DNA from: Eretmocerus hayati
Taxonomy: Eukaryota; Arthropoda; Insecta; Hymenoptera; Aphelinidae
Assembly: GCA_029851415.1 (NCBI GenBank)
Contig: CM056742.1
Span: 11,015,736-11,079,735 of the forward strand
Length of the DNA: 64,000 nucleotides
Direction of reading: 5' to 3'
Shown: one piece after another, positions 1-64,000 of the stretch
Layout of the letters: every line of letters starts with the position of its first letter
Numbering within the stretch: position 1 is the first letter of the stretch
The notes under the pieces: generated by a model
Databases searched by the model: none
The model's input: the letters and a program-made list of their open reading frames with translations, nothing else
Told to the model about the DNA's origin: nothing
Translations under genes and position numbers: made by a program

Positions 1-519
1 TAGCATTGCATTAATTTGGGAGATATTTTTCAAGAGTCAATGTCCGGTAAAAATCGCAGAATCAAACTCTAAAAGGGAACGCTTCGTTCGATGTCTAGTG
101 GAAGAAGCAAAAGCTAAGATCATAGGAGAGTCGATTCGGGAGTTTGAGTTGATTCAACATATTGATGAGTCATCTCACCTCAAGACATTGACAGATGGTG
201 AGTGTAATCCAGAAAAATCAACATCATCAGTGGAATGCGATTACCGGAAGAAGAACGAAAACCTTGAAATGATGGCGATTGATGATAGGCAAAAATTATA
301 TCGATCACCCAAACTCCATTCTGTCCTCCTCGACGCTTATGTGGAGCATAAGAACCGTTCAAGAATTCGCACGCATACCCATGATGGGCAACCGAGCGAT
401 AAATCATCGGTAAGTATTCTGTAATTTGTTGAATAGGTTTGTTCGTCTGTACCCGAGAATAATCGATTTTCAATTCTCATCAGATCTCAAAACTCGTAGG
501 TAATCCGAGCTGTCAATAA
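1..519 (+). CDS. Divergent ionotropic receptor, 3' end only (IR-1)
   Basis: The gene enters from the left edge. In the frame starting at base 2 it reads the end of the last membrane segment (IALIWEIFFKS) and then the cytoplasmic tail (SKRERFVRCLVEEAKAK). This matches the C-termini of the receptors at 12.8-15.0, 31-33.4 and 59.6-62.0 kb. The tail ends at a GTAAGT donor (410-415). A CAG acceptor at 481-483 gives a 74-bp intron, the same size and place as in the paralogs. The last exon (484-519) adds about 11 residues and stops at TAA. Ionotropic receptors are ligand-gated cation channel subunits in sensory neuron membranes; the ligand is not predictable. It is the only copy on the + strand, so it converges on the next receptor across the LINE insertion. 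Splicing is inferred from paralog alignment. Confidence 0.8.
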
Positions 520-795
520 CAGGTACGAATACGATGGAACTAACGAATGAAATGGGACAAACTTCATTCATCGAGGTGATAGTTGACGTCATCAAAGCCA
601 GCGGTCACGTGACCGAAAAAGGGTCAGGACTGGATGCGTCCGAGCAGAAAAATCCATGAGAAGCACTGAATCATGGACCCTGAATTTTGATTTTGTACCG
701 TCAACTGGGGTAACTTTGGGACACTCTTGACTTTTTTTGTAATTGTTTTTCGTAAAGCTCGGGGAGGTTACGATAAAACCCACCTCAACCGATGG
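520..795. other. 3' flank of IR-1, no gene seen
   Basis: No coding sequence is recognisable. The phrase GGTAACTTTGGGACACTC near 708-725 recurs at 6310-6328, beyond the LINE, so the LINE landed between two copies of an older dispersed repeat. Confidence 0.4.
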
Positions 796-979
796 CCAAT
801 CGAAAGCTTTTTTTTTTTTTTTTTTTTTTTTTATTTAAGGCTTCAAATCATACAAAAGATTTATTCGCCATCTAAGGAAAAATATATAATCATTAAATCA
901 AAAACAAAATAACAATAACAATAATAATAATGAAATCATCGTAAAGATTCTTATACTAGTTGTTCTATTACCAGTCTTT

Positions 980-3900
980 CTAAACAGCTATTTTACACAT
1001 TTTGAGAAAACTATATACACAAGCACATGCTTCAATGTTAGGCTCTGATAATATTGAGTACATACATGCTGGTAAAGTAACATGGTTTTTCTCAAGATCT
1101 AAGATCAATTTGACTCGCTGGGGATCATATAAAGAACATTGCCATACAACATGATCAATGTCTTGGTCATTTTGTGTACATGGACATTTCGGATCATCAA
1201 TGATAGACATACGTGCGAGGGAAGCATTGAGACTGTAATGATTTGCTCTACATCTGTTGATCATAACAATCAGTTCGCGCTCAAGATGTTTACCGTGAAA
1301 CCATGGTTTCTTATTGTCTCGATAATAATACTTGAAATACTCGGTGCCTTTGGTATCTCCGAGTTCACACATTTCAGCAGACGTTTTTTCCATCATCAGA
1401 GGTTTGAACAAATTTTGAAAGTCAATGAACGGAATTTTAAAGGTACTATTGGGAATTGATTTCGTTGCTGTTTTTGCTCTCAAGTCAGCTAGTATGTTGC
1501 CTCGGATTCCTGAGTGTGCAGGTATCCAGTAGATTTCTAAGCTACCTGATTCTCCTCTGTGTTTTTGGAAAGTGAAAATTTTCAATTTTATGTCGTAAAT
1601 ATATGGGCACATTTTAATATTCAATTCAGTTTCCTCTAATTTTTGGAGCACACTCAGCGAATCTGTAAAAATGATATTGCTTGTGTTCTTGTACTTCAGT
1701 GCTAAATCTAGCGCATCGAGGATTGCAATGCATTCTGCCGAAAAAATTGACATATTTTTGTTCATACTTCTTGAAAATTCTAGCTTAAGCTTAGGACAGA
1801 TGCAACTCGATCCCACTGCCAACGATTTAGGATCTTTACTACCATCAGTAAATATGAGATTTGAATTTATTTCATCAAGATCAAAATAATTCCTGAATAC
1901 TAAGTCTGGGATCTCTGAATTTTGTAAGATACTACCTACCTCTCTATTGACTGGGATAGAAGAGGAGAGTACGGCGTAATTACAATTAAAAAGTGAATAT
2001 TGATCTGATTTGTACAAAAAATGATAATACTTCATGCAGGTTTCAATACACTTTTCATAAAGACGCTTACGTTTTTTCGTCAGATTGTCATCTTGGGAGT
2101 ACCACTTTTTAATCAGGTCAGTTACTGGTATTGAGTTGCTACTGAGAACTTTGATCAGGTAAGCTGAGCCTAAATATTCACATCTAGCAGAGATAGTTGG
2201 CAGTTTTGATTCAGCAATCAAGATGTTAGTGGGTGTAGTTTTTCTGTAACCTAAAGCTGCTCTAACTGCGGTGTATTGGATACGCTCCAGTTTTTTCTGA
2301 AGCTCGGCTTGAGAAGGGTAGTACACGAGAGATGCGTATTCCAAAACCGATCGCACGAAGCTTTTATAGAGAATAAGGAGGGTACTAGGATCAGCACCCC
2401 ACCATATTCCTTGAAGGTACTTAACAATATTGAGAGCTCTCTGGGTTTTTCTGTGTACTAGATTCATGTGAGCATTAAAATTCAACTGATAGTCAAAAAC
2501 TACACCCAGAAACTTAACTGACGGACTTGATTTTATGGTGCAGGTCCCAATACGAATGCTGATTTTTTCAGGAGGAATATGCTGATTATTCAAGTGTATT
2601 AGTACAGTTTTGTGAGGGGCAAGGCTCAAGCCGATTTTCGAGAGATTCTCTTCAATAATGTTGATACCTCTTTGTAACATGAGATGATTAGGGCAGTACA
2701 GAGCTATATCATCTGCAAATTGCGAGACTTGTATGTTGGATGGAAGATTTTTCAAGATATCTGCTACATAGATTATATACAATAGTGGGCTCAGCACTCC
2801 ACCCTGAGGCACACCCTTGTGGCACTTCAAGTAGCCACTAATTTCGCTAGAATATACGAGACGTTCGAATGTGATGAATTTGACAAACTGTATGAGCCTA
2901 CGAGGACATCCTAATTTTGCCAATTTATCAATCAATATATCTATATTAACATTATCGAAAGCTCCACTGACATCAAGGAATCCTGCGAAAATATCTTTAT
3001 TATTTTTGAAAGCTTCTTGAACCGTCATGGTGAGATGTAGAACATTGTCCGCGCATGACCGGCCTTTGCGAAACCCGCTCTGTGAATCTGGTAAAATATT
3101 CTGTGTTTCAATCCACCACTCAAATTTACTTTTTACCATGGATTCAAAAAGCTTACACATATTCGAAGTGAGCGCTATGGGTCGATGATTTACACCATCA
3201 GGTTTCTCGACTAGATGGACATAGGATTCCTGCCAACTTGAGGGGAAATCACCAGTTCTATACATTTCATTGAATATGTCTACTAAAACAAGTTTATAAT
3301 TTATCGGTAGGTTTTTAATGATGTTATAGTCAATACCATCTCGACCTGGTGAGGATTTCGAATTGCGACTGGCTAGTGCAGTATTGAGTTCAGCAAATGT
3401 GAAATTTGACTCTAAGAATTCATTAGGCGGGCATTCTGGCATTTGATCAGGCTTTGTGCTAGCCCAAGGAGGGCATACTTTATCTAATGCTGCTAGCTTT
3501 CTCTCAACTTGCAAATTTTCGGAAAGGTGGCTATGGGGTATCTTTATCCATTTATTCTTCAAGACTTTACAAGTATTCCATACATATCGCGAGTCCGAAG
3601 AAATATCGATGGTTTCAGCAAATTTTTTGAAATTTTCTTTCTTCTTCATTTTGAACAGCCTCCTTGCCAGGGCAACGAGGCGTTTGTACTCGATAAAATC
3701 TGATAGAGAACCTGATCTCTGCCATTGTTTAAATGCTTTTCGTCTCTCTTTTTTTATAGAGTTGCACTCATTATCCCACCAAGCGACAGGATTCCTATGA
3801 CGTCTATGATTGACTCTCTTCTTGCGAGGCGTGTTTTTGATCACAGCTTGGGTAACGATGTCGGTAAAAATATTATATTTCTCACTCGGGGCAGAATTTT

Positions 3901-4693
3901 CATATTCAGTCGTGAATAATTGTGGAAATGCTTGTTCCAGTGACCCTGCGACGTTTTGCCAGTCTGTTTTCATTGAACTCAATCTAAATGATTGTTTGAT
4001 ATATATTGCTCGATCAACATTGATTTGCACAAAAATCGGGAAGTGGTCTGAGCCCAAGGTCTCACCATTCACAGACACATCAATTTTGTCGGCCAATCCA
4101 TTCGTGGAAAGTATAAGATCAATGTTGCTCTCCGAAGTCTTATCTTTTCGCGAAATTGTGTCCTGATTGTGGATGAATATGTCATACTTTTCTATCGCGT
4201 CATAAAGGAGTTCACCATTAGCATCTGTTGTAGAGCAATTCCACGATACATTGTGCGCGTTGAAATCACCCACAACAATGCTATGACGGCTTGATGCCAC
4301 TTTAGATAGAATATAATCCCAATGTTGACTTGCGAGTGTGGGACCTGGGGCTCGATAACACGCATATAATTCGAAGGCTGGCGTAGTATTTGTGATTGTT
4401 ATACCACAAAACTCAACGCTACTGTGTGGACTTTGGATATTTGGAATCTCTTTGAATGCTATACTCTCACGTATAATGAGTAATAACCCACCGCCTCTGT
4501 TGGTGCTAGTGCGATCAATTCTATAGATAACAAAGCCGGGATATTGGATCGTATATTCTGGTTTCAACCAGGATTCTACAATAACAAATATATCGACCCG
4601 ATTCATGAGTCTCTCTATTTCGAGTTTTCGTTTGTCAAAGCTTCTGGGATTCCAATATAATATATTAAGCCTACTTGAATTATTGCAAGCCAT
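980..4693 (-). CDS. LINE ORF2: endonuclease / reverse transcriptase / RNase H
   Basis: The protein has 1237 residues. Residues 1-230 are an apurinic-type (EEP) endonuclease with VVGDFNAHN and GSDHFPI as metal-binding and catalytic landmarks. A reverse transcriptase follows at about 430-720, with SGFRKGRSC, FLDVSGAFDNV, GVPQGGVLSPLLY and the catalytic FADD box (QFADDIALYC). RNase H lies at about 930-1080 with its acidic set visible: FTDGS, AECIAILDAL, FTDSL, and WIPAHSGIRGN followed by AD. The C-terminus has a CxC...H...C knuckle (CPCTQNDQDIDHVVWQC). The protein nicks the target and reverse transcribes the element RNA from the nick. No frame breaks are seen. It lies 57 bp downstream of ORF1 in the same transcript. 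Confidence 0.96.
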   Translation of the reverse strand: MACNNSSRLNILYWNPRSFDKRKLEIERLMNRVDIFVIVESWLKPEYTIQYPGFVIYRIDRTSTNRGGGLLLIIRESIAFKEIPNIQSPHSSVEFCGITITNTTPAFELYACYRAPGPTLASQHWDYILSKVASSRHSIVVGDFNAHNVSWNCSTTDANGELLYDAIEKYDIFIHNQDTISRKDKTSESNIDLILSTNGLADKIDVSVNGETLGSDHFPIFVQINVDRAIYIKQSFRLSSMKTDWQNVAGSLEQAFPQLFTTEYENSAPSEKYNIFTDIVTQAVIKNTPRKKRVNHRRHRNPVAWWDNECNSIKKERRKAFKQWQRSGSLSDFIEYKRLVALARRLFKMKKKENFKKFAETIDISSDSRYVWNTCKVLKNKWIKIPHSHLSENLQVERKLAALDKVCPPWASTKPDQMPECPPNEFLESNFTFAELNTALASRNSKSSPGRDGIDYNIIKNLPINYKLVLVDIFNEMYRTGDFPSSWQESYVHLVEKPDGVNHRPIALTSNMCKLFESMVKSKFEWWIETQNILPDSQSGFRKGRSCADNVLHLTMTVQEAFKNNKDIFAGFLDVSGAFDNVNIDILIDKLAKLGCPRRLIQFVKFITFERLVYSSEISGYLKCHKGVPQGGVLSPLLYIIYVADILKNLPSNIQVSQFADDIALYCPNHLMLQRGINIIEENLSKIGLSLAPHKTVLIHLNNQHIPPEKISIRIGTCTIKSSPSVKFLGVVFDYQLNFNAHMNLVHRKTQRALNIVKYLQGIWWGADPSTLLILYKSFVRSVLEYASLVYYPSQAELQKKLERIQYTAVRAALGYRKTTPTNILIAESKLPTISARCEYLGSAYLIKVLSSNSIPVTDLIKKWYSQDDNLTKKRKRLYEKCIETCMKYYHFLYKSDQYSLFNCNYAVLSSSIPVNREVGSILQNSEIPDLVFRNYFDLDEINSNLIFTDGSKDPKSLAVGSSCICPKLKLEFSRSMNKNMSIFSAECIAILDALDLALKYKNTSNIIFTDSLSVLQKLEETELNIKMCPYIYDIKLKIFTFQKHRGESGSLEIYWIPAHSGIRGNILADLRAKTATKSIPNSTFKIPFIDFQNLFKPLMMEKTSAEMCELGDTKGTEYFKYYYRDNKKPWFHGKHLERELIVMINRCRANHYSLNASLARMSIIDDPKCPCTQNDQDIDHVVWQCSLYDPQRVKLILDLEKNHVTLPACMYSILSEPNIEACACVYSFLKMCKIAV

Positions 4694-4750
4694 TGTACTA
4701 AGCTAGAAAAAAAAATAAATAACAAGAGGAAAGAAAGAAGAAATAAACTA

Positions 4751-6037
4751 TCACTCATCGTCCGTGGAACTTTCTATGACCTGTTGATCTCCCGGTTTTT
4801 CGAGAGAGTTTTTAACTTTAGTGATCCGGCTTTTCATTTTTCTGCTGTCAACGTGAGGATAGGTATCTCTGAGTTGTTTGATCAAATTTTCAATGTCAGT
4901 CGAATAGCCTCGGGCTATTGGTATTAAATTACTTTGACCGTAACAATCCTTCAAAAATGTCTTGAAGTCCGCAAAAGAAAGTGGATATTTTTCAGAGTTC
5001 TCGTCGAAAAATTTTTCAGTGGGTTTCATGAGGAGGTCTATTTCTTCTTTCGTACATTGTTTTTTGATCGGGGGCTTCGCGCACATTTTCACATTTTTTG
5101 AGTTTACCTTTGTATCAAGGGTACTTGCACTGCTCGACGTTGTGCTGCGTGTTCGTTTGATGCCCGTTGTCGGTGCGATGAACGGCGACGATTCCTGTGG
5201 TTCGGCAGATGACGTCCCTGCCGCTACTGCATTTGTGGCAACCTCCATTTGCTGGTCGGTTTGTTGACCCAGCGTTGAGGCAGTTCCACCATTTGAAATT
5301 TCTTCTACTTGTGTTGTTTTTCCTATACTTTCACAATGCTCGGCAATGTGGCCTTCTCCATTACATACGTAGCATATCAACTTCTTGTTGGTGAAGTAGA
5401 TCCAGTGATTTTTGCCTCTATGCTCGATTTTGAGGCTTTCTGGTAGTTTTTCCACATCTCCTGGTTGTATATACACTTGTCGCCTGAAGCTGACAAGATG
5501 CTCAAGGCCGGCTTCATTTACCCCTGCTTTAATGTACAGGATTTGAGAAGCCGGTTTGACGTCGAATGTAGCAAGTTTTTCTTCAATCACGTAGTTGGGT
5601 ATTGTGGGTGATACATTGGAGATGATGATTCGTTGATTTTTGGCAACCAGTGGTCTGATAGATAGCACTTGATCGTCTATTTTCACTTCGGTGTTGGAGT
5701 CAGTGAGCTTGCTGACGTGTTCTTCATTGCTCAGATAAATACAAACTCTGTTACCTGATATTCTCGACATGTAAAGTAAATTTTTCGGTCCGACTATTTT
5801 ACTAACTTCAATGGCGTATTCTTTCACTGGAATATTTGGAATAGCGTCGATGACGATTGCTTGTTCCTCTTCTGGGCATTGAGCTTGCTGAGTAACTCTT
5901 GAGTACGAAATTCTCGGTGCAGTTTTCTTGTCGGTTGAAGTCATGATCGGTTGATTTGTACAGGCGCGGTCGGCCCTGTAGTCAGGGGCGTCCACGCTTG
6001 TTACGGAGTACTGATGGGGAGAAGTGCAACAGTGCAC
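4751..6037 (-). CDS. LINE ORF1: nucleic-acid-binding gag-like protein
   Basis: The protein has 428 residues. An RNA-binding-like region at about 60-215 is followed by a single CCHC zinc knuckle CYVCNGEGHIAEHC, then a low-complexity Ser/Thr/Gln/Ala segment and a basic C-terminus. ORF1 proteins of this LINE group bind element RNA and act as chaperones in the ribonucleoprotein particle. The start used gives MHCCTSPHQY; a second Met (MTSTDKK) about 31 residues downstream is an equally good start by eye. ORF2 follows after 57 bp, so ORF2 is probably translated by reinitiation or a bypass mechanism. Confidence 0.9.
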   Translation of the reverse strand: MHCCTSPHQYSVTSVDAPDYRADRACTNQPIMTSTDKKTAPRISYSRVTQQAQCPEEEQAIVIDAIPNIPVKEYAIEVSKIVGPKNLLYMSRISGNRVCIYLSNEEHVSKLTDSNTEVKIDDQVLSIRPLVAKNQRIIISNVSPTIPNYVIEEKLATFDVKPASQILYIKAGVNEAGLEHLVSFRRQVYIQPGDVEKLPESLKIEHRGKNHWIYFTNKKLICYVCNGEGHIAEHCESIGKTTQVEEISNGGTASTLGQQTDQQMEVATNAVAAGTSSAEPQESSPFIAPTTGIKRTRSTTSSSASTLDTKVNSKNVKMCAKPPIKKQCTKEEIDLLMKPTEKFFDENSEKYPLSFADFKTFLKDCYGQSNLIPIARGYSTDIENLIKQLRDTYPHVDSRKMKSRITKVKNSLEKPGDQQVIESSTDDE

Positions 6038-6330
6038 TTTCCCTTATTCAAAATCCAATTTCAGTAGAATATTTGCTGTTCAGCAAATGATTTTCACTCA
6101 GCTGCGGACACTGTTTACTAGGGTATTGGGTCACTCGCCGGGCGCGAGGATAAACGTAAACACGTCTTGCCTCGCTGACGGTTCGAACGGAACTCCCAAT
6201 CGAAAGCTTTAAATCTTAGCTTCCGATTGGCGTAAGCTAGAGCTCGATTCAAGGATTCTATTCAAAGATATGGTCATAGAAGCTAAACACTGTTTACAAA
6301 ACTTGGGGTGAGGTAACTTTGGGACACTCC

Positions 6331-6700
6331 GAGTTCGATTCATGTTACTTTCGTTCTGGAATGGAGAATCGATCCTCTCTGGTCATGAATTGGAAGTCGA
6401 AGAAGTTAGCTTCCAATTGCATTTGGAACGTCCCGATCGGATGTTTCCACGCCGAATAATGCTCATTTGAAATAAATCAGCTATTTGGACTAATTTTCAA
6501 TTTTCATACGAATTTCTGCCAAATCTCGGAAAATTGGTTCGAATAGTTGATTAACTTCAAAGGAGCATTGCTCGGCGTGGAAACATCCGATCGAGACGTT
6601 CCAAGAAGCAATTGAAAGCTAACGTCTTCGACGTTTAACTCATTGACAGAGTCGATTCTCCATCCCAGAACGAAAGTAGCATGAGTTGAACTTGAATTGA
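6331..6700. mobile_element. Palindromic MITE-like repeat
   Basis: Imperfect inverted arms of about 150 bp begin with GAGTTCGATTCATGTTACTT on the left and end with the complement ATGAGTTGAACTTG on the right. Matched landmarks inside are GATCGGATGTTTCCACGCCGA and its complement. No coding capacity was seen. The target duplication is unclear. Confidence 0.65.
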
Positions 6701-6760
6701 ATGAAGATTGCTGGCGTCTACCTTCATTCTTCAATAAGATACTGGGATGGTGAGGTGATC

Positions 6761-7561
6761 TTAACCCTTAGCTGGCACACGTCTGCCACATAACATAGCT
6801 GGCACACCTGGGTGGATTACACCCACGACGAAAATTAATGCTGAGGCTACTATAATCAATCTTTCGGTTGCACAATTTTTCTATAACCTCTTTGAAATGT
6901 TCTGAATGGATCACCGTACCCAGGTAATCGTCAATGTCGAATGAAAAATTTAAAAAAATGCAAAAAACCTTTTTCACTAAAAAAATTCTAGGGAACGCAA
7001 TTTTCATCCAAATGAGCTGAAAATTTAACTAAGTCATCTCGAGATGAGGTCAATTCAAGGAAAAAATAGCACAAGAATAGGTCTTGGAAAAAAGGTATTT
7101 ATTCTGACATATTTCGACGCATGGATTGAGAATTTATGTCTCACCTAATATGACGGAATCAAGACCTCCATTAAAAGATTCACCACTGGACTATTCTTTT
7201 CTCATATCTACTTGATCTTGAGATGACTCAGTCAAATTTTCTGCTCATTCCATTGAAAATTGCGTCCTCTAGAATATTTTCAGTGAAAAGGCCTTTTCTT
7301 GCAATTTTTTGCAATAATTTATTATTGCAACAAAATGCACTCAAAAATAGCGCGCATAGCTGGCACACCTGGTTTTTGGCTCGGCTCTGGCGGAGCAGCG
7401 AGCGCGCCAAAACCGGCGCTCTGTGCGCAATCGGTAAGTGGCAAGTCTTAAAATATCAACAGAGGTCACTATGAACCCGGGAAACTTTGAATTACGAGCT
7501 TGGCGTACTCATGAAGGAGGCCATGGGTGTACTCCACCCAAGCGTGCCAGCCGAGGGTTAA
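6761..7561. mobile_element. piggyBac-like non-autonomous element
   Basis: TTAA duplications lie at 6761-6764 and 7558-7561, immediately flanking termini CCCTTAGCTGGCACACG and CGTGCCAGCCGAGGG. TTAA target sites with CCC...GGG ends are the piggyBac signature. Extra copies of TAGCTGGCACACCTGG occur subterminally (about 6798 and 7356). The interior is partly palindromic: the block around 7000-7050 is complementary to about 7205-7290. No transposase frame is present, so any movement would depend on an autonomous relative. Confidence 0.8.
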
Positions 7562-8100
7562 CGATCATATTATCCGCGCCATTTCTAATGAATCTTTAGG
7601 TGTTCGTCAAGTTATATGTAGCAAATTTGCCCTCAGTGTCTAGTTTACCGCTATGCTTATGATCTTGAAAGAACATGCTCGGAGATTCTCCTTCGCATTC
7701 ATCTCATGTTTGTTGAATTAGAATTGAAAGAATGATATTTCGGGTGATCCGGAATGATACATGCGTTTTTTGAAATAAAAAAAGCTGATTTTCAGTACTT
7801 TGACTTGTTCTTGATTCTCATACAGTGAAGATGATGTAAAAAAATTGGCTTGACCCATTTCAAGCTAACTTAGCACATCTTCTTCATCCCTGTCTTTTTC
7901 TTGGGACGCTTCTTGTAGAACTAAAGATTCGATTCCTAGCCGTTCCCTTGTGCATATCACAGGAACAAGTTAGGGGTCATGGGATTTCCACAGTGCCACG
8001 ACCACTTTTATCATTTTTTCTCCATGTCCTCTCTAGTGACACTCACCAGATCTAAGTGATACGCGTATTTTAGCAGCTTTATGATTTCATTGGATTGAAT
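7562..8100. other. Intergenic, nothing recognised
   Basis: AT-rich sequence without a convincing coding frame. The part nearest 8100 may be the 3' end of the decayed reverse-transcriptase element that follows. Confidence 0.3.
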
Positions 8101-8560
8101 TCAAAGTCCGTGACTGCTGCAGGCAAGGCGCCTTACGACGTATTCTAGTAGAAAATTGAAAAGTGGTGTAGAGATGGCTTCACCCTGCTTGAGACCACTA
8201 ACTATACTGAAGGGATTCGATAGTTTTCTGCCAATTCTAACTTGTTCTGTGGTGCGATCTAATGACTTGACAATCATTGTTACGAACTTACCTAGTAGCC
8301 CTAATAGACGCAAGATTAAAAGCATTTTGGATCTTATAATCGAGTAGTATGCTTTTCTTAAAATCGACAAAGAAGCGGTGTACCAGTTCCTTCCATTTCC
8401 ATTTTCCCCCGCTGATTTGACGGAGTAGTGTGAATATTGAGTCTGTTCGACTTTTGTCACGCATTCTCTCCATACTGAGGGGATAGCGGCAACTACTACC
8501 ACTCTAGCTGAGATTCCTCGAACATGGGTGGCGGAGTAATTATGTTGGTACAGCACGTGA
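8101..8560 (-). pseudogene. Decayed LINE reverse-transcriptase fragment
   Basis: The minus-strand reading contains a reverse-transcriptase finger/palm segment, FVTMIVKSLDRTTEQVRIG followed by SNPFSIVSGLKQGEAISTP and LFNFLLEYVVRRL. This resembles the usual 'SGLRQGDALSPLLFN' motif with substitutions. The catalytic YADD region is missing and the upstream part is out of frame. It is unrelated to the LINE at 0.8-6.2 kb by motif style; an RTE-like or Jockey-like origin is possible. Confidence 0.65.
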
Positions 8561-9232
8561 CAGGTATTATTCGGTGTGAATTGATACCAGCCAGTACGGA
8601 AGCTGAGTAAGATCTTCGTTGATCCTCGATAACGTGCATACTTGTGAAATAAATGAGCGTTTCCTCTTTACTCAGAACGTTTATCACATCATGATGTGTT
8701 TAAAAAAATAATAGGATTGATGAAAAAGCTCTCAGCGTGTTTGCAGAGTGATACAAATTTTTTTCTTGATTTCCGAGTTGGCTTTGACTACTTTGAGAAG
8801 GTTTGACGAGTTGAGCACATCCTCTTGCAAATTATCAGGGAATTATTCTTTCGTAAGTCTAAAATAGTTTGGTTTTTGTTTGGTTCCACTGGACATATTT
8901 AACTTAATTTTCAAAGTTTCCAAATGCCTCCTCAAATGGGCTGATGTACGCCAAGAGATACTCAAGTAGTGTGATTAATGTTAGGGGAATGGAGAAAGGA
9001 ACGGGGCCACGTTGAGTAGACCTTGAATATTTTCACTAATCATCTACAGACAAAAATTCGATGTACGACAAAAGGGTCAAATAGGGAAACCATTGAAATT
9101 ACTTGCATAATGTAGTCGTGTTGCCATGGGATTGTATTGAAAAACCGATTCAGAAAAGGGAGAAATATTGATAACTGCAGTCCAAGGATTATGGATAATC
9201 TGAAATCTGACTCGAATGGCCTGCTCACAAGT
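8561..9232. other. Intergenic, nothing recognised
   Basis: No coding frame, RNA gene or clear repeat was identified by eye. Confidence 0.3.
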
Positions 9233-9484
9233 TTAGGTGTAGAAGACTCGAATTGCATAAGGCCCTTGTATTTGAATTGAGCGATCCAATTGGCCTCTAA
9301 TTAGGCATGTGCTGGATCGCTATTTCGAGAAAGTTTAAAAAGCTTGAAAATAAAAAAGACGCTTCGTGACAGAATGCAGAGCTCACTCTTCAGTGCCCCA
9401 TCTGCATACCTGGGGCAGACCCCACCATCAGATTGCTAATCCAAATACAAGAGCCTTGTGCGATTCAAGTCTTCTACACCTTAA
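9233..9484. mobile_element. Short palindromic MITE-like repeat
   Basis: The arm GGTGTAGAAGACTCGAATTG at the left is complementary to CAAGTCTTCTACACC at the right, and CCCTTGTATTTG pairs with CAAATACAAGAG. The element is about 250 bp with no coding potential. Confidence 0.6.
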
Positions 9485-9680
9485 ATCGTGGATGATAACC
9501 GAAAGTGTCAAACCTTACACCACGACTTATTTTCAATGAAAACATTATCTTTTATTATTCACATTTACACTCAGTACATATTTTTACATTGTACAACGCA
9601 TTTTTCCCGAAACTAAGGGTACACAGATACAACAACTAAAGAATAGGGAGTAAAATATATGGTTAGCTTCTTATATACTG

Positions 9681-10011
9681 ACAAGGGGAGTCCGGAGAGT
9701 CCGGGTCACAAAATCTCACCAAACTTTTTCCATAGTCTCGTACCACTTAGAATATGAAGAACCCAGAGTAACTCCGTCAAATGGGCCTTCTGTGAAGGGT
9801 TACAAGCATGAAAATTAGCATTGCCCATATAGACCCATGTTAAGAAGTGATATGTATAGAGATACTGTCAATGCTCATGTCATAGGCCGACGCTCCAAAT
9901 AGGAGGCCCATTTGACGGAGTTATTCTGGATTCTTCATATTCTATGTGGTACGAGGCTATGGAGAAAGTTTGATGAGATTTGGTGCCCCGGATTCTCCGG
10001 ATTTCTCTTGT
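9681..10011. mobile_element. MITE family A (ACAAGGGGAG termini), copy 1
   Basis: A 331-bp element starts ACAAGGGGAGTCCGG and ends with its imperfect complement (CCGGATTTCTCTTGT). Inverted arms of about 115 bp include CTCCGTCAAATGGGCC and GGCCCATTTGACGGAG. It has the same length and terminus as the copy at 48837-49167. Related copies lie at about 36605-36864 (truncated) and 34318-35476 (interrupted). Confidence 0.75.
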
Positions 10012-10164
10012 GAGTAAATTTATCACATAGTAACTTTTCCATTGTTACTATCCATCATAGATAAAAATGAACATTGCGGAATTTCAACATGTTTGGCGCG
10101 GCAAAAGTTGTGACATCATTTGCACAAACGGTAAAAAGTCGACGTTTACAGATAGATGACATCT

Positions 10165-10240
10165 TGAGCCTCTGCAACAGCCCTGAGGACACGGTGACAA
10201 GAAGGCCTCCAGTTCAAATCTGGGTCCAGGCAACTTTTTT
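10165..10240 (+). repeat. tRNA-like / SINE-like segment
   Basis: A B-box-like block AGTTCAAATCTGGGTCC is followed by a T run (CAACTTTTTTC) that could end RNA polymerase III transcription. A convincing cloverleaf was not obtained, so this is more likely a degraded tRNA-derived SINE head than a functional tRNA. Confidence 0.35.
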
Positions 10241-10559
10241 CTTGTGATGTCTGTATTTATGCAATTTTTCCATTAATTAACACCTCCACGATCAAACCCG
10301 ATTGTTAATTACTCAATAAATCGATCTCAAACTCGAGATTGATAGAGAAATAAAATTAGTCCTCCAATGCCGATTTACAAATATAATATCATGTATTGTG
10401 AGCTGCGTTCTCCTAGGTATTTTAACTTTCTGATACTAGCAGTCCCGGTGATTTTTGAAAGCGATGTCGTCCCTAAAATTACATGAAGCAGTATAAACAG
10501 CCAAAATTCGTCAAAAATGGTGGATAAGAAACGAGAGCCAAAAACATAGACCGATATCT

Positions 10560-12530
10560 TACGGAATAGCCTATTAGCCAAGGCGGAGCACGCGCGGCGT
10601 GGCAGGCGCGCGAAGCGAGGCACGGGTTGCGCGGTATCAAGGTTAAGATTCCGTAATTCAAAATATGCGAATAAGCATGCGTTCCGCTATGGCTTGTGCA
10701 TTATTCAGCATTATTATAAGTGGCCCACAAACAGTGATGGATCGATAAGAATGGGATTGATGTCAAATTTGATATATTTTTAACTAACATAGATCACAGT
10801 AATTGGTTGGCCAAGTACTCAAGTCCGCAATGCTATAAGAAAATGCTTCCAATAGCAGACATATATCAGATGATAATCATAGGTTGTGCTCAATGTCTTT
10901 CAGATTTTGTATTGCTGAAACTGGAGATTGAACAAGATGTTGAGAATATTACTCCAATGGTTTTCGTATATTGACTTGCTTCCCCAATTGTGTGCCCTTG
11001 TGAGTTGGGATATCACCGGCTGCATATATGAGAATTGGGAAATGATTTGCAGAGGCAGTATTTCAACCAACACTTTTCTCAAAAGTCTTCTTCAAAGTCC
11101 AATAAGATCTTTGCGGACAAGTTTGTTGCGTTGACTGATATGAAAGCCGAGGCCCTTTTCTTTTTGCATTCTGACGTTGGTCCATTCACCCGTGCTATTT
11201 TTACTGGATCAGTGGCCAGGATGTTTGAGTAAATAAAGATCAAGACCACCATAATTAGATCACAGTCTTGTTTCATTCCAAGCACCAGGTAAGTTAAAGT
11301 CTTTCCCTAGATTGTTAACGACTGATTCTTTTTAGTCATGCAGACATGCCATCTTGACATCAAAATTTGTACAACTCATCTTTACATGTTCCAGATATCT
11401 CCGAAAAAGCTGAGGGTTGCATGGATCCAAGGTGCTTTTATTTCAATGTATCCTCATCACCGTTGTCAAGATGTTGATAGTAAATAGAACTACCAGAGCC
11501 TCTGCAGTCACAATGATAGGAATCTCAGGCTCTTTAGCCCATTTAGTATACCTGGATCCAGCATCCACTCGACGGACAACATGCAAAGCATGCTCACAGC
11601 TCAATGTTGGTTAGACCGCTCGGATCCAGACATGAAAGTTGCTCTCTGGATCCATGCAACCCTCAGCTTTTTCGGAGATATCTGGAACATGTAAAGATGA
11701 CTTGTACACATTTTGATGTCAAGATGGTATGCCTGCATGACTAAAAAGAATCAGTCGTTAACAATCTAGGGAAAGACTTTAACTTACCTGGTGCTTGGAA
11801 TGAAACAAGACTGTGATCTAATTATGGTGGTCTTGATCTCTATTTACTCAAACATCCTGGCTACTGATCCAGTAAAAATAGCACGGGTGAATGGACCAAT
11901 GTCAGAATGCAAAAAGAAAAGGGCCTCGGCTTTCATATCAGTCAACACAACCAACTTGTCCGCAAAGATCTTATTGGACTTTGAAGAAGACTTTTGAGAA
12001 AAGTGTTGGTTGAAATACTGCCTCTGCAAATCATTTCCTAATCCTCATATATGCAGCCGGTGATATCCCAACTCACAAGGGCACACAATTGGGGAAGCAA
12101 GTCAATATACGAAAACCATTGGAGTAATATTCTCAACATCTTGTTCAATCTCCAGTTTCAGCAATACAAAATCTGAAAGACATTGAGCACAACCTATGAT
12201 TATCATCTGATATATGTCTGCTATTGGAAGCATTTTCTTATAGCATTGCGGACTTGAGTACTTGGCCAACCAATTACTGTGATCTATGTTAGTTAAAAAT
12301 ATATCAAATTTGACACCAATCCCATTTTTATCGATCCATCACTGTTTGTGGGCCACTTATAATAATGCTGAATAATGCACAAGCCATAGCGGAACGCATG
12401 CTTATTCGCATATTTTGAATTACGGAATCTTAACCTTGATACCGCGCAATCTGTGCCTCGCTACATGTGCCTAGTGTGCCAACTGTGCCTCGCTTCGCGC
12501 GTGCTTCGCCGTGGCTAATAGGCTCTTCCA
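10560..12530. mobile_element. Giant inverted repeat (about 0.87 kb arms)
   Basis: The left arm (about 10560-11430) and right arm (about 11647-12530) are near-identical inverted copies around a non-palindromic spacer of about 215 bp. Anchors are CCTATTAGCC at 10570 with GGCTAATAGG at 12513, and GCATGGATCC at 11419 with GGATCCATGC at 11648. Both arms contain the same 68-residue frame (minus 11079-11285 and plus 11791-11997), differing at three residues. No transposase is recognised. It may be a long-TIR or foldback transposon derivative. A transcript would form a very long hairpin. Confidence 0.8.
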
Positions 12531-12772
12531 TAATATCTCACTCCATATGCGCTCTTGCTTGTGTTTCTCAAATATCAGTTACAATATGATCAGTAAATTT
12601 TCCTTGAAAGTATCTCATAACAATGCTTGACCATGTCTTTCGTTATCCCGGTAAAGAACTACCGGTGAGAGTATTCTCACCTCTGGTAATTCCACCATTA
12701 CATTTCTGACTATGCGTGAGATTTTGTGTTCTTTCCCTGTGTTGAGATCCGACAAAGAACGCAAATCCCTTA

Positions 12773-15049
12773 TTATGAAGAACATGGATGAGCATCTTCG
12801 GATACATTACAGATACTTGCAGTCGATCGATTGTCGTGGCCGTGACAGAAATTACTGAGTCGTCTTTTGCGTTTTAAATGAGCGATGATGTGGGCATAAT
12901 CGGGTTCAAGAACTCTGGTCTCATCTTGAATAACCATCTTTCCCCGCTCTGCATTTTCTTCCCAGTTATCAGATGTTACCGGTAGTCTTGATGAATTCTT
13001 CGAGCCATCCTGGCTTATAACTGAAATCAACTGCGATCGCGCATTAAGGAATTGAATCAAGTCAAACTCGCGAATCGATTCTTCTTCGATCTTAGTTTTT
13101 GCTTCTTGCACCAGACATCGAACGAAGCGCTTCCTTTTCGAGTTCGATTCTGGGATTCTCACTGGACATCGGCTTTTGAAGAATATCTCCCAAATTAAAA
13201 CAATACAAGCCAGAGCATATCCTGATAGTATAATTATTACTAGTTTCTGGTTCAGGGACACCTCTACATCCTCATCGTTTTCGGGACCATAGTGAGGGTA
13301 CATCTGCTGTGCGTTCCCAACTGCATGCGACACTCTGTACTGTCTTTGCTCAAGTAGCTTTCGATTGCGCATCATCAAACCTGATTCTGATAACTTTAGG
13401 AAAAATTTAGCAAAACGTTCCTTGAGTGGAAAATTCTTCCGCACTGGCATGAGTTTAATAGGCGTCATGATATTGTCTACCAAGTCAGTCAAATACAGAT
13501 TCTGGCCAAATTTTATCACTTGGGGAAATTTAGGTGCATTTCCATTCACAAATCCGTATATCGAATTGGAAGGCGCACGTGGATTGAATATATTGAAAGC
13601 CTCATCTTCTGATTGTACGACAATGGATCTATTGACTATTTTCTGCATCTCCGGGTGAACTTTACTGTATGCGGACAAGACTTCTCTCGTGAATCTATTG
13701 GTGAACAAGATTATCTTGGGATTAGCTAAGTCGTCTAAAGTTGTGCATCGCAAAACTTCCCGTCCACTCATGGACATCTGTAGAAGATTATCAGACGTCA
13801 ACGTCGTCATAACGATTGAGACAAAGTACAAAGTAACCAAGAGTATTTTCTCCCCTAATTTCATTTGCCGTCGACTTTCTAGTGTGCCACCCATTAGAAC
13901 TCGGATGATTTTCACGACCGACCAGCTTCTTTCATCAAATCTCATGATTCGTGAGGAGAGAAAGAAAGTCAGAGCCATCGCAAAGAGTACACCACACGTT
14001 GTTACGAAATGGAACGAAAATCTGAATTCTATAGTTTTTTCCTGCAAGAGACTCAGCCGAATTTCATCGAAAATGGAAGTGTAAACGAGGAAGCGCAATT
14101 CCTGCCTTAGATAATTCATTTGGTCACTACTATCTGTCAAGCTGCTATTGGCATGCAAAAATCCCCAAGTATTTAGATGGAGATCAGTAGGCTGCTCGTG
14201 AGATACGTTGTGCGTGTATGAAGCACCGAACAAAATTTCATCGTATTCAGACTCATGTTCCACGGGTGTATAATTCATAGCGACATTAAGACTTTCCATC
14301 AAATGAATCATTAAATTGAAGTCAGTATCCTCGAGACGTTTCCTGTGAATATTTTCCTTATAAATGTGAGCTTCGACGTTCAAAATATAACCCTGTAAAT
14401 CTCTCACTTTATAAGGAAGTATATCGGTATCATTTGACAATTTATCCTTGGTGTACTTGTCTTGGAATGGATTGAAGAGGTGAATGAGTACTTCATAAGT
14501 CGGCTGGTCTTTCGATTGTAAAGTCATTTTTGGAGTCGCATAAATCCATTCTATGACAGTCAGATCCAAAAAGTCATGAGACCAAGCAAATCTCAAGAAT
14601 GGCTCGAGACTCTGGCCCCTTCCGTTGATCAAGAATACGATGCACTTTCCACGAACATTTTCGCTGTAGTCCATTACGAAGGAAAGTGCTAACTCCAGTT
14701 CTTTGAGTACATCTTCTCTATTATGGATCTGGACTATAACAAATTTCAATTTTGATTGATCGATTGTTTGATCCCACAAGTTTCCAAATGGTCTCACTGC
14801 AGGTATTTCATGAGGTACACTTTCATCAATCACAATACTAGAGAACTCGTCAATCATGGCTTTCACGATTTTGGAGCCGAATGAATCAAGTTTTTTCACT
14901 GATTCAATCACAACAGTCACTTGATACGTCGGCAAATTGTTCTTTGTGTAATCGACAATATATTTTAGCGATGAGTCGTACTCAATTGTCAAGACACATC
15001 CCACTATTGGAAGTATCAAAATGATGTTGAAGAGTTTTTTAGAGTCCAT
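12773..15049 (-). CDS. Divergent ionotropic receptor, intact (IR-2)
   Basis: Start chosen at MDSKKLFNIILI (15049), which begins a signal peptide and matches the start of three paralogs; an in-frame ATG 14 codons upstream (15091) also exists. Numbering from that upstream Met, the extracellular ligand-binding half runs from about 38 to 355. M1 is about 359-380 (TTCGVLFAMALTFFLSS), the pore loop about 390-405, M3 about 414-432 (ILLVTLYFVSIVMTTLTSD), the second lobe about 435-610 with RKNFPLKERF and LKLSESGLMM, and the last membrane helix about 615-637. A charged cytoplasmic tail follows. Unlike the paralogs, the small 3' intron appears unusable here: the donor is shifted and the acceptor AG is changed to GG. 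The frame therefore reads on to its own stop, ending SEDAHPCSS. Likely a chemosensory ion-channel subunit; ligand unknown. Confidence 0.9.
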   Translation of the reverse strand: MDSKKLFNIILILPIVGCVLTIEYDSSLKYIVDYTKNNLPTYQVTVVIESVKKLDSFGSKIVKAMIDEFSSIVIDESVPHEIPAVRPFGNLWDQTIDQSKLKFVIVQIHNREDVLKELELALSFVMDYSENVRGKCIVFLINGRGQSLEPFLRFAWSHDFLDLTVIEWIYATPKMTLQSKDQPTYEVLIHLFNPFQDKYTKDKLSNDTDILPYKVRDLQGYILNVEAHIYKENIHRKRLEDTDFNLMIHLMESLNVAMNYTPVEHESEYDEILFGASYTHNVSHEQPTDLHLNTWGFLHANSSLTDSSDQMNYLRQELRFLVYTSIFDEIRLSLLQEKTIEFRFSFHFVTTCGVLFAMALTFFLSSRIMRFDERSWSVVKIIRVLMGGTLESRRQMKLGEKILLVTLYFVSIVMTTLTSDNLLQMSMSGREVLRCTTLDDLANPKIILFTNRFTREVLSAYSKVHPEMQKIVNRSIVVQSEDEAFNIFNPRAPSNSIYGFVNGNAPKFPQVIKFGQNLYLTDLVDNIMTPIKLMPVRKNFPLKERFAKFFLKLSESGLMMRNRKLLEQRQYRVSHAVGNAQQMYPHYGPENDEDVEVSLNQKLVIIILSGYALACIVLIWEIFFKSRCPVRIPESNSKRKRFVRCLVQEAKTKIEEESIREFDLIQFLNARSQLISVISQDGSKNSSRLPVTSDNWEENAERGKMVIQDETRVLEPDYAHIIAHLKRKRRLSNFCHGHDNRSTASICNVSEDAHPCSS

Positions 15050-15091
15050 GTTGAGGCTCTGATCTCTCGTAAACCACTGAGAGCTATGCAT

Positions 15092-15125
15092 ATTTTCAAC
15101 TAACGCATTTATTAGTCACGTCAAT
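15092..15125 (-). promoter_or_regulatory. Conserved IR proximal upstream box
   Basis: On the gene strand the sequence CGTGACTAATAAATGCG followed by TTAG lies just upstream of the receptor start. The same box (CGTGACCAATAAATGCG) precedes the receptors at 61958 and 38440, and a diverged form (GGTCACGTAAGTGACC nearby) precedes 26868. Conservation could mark a core promoter or a sensory-neuron enhancer, or only recent common descent. Confidence 0.45.
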
Positions 15126-16300
15126 TCAATGTGATGTGATCAATGAATGTTGGTATGGAGGGGTTTCTCGATGTCAAAACAACTCGTTAGTGTCACAACT
15201 ATATGATTGGCCAATAAAATGTGAATCAATCAATACCCAAAATCTATGATGAGATGATATGGAACGATACAAACCATGAATTATATCCTGGATAATCATA
15301 ATTCCAGCGAATGTAGTCCATCTATTTCATTCATCATTCATTCACATGCATAATTCTACACTCACTATGTGCCAACATGCATTATTCGTGATTTAAGAGA
15401 TAAGTTTTTCCAATATGCTGCCCCCCCCCCTCCCAAACCATCTCACCGAAATCCCCACACTACTTCAATATTTTCCAAAAGCTCGTTCCAAAACCTTAAA
15501 AATGAGCTAGGATTAGTTTGATTCTGACCAACCACGACCGAGGAATCAAAATTTTCCCAAAAAGCTGTTTTTCACGAGTTCCTGAAAAGATGTACCTATC
15601 ATTCGAACACCCTTTTGCGCTCCGACAATAGGAAACACGCTTGGGTCAGACTAAAATACTTTAGATCATACAGGCGATAGTCGGTATGAAAAGAATGAGG
15701 ACTGTGGTAACAGAATATCTTTAAACGCTTTCAATCTTTTTTGAGGAACGATTGAGTTGGGAACGATGCGGACACCCGTTCAAATCGATGTCACGTGATC
15801 GCTGTCTGCCACCGAGCCGACTGTCGGCTATCTAGACGGGTTTGGTCGTTGTTGAGTGGAGTTCCTAGATCGTTTGGTACTGGCAATTTCAAGGCTTCAC
15901 GCCTGATCTTCTCTGCAGTGTTGTGTCCGTGTGTCGTTCAATCACAACATGTCGAAAAAAAAGGAAAAAAATTGAAATCATGACTATTTAGAGCCGTGAA
16001 TGTGAGTCTCATACAATAACCATGATGAGTAGCTGTTAGACCAGATGACAAAGGCTACACCGACTTCTTCATCTGTCGGTCTTTTTATGAGATGAGTACT
16101 TCACCAAGTACGAATGAGAATGAACCAACTGAAATAGAAGAACTCAGTTCTTGATGAAGTGATTTTGTTTATTTTCAGGTTTCTGGTGTATCGGAATACA
16201 ATGAAAATGACGATGCCGTACAAAGTTTGATATCACTGATTTTAATCAATACTCCAAAACATTCAATTGGCAGACCATAGTTTGATCATTTTTCCACTCA
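15126..16300. other. 5' flank of IR-2, no gene seen
   Basis: The first 150 bp keep paralogous upstream homology (GATGTCAAAACAACTCGTTA, also at about 42010 and 62092). Further out there is a C11 run at 15421-15431 and no convincing coding frame. An ATG at 15949 preceded by a pyrimidine-rich stretch opens only a very short frame. Confidence 0.4.
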
Positions 16301-16309
16301 ATGCCCATA

Positions 16310-16965
16310 TGTATCCATTCAGTCCCAAAACCCAGTGGAGCATTCGAATCCCTAAGTACAGCAAGGGGGAAACCGCAAGAGGGACTCCAAATCTCGGGGT
16401 GTGACGACCCTCCGGCCCCAGTTACTGAGACACCGGACCCGGGCTTAGGCCCGAAGCCGGTAGGGAGAAGACTGGACCCGAGACTGGCGCTCGGCGCTTT
16501 GACTTATCCCGAAAACCCGCAAGGGGGGGGGGGGCATGATGCCTCATTCCTGGAGTCCGACGAGCTCCCGGCCCCAGTCATCGCCCGCCGGAGCGGGGAG
16601 ACCGCACATCTCCATCCGGTACCACGGGAACGCGTGAGCCTAGGGACTCGAATTGGAATCGCCCTCGGTCGATAACAATGCGAGCCTGGAAGACTCATCC
16701 ATCCCTCCGAGGGGCTCCCTGGGCTCTCAGGAAGCCTAGACGAGCCCCAAAACCCCCCACCGAGGGGTGGGTTTCGACCTTGTGCTGGGGGCCGAGCCCG
16801 GAATTCGGTAGTCGGGGAGGAAAATCGTGTCATTGTTGAACCACTTGTGATACGGCGATGGCCGTCCTCCAAACCGACGCGCTGACAGGACGTATCCCTG
16901 ACCCATGCCCGCATGGGGGCAACCGGGGTGGAGGCGAACGGGCACCCGGGATATAAAAGATAAAT
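16310..16965. repeat. GC-rich island, possible transposon segment
   Basis: About 650 bp of strikingly GC-rich sequence (GGACCCGGGCTTAGGCCCG, CCCACCGAGGGGTGGG) sits in AT-rich surroundings and includes a G10 run at 16525-16534. Open frames exist on both strands (for example minus 16504-16914) but are the expected result of GC richness and show no recognised domain. It could be the 5' part of a LINE or another transferred repeat; it does not match rRNA sequence that I recognise. Confidence 0.4.
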
Positions 16966-18507
16966 TCCTACAACAAGGGGGAGTGGTAAGTTATTTGGAC
17001 AAATTGGGAATTCAGACAGGTATTTCTCATTTCATAGTTATCGATGTTCTGAGGGCATGGTGCATGTTTCACAGGTGTAACTATAAGTTGCTCAGTTAAG
17101 AAAAAATCCTTGGCCTCTTCTAAGATTATCATACGTTCACTTATGATAAAACGTTCTCCAGAAAAATCAACTGTAAAATTTTAAGGATTTCAGCCGTGGT
17201 CAGATTCATAACTGGAGTAGGAAGATCCTACATATTTTTCCACTCTACCAGTCTGTACTAAACGAAACAATCTGAAGCTCAGCAGGGGGATAGTTGTTTG
17301 GGTTAATTAAACACTGGTAAATGGTATGAAGGATTAAGTGAGACATGTTCTCGTTGCAGATTGTAACAGCACAGAAGAAAACTTTATTCGATGGAGATGA
17401 CTCCGAGGGGCGACCGACTTTTTTTATCCCTAAAATATCCTTGGTTTTGTCAAAGCATAGTTTCCAACTTTCGTCTCGATCTTTCAACTTTCTGTGTCGT
17501 TCTTCATATATCCCACTACTGATCCCTTCCCAATGCTCGCTACACACTGGTCAAGATGTCGAAGAAAGAGGGCGAACGTTAAGCTGAATAGTCGGAGACA
17601 AGTGGAGATCAGGAAAGACAAGTGAGAACGACGAAAGACAAATGAGAACAGTGCGAGACCGGCGTCGAGGGACCGGTGTAAGAAAAGAGATTTGCAATTT
17701 GGCTGTATACAGCCCTCCTGCGGTGCGGTCAACATAGAGTGCACCTGCGCTTTTGCCATTTACCGCATCAAGTATAATATATTAACCGCTGGTCGATTTG
17801 AGTCGGGGAAGAATCGCCTCACAAGTCACAGATGATACAACTAGCATTATGATAAATAGATAAAGAAACACCACCACTACTTATAGTCGAACAACAGTGC
17901 TCCCAAACACCTGTGAGAAACGACTCAGCTCGCGAAATCCAAAGGTAGTAGCGATCACATGAAATCCACCAAATCTGAAGGATTCATTGCTACCGCTGCA
18001 GCGTGGGGGATAAATTCTGGCTTGATAGTCGTGTTCTGTCATTTTTGAATGACATATCCTGTGTATGTGCAAATTATGTTCAGTGCGAATGCATTCGGGA
18101 TTTTCGCGGTGTCATATATTATTTTACATAGATTTTAACTAGAACCGAACATTTATAACTAGAACCGCAGGACTTTGAGAACTCCCGCTATCATTATTCG
18201 TCGCGAAATTTTGTTCGTATGCGAAAGTACCGCCATATACATGTATAGATAGGTAGCCAAGCCGTCAGTTCGGGCAGGGGATCTGGAAAGCGTGTCATTG
18301 TTGTACTTTTAGCACGGAGCTGCACGGAAACTTTACAATTGATGGAGCACAAGAACAATAACGTTTTTTCAACGTCGACTGGTTAGGCTTACGAGGGAAG
18401 CGGAAGGCTTCCTTTGAATCGATCAGATCATATGCTATACTACGTATGCAAGGGAATGATTCCGTCGGGGAAGGGAATCGGTCCTAAAACCCACGAAGGC
18501 GATTATT
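16966..18507. other. Intergenic, no recognised gene
   Basis: A minus-strand frame at 17245-17547 contains a charged segment (EERHRKLKDRDESWKL) that looks mildly protein-like but has no recognisable family. Nothing else was supported. Confidence 0.3.
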
Positions 18508-21240
18508 ATCGGTCCCGCAAATGCCCGGATGCTTGGACCAAAAACTTTTTTGGGAGGGCATCGTACCCCAAATCCAGGATGGCAAATTGACCAGCAAGTG
18601 CCCGGAAAGTCGGACAGGAATTTTTTTTTCGAGAGTGAAATGAATCCCGGAACCCAAGAAGCCTAATTAACCCGCAAGTGCTCGGATGCTCGGACCTGAA
18701 ATTATTTTCGGGGAGAAATAAACCCCAAAACACAGGAAGGCAAACAAACCCGGAAGTGCCCGGATGCTCGGACCTAAAATTCTTTTGGGGGAGAAATAAA
18801 CCCCAAAATCCAGAAAGGCGAATTAACCCGCAAGTGCCCGGATGCTCGGACGTAAAATTCTCTTGGGGGAGGAATAAACCCCAAAACCCAGGAAGGCAAA
18901 TTAACCCGCGAGTGCTCTTAGGCTCGGACCGAAAATTCTTTCGAGGGAAAAACAAACCCTAAAACCCAGTAATCCGCAAGTGCCGGGATGCTGGGAGCTG
19001 AAATTATTTTGGGGGAAAAATATACCCAAAAACCCAGAAAGGCAAATAAACCCACAAGTGCTCGGATGCTCGGAACCAGATTATTTGGGGGGGGGGGGGA
19101 GAAATAAACCCTAGACCCAGTAACCCACAAGTGCCCAGATGCTCGGACCTGAGATTATTTTGGGGGAGGAATAAACCCCAAAACCCAGGAAGGCGAATTA
19201 ACCGCAAGTGCCCGGATGCTCGGACGTGAAATTCTCTTGGGGGAGAAATAAACCCCAGAACCCAGGAAGGCAAATTGCCCCGCGAGTGCTCGGAGGCTCG
19301 GACAGGAATTTTCTTTCGAGAGTGTAATGAACCCCGAAACCCAAGAAGGCAAATCAACCCGCAAGTGCTCGGATGCTGGGACCGAAAATTCTTTGGGGTA
19401 GAAATATACTTCAAAACCCAGAAAGGCAAATAAACCCACAAGAGCCCGGATGCTCGGAACCACATTATTTTGAGGGGGGAATAAACCCCAAAACCCAGTA
19501 ACCCGCAAATGCCCGGATGCTCGGACCTGAGATTATTTTGGGGGAGAAATAAACCCCAAAACCCAGTTAGGCGGATTAACCGCAAGTGCCTGGATGCTCG
19601 GACGTAAGATTCTCTTGGGGGAGGAATGAACCCCAGAACCCACGAAGGCAAATTAACCCGCGAGTGCTCGGAGGCTCGGACCGAAAGTTCTTTCGGGGGA
19701 GAGATAAACCCTAAAATGCAAAAAGGCGAATTAACCCGCTAGTGCTCGGATACTCGGACCGAAAATTCTTTCGGGGGAGGAATAAACCTCAGAACCCAGG
19801 GAGGCAAATTGCTCCGCGAGTGCTTGGAGGCTCGGACAGGAATTTTTTTTTCGAGAGTGAAATGAACCCTGAAAGCCAAGAAGGCAAATCAACCCGCAAG
19901 TGCTCGGATGCTGGGACCGAAAATTCTTTGGGGTAGAAATATACTTCAAAACCCAGAAAGGCAAATGAACCCACAAGTGCCCGGATGCTCGGAACCAGAT
20001 TATTTTGAGGGAGGAACAAACCCCAAAACCCAGTAACCCGCAAGTGCCCGGATGCTCGGATCTGAAACTATTTTGGGGGAGAAATAAACCCCATATTCTA
20101 GAAAGGCAAATAAACCCGCAAGTGCCCGGATGCTCGGACCTAGATTATTTTGGGGGAGAAATGAACCCCAAAACCGAGTAACCCGCAAGTGCCTGGATGC
20201 TCGGACCTGGAATTATTTTGGGGGAAAATTAACCCCAAAACCCAGGCAGGCAGATTAACCCACACGCGTCCGGATGCTCGGAGACAGTTTTCTCTGGGGG
20301 AGAAATGAAGCCCAATACTCAGGAAGGCGAATTGAGTCTCAAGTGCTTGCTGGATGTTTGGACCGAATGCGAATCAATTAATTTGCCTTCTTTAGTTTCA
20401 GAGTTCATTTTCCCCCCGAAAGAATTCTCGGCCCGAGCATCCGAGCACTTGCGGGTTAATTTGCCTTCTTGGGTTTTAGGTTTTATTTCTCCCCCAAAAG
20501 AATTTTCGAACCGAGCATCCGGTCAGTCGCGGGTTAATTCGTCTTCCCGAGTTTTGGGGTTCATTTCTCCCCCGAAAGAATTTTTGACCCGAGCACCGGG
20601 CAGTCGCGGATTAATTTGCCTTCCTGGGTTTTGGCGTTTATTTCTACCCCAAAAGAATTTTTGGCCCGAGCATCCGGGCACTTGCGGGTTGATTTGCCTT
20701 CCTGGGTATTGGGGCTTATTTCTCCCCCGAAAGAATTTCAGATCCGAGCATCCGGGCACTCACGGGTTAATTTGCCTTCCTGGGTTTTGGGGTTTATTTC
20801 TCCTCCAGAAAAATTCTAGGTCCGAGCATCCGGGCACTTGCGGGTTAATTTGCCTTCTTGGGTTTTAGGGTTCATTTCTCCCCCAAAAGAATTTTCGGCC
20901 CGAGCATCCGGGCACTTGCGGGTTAATCTGCCTTCCTGGGTTTTGGGGTTTACTCCTCCCCCAAAGGAATTTTAGATCCGAGCATCCGGGCACTCGCGGG
21001 TTAATTTGCCTTCCTGGGTTTTGGGGTTTATTTCTCCCCCAAAAGAATTTTAGGTCCGAGCATCCGGGCACTTGCGTGTTAATTGGCCTTCTTGGGTTTA
21101 TTCCTCCCTCATTCGAATTTTAGGTCCAAGCATCCGGGCACTTGCGGATTAGGTTTTATTTCTCTTCCGAGGGAATATTATGTCCGAGCATCCGGGCACT
21201 CGCGGGTTTATTCGCCTTCCTGGGTTCTTACGTTTATTTC
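18508..21240. repeat. Tandem satellite array, about 78-bp monomer, with internal inversion
   Basis: About 24 monomers run in one direction from 18508 to about 20350; about 11 run in the opposite direction from about 20380 to 21240. Each monomer carries GTGCCCGGATGCTCGGA, then a AATTCTTTTGGGGGAGAAAT block and ACCCCAAAACCCAGG. Some units lack the GAAGGCAAATTAA segment. The spacing is close to 76-79 bp, near a multiple of three, so several frames stay open for hundreds of bases and repeat a 26-residue unit. These frames are not considered genes. Confidence 0.93.
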
Positions 21241-22040
21241 TCGGAACATTTAAATTTCAAATCTGCAGTCTCTAAACCTCAGAATAATATTGTTATAATG
21301 CAGCATCGTCTTCTGGGATAGCATACAATCGAACAAGGTCTCGATCGCGTTAGCATGCGCATTCATCATCAGACACTTTTTTTCGAATCCATGTTCGCTA
21401 GAAACTCCAAAAATAATCATATGATAGGTTTTGGACGTAAACTTTCCTGCTGTTCTAGAACACGCAGACAATTGAACTGAAAATTCCCCTCTCTCGCGTC
21501 ATGCAGCTTCAGTAAGGTTCAGACGGCAAATCAGTACAATTCACATTATCGAATAAGGGGTTCAAAATGCCGTCTGGACACGATTTTGGATGAAAAGAAT
21601 CGTATTTTCCATAAATTTAAATGTAACTCTTAAGATCGCGTCAAACGGGATTTTCAATCACATATTCCAAAAGCCCAGACAATTTTACGTCGAACACATG
21701 CGCCTCAACTTTCTAAAAGGGATATCTACTTGATATAATTTACTTCATAACCCAAAGTTATATCAAATTGTTGCAAACAAACTCGCATTTTGCAACGATA
21801 AATATAAATTCTGACATTCATTGCTTGTTCCACATACGCATATTTGATTACATTTGATTTGATTTGATTTGATTTCAATACCAGGTTGATCTTTACATCA
21901 ACAAGTACCTGGAGTGTACCAGGTACTCTTGCAGAATGAACTACTTTTGCACACGATGGCGGTAATTCCGCCTAGTCTGGCTGATGGATTATGGATATTA
22001 GTGCCGCCGATATTCAACTCATTAGTGCCCCTGGTCCTTT
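21241..22040. other. Intergenic with short TTTGA microsatellite
   Basis: A (GATTT)n run at about 21852-21878 abuts CAATACCAGG...CCTGG sequence, resembling the microsatellite tail of a LINE 3' end. No gene recognised. Confidence 0.35.
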
Positions 22041-22747
22041 AGTCCGCTTGCTATAATTGAGATTCAAAACTAATTCAGATAAAGACTTTTGAGGGATGAA
22101 TCTTATGTAAAATTCCGTGCTAAATCCGAATCTGGATCGACCCGGGACGAGAAATGCCCCTGGAAAAATGGCGGCGGGTCAAAGTTCAAAAAACCATGTT
22201 TTTTGCGATTATCTCAGGAACTACGGGTCGGACGTGAAAAAAGTTAGATTCAAAATTGAAGATCTTTTCAAAACAAATATTTGAAGCTTTTGCGGAAGTA
22301 AATGCGATCAAAATTGGATGAGCTAGAGCGAGTGTCAGTTTTACCATTAGGGCATTCTACTAGGGCCAATGCGCGCGTATATATAGATATAGGTGCGGTG
22401 ATACAAGGCTGCGCGGGCACGTTTCCACGCCAAAACTTTCCTTCGTTCTAGCTCGTTCAATTTTGATCGCATCTACTTCCGCAAAAGCTCAAAATGTTTA
22501 TTTTGAAAAGATCTTCAATTTTGAATCGAACTTTTTTCACGTCCGACCCGTAATTCTTGAGATATCGCAAAAAACATGGTTTTTTGAACTTTGACCCACC
22601 GCCATTTTTTTCAGGGGCATATCTCGTCCCGGATCGATTCAGATTGGGATTCAGCGCAAAATTTTACATAAGATTCATCCCTCAATAATAGTCTTTATCT
22701 GAATTAATTTTGATTCAGTATAGGATTGGGAGTATAGCGAGCGGACT
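22041..22747. mobile_element. Long palindromic element (about 0.7 kb)
   Basis: Outer arms AGTCCGCTTGCTATA and TATAGCGAGCGGACT, then long inner arms (AATTCAGATAAAGAC / GTCTTTATCTGAATTA; GAACTTTGACCC and complement) surround a spacer at about 22320-22430. No coding capacity. Foldback or MITE-like. Confidence 0.75.
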
Positions 22748-23772
22748 ATTTCCGCCGTTCTCTCGCTGATCTGCAACTGTCCCGTTTGTCTACCGTTGTT
22801 CTCTCTGATCCCGCGTTGGTCTTCACTCGATCCCCCCTACTCGGCTGTTTCTTTCGTCGCTGCTTACTGCCTCTTTCTTTGGCTATTTTGCAGTGATCAA
22901 TACAGTTTTTCCAAAGATCATACTTTTCTTTCGTTGTTGCATGGGCGATCTTTGGCGGTCTTCCTTAATTTTTCAGGGATCAATAGTCGGTCGCCCCTCG
23001 GATGACTCTTTATTCAAAATACATGGGAACTTTATTCAAATCATGGGAAATGATGGTTCTTGAACTCTCAAAATACATAATGGTATCATATCTCAGTATA
23101 AAATCACACCAATCTTGTGACAGAATGAACCGAGTCCACTCCAATACCACTGATACTTTCACTGACTTCAATACTGCAGAAGGTGAAATATGACCGAAGA
23201 GTTTTCCCTTCATTTAACAGAAACAGGAGTGTTTATTGGATTGTATCCATTACTCAAGGATTTGCATAGTGCTGATGTGATCTGCAATAGGGAAATGCCC
23301 CACTCAATAATTCATGTTCATTCTTATTCGCTCGTTTTGGTGTGAAGAAATGGATTTGTGTGTGTTTTATTTTTGGAAAATAACGGTATATTCTATTGAA
23401 CCATATACCAAACGCATCGTGGAAATTTTCCTTGTTTCGCGAAGTCAGCATGCGAATCGAAGATCTATACAATGTGACCACGATATTTCGGGCAAAACAT
23501 ACATTGCTGGTGCAGTGCATGGGAATAACCTCCAAGCTTTGTCCAAAATATCGTGGTTCCATGGTATAGTAGCCATATTCTATGTCACTATTCAATCTTA
23601 CACAGAAATCTCCGATTTTCCTTGAATACCGACAACCCACGATTCGATGCAACTAATTCTTCTCATGCACTTGATATAACAATACTCGACCCGCGTATTC
23701 ACTTGTTTCGAGGAACAATCGTCGATGAGAGTATTGTCATCTTTATTGAGATTCTCTCCATAGCATTCGTGG
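22748..23772. other. 3' flank of IR-3 pseudogene
   Basis: No separate gene recognised. Sequence near 23570-23770 is homologous to that near 59260-59600, the corresponding 3' flank of the receptor at 59.6-62.0 kb, supporting segmental duplication. Confidence 0.45.
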
Positions 23773-26700
23773 CTATAAATTTTTTGTGTTTTTTCCCTTG
23801 CCTTGAGACCTGATGGAGAATACAAATTGGAGACCCTTGAAGATATAAACTATTTGACCATACGATTTTACGAAAAAACTTACCAAAAACTCGCAGTCGG
23901 TTGCTCATCATGGCTGATCATAGGAATACTTGTGCGTCTCTTACGCTTCAAATGAACGATGAGGTGGGCATTATCAAGTTCAAGTAACCCAAAAAATCTG
24001 GGTCTATCTTGAGTAGCCGTCATTCCACGATCTTCAGTCTCCTTCCGGATCCCGGATCTCACTGATAGTGTTGATGAAATATTGGAGTCCCATTGACTAA
24101 GTGTCATTATGCTCAACTGAAATAGCTCATCAAGAGATTGAATCAAGTTAAACTCGCGAATCGATTCTTCTTCGATCTTAGATTTTGCTTCTTCCATTAA
24201 ACATCGAAGGAAGCGTTTCCTTTTTGAGTTCGATTCTGGGATTCTCACTGGACGTCAACTCTTGAAAAATATCTCCCAAATTAGTACAATACAAGCCAGA
24301 ACATAACCTGGTACAAGGATAATCAGTAATCTCAAGTTCAGGGACACCTCTTCATCCTTGTCGTTTTCGGGACCATATTGAGTATGCATGTGCCGTACTC
24401 TTCCATCTGCATATATCGCACTGTACCATTTGAGACTTTTCAGCTTCTCATGGCGCATCATCAAACCTGATTCTGATAACTTCAAGAAGAACTGAGCAAA
24501 ACGTTCCTTGAGCGGGAAATTTTCCCGAACTGTCATGAATTCCATTTGCGTTGCGATATTTTCTTTTAAGAAAGTCAAATACAAATCCGGTTGTAATTCA
24601 ACAACATGTGGGGATTGAGCTAGACTTTCGGATAGAATCATGAATATCAAATTGAGAGGTGCCCGAGGATTGAATATTTTAAGAGCCTCGTGACTCGATG
24701 CCACGACAATGGATCTATTAGCTATCTTCTGCAACTTCGGGTAGTTGTCGTCAAATGAGGATAAAAAATCCCTCGTCCTTTTATCTGTGTGCAAGCTCAT
24801 ACTAGAATCAGTTAGCTCTTCTAAATTTGTCAATCTCAAAACCTCCCGTTTGCTCATAGACATCTTTAGCAGCTCATCAGATGTCAATGTCATCATAACG
24901 ATTGAGACAAAGTACAAAGTAACCAAAAGTATTTTCTCCGCTAATTTCATTCGCCGTCGAGCTTCTAATGAACCACACTGTAAAAAATCCTGGAGGATTT
25001 CCAGCGCGCGCTGGATTTCCAAGTCGCGCGATTCACTCAATTCACAGCGCCCAGCGCTGTGATATTCAAGGCTAGATCGTAAGTGTCGTCTGCTGTTGCC
25101 TCCGGTTGACTCTCAAATTTGGCTTGCTGCACCTGAAAAAATTTTGTTGAGAGTGATATCAGTCTATACCATAATCCTCCCGAATCTACTAATTCCGATA
25201 AGCTTATGCACATTGCGGTGCGCACGATATAACTCTCGATATTCTTCCTACGGCGGGGCCACCCATCATAACCGCAATGCTATGTCTCCGCTGTTGCAAG
25301 AATATCGAGAATTATATTTTACGTACCGCAATGTGCATAAGCTCATTGGAATCAGTGAATTCGGGAGGATTTTACACTAGAAAAATATCATTCTCAACGA
25401 ATTCATTTCAGATACAGCAAGCAAAATTCTGGAGTCTAATTGAGGCTCTAGCAGACAGCGTTGCACGGCCTTGAGGCACTCGCGTAGATTCACAACGCCC
25501 AGCGCTGTGTCGTCGCAGCTCCCGCCGTGGCATCACAACACCGAGCGCTGGAAATTTTGAGACCATCGCTGAGCATTGTGAATCTCGTTCTGAACTGGTT
25601 TCGAAGCTCAGCAGTGTAAATAACAACACTCAGCGTTGTTTTTTTACATCGCTCAGTTCTGTCAATTCACAGTGCTCAGCGATGGTCTCAAAATTTCCAG
25701 TGCTCAGCACTGTGAAATCCTCCAGGATTTTTTACAGTGCACCCATTAATGTACGAATGATTTTTATGGTAGACCATTTCTTCTTATCAAATCCTAAGAT
25801 TCGCGAAAATAACAGGAAAATTAGACCCATTGCAAAAAGTGCACCACACGTTGTTAAAAAGTCAAAAGAAACTCTGAACTCTTCAATTTTTTCCTGCAGG
25901 ATCAGAAACCGATTTTCAAAGCAAATAAAAGTATTGACCCTTGTAAGCAACTCATAATTCAACTGTTCCATTTGCTTCTCTTCGTCCGATGAGTCAATAA
26001 ATGGCGCAAAGATTGAGTTACTTTTCATGTCAAAGTCAATAAAAAACCCACGAGATTCGTTCTCAGCATCGTGTATCACGGAAGGATAGACAGTTGTGAA
26101 ATTAAGACCATCCGTCAGGTAATTCATCAATTTGACCTCGTTATTCCTGAAATATTCCTGAAAAAATACTCCTGGATACGCATTAGCAATACCACGGAAA
26201 CGGTAACCATGTAAATTTCTTGCTTTACATGGAAGTAAGTTGGTAGTATTCGACAATCTCTCTTTCGTGTACTTATCTTGAAATGGATCGAAGATGTGGA
26301 CAAGAACTTCGGAGTCAAGAGTTTCTGTTGTTGTAAGAGTCTGAGTTTGAGTTGTATTGACCCATTCCACGACGGTGATGTCCAAAAAATCAAGGGACCA
26401 AGCAAATCTCAAGAAATGCTCGAGACTCTGGCCCTTTCCGTTGATCAAGAATATCATGCACTTCCCACGAACTCTTCCACTATACGTGATTATATGAAAA
26501 ATCATCATTCTCAAATGGAGAAGTATATCTTGCTTCTCATGTATCTCAACTAGGGCAACTTTCAATTTAGATTGTTCCTTTGCTCGGTCCCACAAGTTTC
26601 CATATGGTCTCACTACAGGAATTCCATAATCTACATCAATATCTATCACAATACTGGAGAATTCGTCAGTTATCAACGTTACAATTCCTGAACCAAATGG

Positions 26701-26868
26701 AGTGAGATTGTTAGCCAATTGGACAACCACAGTCACTTGATAAGTTGATAAATAGTTCTTCATGTAATCAACTATGTATTTCAGCGATGAGTCGTATTCA
26801 TCGGTCGAGACGCATCTTATTGCCACTGAAATGATCAGAATGATGTTGAGAAATTTTTCCGAGTACAT
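23773..26868 (-). pseudogene. Ionotropic receptor broken by MITE and nonsense codon (IR-3)
   Basis: The 5' part (26868-25742) encodes a signal peptide (MYSEKFLNIILIISVAIRC), the extracellular half and M1, and stops in the pore region (TIKIIRTLMG). A 764-bp element with a CA target duplication is inserted there. Coding resumes at 24975 with SLEARRRMKLAEKILLVTLY, the second lobe (LKERFAQFFLKLSESG) and the last membrane helix. A TGA at 24252-24254 replaces the Arg codon of the usual FKSR motif. The tail (24248-23884) then continues to an intact GTAAGT donor (23883-23878), a 74-bp intron and a last exon (23809-23773). The 764-bp insertion is not a multiple of three. Unless the insertion is spliced out, the product is truncated after M1. 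Confidence 0.92.
24974..25741. mobile_element. CACTA-like MITE inserted in IR-3
   Basis: The element spans 24976-25739 and is flanked by CA dinucleotides (24974-24975 and 25740-25741). Near-perfect inverted ends are CACTGTAAAAAATCCTGG and CCAGGATTTTTTACAGTG. Many subterminal copies of CAGCGCTG or CTCAGCGNTGTG-type motifs occur near both ends, as expected for CACTA transposase binding sites. The interior is itself palindromic (GCTTATGCACATTGCGGT at about 25201 with ACCGCAATGTGCATAAGC at about 25325). Comparison with the uninterrupted paralogs (CACCCAT in the same place) defines the empty site. No transposase is encoded. Confidence 0.88.
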
Positions 26869-28320
26869 ATTGAGGCTTTGATCACTTGCAAGGTACTGAA
26901 AGCAATTGGTGTGACCGACTTATTTCTTTATGGGTCACGTAAGTGACCAACAAGGTATCCATGGATGTTGTTTTCGATGCCAAAGCAACTTGTTTTCGTT
27001 TCAGAACTCCGTAATTAACTAATAAGTGGCAAATAACCAACACTGACGATTGACATTGAGATAGAGATAGATAGACAGATAGATATGAATGATTATGAGT
27101 TGAGTTATGCATTTGATGTCCTGACCTCGCGTTCACATCAAACAACCAAATAGGATGAGTCTAACGATGGTATCTCGTGTATTTCATCGAAACGAAGATT
27201 AGATTAGATTAGATTAGTTTATTAATGGTACCTTGGGGTATTACCCTATGTGGTACAGGTAGAAATTTAATGTACATAATAATATAAATAATTTAAATGT
27301 GGTATGACATAAAGATAACATGATTAATATATCAAAGGATAAGTATCAATCATTGCGCAACTATTAATTCTATAACAATATTGAAATGTTGAAAAAGAAG
27401 ATGTCCCAATAGGTGAGGGAGCGAATATGAGTCTCATGTAGACCCGAGCTTACCAAAAGTGATCAGAATGTGCTTACCATGGCATGTCCTGAATTGGATT
27501 TGCACATTCAAATCGTTTAGTTTACCGGGATAGTCATCCAATCTCGACTCCGCACTACTCAAACGTCAAAATTGGGTTGTGAAAAGGTAATATTATGTAC
27601 AAATCGAGTATCGAGTCTTACTTTCAAATAGTTCAAACACAACCGACATTCTGTCCTTGAATTTTCAAAATTTTTCGAATACTTCCCGATAATTCAACTC
27701 GAGGCCACCGAACGGTTCCATAATCGCGGTAACTCATCAATAACACACCGAAGAACAAAATTTCACTCTCAGCAGAGTGATGAATTACGTGAACAGCCTC
27801 CCGCGCGATGATTTATGAACAATTTTTCCGTTGCAAATTAAGAGATGTCTTTACCGTGATGGTCACTGGCTCTCCACCACTATATGCAAGATTCGGAACC
27901 AAAAATTTTCTTACGATTAACTCTTACCGTGAAAAATAACTGTGTATTCGGGTAAAACGATCCATTTCGATTTACGCCTTTAAGATCGGTTTTTATGCCT
28001 AATGTCATCACCATGGCATCTCCTCACTGTGGTAAAAATACCTCGAAAATTGCAAATATTCATGTGGATCAACTAACGTTTAAGCCCGTCTGAAAATTGT
28101 TTTGGGCTGTCAGATAGATTGGAAGAAACATATGAGAGTTTCTACAGAACTTTTGACATTGTGCGTACTGCACGCTGTCTCTGAACCTTCAAATGTTTGT
28201 CAAGTTGTCGAAGCTGAATTTGATGGATTCCGGGGCCTCTGAATCTGTACTCGATTCGTTGTTCTGTCAAAGGAAACTGGCTATGCGCAGCACATTTTCT
28301 GGGTATCTCTCAATGGAGAT
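26869..28320. other. 5' flank of IR-3, no further gene
   Basis: Contains a short (GATA)n stretch near 27061-27085 and (GATTA)n at about 27199-27218 followed by TGGTACCTTGGGGTATTACC, possibly a LINE 3' tail on the minus strand. No convincing coding frame. Confidence 0.35.
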
Positions 28321-29165
28321 TGTATCTCTCAGTGGATGGATCGATGAGTCTGATGGATAGGATGGCTGGATGAGATAGATGGACGGGACGGATAGGGTGG
28401 ATGGATAGGATAGTCGGATGGGTAGATGGGATGGATGGGATGGGTGGATGGGATGAGTGAATAAGATGGATGGATGGGGTAGATGGATTGGATAGATGAG
28501 TGATGGTTGAGTGGGATGCTTGGATGAGATGTTTGGACGGGATAGATGAGATGGATGCGAAGGATGGATGGGCCCTTCTATCCAGCCCATCTATCCATCT
28601 ATCACATCCATAGAATCCATCCCATCCAACCATCCCATCTATCCCACAATCCCATTCATCCATCTCATCCATCTCATCCATCCACCCTATCTATCCGACC
28701 CATCCATCCAACCATCTCATCCATCCATCCCATCCATCCGACCCATCCAGCCATCCTATCCGTCCATCCCATCCATCTATCCCATCCATCCAACTATCCC
28801 ATCCATCCATCTCATCCATCTCATCCATCCCATCCCATCCATCCGACCCATCCATCCAACCATCTTATCCATCCATCCCATCCATCCACCCCATCCATCC
28901 ATCCCATCCATCTCATCCATCCCATCCCATCCATCCGACCCATCCATCCAACCATCTTATCCATCCATCCCATCCATCCACCCCATCCATCCATCCCATC
29001 CAACCCATCCAACCATCCCATCTCATCCATCTCATCCATCTCATCCATCCCATCCACCCATCCCATCCATCCGACCCAACCATCCTATCCATACCATCCA
29101 TCCATCCATCCCATCCATCCATCCATCCCATCAACTCATTCGTCCATTCATCCATTCATTCACCT
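28320..29165. repeat. Inverted microsatellite (GGATGGATG / CATCCATCC)
   Basis: From 28320 to about 28570 the + strand is G-rich (ATGGATGGGATGGATGG). From about 28575 to 29165 it is the complementary C-rich form (CCATCCATCCCATCC). The switch occurs at GGATGGATGGGCCCTTC (about 28561-28577). Long frames rich in His-Pro-Ser-Ile or Trp-Met-Gly-Asp come only from the repeat and are not genes. Confidence 0.95.
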
Positions 29166-29957
29166 CCAATACTTGTATTTGACCCCTGTAGGACAGGCAA
29201 CCCGCCTCGTCAAACAGACAAAAAATTACTCTTCGTCGTTCATAAGAAAAAGTGTTAGTCCTCGTCGTTGTTAAGGAAGAGGGTTTAGAGTTTATGATTT
29301 GGAATTGCTCTTGAACTCTCAGTCCTTTTTGTTCAGACGCACCCACATCTGAGGTGAAGGTACCCAAGTTGCCCCCATATTCCAATCCTGGGCATGGGCA
29401 CTCCTTGGCCTCCCGGCAATTGTTTTTACGTTTGATATGCCAGAAAGTGAGTAGTTTGCATCGACCCCGGATCATTTTTGCGTTCTACGGAAAATTCAGA
29501 GTCATGATTCCATTTTCCGTGATTGTACAGCTAAGAAATCTCCGAGAGAATTGCATTCATTAAAATCCGTGCCAAATTTTTTCAGCTCGACCAACTTTAG
29601 CGTACTCCAGCATCTTTGATTTTCTGTCTCAGAACCTTCAAAATCCTCCTTTGAGAGTTACAAGACTCGGATTGGGCCAATATCGGAGTGTACCCAATAT
29701 GCCTCTATGTGGTTGCCTCGAAAGGGTGTGCAGTACAACTTCTTCACCACTCAGAATGCGTTCATCACGTTAAAATATGTCGGGAAATGTTATCTGGGGT
29801 CGGCAAAAAGCTCCAAATGTGAATGCATGGCGATAAAAACACGTTATCGCCAATCTACATCATTCTTTCGTGGAATATTGAAACAATTTGGCTCTAATCC
29901 CACGAAATTAGACGTGATCCTATTGATTTTTAAAGTCTTGGAGAAAGCTTGAAAACG
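29166..29957. other. Intergenic, nothing recognised
   Basis: No coding frame with family character and no clear repeat apart from the flanks. Confidence 0.3.
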
Positions 29958-30660
29958 AGCTGGAATACGGTTTTTTTTTTTTTCTTATTTAAGCAATTTC
30001 AATCTCTGAAAGGATTATGTTGCTACAAGTCTGAACACATATACATATACTTATACTAAATTACAATCGTGATATTATAATATTCGTGAATTCAAATACT
30101 CAAGCTACATTCTTTCAAGAAAGTGCACAGTGCTTTACAATTCTTCACCGAAGGATTAGACAGCAATAGATCGACATGGTACGGCGGGTACATGCCAAAT
30201 CCTTGCAGTGTTTTTAGAAGCTTTGCCCGCTGAATATCATAAAGTTCACACTGCCATACTACATGGTTTAAGTCCTGTGAAGGGTGCTTACATTCACATT
30301 TTGCGTCTTTTACAAAACCAATGCGAGCTAAGAAAGCATTGAGAGAATAGTGGTTTGCACGGCACTTATTTATCGTGCTAGTGATTTCCCGAGCAAGGAT
30401 CTTTCCTGAAAACCAAGGTTTGTGAGATGGACTATAAAATGTTTGGAAATATTTTGTTCCTTTTTAGCACTGCTCTGAAGGATATCACTGATTGTGTCGT
30501 TAAGTGCTGAAGCTCTAGCCGATTGCCTAAAGTCGGTGAAGGGAATTTTTATGTGAGGTGAAGGCTCTGTACTCGATGCTTCCTTAGCCATATAATCTGC
30601 GAGTTCATTTCCTTGGATGCCTTTGTGTGCAGGGATCCAAAAAAAAAAAGCTGGAATACG
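29958..30660 (-). mobile_element. 5'-truncated LINE, related to the element at 0.8-6.2 kb
   Basis: The body is 29970-30648 with a 12-bp duplication AGCTGGAATACG at 29958-29969 and 30649-30660. The poly(A) tail appears as a T13 run at 29971-29983. The retained part is the ORF2 C-terminus: IPFTDFRQ, KPWFSGK, then CRANHYSLNAFLARIG and a CxC..H..C knuckle, aligning with ORF2 of the full-length element, with one frameshift near 30470. An A11 run lies at the truncated 5' end. Confidence 0.88.
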
Positions 30661-31027
30661 TTGGAAAATGTTGAGGTGAACTAGAATTGTTTAGGAAATG
30701 GCTTAGTGGGGGCATTACTTTTTGGGAAAATTTAGATAGGTCAGCTCTAAAGTATGAGAATTCAATGTTATTCATCTCATTTTGAAGAGCATGTTGGAAA
30801 TTGTCGAGGTAAACCAAAGTTATTAAGAAAATGGCTCAATGGGGGCAAGTTAGGTTAAATTACCTAGGCACATAACTAGAGCCGATCAACGAGGATTATA
30901 TTTACTAAATACCAAGTACAATATAACGAGTTGAATATCATTCAACTCTTCTTCGAGTACGTAACCGTTGGGCTCATGATGACGTCCCATACCTCGATTG
31001 ATGAGAATAGATAGATGCAGTCCTATT
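30661..31027. repeat. Short tandem duplication in IR-4 3' flank
   Basis: Two imperfect copies of a block of about 137 bp occur (GTTGGAAAATGTTGAGGTGA at about 30660 and GTTGGAAATTGTCGAGGTAA at about 30793, each followed by ATGGCT...TGGGGGCA). No gene seen. Confidence 0.55.
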
Positions 31028-33403
31028 TTAAAATTCGGAGTTGTTGTAAACATCTCGTATCGCCTCCCTGTCTTGGTCTTGAAATCTGATGAAGATTAGA
31101 AATAAACGGTTATTCTCGAGTACAGATGAACATCCACTCAATCCTTGGCAGTATACTCACCGATGATTTGGCGATTGCTCATCATACGTCCCCATTTGAA
31201 TTCTTGCACGTTTTTTACGCTCCAAATGAGCGATAAGGTGGGCATTATCGAGTTCGAGTAAGCGAACAACTCTGAGCCTGTCTTTGGTAGCCGTTGTGTC
31301 GCAACCTTCATTCTTCCTCCGGCGATTGGAATTTACTGATAATCTTGATGTATTTTTATTAAAGCCCCATCGACCAAGAGTCGATATTCTCAGCTGCAAT
31401 TGATCATTAAGAGACTGAGTCAAGTCAAACTCGTGGGACGACTCTTCTTCGATATTAGATCTTGCTTCTTCCACTAAACATCGAACGAAAAGCTCTCTTT
31501 TCGACTTCGATTCTGTGATTTCTGCTGAGCATGGACTCTTGAAGAATATCTCCCAAATTAGTACAATACTCGCCAGAACATAACCTGATACAAGAATCAT
31601 CAGTAACCTTTGTGTCAGGGACACCTCTTCTTCCTGGTCCATATCAGGACCATACTGGGGGTACATCTCCCATAACATTCCCCATTCATTCATATTGTTG
31701 AGCAACTTAAAATTTTCCAGCATTTGGTGATGCACTATCAAACCTGATTCTGATAGCTTCAGGAAGAATTCAGCAAAACGTCTTTTGAGCGGAAAGTCTA
31801 GTCGCGTTGGCATATATTCCATGCGTGGCATAATAACCTCTCTCAAATAAACCATATACAAATTTGATCGCATTTTTACTACACGTGGGAATTGAACGGG
31901 AACTTCTGATAGAGCTAAGTATTTCAAATTGACTGACGTCGGATGATCGTATGCATTTATCACATCATCGTGAGATACTATGGTGGATTTATTAGCTATC
32001 TTCTGAAATTTGGGATCATTTCCCCCAATCCAGGATAAGAATTCACTCGTCTTTTTTTCTATATGCAATGTCACTCTGGAGTCGGCTAGTTCTTCAAGAG
32101 TTGTGCATTGCAAAACGTCCCGCTTACTCACGGACATCTTTAATAGTTCATCTGATGTCAGTGTTATCATGATTATTGAGACAAAGTACAAAGTAATTAA
32201 GAGTATTTTTTCCCCTAATCTTGTTCGTCGTCGAATTTCTAATGAGCCACCCATCATTACCCGTGCGATGTTTACGAGTGACCATATCCTTTTGTCGAAC
32301 CCCATGATTCGCGAAGATAACAAAAAAATTAGACACATCGCAAAGAGTATAACGAACGTTGTTAAGAAATTTGACGAAATTCTGAACTCGGTGATTTTTC
32401 CTTGCAGAAGCGAAAATCGATATTCTCTGAACGAAGACTTGTAGACAAACATGGCCAAAAAATCTTTAAAAAAATTCATATCAGTAGTGACGTCTGAGAA
32501 GTTGGCGCTCGGCCTTGATAAGTAAGAATTCAGACGGAAGTCAATACGGCGCCCACGAGATGTATTCCTATTGAACAACGCAACAATAGGAGACTTACCG
32601 TGGTTACTATCATTCACGACTGCATAAGTCATTGTAAAATTGAGAGTATCCATCAAGTACTTTATCGGCTTAACTTCAGAATCGTCGGACCGTTTTCGAT
32701 TACCAAATCCTGGGGCCCCTCGGGGATCAGCGTGAAAATTGTAGCCATGTAAATTTCTCGCTTTACATGGAAGTATGTCGGTAGTATTTGACAATCTATC
32801 CTTGGTGTACTTGTCTTGAAATGGATTGAAGATGTGGATGAATACTTCAGAGCTAAGAGTCTCGGTCGCTGTAAGAGTTCGAGTTTGAGTCTTATTAACC
32901 CATTCCACGACGGTTAGGTCCAAAAAGTCATTCGACCAAGCAAGTCTCAAGAATGGCTCGAGACTCTGGCCCCTTCCGTTAATCAAGAGTATGATACACT
33001 TTCCACGAAAAAATGGGCTGTGCCACATCATATAAAGAATCATTGGTTCTAGTTCGATAAGTACATCTTGCTCATCATGTATCTCAACTATGCCAATTTT
33101 TAATTTTGATTGATCGATTATTCGGTCCCACAAGTTTCTAATTGATTTCACTTTAGGAATTTTTTCAAATCCACTTCTATTGATGACAATACTGGAGAAT
33201 TCGTCAGTTACCAGCTTCACAATTTTCGAACCAAATGACTCGAATTTTTCAGTTGATGTGGACATAAGAGTAACTTGATACGTTGCCAAATTACTTTTCA
33301 TGTAATCAACTATGTATTTCAGCGACGGATCGTACCCATCTGCCAGGATACACGCCGCCACTGAGATTGTCAAGATTATCTTGAAAAGTTTCTTCGAATC
33401 CAT
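31028..33403 (-). CDS. Divergent ionotropic receptor, intact (IR-4)
   Basis: Start MDSKKLFKIILTISVAACILA (33403) is a good signal peptide. The main exon runs to 31161 and ends with a GTGAGT donor. A 75-bp intron (31160-31086) is followed by a last exon (31085-31028) that adds about 19 residues (FQDQDREAIRDVYNNSEF). Domains in order: extracellular binding half with the family block GKCIILLINGRGQSLEPFLR; M1 (TTFVILFAMCLIFLLSS); pore loop; M3 (ILLITLYFVSIIMITLTSDELL); second lobe with LKRRFAEFFLKLSESGL; last helix at about 598-620; basic tail. No lesion is seen, so this is likely a functional chemosensory channel subunit. The donor and acceptor are inferred from alignment with IR-1, IR-3 and IR-7. 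Confidence 0.9.
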
Positions 33404-33589
33404 GTTGAGACTGTGATCGTCGCCGAGGTACGTAAATCAACGAGTATGGCCAACTACCATACTGCTTACACTGAACACGTCACAGACGAACGAATATTTC
33501 CATAGACGTGTTACCCATTTCAAAAAATTGTCAATGCCAATACTTCACGATTGAGCAAAAATAAGTGATTCAACAAATACCCAAGATCG

Positions 33590-33941
33590 AGTGTGAGATG
33601 ATACATAGGAATGATCTAACTGCAGGTATTTTTTCAACAACTCTATAATCGACTACGATACTGGAAAACTCGTGTATCAAGCCTCTCACAATATGGCGCC
33701 AAATGTGCTGAAGGGAATTCACTGATCCGACAATAATCGTCACTTGGTACGTTGACAAATTTTTCTTTACATAATCAACTATATATTTCAGCGCAGAATC
33801 GTACTCAGAAGTCGAATTGCCTGTTGACTTCAAAATCATCAAGCAGTTTACGAGAAGTCCTCTTGGATCTATGCTCACTCTGCAAGCGAATGTGAGATAC
33901 TGTAAGTAACATAATTTTAACCAAAGCATCGGACTTTCCAA
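33590..33941 (-). pseudogene. N-terminal ionotropic receptor fragment (IR-5)
   Basis: Only about 95 receptor residues remain: YDSALKYIVDYVKKNLSTYQ, VTIIVGSVNSLQH and EFSSIVVDYRVVEKIPAVRS, then an unrelated ending. VVDY-VVEKIPAVRSF is shared with the receptor at 52.0-54.0 kb, so this copy derives from that lineage. The rest of the gene is absent, and the next intact receptor (IR-4) starts about 190 bp downstream. Confidence 0.8.
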
Positions 33942-33959
33942 TTTAATTGTATAGATTTA

Positions 33960-34317
33960 AATATCCTGATAGAATGCCTCGTGTTGCCACTTGGGATAAC
34001 CAGTTTTTAGGACTTGATAATTGATTGATTGTCGGTTAATGAACAAGCCCTGTAAATGAAACTTTGGACAAGAATGAGATTGTGTTACGGATTACTTATT
34101 TTCGAATCAAATCTTGATGGAGTATTGAAGAATAATGATGTGCTTTTATCAGATAATTGATCGAAGCTACGGTGGCCACGTGGATATGGTACGTAGTATC
34201 TCACGCAGGATGTCCTCGTTCAATCCCCGAGACTGGTATCATCCACTAATAAGAATTTTCTCATGTGCTCCCACAGCGGTTTCGGTGATTTGAGTGATTT
34301 AGAGTCATAGTGTACTA
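33960..34317. repeat. Duplicated 5' flank with tRNA-derived SINE-like unit
   Basis: The block GATTGATTGTCGGTTAATGA at 34020 onward and the SINE-like part (GGCCACGTGGATATGG, then a B-box-like CGTTCAATCCCCGAG) are collinear with 56103-56330. A third SINE-like relative is at 48475-48630. The duplication links IR-5 to the receptor at 52-54 kb. Confidence 0.6.
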
Positions 34318-35476
34318 ACAAAAAGAGCATCAGGTCTGTGGAACACGAATCTTGATGAAACTCTGGGAATCGTCTTGTTTTGGTGAAAAATAAAGCCCAT
34401 CCCATGATACAGCTTTGAAGATTAGCATTGTCAGTATAACTATATATGGGTGATTCCGCCGAAAGTGGGATTTTTAGGGGTCAAAATCGTCACCAGGAGT
34501 GATTTGAGTCAAAAAATTATTTCAGCCCCAGACGAGTTTCGGTGGGTTGTTGCAGTTGGTTTTACTTGTTTTAGCACAAAAAGAAAGTACCTAGAGCTAC
34601 ATAGCTCAAAATTGAAGTCAGACAAAGATATGTCGAGTTTAGGGGTCGCAGAGGGGGACGGAAAGGATATTTCGACTCTAAAATAATTCTCACGGTTCAA
34701 CAACTAATCGTAGACTCTTTTCCGCATAGATTTGATCCAATGCAATCAAATACTTTAAGAAAATGTTTCCTACAAAGCGATATAACGTTCGCAACAGGAG
34801 CACAACATGCATTAGGTGTTATTTGGGTATCTAGAAATCAACTTCATTGGTTAGAAAGGCTCAATAGACCATCGGGAATTTCGCCGACCTCATTAATGCT
34901 GTGTAAGCAGTTTCGGTGCAAATCCGAAATTCTTCAAAATGTCGGATGTACGTGCGCGAGCTAAGGGCTTTATTTGGATTCGCAAAGTGGTGGAATATGT
35001 TGTTTAAAGTATCACAAATTGAAGGGCATAGCTATATATGTCCATGGTTTTTTGACTCTGCATATGCGTCGCGATGAATTCAAAATTCGAAGTCGGGTTG
35101 CCTTCAGGGGACGAAAAGGACATTTCGACCCTCTACGAAGATCTAGAAAACACAGGGACGTCAGAATCGCCCCAAAAACTATTAACATGTTTGCGCACCA
35201 ATAGAATACACCACAAAAACTTCCTACAATGTACATTCCGACCCTTAGGAATTTGGGGTAGTTTGGAACACCGAAAATCCCACTTTCGGCAGAATCACTA
35301 TAATATGTATTATTTTAACATAAGTCTATATGGACAATACTAATCTCCATAGCTGTATCTTGGAATGGGAGGCCCATTGGACTTAACCTGATTAAAGATA
35401 CCCTTATTTTTCACCAAAACAAGATGATTGCCAGAGTTTTATCAAGATTCGTGTTCCACAGACTTGATGCTCTCCT
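34318..35476. mobile_element. MITE family A copy, interrupted by a second element
   Basis: The ends GAGCATCAGGTCTGTGGAAC and GTTCCACAGACTTGATGCTC are inverted, followed by family landmarks (CTTGTTTTGGTGAAAAATAA and complement; TTAGCATTG; GGAGGCCCATTGGACTTAAC) shared with 48837-49167. The core is split by the inner element at 34449-35298. Its right end abuts the broken receptor IR-6. Confidence 0.7.
34449..35298. mobile_element. Nested TIR element of about 850 bp
   Basis: Inverted ends GTGATTCCGCCGAAAGTGGG and CCCACTTTCGGCAGAATCAC lie inside the MITE at 34318-35476. No transposase frame. Superfamily not assigned because the duplication is unclear. Confidence 0.65.
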
Positions 35477-36604
35477 CGAAGAGTATTTTCTTCTCTAAAC
35501 TCATTCGTCATGGATCTTTCAATGAGCCGACCATCAATGCTCGAGCAATTCTTACAGTTGACCATATTTTTTGTCGAACCTCATGACTCGCAAAGATAAC
35601 AAAGAAGTTAGATTATAAATTATGACATTGTGAAGAGCGCGACGATCTTTTGAGAATTTAGCGAGATTATAAATTCTGGGGCTTTTTTCTGCAAGAACAC
35701 AAACCGAAATTCATCGAAGACAGTAGTGTGAACTGCATAAGACAACTTGATTTTTACGTCATCTATTCGAATCCTGCCATTTGTGATATGATCCTTCGAT
35801 GCGGAGTGGAAAAAAATGAAATAAAAATCTATGGGTTGCTGATGAGTCGCATCATACTTGAATGGTGCAGGTAGTATAATTGTATTTTGTTCCTTATCAA
35901 CTTCCGCGAAACGCTAAAAAGTTGTAAAATTGAGAGCTGTTACCAAAGATAAAATGAACGCATGATTGTTATTCGCAGGCCTGGTTTTTCGATTTTTCCG
36001 GGCAAGGATTTCCTGGATATCTATCAACCTGCATTTGCAAGGGATAACCATGTCAATCGTCTACTTCATTTGGAGGTATGTCGGTAGTATTTGACAGCCT
36101 ATCTTCAGTGTACTTATCTTGGAATGGATTGATGATGTGTGCAAGAACTTCAGAGCCAAGAGTCTCTATTTCGGTGACTCTTCTAATTCGTGTTTGATTG
36201 ACCCATTCCACTATAGTGAGGTCCAAAAAGTTATAAGACTAAGCAAATATCAAGATCATCTGGAGACTCTGTCCCCTTCCGTTGATCAAGAGTATGATGC
36301 ACTTTCCACGAACTCTTACACTGTATGTCATCATATGAAGAATTATCGATCTCAGTTCGAAAAGTACAACTTGCTCACCATGAATCTCAACTATGACAAC
36401 TTTTAATTTTGATTGATCTATTGCTAGGTCCCACAAGCCCCCAAATGGTCTCACTTCAGGAATTTCGTGGAGGACACCAAGATCGATCACAATACTTGAG
36501 AATTCGTAAGTCATTACTTCGACAATTTTGTAACCAAATGAACTGACACGAGGGACGACGTTCGGATCGCCAATCGTTCCCGAAATTTTTTCACTATTTA
36601 GCAC

Positions 36605-36864
36605 TACCTATTATATGATGAATCCGGAGTAGCTCCGTCGAATGTGCCTCCTGTCCAAAGATACAGGCACTGAGATTATCATAGGCCCATGTGGAAGAGT
36701 AATATAATATAGATATACTCACAATGCTAACGTTTTTGCTCGTAGCTATGAACAGGAGGCTCATTTGACGGAGTTACTCTGGATTCTTCATATTCTAGTT
36801 AGTACCAAACTGTAAAACTATTTTGGGGGTGATTGGCGACACAAATGTCGTGGGTCTCCCTTGT
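36605..36864. mobile_element. MITE family A, truncated copy
   Basis: Inverted inner arms (GTAGCTCCGTCGAATGTGCC and complement GGCTCATTTGACGGAGTTAC) and the right terminus CTCCCTTGT match the copy at 9681-10011. The left terminus is missing at the junction with receptor sequence. Confidence 0.65.
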
Positions 36865-36913
36865 GAGTGCATTTGATGATTCAAATATGAGTGATTCCAT
36901 GTGAGATAGAGCT

Positions 36914-38270
36914 AGGAAAAAGGGTCTTGTCTTAGTTCTTGTTTTCGTGGCTTTTCCATTCGATTTTATGGTACAAAACACGATCTTTTCACCACCCATG
37001 GGGCCCCACAGAAATTTTCTAGGTATGTGGCGCAAATATCAATTTATCCTTGTCAATAATTTCCAACGACATAATTTAGGTCTTTTTTCAATAAAATTTA
37101 CATTTCTCAAATCCATTTTGAGAGACAGAGATGCTGTTTGCGGCATTCGAAGGGTCTCGAATAAACCTATCGAAATCGTACTTGTAGAATTGATTTCGAG
37201 GTTGTAGGCGGCTTCAGTGGACAAGATAATGAAAACTGAAAAAATATCAATTTCTCGAAAAGCCATCTTCATTACTCCTTGAAAATATGATATTCGATGT
37301 AAAATGTTGTTTTCTTTCAGAAAAAAGTAGTCTCGAACATTTTTTTTCCGTGCTAAGGCCTATTTTTGCTATTTCCCGCAAATCTATTCTCTAGACGATC
37401 AAAAATCGTCTGTTTTCTGCGCATGCGCAGGAATTTGGATTCTGCAAACCGATCTCATTGAAAAGCCAAGAAAATTACTCTTAAAATGATCACTTGGCGA
37501 AGTCAATTCCATGCATTTGGACCAGAGCTAAGTACAACGTCGAAAACACCTCTAGATCTGAGAAAGTATAGCCGAGGTACCGGAGGCAGTGATGGAGTAA
37601 ACCCGCGCAGGATGGCGCACGCCTATGCTCCACATCTAAGCTGAGGGTTCATCTTCCATACGTTGCAGATCCGGTGCCAGTTAATAAAATTGACTTCGCA
37701 AAATGGTTATTCTGAAGGAAATTTCCTTGGCTTTTCAAGTTAGTTCCAGGAATCCAAATTCCTGCGCATGCGCAGAAAACACACGATTTTTAATCGCCTA
37801 GAATATAGAATTGCAGAACATACCGAAAAAAGGCCTTAGCACTCAAAAAATGTTCGGGACTACTTCTTCCGAAAAAACACAACATTTTACATCCCATATC
37901 GATTTTTCACGGAATAAACAAGATAGCTGTTTGAGAAATCAATATTTTTGAATTTATCATTCTCTTACCCACGGAAGCCACCCATAACCTCAAAATCAAT
38001 TCTACAAGATTGATTTCGATAGGTTTTTCCAAGACCTTCCGAATGCTGCAAATCGCGTCTCTGTATCTCTAAACGGATTCGAGGAATATGAATTCTATTG
38101 AGAGAAAGACCCAAATCTGTTGTTAGAGACAATCGAAACGGATAAATTAATGTGTCCCCCACATACCTGGAAAACTCTTATGGAGTCCCATGGAAAGTGA
38201 AAAGTTCATGTTTTGTACCATAGAATCGAATGGAGAAGAAGAAAATAATCTGGGACATGACCCTTTTTCG
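36914..38270. mobile_element. Long palindromic element (about 1.36 kb) inside IR-6
   Basis: Arms of about 570 bp run from AAAAAGGGTCTTG on the left to ATGACCCTTTTTC on the right. Matched anchors are TTCGATTTTATGGTACAAAA with TTTTGTACCATAGAATCGAA and TGCGCATGCGCAGGAATTTG with CAAATTCCTGCGCATGCGCA. The spacer is about 37510-37690. No transposase is recognised. Frames within it follow from arm symmetry and are not considered genes. Confidence 0.8.
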
Positions 38271-38557
38271 TAGGTCTGTTTCGCGTGGAATAACTTATAT
38301 GACAGTCACCTGATACGTCGACGAATTACTTTTCATGAATTGATTATTCGTTGCAAAGATGGATCGCCGCATAGGCCAAGATACTTACATTCCACCATTG
38401 TGAGTATCAAAATGAAGTAGAACAGTTTTTTCGACTCCATGTTGAGGCTTTGATCTCTCTCTAGGTACTGAGAACTATACATATTCCTAACTAACGCATT
38501 TATTGGTCACGTCACGCCAATGCGATGTGATGAGTGACTGTCATGGGTATTAAGGCC

Positions 38558-38834
38558 TGTGGGGTACATAATACCTCACATGCGCAATAGATGGATGACA
38601 GATCCAGCTCCTTTCCCGCAATCGACGGCTCAAGACCTCGATTAGTATATAAGAGCGCATAAGTGCTTAATCGCCAAGCGTCCAGGGCACCACCTGCAAC
38701 ACCAGCCCTGCTGATGAGTCCGGTTACGATGAACCAGGTTGCAGGTGGGGGACGAAACGCATAAAGAGCCTTCTGCTCAAAGCGCGTTGAGTCATTTCAT
38801 CTAGTAGTGGATAAGCCATCAGCTTATTCCTACA
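38558..38834 (+). repeat. 5' LTR of retrozyme
   Basis: TG...CA termini, 277 bp. TATATAAG at 38646-38653 lies about 29 bp upstream of the ribozyme cleavage position, so transcription may start near that position. Contains the intact hammerhead core. Confidence 0.85.
38678..38760 (+). ncRNA. Hammerhead ribozyme, type III topology, core intact
   Basis: Order on the + strand: GCG (helix III), UC with predicted cleavage after C 38682, CAGGGC (helix I), a 16-nt loop, GCCCUG (helix I), CUGAUGA (38711-38717), GUCC (helix II), a long loop, GGAC, GAAA (38754-38757), CGC (helix III). All invariant core nucleotides, the A15.1-U16.1 pair and H17=C are present. Helix III has three bp plus A-U and is open-ended, giving type III topology. 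The helix I loop CCACCUGCAAC is exactly complementary to GUUGCAGGUGG in the helix II loop, which could form a strong loop-loop contact. The expected action is self-cleavage, and possibly religation, of the element transcript. Confidence 0.92.
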
Positions 38835-38853
38835 TTGGTAACCCGCGACGTGA
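38835..38853 (+). other. Primer-binding-like site
   Basis: TTGGTAACCCGCGACGTG follows the LTR directly. The TGG start is what a tRNA 3' CCA end would pair with. Which tRNA would serve is not determined. Confidence 0.55.
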
Positions 38854-39149
38854 TTGAAACGCAACTTTCATGGAGTCAGATCAGTCTGAAGCATATACTC
38901 ATTACGAGTACGCTCAGTAAAAGCCTTTCCATTTACATTTGATCACTTGCTAAGCGCCGTTGTACCGCGACACGCAGTAGTAACCTAGAGGCATTGCGAC
39001 TTCGGTTCTGCTGCGGCGCGAGTCGCGGAATGCGATGTCACGATGCATTCGCTCTCGGCATTTGCAGCTATAATGCGGTGTCATGTATATTGAGTGATAA
39101 GTGCAAAATTAATAATTGTAAAATCATTCCTTGAACGCTATGGCTCTGA

Positions 39150-39162
39150 AGCTGGGGGAGTG
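39150..39162 (+). other. Polypurine tract (interrupted)
   Basis: AGCTGGGGGAGTG would lie next to the 3' LTR in the empty site (GGGGGAGTG followed by GC and then TGTGGGG). The inserted DNA transposon now separates it from that LTR. Confidence 0.6.
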
Positions 39163-40684
39163 CAGGGTGTCTAGCGAAATCCTATCGAGAATTTCCAGGT
39201 TTTTTCCAGGTTTTCCAGGTCCCAAAACATGATTTTTCCAGGTTCATTTTTGGAAAGAAAAAACTGCCTGTACTCGATTACAGTTCTTGAGATCAAAATG
39301 TATTGTGTCAAAATAATATATGACTGTACATAGCTGTACATAAGAAGTATACATTTATAATGCAATTTAAAATTTTCCTCGTTCACTCGCGCATGACTGA
39401 TCTTATCCAGACGCAAGAACCTCGTTTCTTGTACGTTATTCTTCTCATCATCGGAATCTTGTCATTTATCAGGAATAAATTAATTCGACAAAATGGGAGA
39501 TATTGAATGAATCCCCATGGCATATTTCGACCCAATGTTCGGAACAAATTTTTGAATCAAATTGGAGTGATCAAATATTTCAACACCATATTATATTTAT
39601 ATATTTGCGTCTGAACTGAAAAGTTATACACTGGTAAAAATCGATTCTGTTCCACGAGATCAATATCATTCTTCATCATCTTCGTCATCAACATGCAAAA
39701 CCCGCATCATTTTCGAGTAACACGCCGTGATATACGTCCGAAACTACCGTTGCCATATGCTACAAGGCCAGTATCTTAGAAATGACGCATTCCTGAGAAA
39801 AAAACATCGAGATACAAATCGGAACTTTCTCAAAAGGAGTAACAAAAGAGTATTCTTGTAAAATTTAGATTGAGCGCATCATTTTCGAGTTACACGCCAA
39901 GGTAGGTTCGAAACTACCGTTCCACATCTTGCAAGGCCAGTATCTCAGAAATGACGCATTCATGAGGAAAAACACTCGAATACGAATTGAAAGATCTTGA
40001 GAAGATAAACGAAAAAGTATTCCTATAAACTTTCGATTAAGCGCATTGTTTTTGAGTTTTTGGCGAAAAATCGTCATTTTACCCCCTTTTCAACAGAAAT
40101 CGACATTTTACCCCCAAATTTTCCAATTTTGAACAGACCTAGAATGCCCACCTCAACGCTATTTCAATCTACGCTGAAAAAGCTTTCAAATAAACATATG
40201 TTGGGCACTGAAGCACGACGGACATATACGACCTCAAAATTAATTATTTAAAAAATTCATAGCTCCGGTTTGAACAAACGCACAATGCCCACCTAGGGCG
40301 GGAAATTTTTAGGAAAATACCCTCTACACATTGGTTTAGTCACCTCGCTGGAGCCCAACGAACCAACGAAAGGTCCACCGGAGACCAGAATATTCGGCCG
40401 TTCAGGCGGCGAACGGCCGTGGCTAAGTTGTTGCTGTCTTTCGATGCGTTTGAACGATCGATCAAAATCACGCGGGGGATCAGATTTTTGATGCTTTTAT
40501 TCTCAATTGCAGAGTAGACCGTTCGCCGTTTATTCAAAATTCCAGGTTTTGCGTCCGAATCTTAGAAATTCTAGGTTTTTGTGCTCAGAATGAGCGTATT
40601 TCCAGGTTTTCCAGGTACTAAATTTTTTTCCAGGTTTTTTCCAGGTTTTCCAGGTTTTCCAGGTTCGCTAGACACCCTGGAGTG
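39158..40684. mobile_element. hAT-like non-autonomous DNA transposon inside retrozyme
   Basis: The element is 39163-40679 with inverted ends CAGGGTGTCTAGCGAA and TTCGCTAGACACCCTG. The flanking repeat is GAGTG (39158-39162 and 40680-40684), five bases rather than the eight usual for hAT. Subterminal regions hold many CCAGGTTTT repeats in both arms. The interior has two direct copies of a block of about 180 bp (ATCATTTTCGAGT...AAGGCCAGTATCT) at about 39699 and 39875. No transposase frame. Confidence 0.82.
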
Positions 40685-40686
40685 GC

Positions 40687-40962
40687 TGTGGGGTACATAA
40701 TACCTCACATGCGCAATAGATGGATGACAGATCCAGCTCCTTTCCCGCAATCGACGGCTCAAGACCTCGATTAGTATATAAGAGCGCATAAGTGCTTCAT
40801 CGCCAAGCGCCCAGGGCACCGCTTGCAACACCAGCCCTGCTGATGAGTCCGGTTACGATGAACCAGGTTGCAGGTGGGGGACGAAACGCATAAGAGCCTT
40901 CTGCTCAAAGCGTGTAGAGTCATTTCATTTAGTAGTGGGTAAGCCATCAGCTTATTCCTACA
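40687..40962 (+). repeat. 3' LTR of retrozyme
   Basis: TG...CA termini, 276 bp, about ten differences from the 5' LTR, so the insertion is not recent. Contains the second hammerhead. Confidence 0.85.
40807..40889 (+). ncRNA. Hammerhead ribozyme with mutated cleavage site
   Basis: Same layout as the 5' LTR copy: CAGGGC/GCCCUG helix I, CUGAUGA at 40840-40846, GUCC/GGAC, GAAA at 40883-40886, CGC. The nucleotide at 40810 is C instead of U (GCC in place of GUC), removing the A15.1-U16.1 pair and violating the NUH rule, so cleavage should be abolished. The helix I loop also changed (CCGCUUGCAAC), weakening the loop complementarity. Confidence 0.85.
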
Positions 40963-40966
40963 GGCC

Positions 40967-41678
40967 AGTCCGGAGCCCCCGCAGCACCGCAACCAGACAC
41001 GCACCGGTGTACTTTCACATTGCCCTTGCATGCAATGATTCTGAGGGCAGTATTATTGTATATACGCTTTCATTGGTATTGAATGTGTTACTCAGATGGT
41101 AGGCCACCTGTAAAATCTCATAATACGATACCATGCAAAGTTTCTCATGGCATTTCGTTCATGAGGTATCGAGAAATACTTGGAGGCAATTTTTTGGTGG
41201 GACAGAGCGCATCCTTGCTTCTTCCGATTCATTCCCCAATAACAGAACAGTTTTGGCCAATATCGGATAGTAGGCCTCCGGTGGATTGAAATTTCTTATC
41301 GAATAAGCTCTTCCACGCCAAAAAATTCTGAATCTAGCTCGCGAAAAACTTGGAACGGTGAGAGCATCGACCAGGTTACCTAGCCCAGGATAACGGAAGA
41401 ATTGACGGGTGTGGAACAACATTCGATGGGAAATATTATGGTGTTTCACATGCCATATCTCGATTGGGTCGGGAATGTGAGGTTGAAATACTATGGGACA
41501 GGAATTGGTTCATAATCTCCCATCGCACATGCAGTGCGATCAAAACGCCATCTATCAGCCAAAACATCTGGATCCTCTCCGGAGTACCTCAAAGCCAATC
41601 CGTAGTCCCCGCAGAACCGCAACCAGACCCGCACCGGAGTACATTCAGGTTTTCCAACAATATCTGATTTTTAGATAA
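40967..41678. repeat. Direct-repeat remnants around the retrozyme
   Basis: CCGCAGCACCGCAACCAGAC at about 40979 recurs as CCGCAGAACCGCAACCAGAC at about 41611, and GCCAGTCCG at 40964 has its complement CGGACTGGC at about 41982. The retrozyme therefore landed in an older repeat, itself inside the IR-6 upstream region. No gene recognised. Confidence 0.5.
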
Positions 41679-41894
41679 TTGCAAACACTTTTCGGACCAA
41701 ATCATTGAGTTGGCGCGCTTCCAGATACAGTTTCCAATCGTTTACGCTTTTTCGCGTCTCAAAACTCGTGGTATATTTTGCAAGATTTGAAAAAGGCAAT
41801 CTTGAGCTGTCGGAGACGCAACAAAGCTCAAATGATTGGAAATTGTATCTGGAAGCGCGCCAACTCAATGATTTGGTCCGAAAAGTGTTTGCAA
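41679..41894. mobile_element. MITE family B, short copy
   Basis: A 216-bp palindrome has ends TTGCAAACACTTTTCGGACC and GGTCCGAAAAGTGTTTGCAA, continuing through CATTGAGTTGGCGCGCTTCC and complement. Related ends occur at 56492 and 57882. Confidence 0.8.
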
Positions 41895-41989
41895 CGACTT
41901 AAGAATTAAATATTGTTTGAATTACGCTATGCGAATCACCGTGGCGCCATCTATAGACTAGTATAATTAGTATAAGCAGTACGGACTGG

Positions 41990-43900
41990 CTTTAAGAGGT
42001 ATCCGTAGTCAAAACAACTCGTTAATGTCATAACTCTATGATCGGACAATAAAATAATGTTAAATAGGCATACATAAGAGATCAAGTCTGTGATAATACA
42101 AACGGATATGTCCTGATTTTACTCTTGTCTAATCAAGTCTTTGATAAATGACAATAATAGCAAATATTATTTTTCGACTCTGGAAAACACGTTTTCCGAA
42201 AGAGGAGCTCATCTCTACACAGGTTCCTACACAGAAACTTAGAGAATGATAAACAAGAAGTAGTGAATTGGGAACTTTGATATTCATGGTTATTATCATC
42301 GTGAAACGAGAGCTGACAGTCTCCCGTACCACATTTTGCTGGATGACAACAGAATAAGACTGGTAAATATCGATTAAAATAAATGAGAACTAGAAACTCT
42401 TCACGCGCGCAAGCGCGCTGACTATTACAACTCATTACACAGTGATTATTTTTTATAAAACAGGATCAGTTTCTTCATTTTAACTTGTGATGCCCGATGA
42501 TACATGATTTGAGGGTACAGACTTCTTATTTTGATTTGCAGCTCGAAATTTTGATAAGTTATACGAGTTTATTCGTTTGGGCAATTTACTGAGTTTGCGA
42601 CTCTCAAACCTCTTGCTTTTACTCAAATAAAAAAAGGGAATGAAACCTGAGCATCCCATTCGATAATCTTAATCAAAACTGAGTAAATTATTTCATCAGG
42701 TCGTATTCGCGCAGATGATATGCACTCATTGCCTGCAGATGATCAAATTTTCAACCCCCCCCCCCCCAGATATTTACTCAAGTAAAATCATAGGTAACAT
42801 ATTTCGATGAATATAATGGCGATGTTAACAAAACTGGAAGAAGTGTCGCGACCTACAGAACATCGTTTTTATTGAGATCTTCGCAATATGGGAAGCATTT
42901 GATTGAGTATCCATCAGCAAAATTTATTTCATAGAGATTAATAGTATCGTTTAGTTCTAGTCGCGTTTCGTTAACCTGTGTGTGATTTTAGAGCGACGCA
43001 AATGGGGATTTGAAAACTCGAATATTTCTGAAAGTAGCTTAATTTTTCATTACTATTGCGAGTATAAATATTCTTCAGCCGATTCAGGCAGAGGATCGGG
43101 AGAAACTCGGGAATAATCATCGAAAGTATTCTCATCGTTTACTTCTTAGTCTCGAAAATAAAGAGCATTAAATGCATTGGATAAGATGGTTCTGTACGAT
43201 AGCAGATTCTCAATATTTCACTCATTTCAGGCGGGGCGAGATTCATTAGAAGAATAATTCTCTGAATCATCTGCTTTGTTTTCCTTCAGACCCATGGATA
43301 TGATAGAATTTTCTCAAAGGATTGATCGTTACCGATCAATCAACTCGCAAGACGAACTATCCTTTTACACTTATACGAGTCGATTTCCGATTCCAACCAG
43401 CACTCAAACTGAACCTCAAATTTTTCTCATCATAACAATAACATCAAATTCATATTCAAAATATAAACAAATAGTCACGCACAGCTATACTCATACCGAT
43501 CTTCGCACAAAAATGAGATATCGAAAAATTCGAGATACGCCAACTTCTCGATAGCCTGCGGATTAATAGGAGGGATGAGTTAGTCATGAGCTTGAGAGTG
43601 TTGAAGTCCTTGCATGTGCTCAGTGGACTCCCTGACCGACTGATCGCAGTAGCACGATATCCTCGGTTCCTACGAATAGCTTGACGTTTCCTGTCCAACA
43701 CAAAGGTGAGGACATTTCTGTTGGAAAGCGCATCTACCCACGCACCTCGTACAATTACGATCACATCACGGTCTTATCACGAAGAAAAACAGTCCCACCA
43801 GAAACTTGCACATCTCAAACCTTGAATGGAAACCAGCACATACTCTAAATTATTACATTCCAGAATCTCATGGTTGGACGAGGTCTTGCCATATTTTCTG
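41990..43900. repeat. Duplicated 5' flank of an ionotropic receptor
   Basis: From GTCAAAACAACTCGTTAATG (about 42010) through CACGATATCCTCGGTTCCTA (about 43652) the sequence is collinear with 62092-62830 upstream of the receptor at 59.6-62.0 kb. It is the displaced promoter side of IR-6, pushed away by the retrozyme region. No coding sequence supported. Confidence 0.65.
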
Positions 43901-44099
43901 CCATCATTTGCTGAATGGTAACAATGATAACCACGATGGTGATGGATCGACAGTCGATATTGTGTGAATGATGATCCATTATTGGAGAATGATAACGATC
44001 ATTCAATTCGGATGTTGAATGATGTATGGGGGAGATAGTTAAGAATGATGATGCGTGTCAATGTATGATATAATTGGTGACACCGTAATTCTGTTACAG

Positions 44100-44403
44100 A
44101 GCTGGAACGACAGACGATGAACTCAAGAAGCTTGCTTCAGATTCATTGAGTAAGGTTTGCGATCTCGAGGAATTCATGAATAAAGCTACAAGCGGCTTAC
44201 CTCTTCCTTGTGAAGAGGTCCATTCTGCCGGGACTGTAGCTGTACTCGTGCAATCCATAGGAGATTTGAGACAGCCCAATGACACTGCAGCAAGACTCCT
44301 GGGGTGTTGCCAGATAGTGGATTTGGAAGAGTGGTCAGATTATTTAAACGATATCCTAGGGTGGGCTACGAGAACCATCAAGTCAATAGTTCAGAATGCA
44401 TAG
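44100..44403 (+). pseudogene. Coding-like exon, family not recognised
   Basis: An acceptor-like TTCTGTTACAG ends at 44099. The frame from 44101 reads AGTTDDELKKLASDSLSKV, then LEEFMNKATSGLPLP and LLGCCQIVDLEEWSDYLNDI, to TAG at 44401. After that TAG the same frame stays open and protein-like (EVGITNLTTEKLMALHEAET) until 44516. Composition is that of an alpha-helical protein. It may be a decayed host gene exon or one with a missed donor. I do not recognise the domain. Confidence 0.4.
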
Positions 44404-44558
44404 GAGGTTGGCATTACAAACTTGACGACAGAAAAGTTAATGGCCCTACACGAAGCAGAAACCATCATAAATACAATCTTCACCAGCATAAGAAGCAATG
44501 TGACCGCAATACAATAATCCGACTGAAGAAAGAGAACAGACTTCAGAAGATTAGTTGG

Positions 44559-45294
44559 ATGGTTATCGACGAAAAGAGTTATAGAGTAGGGAGTAGCAAC
44601 GCGACGATGACAACAACACAGGAAGTCCTTGACATACAGTTACGGCAGAGTTACTTCAATAGGGATAATATGTACAATGTTTTGAGAGCCGTGATCGTGA
44701 ATCTCCCTCTCGACTCCAAAGAGCCAATGGACGAGGTCTCAATGCTTCTCAGTATCCTGGGTAGTTTCAGCTGGCGGACTCAAATGTTAGCAAAGGGAGA
44801 AAGAAAAGTAGTGTGCGTGGACAAGAGACCATCACCATTTGATAAAGGAAGACTTGAGAAATATATCAAGAGAAATGATCTTAGAACTGTAGTGGGAGGA
44901 CTAATGAGAGTGGGTGACATATGTTCTGATTTGCTTGGAGGTGATAGGATACTGGCCCAGGTCTTGCGTTCGTGCTTCCGTCTACAAAACAACCCGGAAA
45001 TGCTAGCCAACATTACAAGCTACGTCAGGAAACATGTCCAATGCTTCCCATTAAGTATCTTGGATACGAAGCACCCAGCATGCAGGTGGCGAATCGTCAA
45101 CTCCTCAGACAAAATTCCATCGAATTCTTCACCTCATGATACGGGGAGCATTAGAAAACTCCAAAGATTAGGTAAAAGTTCCCAAATGGGAGAGGCCAGC
45201 ATGAAAACAGTCGAGTAAGTTACAAAAACCTGGATTATACATAGTCTCCTCAGATGACCCTGCTCATGACTCCATCCATTACAGGCAAATCTGA
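44559..45294 (+). CDS. Hypothetical protein, unrecognised, possibly two exons
   Basis: From ATG 44559 a 219-residue frame runs to 45218 (MVIDEKSYRVGSS start; blocks NRDNMYNVLRAVIVNLPLDS and RLEKYIKRNDLRTVVGGLMR; KHVQCFPLSILDTKHP). Its codon and residue mix looks protein-like. A perfect GTAAGT donor (45215-45220) overlaps the stop codon, and a CAG acceptor follows at 45282-45284, giving a 70-bp intron typical for this locus. Splicing replaces the stop with a very short ending (stop 45292-45294). A different phase would open 45285-45356. The relation to the upstream coding-like exon is unclear. No signal peptide, zinc motif or known family seen. Confidence 0.4.
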
Positions 45295-45429
45295 GAAAGT
45301 CCAGTGGGAACAAGGGACGTGCCCTGGACGAGATGTCAGCCCCTGGTGCCACTTGAAATAATGCAATAGGTTACCGACGATTCATCCACGATAATCCATC
45401 CGTGACAATTCATCCGATCATAATATCAT

Positions 45430-46060
45430 TACTTGATATATGATAGGAGGAATGGCCTAATTGCTATCGAAGCAAGATTTCTTGACAGAGCTTCCGTCAC
45501 CTGATCGTCTGGGAAATATACATTCCCTATAGAATCACGGAGCCATTTGAAAGGTGTCAAGAACCCAACTTGAATATCATTGCAACTCTCAAAGGCAGAG
45601 CTGATGATAGTTTCCATCCTTGTCTCTACACCGTACTGAATTGTTCAAAAATTGAAGAAAGTATGTGATATCAAGTGTGTGTTTCACCCTGGTCTCTCTC
45701 TTAGGCTCGTCAATGAGACAAAGAGAGTCTTGTCTCATCAGACACTACTGTAAATTGGTCGGATTGCCATCAGGTTGAAGAAGGGTTTACATTGAAATTT
45801 CGGTAGAACAACCATAAAATGAGGTCGCCATCTAGTGATCAAGACACGAAGCAGATGGTGGTAAACGACTTTATACCACCTCATGTCTTCGGTGATGATA
45901 AAATGAAATCATACCCTCGGTATATTTCAATATATGATGGGAGGAATGGCCGAATTGCGAGGCACTCGTTATCGAAGCAAGATTCTTTCACAGAGCTCCC
46001 GTCACTCTGATTGTCTGGGGAATATACATCTCGTATAGAACTACAGAACCATTGGGAAGA
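45430..46060. repeat. Imperfect direct repeat of about 125 bp
   Basis: ATATGATAGGAGGAATGGCC at about 45437 and ATATGATGGGAGGAATGGCC at about 45933 each begin homologous blocks through GTCTGGG-AATATACAT. Both are in the same orientation about 500 bp apart. No gene supported. Confidence 0.55.
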
Positions 46061-48470
46061 ATATATGAAAATATTCCAAAGCCTCCTTGGAAAGATGCAA
46101 TTTGAGATACTTATCTAACTTTACACGTTTATTTGTGAAAATTCATTGAAAATCACTCATTGAAGTCTTCCCGGTGGTAGGCTCAGATTCGCTCGGCCGA
46201 GCCCGGGCCACGATTTTTTCAAAGGGCTGGCGTAGTGAATTGAAGGCCGCTAGGATTGAAATTCTTTTCACTATATTTAGATAAGGTCCTGTAGATTCGA
46301 TTCCGAGCAATTATGAGTCTCAAATTTAATTGTATTTTTTATAATTAGCTGTTCCACTACCGGTGACAAAAAAACCTGCCCGACCCATAGTGGAACGGAG
46401 CCGAGCTCTGAATTCCACTATTGGCTAACTTGCGCACAAATGTTTGTTATTAAATATCCCCAAATTTTGTGAAAATTGATCCACTTTTCTAGTTATGGAG
46501 TACAATGAGTGGTGTGATGACTGTGTTATTTGACAATTTCCAAGGCAGAGAAAGTGTTTTTGTGTAAAGTGGCAACCTAACCTCTATCACTGTATGCAGC
46601 TCAATGTGCAGAGAGTACCTGGATTGATATAGTCAATCAACAATATTACTCAATTGATGACTATGGTGAGGAAACTATTTATTGTCTTATTACATTTGCA
46701 AACAATTGCCAGTAATAACCAGTTGTGAAGTGATGTATCGGTTGGTCAGGTTTTAGAATAAAAGCTTGATTGTGTTCAACCAAACAATCAGAACATACTC
46801 ACAGGAATGTGAATAATCAAATGTGCCAGAAATTGTTTTAAATGAATCACAGCATGCAGGCAGAGAGCAAGTGTCACCGATTAAGAATAGTCATTCAAGA
46901 TATAAGGTGGAAGAATAAGGAACCGCTGGGAAAGAACTTAGAATTGATGCTCCGCTTCATGCAATAACTGAGATTTATGATCCTTCGAAGACTCTATACA
47001 TGAAATAGGAAGATTTGCTGAAATTTAAGTATTATAAAGGGTCTGTTAACAAAATTTGGAGTGTGAGGTTGACCAGATTTGTGATTGGATCAAACTCAGA
47101 CTGAGCGTAGATTTCATGTGATAATAATACCTAATGTACCTAAATACTGTAGTCTTGGACAGCGAATAGAATGTTAGCTAAGTTGAAAATCATGCATAAA
47201 AAGACAATGGAACTCAAAATGGAATATACCTTCTTTCGAGGTATTTGTTGTAAGGACCTATTCTATCCATCTCTAGTGAGATTCTGAAATACTGAAGCGG
47301 TTAAGCTTCTTGACTTGCTTACAAATTTTGCACCAGTTAAGATTGCTTAATAATATAAATGGTCCTATTGTGTAGGAAATCCCGTAATATTTCCAATTAA
47401 GCCAAAAGAATGGAACATTCTTGCTCAGTACTTAAATTCTATGTTCTCTAAGTACTTCAATACACTCCCTCCAGCTCTGAGTTTTTCCAACTCAAGGCGT
47501 ACTCATGGGAATTTACACGTTCCACTTCTGGCAAATCAGTATTCCACCATAAGCAAAAAGTGGATACGTGTAGTTCCGAATTAGGCAAAATTCTTCTCTC
47601 ACTAGATTATCTCTAAAATTCTTAGATCTTAACCTTTCATCTATTTTCTTCTATAGAAATGTTCCTGAGACTCTTGCCTTTCAGACGCAGTAGTTGAGTT
47701 TATTGCTAAACGAATATTTTTTGAGGTGTACTACGGTGAACTTTCGGTATGCCGAAAAGCGTTCCACTATAGAGCAATTCACCTTATTCGAATTATCAAC
47801 TAAATGCTAATAAATCAAAGGAATGCCAAAACACTCAAAACCATAAATTGTGTTTGGATGGTGTCATACCATCAAAATAAATGATAGATAATTTGGAAAG
47901 AAGAACTAGCAACAACGAGCTAGACTGAGATTATACGATGGAGAACAGAATTTTCCACCAACAACTCAAAATCAGAATCTTCTTGATTTTGAACAACGTG
48001 ACTTGGAGGCTTATTCCACAATTTAATACAACGACGCAGGGTTGATTCTCTTGAGCCCTGAAGCTGTGTGGTGGCAGTCTAAAAAATTGTGTGGACCTTG
48101 TCCTATAGCGTGATCAAAATCAATAAGTTTCGACTGAATGTATGAGTTCGAATGACGAAGGACCAGAGCACATTTCAATGTCAAGATGTCATGATAATGA
48201 TATAAGTCATCAATAGTTGCAAGATTGGATTTCTTATACTAGCTTTCGTAGTCGTGATCAAATCTATGCATGGGCTCATTTTTCTTGACCAAGAGATACC
48301 TCAAGAGCCTATGCTAGAGTTTTTCAAGTTCATAAATTGATGATTCAATTGAGGTATAAATATTGCAGAAGCAAACGTGATTTCGGGACCAATCAGCGCA
48401 GTGTATAAGTATCTCATTCTAGCAATATTTGTAAAATCACTTCTCTTGATAAATTCTAGCGAACATTTAC
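46061..48470. other. Long AT-rich stretch, nothing recognised
   Basis: No coding frame above about 60 codons looks real and no tandem repeat or palindrome stood out. Short phrases (CATAGTGGAAC near 46385) recur at about 62810, suggesting dispersed repeat remnants. Confidence 0.35.
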
Positions 48471-48474
48471 AAAG

Positions 48475-48630
48475 CCGCCGCGGTCTCGTGGATAAGGTTC
48501 TTGACGTTAACGCAGAAGGCTGGGGCTCGAATCTCGCCCGGCACCAATGTGAATTTTTATAAGTTTCTTTCGGTGGCTTCGGTGGTTCGGAACCTACCTT
48601 AAACTGTAGGTCGCGCAGAATAACCTCGGA
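48475..48630 (+). mobile_element. tRNA-derived SINE-like unit
   Basis: The head GCCGCGGTCTCGTGG...GGGCTCGAATCTCGCCCGGC resembles a tRNA with A-box and B-box, followed by a tail with CCTTAAACTGTAGGTC. The same tail motif (CCACCTTAAACCGTAGGTCC) is at about 56382, and related heads lie at about 34160 and 56240. Anticodon-arm pairing is poor, so it is not called a tRNA gene. Confidence 0.5.
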
Positions 48631-48836
48631 AAGAGGTTGAAAATGTGTTACTGAAGAAAATAAACAACTACATTCTTTGACTATGTCCGCAACATGTCCA
48701 GCAAAGGGAAAATTTTCCTCAAAAGCAACACCTAGATCTTTCCATAGTATTAACCACGATCTCATATACAGGTCTGGGCACTTCATACAGCGTAATCATC
48801 AAATTTTTGAGTCGCGGCTCGGCAATATGGCCGCTC

Positions 48837-49167
48837 ACAAGGGGAGGTCCAACCTTGAGGAACACGGATCCTCATGAAACTCTGGGAATCATCTTGTTTT
48901 GGTAAAAAATGAAAGTGTCCCCAAGGGTTTGATCCCATGGGCCTCCTATCCCGAAACACAGCTATGGAGGTTAGCATTGTTACTATATCTATACACACGA
49001 TTTTTCAACATGGGCCTATATTGGCAATGCTAATCTCCATAGCTGTATCTCGGGATAGGAGGCCCATTGGACTTAACCCTTGGAGATATTTTCATTTTTC
49101 AACAAAACAAGATGATCCCCAGAGTTTCATGAGGATCCGTGTCCCGCAAGGTTGGACCTCCCCTTGT
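48837..49167. mobile_element. MITE family A, complete copy
   Basis: A 331-bp element has ends ACAAGGGGAGGTCCAACCTT and its near-perfect complement AAGGTTGGACCTCCCCTTGT. Arms of about 130 bp contain CTTGTTTTG and CATAGCTGT blocks, with the complementary TTAGCATTG and CAATGCTAA in the centre. No target duplication is obvious. Confidence 0.82.
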
Positions 49168-49329
49168 CAGTCAGGAAGCCAGGACACGCTCTGATTGGTC
49201 GGCCGTGATGACACGGCTCATTAGTTATATAAACAGCAAGACAGCAGTCGATAGCAACAATTATGCGATAAATATCATGCCGAATCTGTTCTTTGATTTC
49301 AACCAATGGTATTATTCAGTCAATGCACC

Positions 49330-49415
49330 GTTGTTGCTCATGTGGTAGAGGGCGAAAGTTAACAAAGCCGTCGTGCAAAGTTGAAGTTATCCTGGGCTCG
49401 ATCCTGGGCATACAA
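49330..49415 (+). repeat. tRNA-like segment
   Basis: TGTGGTAGAGGGC resembles an A-box and GGGCTCGATCCTGGGC a B-box, about 50 bp apart. The acceptor stem is not convincing, so it is treated as a tRNA-derived SINE fragment. Confidence 0.35.
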
Positions 49416-49742
49416 ATTATCCTCCCGAGATTTATGATCTATGGCACTACATCTCTAGATAGACAATTGCATCCACGTGAGTACTTGATGTTAATAATTG
49501 CCTTTGTAGGGATTTGTCTGCGTCTCTGAGGCTTTTGTATTAATCGCATTACTGTCAGCCACGACTGCTGTTTTCACCAACAATCACGGCCGACCAATCA
49601 GAGCAGTTCCTGGCTGAGTGGCCACGTTTCCGAGCCGCGACTCCAGAACGCGACGGCTTCGGTGTATTGAGTGCTCAGACCTGTATATAAGATCGTGGCA
49701 TTAACTCTGGACAATATCTGATCGCCGATTTGATACTCGAAT

Positions 49743-50400
49743 CTATAAGATCATAATTCTTGAAGAAAAATATAATATGGCGATCGAACATATTGAGTTG
49801 AAGCTTATTGATAATGACAGGCCACAAGACCAGTGCATCTCGATCCTCTCGAACCTCCAATGCCTCACGTACCGAGTTAATTTCGTAGAATATTTTCCAT
49901 CATCCGCATAAATCAAAACCTGACAGTGTCCAAAAATCGATGGCAAGTCATTCATAAGAATAATGAACAAAATCGGTCCTAGGCGAGAACCTAAAGGGAC
50001 TCCTGTTTGGCAAGAGGGGAATTCAGAAAGATTCGTTGATTCTAACTGACTGTTTGCAATCACAAAAAAATGACAGAATCCACGCAATCAATGCAGGATT
50101 AAAACTAAAAAATATAATTTGTTAATTATTAGAATTCCATATCCAACTGTATCAAAAGCTTTTGAAAAATCGGTATACATGGAGTGCATTTGGGAGTGTT
50201 TTTCTATAAAGTTGAAAATAAAATCTAAATGAATTAAGAGATTCGTGATTACTGATCTCCCCTCGGCAGATTCATGTTGTTCTTGTTCAAATACTGACAA
50301 AAAGTATCATAGACCTCTTCAGTCATAACAGCATGAAATATTTCAGAAATGGTACTTGCAATGATTGATAACTCGAGATTTATCCCCTGTCATCAAAATT
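49743..50400 (-). pseudogene. Decayed LINE reverse transcriptase (Jockey/CR1-like)
   Basis: Minus-strand pieces read GRSVITNLLIHLDFIFNF, YTDFSKAFDTV, QTGVPLGSRLGPILFIILMN and VLIYADDGKYSTKL, so the finger, palm and YADD boxes are recognisable. Frameshifts occur near 50088 and stops further upstream. It differs from the LINE at 0.8-6.2 kb and from the 8.1-kb fragment. Confidence 0.8.
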
Positions 50401-51291
50401 GCCACCACATAAGATGAATTCCACTTTCTAGGAAAGTGTCTGTTTTCAACGATAAATCATACAATTGAGTGAGGGGATGAGCAATGACATAAACCAGTTA
50501 TAAAAATATAATTCGGATCCTTTATAAAGGTTCACAGCATGCACATGATTCCATTCCAGGATTAAATTCATTGTTCTTATTTTCACTCATCAAGAATTGA
50601 ACAAACGCAGAAGTGTCATCGATCATTTATCAAACGAAAAAAACCAGGTTGTGCGCATAACTCTCACAAAGGATGAATGGCAGCTCATATTTAAAGTTTA
50701 AAGGGTCAAAGTACGATTCAGAGTTCCTGGAAGACATACTCGCCCGACTGACAGCCCCGTAAAATGTGGCATCAATGTGGAGACCCTCCAGGTACGACAT
50801 ACATGCGAAGTAATCCAAGATGGACGACTATGATATCCAATTCTTTAGATCTCGGTCAATAGCTCTCAACTCTGAAGACACGGACATTAGATTTCACGGA
50901 TGTGAACGTGTAGTTGCACTCTGAATCGCTCCAAATTCGATGCTCTCGAGAAATCCATCTATCAATCGCACAATCGCAATTCGTGATACAATAGTGGATT
51001 CGTGGTTTCTATCTGATTAAACTCATGTAAGGTGGCAAATAATTACGAACTGTTATGAGCCAAGGTATTTTTATTCAGAGTACACGTACATGGCGCCGAG
51101 CAATGCAAGGGCTCTATTTTCTTGTTAAAATTGTTTGTCAGGCGCTCGTGCTAGATTCCGTATCAGCGCACGAGAATGACACTTTATTGATCTCCATCAC
51201 GCATCCTGATGAAAGTCATTCTGCCTACTAGGCTTCCAATTTGTCTGCACTGTATTTAGATTGAGGTCTCTTCGAGAATTTTTGGATCAAT
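50401..51291. other. Intergenic, nothing recognised
   Basis: The first part may be further upstream remains of the decayed LINE. No other feature supported. Confidence 0.3.
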
Positions 51292-51585
51292 ATGAGTAAA
51301 TATCCCAAAGTATCACCAGACATAACATTTGAGGATCAAAAATTCTTCGATTCAGTAGTGCCTGTGATCAACAAATGGAGGAGTGAGTCGGAAATTAGTG
51401 ATGTCCACTCGATCCTCATCTTCATTCTCCTCGAATTTTACATCATCCATTAACTGTATCTTCATTCAGTTTTCAAACTTAAAGATAATGATGAATTCGT
51501 AAATTCCTCGAACGATCCGACAGAAGCCTCTATCTTAGGTTATCACAAAATATTGAAAAATGTTTTCTCATCCTCGCGGGACTAA
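51292..51585 (+). CDS. Small two-exon gene, 68 residues, function unknown
   Basis: Exon 1 (51292-51382) starts MSKYPKVSPDITFEDQKFF and ends in phase 1 before GTGAGT. An 87-bp intron (51383-51469) has a branch-like TTAAC and ends TTCATTCAG. Exon 2 (51470-51585) continues in frame (KWR|IFKLKDNDEF) and ends SSSRD before TAA. The joined frame is open for 69 codons, a good fit to GT-AG rules in a locus where other introns are of similar size. The product is hydrophilic with no signal peptide or membrane segment. It faces the receptor at 52-54 kb tail to tail. No family is recognised, and a chance combination is possible. Confidence 0.42.
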
Positions 51586-52042
51586 AATACGCAAATTAGC
51601 TCACTATTCTGGGGTAATGTGATTTACCTACCCAGGTATCAACCATTAGCCCCGGCGATGGATTTACCATCGAAATGAGGTCGAAGTAAGATTTGCCTTT
51701 AGGTGCGAAATACACTATCCTTTCTGTTGAGGGTCATGGCTGACCATATGAGCATTCATGGTGCTTTCATGTTCAAGATGAGCCATATAATGTGAGTATG
51801 ATCGAGCTCGGGTAGTTCAGAATTTTCAAACTCTCTCTCCGAATTTAAGTGAACATAATATAAATTTCCTCCAGAATACGGATTGTTCATCGAATTTCTC
51901 GCATATCATTGTTAATGCATCCGTTAGGCTTCATAATTTTCAAAGGTGACTGGCGACCGAATTCTCGAAAAAAAATCCATTCTTGGGGTCGACTTTCCCC
52001 CAATCACTAAAACGTTCAAACGTTGACACAGGTTATCTCTCA
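51586..52042. other. Intergenic between convergent genes
   Basis: No feature recognised; probably holds the 3' UTR of the receptor on the minus strand. Confidence 0.3.
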
Positions 52043-53986
52043 TTAGGTTTGGTATCGAAATATTCGCCTAGACCAAAATTGAGCAAAAACTTCCCACAAA
52101 AAAGAGATGAAAGCAGAAAAATAACCGGTCAAAATAATAAAGAGTAATCTGAATTTTAAAGACACCTCAACACTCTTATCATTTTCAGGACCATAATGCT
52201 TATAAGCATCTTCTTTTGGATTCTTGTGAAAACAAAAACTACATACTCGATTCACTTCCTCCCTGTTATATTTCATCATCAAACCCGTTTCTTGTAGTTT
52301 GCGGAAGAATTTGCCAAAACGATCCCTGAACGGAAAATTTTTTCGCACGAACATGAATTTGTCGAGTGACATAATGATCCCGTCTAAGTGAGTGGCGTAC
52401 CATTCTGATGAGTCCAATTTGAAAAAGCGGTGTTGATGATAAGGAACTGTCATCAGGGAACCAAAAACTGAGTTATCAGTACGGTGAGCGTCACGTTTTT
52501 TCATATACTCATCGATCGCTTCCACAAGGACAGTTCGATTAGCTATTTCCTGCATCTTGGAATCCACCTGACCAAGATGAAATAACACATCCCTTGTTCC
52601 CTCTTCCACATCTAGGTTTACATCCGAGTCTATAAATTCTTCCAGGGTTCTAAATCTCAAGACTTCACGTTTATTGATGCTCATCTTAAGCAACTCATCC
52701 GATGTTATCGTAATAATGATGAGCGAGCTAAAGTATAACGTAATGAGGAATATTTTTTCCTTCAAACTCATTTTTCTTTGATATTGCATCGAGCCACCCA
52801 GAAGTGCTTTGGCTATTTTGGTTATTGACCAAATCTTCTTATCGAAATTCATGACTCGAGAGAATAATAGGAAAATTAAGAACATAACAAGTAATGTACC
52901 GCACGTGAAGAGGAAATTTGATGAAATCTCAGTCTCAGTAACCTTTCTTTGCATTATCCAGAGCTGAGTTCCATAACGAATAGAAGTGGATATTTCTGTG
53001 AAGGATTCGTGTTTTACTCTGTTCATTTGGACTCCGGAATCTTCGTATTCGCCGATCGCGTAATGGCGAAAATCTAAAGCTGAATCGAAGTCAAACTGTT
53101 CTCGACAAGTTGCATTATTAATGTCCGCCTCGTAATTCTTAACTTCATCCGAAATATTTCTTCCTATGAACTCTCGAATGATGGTGAAATTGAAAGCACC
53201 CATGGCATAACTTATGGAAAGCTGGTCCTCCTCTGCCCAACTTCTAAGTCGGAATATTCCAAACTCGACCCCATCAAGGTGATAATAGCTGCGCAAGTCA
53301 TTCTTCGTCCTCAAGGGATAACCGTATAAATTTTGCTGCTTCTCTGGAAGTATGTCAGCAAGCTCCGTCAATTTGATTCGACTGTAGTGATCTTGGAAAG
53401 GATTGAAGGTGTGGATTAGAACTTCACAGTCCACATACTCTTTTGAAGCTATAAACATTCTTGGAGTCGTATTGATCCATTCTATGATAGTCAAATCCAA
53501 AAAATCACGAGACCAAGCAAATCTAAGAAATGATTCGATGCTCTCACCAGTGCCATTAATAAAAAAAATGATACATTTTCCTCGAACATAATCGCTGTAA
53601 TTCATCCAAAACTCAATCATACTTCGCAACTCTTGAAGTAGATCCAGTCCATCGCGATGTTCTATGATTCCAATTTTCAACTTTGACTGATCAGCCGTTT
53701 GATTCCACAGGTTATTGAATGATCTCACTGCAGGTATTTTTTCAACAACACTGTAATCGACGACAATACTGGAAAATTCATCAACCATGACTTTCACGAT
53801 GTTGGCGCCAAATGTGCTGAGAGAACTCACTGATTCGACAATGACAGTCACCTGATACGTTAATAAATTATTCTTCATGTAATTGACTACATGTTGCAGA
53901 GCAGGCTCATACTCAGGAATCGAATCACACTTCACCATTGGAACCATCGAGATTATGATGAAAAGTTGTCCCGGACCCATGTTCAT
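52043..53986 (-). CDS. Divergent ionotropic receptor, short-tailed (IR-8)
   Basis: The protein has 647 residues and starts MNMGPGQLFIIISMVPMVKC, a signal peptide. It keeps the family layout: EFSSIVVDYSVVEKIPAVRS, GKCIIFFINGTGESIESFLR, M1 (FLFTCGTLLVMFLIFLLFS), pore loop with LLGGSMQYQRKM, M3 (IFLITLYFSSLIIITITSDE), second lobe with RDRFGKFFRKLQETGLMMK, and the last helix at about 613-634. It ends soon after (QFWSRRIFRYQT), so the basic tail of about 100 residues and the 3' intron of the other copies are absent. It is the most diverged copy, with intact features throughout. IR-5 is a fragment of the same lineage. Confidence 0.9.
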   Translation of the reverse strand: MNMGPGQLFIIISMVPMVKCDSIPEYEPALQHVVNYMKNNLLTYQVTVIVESVSSLSTFGANIVKVMVDEFSSIVVDYSVVEKIPAVRSFNNLWNQTADQSKLKIGIIEHRDGLDLLQELRSMIEFWMNYSDYVRGKCIIFFINGTGESIESFLRFAWSRDFLDLTIIEWINTTPRMFIASKEYVDCEVLIHTFNPFQDHYSRIKLTELADILPEKQQNLYGYPLRTKNDLRSYYHLDGVEFGIFRLRSWAEEDQLSISYAMGAFNFTIIREFIGRNISDEVKNYEADINNATCREQFDFDSALDFRHYAIGEYEDSGVQMNRVKHESFTEISTSIRYGTQLWIMQRKVTETEISSNFLFTCGTLLVMFLIFLLFSRVMNFDKKIWSITKIAKALLGGSMQYQRKMSLKEKIFLITLYFSSLIIITITSDELLKMSINKREVLRFRTLEEFIDSDVNLDVEEGTRDVLFHLGQVDSKMQEIANRTVLVEAIDEYMKKRDAHRTDNSVFGSLMTVPYHQHRFFKLDSSEWYATHLDGIIMSLDKFMFVRKNFPFRDRFGKFFRKLQETGLMMKYNREEVNRVCSFCFHKNPKEDAYKHYGPENDKSVEVSLKFRLLFIILTGYFSAFISFLWEVFAQFWSRRIFRYQT

Positions 53987-55290
53987 TCCGTGTCCACTTT
54001 TTAACGACTGAAACTGGGATATCCTTCAACTGGGGCTCCAATTCATCCAATTGCGTCGTCTCGATGTAGATGCCGCAATAGATTTGACTAATTCTCATGG
54101 ATATATCCTATTTGCGCCTGCAATCGATCGGTTAACGATAAATCAACAAGTGATTACTGTCATAAGTGAAAAATCATTTTTTCTCCCTCTTTTTCTAGAG
54201 AGCCATTATCAATCTAACAAGTTTCAGTGATCTTTATCGTACCGTGGCTCACTCTGAAAATTGGATATAGTACTATCAGAGTTGCTGGGGCACTTTCGAT
54301 GCCCTCCAATCACTTTATTTAATCCATTAGTAATTCTTAAGCATTTTCATGTATTCGTCAGTACTGAGACTTGATATAAAAATCATCAGTTGAGTATTTC
54401 CCGGGATAAGGAAAAAAATGTTAGAAATTGGTCGACTTCTAACCGAAGTCATCAGCTACTTGTTTGAAAATTCAACCGGGTAATTCGAGTTTTGAACACT
54501 GGTTGCCTGTAAAACTCGACCATTGGTTGCCTGCCAAATTCAACTTTTTAGTTGAAATATCTACCACGGCGAATATGGGCATCGGATTAGGAACAATCAC
54601 GAGATGCATGAGTTCGGTGAATGGTGGTGCTCGGACGACATTTTTGGGTCAGACAAACAAATTTTTCCATGATTCCTCATGAACATGAATAGAAATAGAT
54701 AATGGCAGTGGCCGCGCAAGTCTTTTCGGTCAAAAATCCAGGTTGGGCAACGTTTTCGCGATTCGTATCAGGATAGGTGACCACCCAACTTGGTTTGCGA
54801 AGCCTGTAGCTTATTTTGGATCAGAAACTAGGCAAGCGCAAGATGAATGGTCGCCCATCCGAATTATGGGAGGTAAAAACTTTGCTTGGCCCGGATTTTT
54901 GACCGCAAAGGCTCTCGAGGTGGTCACTGATATTTTCTTCTCATTATATAAAAATACGCTTCTAAACGAGATCAGCAGAATGCTCCCTCACAGCGATATT
55001 TGCTGATTTTTCGGAGAAATTTCACAATTACTCTTACATTGAGGACAAATCATACAACATCACATGTCGTATTCCTACTGACATCGACAACCGATAACTC
55101 ACGATATTCTTTCACATGTTTTTCATTGAATTGTTGAAATACTTATATCCAAGAATGATCTCTGTGACTTTTGGGTATGACTTTTTCTTGGTCAAACCTA
55201 ATGAAAATCTTATTTTTCGATACACTGTGCGTAAAAGTGCACTTTGCGCACAATTTGTCGACTTTTACTCACAGTTTATCGAAAAGTATA
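53987..55290. other. 5' flank of IR-8
   Basis: Contains a 24-bp tandem duplication (TGGTTGCCTGTAAAACTCGA / TGGTTGCCTGCCAAATTCAA at about 54501-54545). Otherwise nothing recognised; the conserved box seen before other receptors was not found. Confidence 0.35.
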
Positions 55291-55291
55291 G

Positions 55292-55414
55292 TTCGATACA
55301 CGGGCGTAAAACCTATCATTCGCATCCTCGTGATGATTCCGACCCTCGCCTGCGGCTCGGGCCGGAAACCCATCACTCGAACGCGAATAAAACGTTTTAC
55401 GCCCTTGTATCGAA
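55292..55414. mobile_element. Small hairpin repeat
   Basis: TTCGATACACGGGCGTAAAAC and GTTTTACGCCCTTGTATCGAA are inverted around a GC-rich loop of about 80 bp. MITE-like. Confidence 0.6.
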
Positions 55415-56039
55415 ATGTACTATTCCGTGCCCCGTTAGTATTGTTTGTGGTTCTCTGTGCACCAGAGGATCCTTTCTATCACTGACTGGATCAATTTGAG
55501 CCGTTCTAGAATTTCTAAAGCATCAAGTGAAACTAAGACGAGAGATATTCTCGCTGACTATTCAATGATGAATGATTCATAGCTTATCAAACTAGAAATG
55601 CGAGGATTCCGCTCCCTTATCCCAAAATGATTTCTTTCACAGAGATATCACAAAAAATTGCCTGTCATGAATGAGGATGTTTTCAGTGTTCTTTATCGAT
55701 TGTTTGATACGGAATCCCATTAAAATCTGCTTGAACCCAATGCAAATGAAGTTTTCAAAATATTTGATTCGTCGAGGAAAATTTCATTTGAGCCACTTTC
55801 TAATGCGTTTAAAAAAAATCGGTGTCACCCGATAGATGGCGCAGTACAATCTCTTCTGGGTATTGATAGTCATAGAATATTTGGTGTGATGGAATGGTTT
55901 TGGAGAAAAATATGAGGAAAAAATAATTATCGAGGACAAAGTTTCATATATTTTAAGTGATTGTGCTGTGAGAGCTCTTCAGGAGGATTCTGTTTACTTG
56001 GAGTCAACTTTTTTGGCGCTTCTCACTTTAATTGTATCG

Positions 56040-56420
56040 ATCTGGACATCCTGATGAAATGCTACGTATTGCCGTTTGGAATTACTACGGTAGGATTCGA
56101 TCGTTAATTGATTGTCGGTTAATGAACTGTTAACCTGTAGATGAAACGTTGGATAAAAATGAGATAATATTACAGATTACTTCTCGTTAAATCGAATTTT
56201 GATCAAATATCGAAAACTAGTACGTTCGTGAGTTGATGATGGTACCTGCAATGGCCACGTGGATATAGGACATGGTCTTCTACGCGGAAGTTCCTGAATC
56301 GATCCCCGAAATCGGTTTGGCATCACTAAGATTTTTCTCATTTGCTTGTCGTTGCTTTATTTGTGTCGGAGATTTGGCTCCCACCTTAAACCGTAGGTCC
56401 AGTTGAGATACAAATACACC
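56040..56420. repeat. Duplicated flank with SINE-like unit
   Basis: Collinear with 33960-34317, including GTCGGTTAATGA, GGCCACGTGGATATAGG and a B-box-like GAATCGATCCCCGAAATC. It extends to the SINE tail CCACCTTAAACCGTAGGTCC. Confidence 0.6.
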
Positions 56421-56491
56421 CATTAAGGTAATGCCGTACTGATTACTACGCTATAGTAGTTTACTTCAGATAACTTCTAATTTTTAAATAG

Positions 56492-57882
56492 TTTCAAACA
56501 CTTTTCGTATCAAATCATTGAGGTGGCGCGCTTCGCGATACGATTACATTTACACGGTGCTCTTGAACCAATTTTTATTGAAAGGTCTTTGCTCCTCCGA
56601 GATTCTTGTGGGATCTTTTCCAGCATGATTTCTGGATCATTTCCCAACAAGAATCAAAATATTTTGTCGAGCAGTTTTTTTTTAAAGTCAATTTTTGAAA
56701 TTTTCGATCGATTGACTCATCTAAATCACATTCATTCGATGAGTTTCTCATGTGTAGAAGTTTCTGTCAATGATTCACTGTTAGGGCAAGAAAATCACGA
56801 TGTCATTCATATCAGTTCTTTGAATTCATTTTATTCATCATATCGTCCTTCTATTCATCTATGATTCTTACATCGTTATGATCACAATCGAGATTCATTA
56901 TCTTTTTCAAGCAGAGAGATTAAGTCAAGGAATCCTAAGGAGAAGTGGAAGGAACAGATTATAGTTTCTCACACAATTCGTAGTTTCGTAGATACAAATA
57001 TGTCTCACACGTGTCGAGAATTGTACGCACAAACAGCATTCAATAGCTGTCCACTATAGTTGGGATGGTTGCCCGATACTGGATAGCTAAATTACAACTG
57101 ATATCTCCACGAATAATCGCGCTGTTTACGATATTTCGCCAGATCCGAAAAATCACGGACTCGTGTCTGTGTAACGTGACTTTGTTTATATCCGAAGCGC
57201 TCTCACACTCAACAGGCGAGGTATCCCATTCACATGCACGACAAGCAGTTTCTTATGATCACGATTGCCGATATGGGAATTTTCGCCTCAAAAGGAAAAC
57301 TTCAAACGCCGAGTTTCAGATTATCAAAAAGTCAAACACGGAGATACCGTCTCTGTTAGCCACCTAATCATTAATGCTACATTTGGAAGTAATTTCGACC
57401 ACAACTGTTGAGCATTTGGTTAAATTTATATATTTTAGATGTGATCTAGCGTTATCTTATAATTGTAATGTTGAACCCTGAGAAACTTGTCAAATGAATG
57501 TGATTTAGATGAGTCAATCGATCGAAAATTTCAAAAATTGAGTTAAAAAAAACAGCTCGACAAAATATTTTGATTCTTGTTGGAAAATGATCCAGAAATC
57601 ATGCTGAAAAAGATCCCGCAAGAATCTCGGAGGAGCAAAGACCTTTCAATAAAAGTTGGTTCAAGAGCACCGTGTTTAAGCTCTATCACGTCTCAAAACT
57701 CACAATATTTTTTGAATGATTTGGAAAATGGCAAACATGCGTGATCGCATGTTCCCTATGGTGCAGCAGCGATAACTCAAGATTGCGATTTTCCCAATCA
57801 TTCAAAAAATATCAAAATGATTGGAAATTTCATTGCAAATAGCGCTAACACAACGATTTGATCAGAAAAGTGTCTGGTGTTG
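56492..57882. mobile_element. MITE family B, long copy (about 1.4 kb)
   Basis: Left arm about 56492-56720 and right arm about 57500-57882 are inverted (AATATTTTGTCGAGCAG with complement near 57551; GATTCTTGTGGGATCTTTTC with complement near 57605). Ends resemble the 216-bp element at 41679-41894 (CAAACACTTTTCG). The centre (about 56780-57480) is unrelated sequence without a recognised gene. Confidence 0.7.
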
Positions 57883-59601
57883 AATTCACGCCGTGTCGAT
57901 AAAACAGAGCTCTGCGGCGAGTTACCTCGATGAAAAAAGAGCACGCGAGAGTGATTGCATCTCCTCTTTCAGGCTTTTCAATTTTACAGGTCGTTAGACT
58001 CGCGCAAGCCTTGTGTAACTTCACATATGCAGCAGCAGAGGAAGCAATGGGGACAAAATCCACGAAAGCAGCATATCATGGTACATGGACAACCTGCGCA
58101 GAAATCACCGCCGCGCTGGCCGAGTCGAAGTTGAGGTGCTAGAATGACCAAAAGCGATCGAACGCGAATCAGTTTTAAAATCGCCCGCCGGATTTTCAGT
58201 CAGGTTACCACAATGCGTTCGTGTCTCTCTGCTAGTTGCTTGCATCGAGAAGTTATTGCATGATGCCAAATGCATGATTCTAATTCCCCAGACAAAATTG
58301 ATGCATGTATGTACACACAAAAGTCTGCTGTGAATCCACAGTGGATTGAATCTTCTCTCATCGATATTGGTTGTTTTTTCATTTGTTGTAGAAATTTTAA
58401 TGTGTGCGGACTTCCAAAAGAACATTTTTTCGTAAAAACTGGGACAAATTGGCTCAAGTTTCTCCAAATTGAGAACATCTCAGTATACTCCCGGAATGAG
58501 TTCTCTATTGAACTACAAATGGTCGACAGATGAATTCGAGAGAGTACTGGAGTGATCACCAAGAAAATAGCTAGAAATGAGTATGTACTGAGGCGAGTTG
58601 AGTATTCTCGCCTTTAATATCTTCGAAGTTCAACTAAAATCCACCTTGCGATACAGGAATGAGGGTCCGAACGATGAGGCGATTGCAAAATATTCTCGTG
58701 TTGCCAGATGACGGAACACAATAAAATCGGATGGATAATGAAATGAGTGTACAAATGAGGTCCATTCCGCCAAGTATTATCACAAGAATTTCGAGTTCTA
58801 CTAATGGTAACCAAAAGTGTCAAACACCATTGAAGACGTTTTTGTCGATATACGATTTTCTCATTTATTTACACTAACACTCGATGCAAACTTGTAAATT
58901 GTAACCATGCTTTTCTCCTCAAAACTGAACGTACATATGAGGATAAATCACGAGATACAATTTATAAAATACACAATTAGTGCACGATGGAGAATTTGAT
59001 TGTCGAAACTCACAGTATTATCCCAATATATCGAAGATTGAAGATGCAAAGCAGCAGTCTCTATTCAATCATTTCTCTTTTTCCATGTATTACTGTGTTG
59101 GTTACAGCGGCATAATTGCCTTCACGGTATGCAAGATCAATTTTCTTGCCAACTTCTCGAATCAGCTAACAGCCTTGCTGAGAAGTACATTCCGTCAAAC
59201 CATACTAAACGCTACGCAAGAGCTGTACTCTGCCGCATAGTCGGTATGCGAATTGAGGATGTACGTAGAAGTCATATTTACCATTACTATTCAATCTTAC
59301 TCCAAAATTTTTGATTCTGACAATGCGCACATCTAGAGACATCTATATTAGTAAAACTCTAATTTCGAGCAAATTATATGGCATCACCATGATCACGTTT
59401 ATTCACGCACCTATACATTTCGTCCATAACTGGTTTTCTTGTGTGTGGACAAACAAACACTGAACTCCCTTAATATGAACTACCCACGATTTGATACAAC
59501 GAATCCTTCGCATGCACTTGAAATAACAGTCCTGGACCCATGTGATAATTTATTTCGAGAATGAACCGTCGATTAGAGTATTCTCATTTTTTGGATTCTC
59601 T
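57883..59601. other. 3' flank of IR-7, no separate gene supported
   Basis: Frames at 58105-58562 on the minus strand have no recognisable domain. The part from about 59260 is homologous to 23570-23770, the 3' flank of IR-3. Confidence 0.35.
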
Positions 59602-61958
59602 TCATTGCATTTGTGGCAATGAGTGATTTCTTGCGTTGCGTTGAGACCTGATGAAGAATACAAATGAGTGATTCTTGGAAATATCATCGATTTAACCATA
59701 CAATTTTCCGAAAAAACTTACCGCAAATTTGCCGTCGATTGCCCATCGTGGCTGATCAACGTAATACTTGTGCGTCTCTTGCGCTTCAAATGAGCGATGA
59801 GGTGGGCATTATCGAGTCCAAGTAACCCAAAAACTCTAGGCCTGTCTTCGGTAAACATTATTTCACGATCTTCATTTTCCTTCCGGATTTTGGATTTTAC
59901 CGATGACCTTGATGAATTATTGGGTTCCCATTGACCAAGAGTCATTATTCTCAACTGTACTTGAATGAAGTCAAACTCGCACGACGACTCTTTTATGATC
60001 TTGGATTTTGCTTCTTCCACTAGACATCGAACGAAGCGCTTCCTTTTAGAGTTCAATTTTTCAAATTGTACCGGTCTCTGACTTTGGAAAAATATCTCCC
60101 AAATTAAAACAACACAACCCAGGACATAACCTGGTACAAGAATAATCAGTAATCTTAAGTTCAGAAACACCTCTTCATCCTTGTCGTTTTCGGGTTCATA
60201 ATTGGGGTACATCTGCGGTGCTAACCCTCGCCTGGCCCAAACATTGTGCATGTGACCGATATTTTGCGTCTCGTGATACATGATTAAACCGGTTTCGGAA
60301 AGTCTCGACAAGACTTTGACAAAGCGTTCCCTCAGCGGGAAGTTCATTCGCACTGGCATATATTCGGCTTTTGTCGCAATAGTATCCCTTAATTGGGTCA
60401 AATAAATTCCCGGCCTGAATTTTATAACATGAGGATTGTTCGGCTCAACGCGTTCTAGAGTCCCATAGACGGAATTATGAGATGCATCAGAATAAGCTGC
60501 CGATAAAAGCTCACGAGCGGATCCTACGAGAATAGATTTGTCAATTATTTTCTGCAACTTGGGATTATCCTTGCCTGAATATGACAGTAAAATATCCTTC
60601 GTCGACTTCAGTGTGTAGGAATGAGTACTAGAATCAGCCAATTGTTCCAATGTTGTACATCCCAAAAGCTCGTGTTTGTTGATACTCATTTTGATGAGCT
60701 CATCGGACGTCAATGTCATCATAACGATTGAGACAAAGTACAAAGTGACTAAGAGTATTTTTTCTCCCAATCTGATTCGTCGTCGAGTTTCTAACGGACC
60801 ACCCAACAATGCTTGAGCAATTTTCACGGTAGACCAGCTTCTTTCATCAAATTTCATCATTCGCGAAGATAACAGAAATATTAGACACATTACAACGAGC
60901 ACGCCGCATATTTTCAAGAAATTGAGCGAGATCTCAACCTCCGTGGTTTTCTTCTGCATAATTGTAAGCTGAATTTCTTCAAAGACAGAAGTCGGAACAG
61001 CAAGAGACAACCAGATTTTCACGTCATTCATTTTAACCCCGCCATTGGTAATGTTGCTCTCTGGCCAGAAATGGAAAAATTCGAAATAAAAATCTGCACG
61101 CTGCTGAGGAATTGCATCGTTCTCAGATATGTCACCCGGTGGAATTCTATCTTGTTTCTCATCATGTTCTACATAACGATAAACAATCGTGAAATTGAGA
61201 ACCTCTTCCAAACAAAAAATCAATGCAAGATCGCGTTCAGTCTTCAATTTTCCCGGCTTTCTTCTATCCACATGAACCTGCATTTGCAGGTGGTAATCAT
61301 GTAAATTCCTTGTTTTACGTGGAAATATGTCAGTATTAGGTGACAATCTCTCTTTCGTGTACTTATCTTGAAATGGATCGAAGATGTGGACAAGAACTTC
61401 AGAGGCAAGATTCTCAGTTGCTGGGAAAATCCGGGTTTGAGTTTTATTAACCCATTCCACGACGGTTAGGTCCAAAAAGTCACGAGACCAAGCAAATCTC
61501 AAGAATGGCTCGAGACTCTGGCCCCTTCCGTTGATCAAGAATATGATGCACTTCCCACGAACATTTCTACTGTACGCCTTCATATAAAAAATCATCAATC
61601 TCATTTCGAGAAGTACCTCTTGCTCATCATGGATCTCAACTATGCCAACTTTTAATTTTGATTGATCAGCTATTTCATCCCATAACTTGGTGGATGATCC
61701 TGTATCGGATATTTTTTTAATAGCACCATCATCAACGACAACACTGGAGAACTCATCAATCATAACTTTCATGATGTTGGAGCCAAAAAGACCGAGTTTC
61801 GGCTGTGATTGGTCAAGTACGACAGTAACCTGATATGTTGACAAATAACTTTTCATGTAGTTGATTATTTGTTGCAAAGATGGATCGCACACATCGGTCA
61901 AGACACATTCCGCCATTGTGAGTATCAAGATGAAGTTGAATAGTTTTTTCGAGTCCAT
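59602..61958 (-). CDS. Divergent ionotropic receptor, intact (IR-7)
   Basis: Start chosen at MDSKKLFNFILILTMAECVL (61958), a signal peptide; an in-frame ATG 20 codons upstream (62018) is less likely. The main exon runs to 59722 with a GTAAGT donor. A 74-bp intron (59721-59648) is followed by a last exon (59647-59602) adding about 15 residues. Order: binding half with GKCIIFLINGRGQSLEPFLR; M1 (CGVLVVMCLIFLLSSRMM); pore loop (LLGGPLETRRR); M3 (ILLVTLYFVSIVMMTLTSDE); second lobe with LRERFVKVLSRLSETGLIMY; last helix near residue 630; basic tail. A likely functional chemosensory channel subunit; ligand unknown. Closest in sequence to the broken IR-6 (shared FILILTM signal and DPSLQ). Confidence 0.9.
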
Positions 61959-62018
61959 GTTGAGGCTCTGATCACTCGTAAAGTACTGAAAGCTATGCAT
62001 ATCTCCAACGAACGCCAA

Positions 62019-62050
62019 CTAACGCATTTATTGGTCACGTTACGTCAATG
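62019..62050 (-). promoter_or_regulatory. Conserved IR proximal upstream box
   Basis: On the gene strand ACGTGACCAATAAATGCG then TTAG precedes the receptor start, as at 15092-15125 and about 38490-38515. Confidence 0.45.
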
Positions 62051-62985
62051 CGATGTGATTAATGAATGTTTTGTTATGGACGGGTCTATTGATGTCAAAA
62101 CAACTTGTTGATGTCAGAAATTTGTGACTGATCAATAAATGATGGATTAACAAGGACTCGTGATCAAGAATGTGATGATAAAACAGGATATGTCATGCAT
62201 GTACTAACTCGTGTCCAATCAAGTCCTCGATGAATATCGGTAATAGTAAATATTATTCCTCAAGTCTGGGAAAAACGTTCTCCGAAAAGAGAAGCTTATC
62301 TTTTCTTCAGGTTCCTACGTAGAACCCTTCAAAATTCTCAACTCGGAATAGCGAATTTGATTCTTAAGCGCTTGCTCAATTCACAAGTAATCACCACAAG
62401 TCTACGTAGTTATCATGATTATAAAACGAGAATTAGTCTTCCTCGCCCAATTTTGATAAATGGCAATGGACAGAGACAGGTCGATATCGATGACAATAAA
62501 TGAGAATCCGTTTGTCATGAGCTGTACAATGTTGAAGGCTTTGCATATGGCCAGTGAATTGGCTGACTGGCCAATCAGAGTTGCACGATATCCTCGGATC
62601 CTACGAATAGCTAGAAGTTTTCAGTCTATAATACAAAGGCGAGGACATTTCTGTTGGAGTATAATATCTAGTCACACATCTTATACAAATACGACCACAT
62701 CACGGTCTCATCACGAAGACAGATACTTCCACCGTGCCTTCACACTAGCAACTCTCTAAATTCAAACAGAAACCAGCACATACCCAAAAGTATTGCACCC
62801 AAAATCCCATAGTGGAACAAGGGCTTCCACTATTCTGTGCCGAACTTTGCTGAATGGTAAAATAGTTATAACCACGACGATAACACCGTTCCTATCTTTA
62901 TTTCGAGAGAATCGTGAAGATTATTCGGAAATTGTAGAGATAGTGTAGAATAACGTTAAACTTGGATCAATATACAACACTCTAC
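62051..62985. repeat. 5' flank of IR-7, duplicated near 42-44 kb
   Basis: Collinear homology with 42000-43900 includes CACGATATCCTCGGATCCTA, GAGGACATTTCTGTTGGA and AAACCAGCACATAC. No coding sequence supported. Confidence 0.6.
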
Positions 62986-62989
62986 ATAT

Positions 62990-64000
62990 TTTGGGCTGAA
63001 AACCTTTCCTCGGGGATTTTCGGGGTTGCTGAACACAAATACACAATTAGAATTATAATTCCCTCAAATCCAAGATGGCGGTTTCAAAATGACGGAATGG
63101 ACATTTCTGAAAACTACTCATTTCAGCTCCAAGAATTATTCTCGAGAGCTTTGGGTGATGCTGATCACGAATATGATGTCCAAATCATGGTTCTGTCTAA
63201 TCCAAGATGAGAGATCCAAAATGGCAGAACGAGATTTCCTGAAAATTGCTCATTTCAGCTCAGGGTTCTCAATACTCTTTTCGAGAGTTTTCGAGGTCGC
63301 TGAACACAGAAGAGGGATCAGAAAAACAGTTTCCTCAAATCCAAGATGGCGGACCAAAATGGCGGACGGGAAACTACCAAGAACTGGTGACTCAAGGTCT
63401 TGAAACTTTTCTCGAGGGTTTTTCGGATTGTTGATATGATTTCAAAGGCAGAATTGATTCCCCTACGGAAACCTTCTTGACAGTTGAGCAATCTGATGAC
63501 GAAATGAGGAAGTGATTCACAACGAACCCCCAAGCTCCCAAATTCTCAAACCTGGTCACCTTCAAGTTGAGTTCTTCGGTGATAGGAAGCGATTCTGGAA
63601 CCCGAAAGCTAGAAGGGCAACAAACCCACAGGCTCCCAAATTCACAAAGCTGGGGGGTTCGTTGTGAATCCATCCCTCGTGTCATCATCAGATTGCTCAA
63701 CTGAGAAGCAGGGTCCCTGTAGGGGAATCAATTCTGTCTTTGAAATCATATAAGCAATCCGAAAAACCCTCTAGAGAAGTTTCAAAACCTCAAGTCACCA
63801 GTTCTTCGAAGTTCCCCGTCTGCCATTTTTGATTTGGGGAATTTGTTTTCCTGACCCCTTTTTCGTTCAGCGACCCCGAAAACTCTCGATAAGAGTGTTC
63901 TGAGCTGAAATGAGCAGTTCTCAGGGGATCTCGTTCTGCCATATCGGATCCGCCATCTTGGCCTGGGCAGAATCATGATTTTGACACCATATTCGTGATC
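62990..64000. mobile_element. Palindromic element with tandem subunits, cut by window edge
   Basis: Left arm to about 63530 and right arm from about 63640 are inverted (GGGAATCAATTCTGTCTTTG at 63723 pairs with the block at 63439-63459; GAACCCCCAAGCTCCCAAAT in the centre). The left arm holds about three copies of a unit of about 130 bp with TCCAAGATGGCGG and TTTCAGCTC. No coding capacity recognised. The right terminus lies beyond the window. Confidence 0.7.

Follow-up and report, generated by a model that had tools for sequence, protein, structure and literature searches.

The stretch of Eretmocerus hayati DNA analyzed here (64,000 nucleotides, called the window below) contains an element that very probably belongs to a retrozyme-type family of non-autonomous LTR retrotransposons. 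This is a joint assessment of the retrozyme identity and of the whole proposed pathway of RNA circle and helper element, in which self-cleavage, circular RNA and promoter use are predicted from sequence. An earlier note on this DNA had proposed that an insect genome harbors an LTR retrozyme with type III hammerheads, and the proposal is now supported by 201 hammerhead cores in the genome, at least four LTR families, target site duplications (TSDs), empty insertion sites, a primer binding site (PBS) and a polypurine tract (PPT). No LTR retrozyme in an animal was found in searches of the open-access PMC literature. The window copy has the following features:

38554-38557, TSD GGCC, left copy, matching 40963-40966
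38558-38834, + strand, 5' LTR (LTR1), 277 bp, TGTGGGG...CCTACA, with further copies in the genome
38646-38653, + strand, TATA box TATATAAG, its start 37 nt before the predicted cut; putative promoter
38678-38760, + strand, type III hammerhead of the 5' LTR, predicted cut after 38682 (a position that applies to LTR1)
38678-38680 with 38758-38760, + strand, stem III of this hammerhead
38683-38688 with 38705-38710, + strand, stem I
38690-38700, + strand, 11-bp pseudoknot, loop I strand
38718-38721 with 38750-38753, + strand, stem II
38722-38735, + strand, hairpin IIb
38738-38748, + strand, 11-bp pseudoknot, stem II 3'-arm strand
38836-38855, + strand, PBS, one spacer T after LTR1, variant form in this copy
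39154-39162, + strand, PPT GGGGGAGTG, split by a transposon insertion
39163-40679, nested DNA transposon, 1,517 bp, foreign to the retrozyme
40687-40962, + strand, 3' LTR (LTR2), 276 bp
40807-40889, + strand, hammerhead of the 3' LTR, cleavage triplet GCC, 11/11 pseudoknot pairs standard
40963-40966, TSD GGCC, right copy

The element spans 38558-40962, with the GGCC duplication outside both ends. The duplication, the TG...CA LTRs of about 277 bp, the PBS-like site, the purine-rich tract and the absence of coding capacity described in the earlier note are all borne out; a scan of 38558-40962 for stop-to-stop frames found none that reaches 140 aa. The two LTRs differ by 8 mismatches and 1 gap. 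The note had treated 38554..40966 as a single element and so took in the DNA transposon at 39163-40679, which has 16-bp inverted ends (39163-39178 and 40664-40679) and GAGTG on both sides (39158-39162 and 40680-40684). Since this insert is a separate transposon, the native internal region is 330 bp and the element proper about 880 bp; a GC at 40685-40686 stands before LTR2. Internal regions in the other two-LTR copies measured are 321 to 365 bp, and two-LTR copies with complete ends are mostly 869 to 914 bp long (L068, 752; L090, 771). The pseudoknot, the tRNA-Trp PBS and the TATA box are features beyond those of the earlier note.

The element thus described has the properties of an LTR retrozyme: TG...CA LTRs of about 300 bp, a short internal region, type III hammerheads, a 4-bp TSD, PBS and PPT, and no coding capacity. 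It also has those of a TRIM (under about 1,000 bp, with LTRs, PBS and PPT and no genes), the window copy being longer only through its insert. An ordinary animal TRIM that once acquired a hammerhead, and that moves by the normal linear strand-transferring pathway with the ribozyme as passenger or transcript trimmer, is a rather unlikely reading, one with which the normal LTR-element PBS, PPT and TSD agree; animal TRIMs are known (PMC3532108, PMC6934838).

The claim of a consensus hammerhead in each LTR held for LTR1 but not for LTR2, which has GCC instead of GUC at the cleavage triplet. The 3' LTR hammerhead is, as judged from its triplet, probably weak or dead, and for this reason the window copy is probably damaged. 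In the covariance-model check suggested in the note, the Rfam type III hammerhead model matched 38675-38763 with 33.5 bits and an E value of 1.5e-5 in a relaxed search of 401 bases, below the Rfam gathering score of 48.5, and the search of the whole window at the gathering score returned no match. Stem III is only 3 bp long. In an alignment of 72 motifs from the genome, the core and NUH triplet are intact in 65, the 3' copy of the window being among the other 7. A scan of a virus collection found the hammerhead core in two stretches.

The hammerheads contain a pseudoknot of 11 to 12 bp, formed by loop I and one arm of stem II. Across the 72 motifs, 97.3% of the pseudoknot cells are paired (96.7% with 12 left-out motifs added), and 4 of the 11 pairs have changed on both sides. 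A control in which the partners were slid by -1 column gave 8 pairs with changes on both sides versus 6 observed, so that the control was not beaten on this measure; the same control gave 9 cells versus 15 observed, with 41% paired versus 96.9% observed. In the lowest-energy nested fold (-33.4 kcal/mol), the two pseudoknot arms pair together and stem I is broken, versus -16.7 kcal/mol for the hammerhead fold without the pseudoknot.

Comparison at the sequence level shows that, from one family to another, the type III hammerhead with its long pseudoknot is conserved more strongly than the remainder of the LTR. With one member compared per family, the ribozymes are 70 to 88% identical and the LTR flanks 37 to 47% in five of the six pairings; in the sixth, A-D, the values are 95% and 79 to 80%. 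Without the 20 positions that the search pattern dictates, ribozyme identity is 62 to 85% (A-D, 94%). Inside family A, no extra conservation of the ribozyme was found relative to the 5' part of the LTR, deviating cells outside the search pattern making up 2.4% of the former and 2.6% of the latter, so the constraint is visible only between families. An acquired, passive hammerhead in a TRIM would agree with the family A result; the better conservation of the ribozyme than of the flanks between families, and a pseudoknot with compensating changes, argue against it.

The genome contains 201 exact hammerhead cores, distributed over at least four LTR families (A, B, C and D), and the reversed-pattern control gave none, which places the number beyond chance. 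Searching the assembly with the 277-bp LTR for further copies with duplications, as the earlier note had proposed, gave at least 41 family A LTR matches (40 of 408 candidates scored), and the internal region gave at least 40 (40 of 95 candidates scored). Of 26 multi-LTR rows, 19 lie between exact 4-bp TSDs of the integrase type, and 25 do so if one mismatch is allowed; for the 29 single-LTR rows the counts are 20 and 23. Shuffling leads one to expect 0.8 exact TSDs in each set. Family B has TSDs in 8 of the 11 elements with both ends visible (13 looked at), and 4-bp TSDs are present in members of families C and D too. All four empty sites that were read are gap free at the joint; they fall in repeats of the same wasp genome. 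Among 24 LTR pairs, four show no difference between the two LTRs, which marks some insertions as recent. An origin from plants or another foreign source, or from faulty assembly, might be considered because LTR retrozymes are reported only from plants in the literature searched, but this is contradicted by the number of cores, by the empty sites in repeats of the same genome and by the 192-Mb contig of the window with its named proteins of E. hayati, and its probability is negligible.

Head-to-tail arrangements occur as well. A five-LTR array of family B, at C4:92.85 Mb, has ATTT on both sides and consists of four units of 516 to 517 bp with mutual differences at 0 to 1 positions; Tandem Repeats Finder, with a longest period of 500, missed it. 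Another copy, L007, has three LTRs. With its matching duplications, the five-LTR array is compatible with an RNA circle having been reverse transcribed; arrays can alternatively arise from unequal exchange between LTRs. They also suit the known animal kind, a non-LTR retrozyme or tandem-repeat satellite with a hammerhead whose dimer mimics an LTR-internal-LTR structure. That origin is very improbable: the hammerhead is of type III and not type I, the copies have TG...CA ends, 4-bp TSDs, PBS and PPT, single-LTR copies have TSDs too, and metazoan retrozymes are reported, in the available text of PMC7229834, without LTR, PBS or PPT. The TSD and PBS data contradict it directly.

Some other copies have the PBS in the form TGGTGACCCCGACGTGATT, and one PBS form is common to families A, B and D. 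This form is complementary over 19 nt to the 3' end of a putative tRNA-Trp sequence that ARAGORN recognizes as tRNA-Trp (CCA). The PBS fits this tRNA and not tRNA-Met as in plant LTR retrozymes, which is treated here as a lineage difference and not as a defining failure.

A PBS for tRNA-Trp and a 4-bp TSD are described for the CsRn1 clade of Ty3/gypsy elements in the available text of PMC3630058 and PMC2582038. The wasp retrozymes have the 4-bp TSD and a predicted tRNA-Trp PBS, and these matches make a CsRn1-clade Ty3/gypsy element the likely partner. The mobilization by an LTR retrotransposon that the earlier note had implied is thereby narrowed to a likely clade. A decayed Ty3/gypsy element in the genome has the same PBS and reverse transcriptase and integrase domains in broken frames; the PBS is preceded by CATAAC, versus CTACA in the retrozymes, and no direct repeat of 30 nt or more was found in the 5 kb searched. 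Its integrase piece matched 1,359 proteins at an E value of 1e-30, and the named ones among the best 120 include arthropod gypsy-type proteins, with no clade named. Matches in the PDB were uninformative as to clade, with PFV integrase best and Ty3 also matched. Of the 25 exact ACA-PBS places found, 15 lie in or beside known retrozyme copies (12 read, 3 by position next to LTRs), 8 are further retrozymes with an exact core and 1 is retrozyme related, without an exact core. No coding partner with retrozyme-like LTR ends was found among 24 of the 25 (C1:134350536 left out).

A TATAAG box occupies the place equivalent to that in the window in each member of families B, C and D that was read, and over the members read from all four families its distance to the predicted cut is nearly constant, at 34 to 36 nt. 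Poly(A) signals are absent from the 82 LTRs matched by the family A LTR; AATAAA or ATTAAA occurs in 9 of 21 complete family B LTRs, so the ribozyme is not the sole possible former of 3' ends in family B. These hexamers would suit the TRIM reading. A cut about 7 nt past the likely start would decap all transcripts, and a merely passive ribozyme is difficult to square with that. Folded as circles, three predicted monomers are more stable than their shuffled versions (30 shuffles each; z = -7.1, -2.0 and -3.1).

In the proposed retrozyme pathway, transcription by RNA polymerase II would begin in the 5' LTR, about 7 nt ahead of the ribozyme cut, and run through the element. The ribozymes of the two LTRs would then cut out an RNA of exactly one LTR and one internal region, with a predicted length of 596 nt (A), 517 nt (B) or 480 nt (D) in the members measured, and a host ligase would close it into a circle. 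The reverse transcriptase of a CsRn1-like Ty3/gypsy element, primed by tRNA-Trp, would copy the circle, sometimes for several rounds, and the helper integrase would insert the cDNA with a 4-bp duplication, giving two-LTR copies and occasional head-to-tail arrays. Insect LTR retrozymes could have arisen independently, when a miniature LTR element that depended on CsRn1 acquired a type III hammerhead with a pseudoknot beside its promoter; its transcripts would then become RNA circles made by the ribozyme, to be copied over several rounds by the helper and inserted as multimers. We hold this origin only tentatively, the poly(A) hexamers in 9 of 21 family B LTRs having lowered our confidence in it.

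Up to a review of December 2024, the available text of the published accounts assigns LTR retrozymes with type III hammerheads to plants and non-LTR retrozymes with type I hammerheads to animals (PMC7229834, PMC7761336, PMC11722881), a division that an LTR retrozyme in a wasp breaks. Unpublished work of de la Pena on insect type III hammerheads is mentioned in PMC7761336 and PMC7936874; because of it and of a 2010 paper cited there, others may already have the insect finding. The wasp elements suggest that a retrozyme can function with another tRNA primer and another helper clade, and that LTR retrozymes may spread via small RNA circles in animals as well. They make it possible to ask, in an animal, whether RNA circles can serve LTR reverse transcriptases as templates, and they bear on the origin of insect type III and HDV-like hammerheads. 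If the circles were also copied from RNA to RNA, an animal genome would be the home of a viroid-like replicon.

The closest known system is the plant LTR retrozymes of Cervera et al. 2016 (PMC4918200; also PMC7761336), which, as described in the available text, share with the wasp element a type III hammerhead in both LTRs, the 4-bp TSD, PBS and PPT, the lack of coding potential, single LTRs and a likely Ty3/gypsy partner. Their LTRs are of 300 to 400 bp (same sources), and tandem copies are mentioned in the available part of PMC11722881. Unlike the plant elements as far as described, the wasp element has an animal host, a predicted PBS for tRNA-Trp in place of tRNA-Met, and a ribozyme directly behind a TATA box. 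Its base-paired pseudoknot of 11 to 12 bp also differs from the usual non-Watson-Crick loop contact (PMC7936874, available text).

Among animal systems, the non-LTR retrozymes (Cervera and de la Pena 2020, PMC7229834) are likewise small hammerhead-bounded genomic repeats, but the available text gives them type I hammerheads and no LTR, PBS or PPT. Pairing between loop I and helix II is shared with the dipteran, termite and HDV-like type III hammerheads, whose pairing is a short GCCR/YGGC with a long helix I, unlike that of the wasp; those of termites occur as isolated motifs, a search of hymenopterans by the same authors yielded none with this architecture, and the available text mentions no LTR element holding such hammerheads (PMC7936874). 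Animal TRIMs and Helenus, Ajax and Cassandra are, like the wasp element, miniature LTR elements with small-RNA sequence inside the LTR and with tandem arrays, and animal Helenus has a 4-bp TSD; they carry tRNA or 5S sequence where the wasp LTRs carry a ribozyme (PMC10886601, available sections). The CsRn1 clade, known from insects, shares the tRNA-Trp PBS and 4-bp TSD of the wasp element, but its members are autonomous, with gag and pol and no ribozyme mentioned in the available text (PMC2582038, PMC3630058), whereas the wasp element is non-coding.

It is close to certain that the retrozyme is a real LTR element, inserted by an integrase, which exists as several families and carries a type III hammerhead constrained between them. 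The copy in the window is flanked by GGCC on each side, as the earlier note had proposed, and its LTRs, put there at about 277 bp, measure 277 and 276 bp and differ at eight positions and by one gap. The PBS starts one base past the first LTR, agreeing with the PBS-like site described, and no stop-to-stop frame of at least 140 amino acids lies within the element, in line with the claimed lack of coding capacity. A purine-rich tract precedes the second LTR, matching the polypurine tract described, and a 1,517-bp DNA transposon interrupts it. Because of this insertion the internal region is long; the native region is 330 bp, and the uninterrupted site, GGGGGAGTGGC, is present once in many other retrozyme copies. 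The nested transposon (39163-40679) has inverted ends of 16 bp (CAGGGTGTCTAGCGAA), a 5-bp duplication, GAGTG, on each side, and several TTTTCCAGG repeats. Its ends are hAT-like by eye and its superfamily is tentative; hAT transposons duplicate 8 bp of target, unlike the 5 bp seen here.

Features of the window
38558-40962, + strand: retrozyme element with LTR pair, flanking GGCC, PBS and purine tract
980-4702, - strand: non-LTR retrotransposon frame with endonuclease, reverse transcriptase and RNase H domains
12773-15115, 24255-26919, 31157-33436, 52043-54025 and 59718-62018, all - strand: cluster of related long open frames
28546-29274: simple-repeat stretch with His/Pro/Ser-rich open frames in three frames

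One frame of the cluster was searched, and its named matches were all from E. hayati; the three frames scanned against Pfam gave no match. By eye, we take the cluster to resemble divergent ionotropic receptors.

E. hayati is a parasitoid wasp of the family Aphelinidae that parasitises whitefly. The hammerhead core pattern (CTGATGAGTCC-N20-45-GGACGAAAC) has 201 occurrences in its 692-Mb genome, where the reversed pattern has 0, and is found in two stretches of the viral collection, on viral contigs L097 and L098. Eighty regions were fetched around core places listed among the 201, and smaller regions were added later. Among the loci used, an LTR of family A, to which the window copy belongs, gave 94 rows, of which 39 with incomplete outer ends were excluded; the 55 kept include L064 and L068, which are nearer family D. 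The search for further copies with 4- to 5-bp duplications suggested in the earlier note yielded 39 of 55 rows with exact 4-bp duplications, comprising 19 of 26 multi-LTR rows (25 with at most one mismatch) and 20 of 29 single-LTR rows (23 with at most one mismatch), whereas shuffled right flanks gave 0.8 exact duplications per set in either group. No in-register 5-bp duplication was found among the 55 rows. Some single-LTR rows are cut-down elements with internal sequence as one flank, which accounts for several of the missing duplications. The letters duplicated vary between elements, as is expected for an integrase.

For all 39 elements with an exact duplication, the two flanks were also joined and compared with the fetched loci. 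Alignments crossed the joint for 12 of the 39, several being self-matches or gapped, and the four comparisons inspected letter by letter had no gap at the joint.

Empty-site comparisons
L071 against L053: 4-bp site once, one letter changed
L069 against L053: 4-bp site once, one letter changed; a 28-nt difference lies outside the joint
L076 against L077: 4-bp site once
L072 against L041: 4-bp site once; the L072 insertion interrupts a retrozyme LTR

Three further families carry the same type of hammerhead.

LTR and unit lengths (bp)
Family B: LTR 250, unit 517
Family C: LTR 235, unit 478 (single element, L043)
Family D: LTR 273, unit 480

Among 13 family-B places inspected, 11 had both ends, eight with exact duplications and three with one mismatch, these sites being partly non-independent, as L058 and L082 share flanks. 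L088 also lies in that flanking sequence, in the opposite orientation, with all three copies at the same place, which would reflect either a repeat common to them or a site favoured for insertion. The family-C element has GATG at both sides, and duplications in family D are exact in L034, L068 and L064 and have one mismatch in L108.

The hammerhead has an open stem III of 3 bp, a loop of 16 to 17 nt closing stem I, and a 4-bp stem II whose 5' side continues into a hairpin. Complementarity indicates a pseudoknot, to which family B adds a twelfth pair.

38690-38700 (loop I) with 38738-38748 (3' side of stem II): pseudoknot of 11 bp

Because the motifs were collected by means of the core pattern, conservation of the core within the set carries no evidential weight; neither the pseudoknot nor stem I belongs to that pattern. 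In a set of 72 distinct motifs, pairing holds in 97.3% of pseudoknot cells, and four of the 11 pairs have changes on both sides. None of 500 whole-structure shuffles, a control that ignores relatedness, reached the observed values. Sliding the partners left 33 to 47% of the whole structure paired, against 96.9% observed, and gave covariation scores of 0.006 to 0.026, against 0.065; for pairs with both-side changes, the -1 slide was not beaten (eight slid, six observed). Twelve of the 84 distinct motifs were kept from the aligner, three of them chimaeric and without stem I and nine others mostly with insertions, deletions or foreign flank; over all 84, 888 of 918 pseudoknot cells (96.7%) are paired, the chimaeras being the worst. 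Relative to family A, L043 has four pseudoknot pairs changed on both sides with pairing kept, and L082 of family B has one of these double-sided changes. Of the 72 motifs, 65 retain the core letters and the cleavage triplet. The consensus hammerhead reported for each LTR of the window copy does not hold for the 3' LTR, whose triplet reads GCC and which is among the seven non-intact motifs.

Within 38678-38760, the pseudoknot arms can instead pair as a nested helix; this fold, in which stem I is lost, is the predicted minimum and raises the possibility of an on/off switch shielding the closed circle. A chimaeric repeat at least about 2 kb long, 96 to 99% alike in four places (L021, L022, L033 and L060), lacks stem I: of the hammerhead and LTR it holds the 3' part only.

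When one LTR per family was compared, ribozyme identity was 70 to 88% against 37 to 47% in the flanks for five of six family pairs, and 95% against 79 to 80% between A and D; when the 20 pattern-fixed positions are excluded, the ribozyme values were 62 to 85% and 94%, respectively. Inside family A, the ribozyme is conserved no better than the 5' part of the LTR (2.4% versus 2.6% deviation), and deviation is greater (5.6%) in the LTR stretch past the ribozyme's 3' end. From these figures, inserted copies seem to decay without constraint, and the constraint shows between lineages. Directly downstream of the ribozyme, GAGCCTTCYGCTCA (38766-38779), which can form a 4-bp hairpin, is kept in the LTRs of all four families.

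In 63 of the 65 LTRs with both marks (82 examined), the distance from the start of a TATA box to the predicted cleavage site is 37 nt. Measured from TATAAG, it comes to 35 nt for the window copy and two family-D members read, 34 for three family-B members read, and 36 for L043. Transcription starts about 30 nt downstream of a TATA box, which would leave only some seven nucleotides ahead of the cut, a length that just accommodates stem III. AATAAA or ATTAAA occurs in none of the 82 LTRs examined and in 9 of 21 complete family-B LTRs. The ribozymes probably generate both termini of the working RNA; family B also has a poly(A) route open to it.

Four PBSs spaced 516 nt mark a family-B array with five LTRs and four internal regions, in which three of the 516-bp units match exactly and the remaining unit deviates at a single position.

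G000:C4:92848500-92851800 (L100, L110): head-to-tail array of five LTRs and four units with matching ATTT duplications

The three-LTR family-A copy L007 has flanks, TTGT and CTGT, that differ at one position. Reverse transcription running round a circle would be predicted to give such head-to-tail arrays, and unequal exchange between LTRs would also give them.

The PBS reads TGGTGACCCCGACGTGAT in 6 of 34 junction rows (two of the 34 are not PBSs) and, with one more T, in seven distinct places among 96 loci, overlapping loci being counted once; this form occurs in family B and D members too. With the extra T it is the complement of the last 19 positions, including CCA, of a tRNA-Trp sequence, which ARAGORN reads as tRNA-Trp. 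The commoner family-A form, window copy included, is TGGTAACCCGCGACGTGATT, and the single family-C element matches over 11 nt only. A genome search allowing two mismatches found 53 PBS places (control, 0), 20 of which read AACTTGG...; the one of these that was read, L099, is a Ty3/gypsy element with reverse transcriptase and integrase domains and broken frames, and the 5 kb covered contain no direct repeat of 30 nt or longer that would mark its LTRs. This sequence shows that gypsy genes and a PBS of the tRNA-Trp type occur together in one element of the genome, which is at most a candidate helper. Accounts of the CsRn1 clade of Ty3/gypsy elements include a tRNA-Trp PBS and a 4-bp target duplication among its features (PMC3630058, PMC2582038). 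The 2026 E. hayati genome paper describes a recent burst of gypsy LTR insertions, and the words "ribozyme" and "non-autonomous" are absent from its main text (PMC13116730).

The anatomy of the element and the analogy with plants make it likely that its RNA is cut and circularised. A promoter has been mapped in the LTR of the plant retrozyme NbRZ1 (PMC12029980). We found no report of an LTR retrozyme in an animal in the literature searched; animal retrozymes, as described in a December 2024 review, are non-LTR elements with type I hammerheads (PMC11722881).
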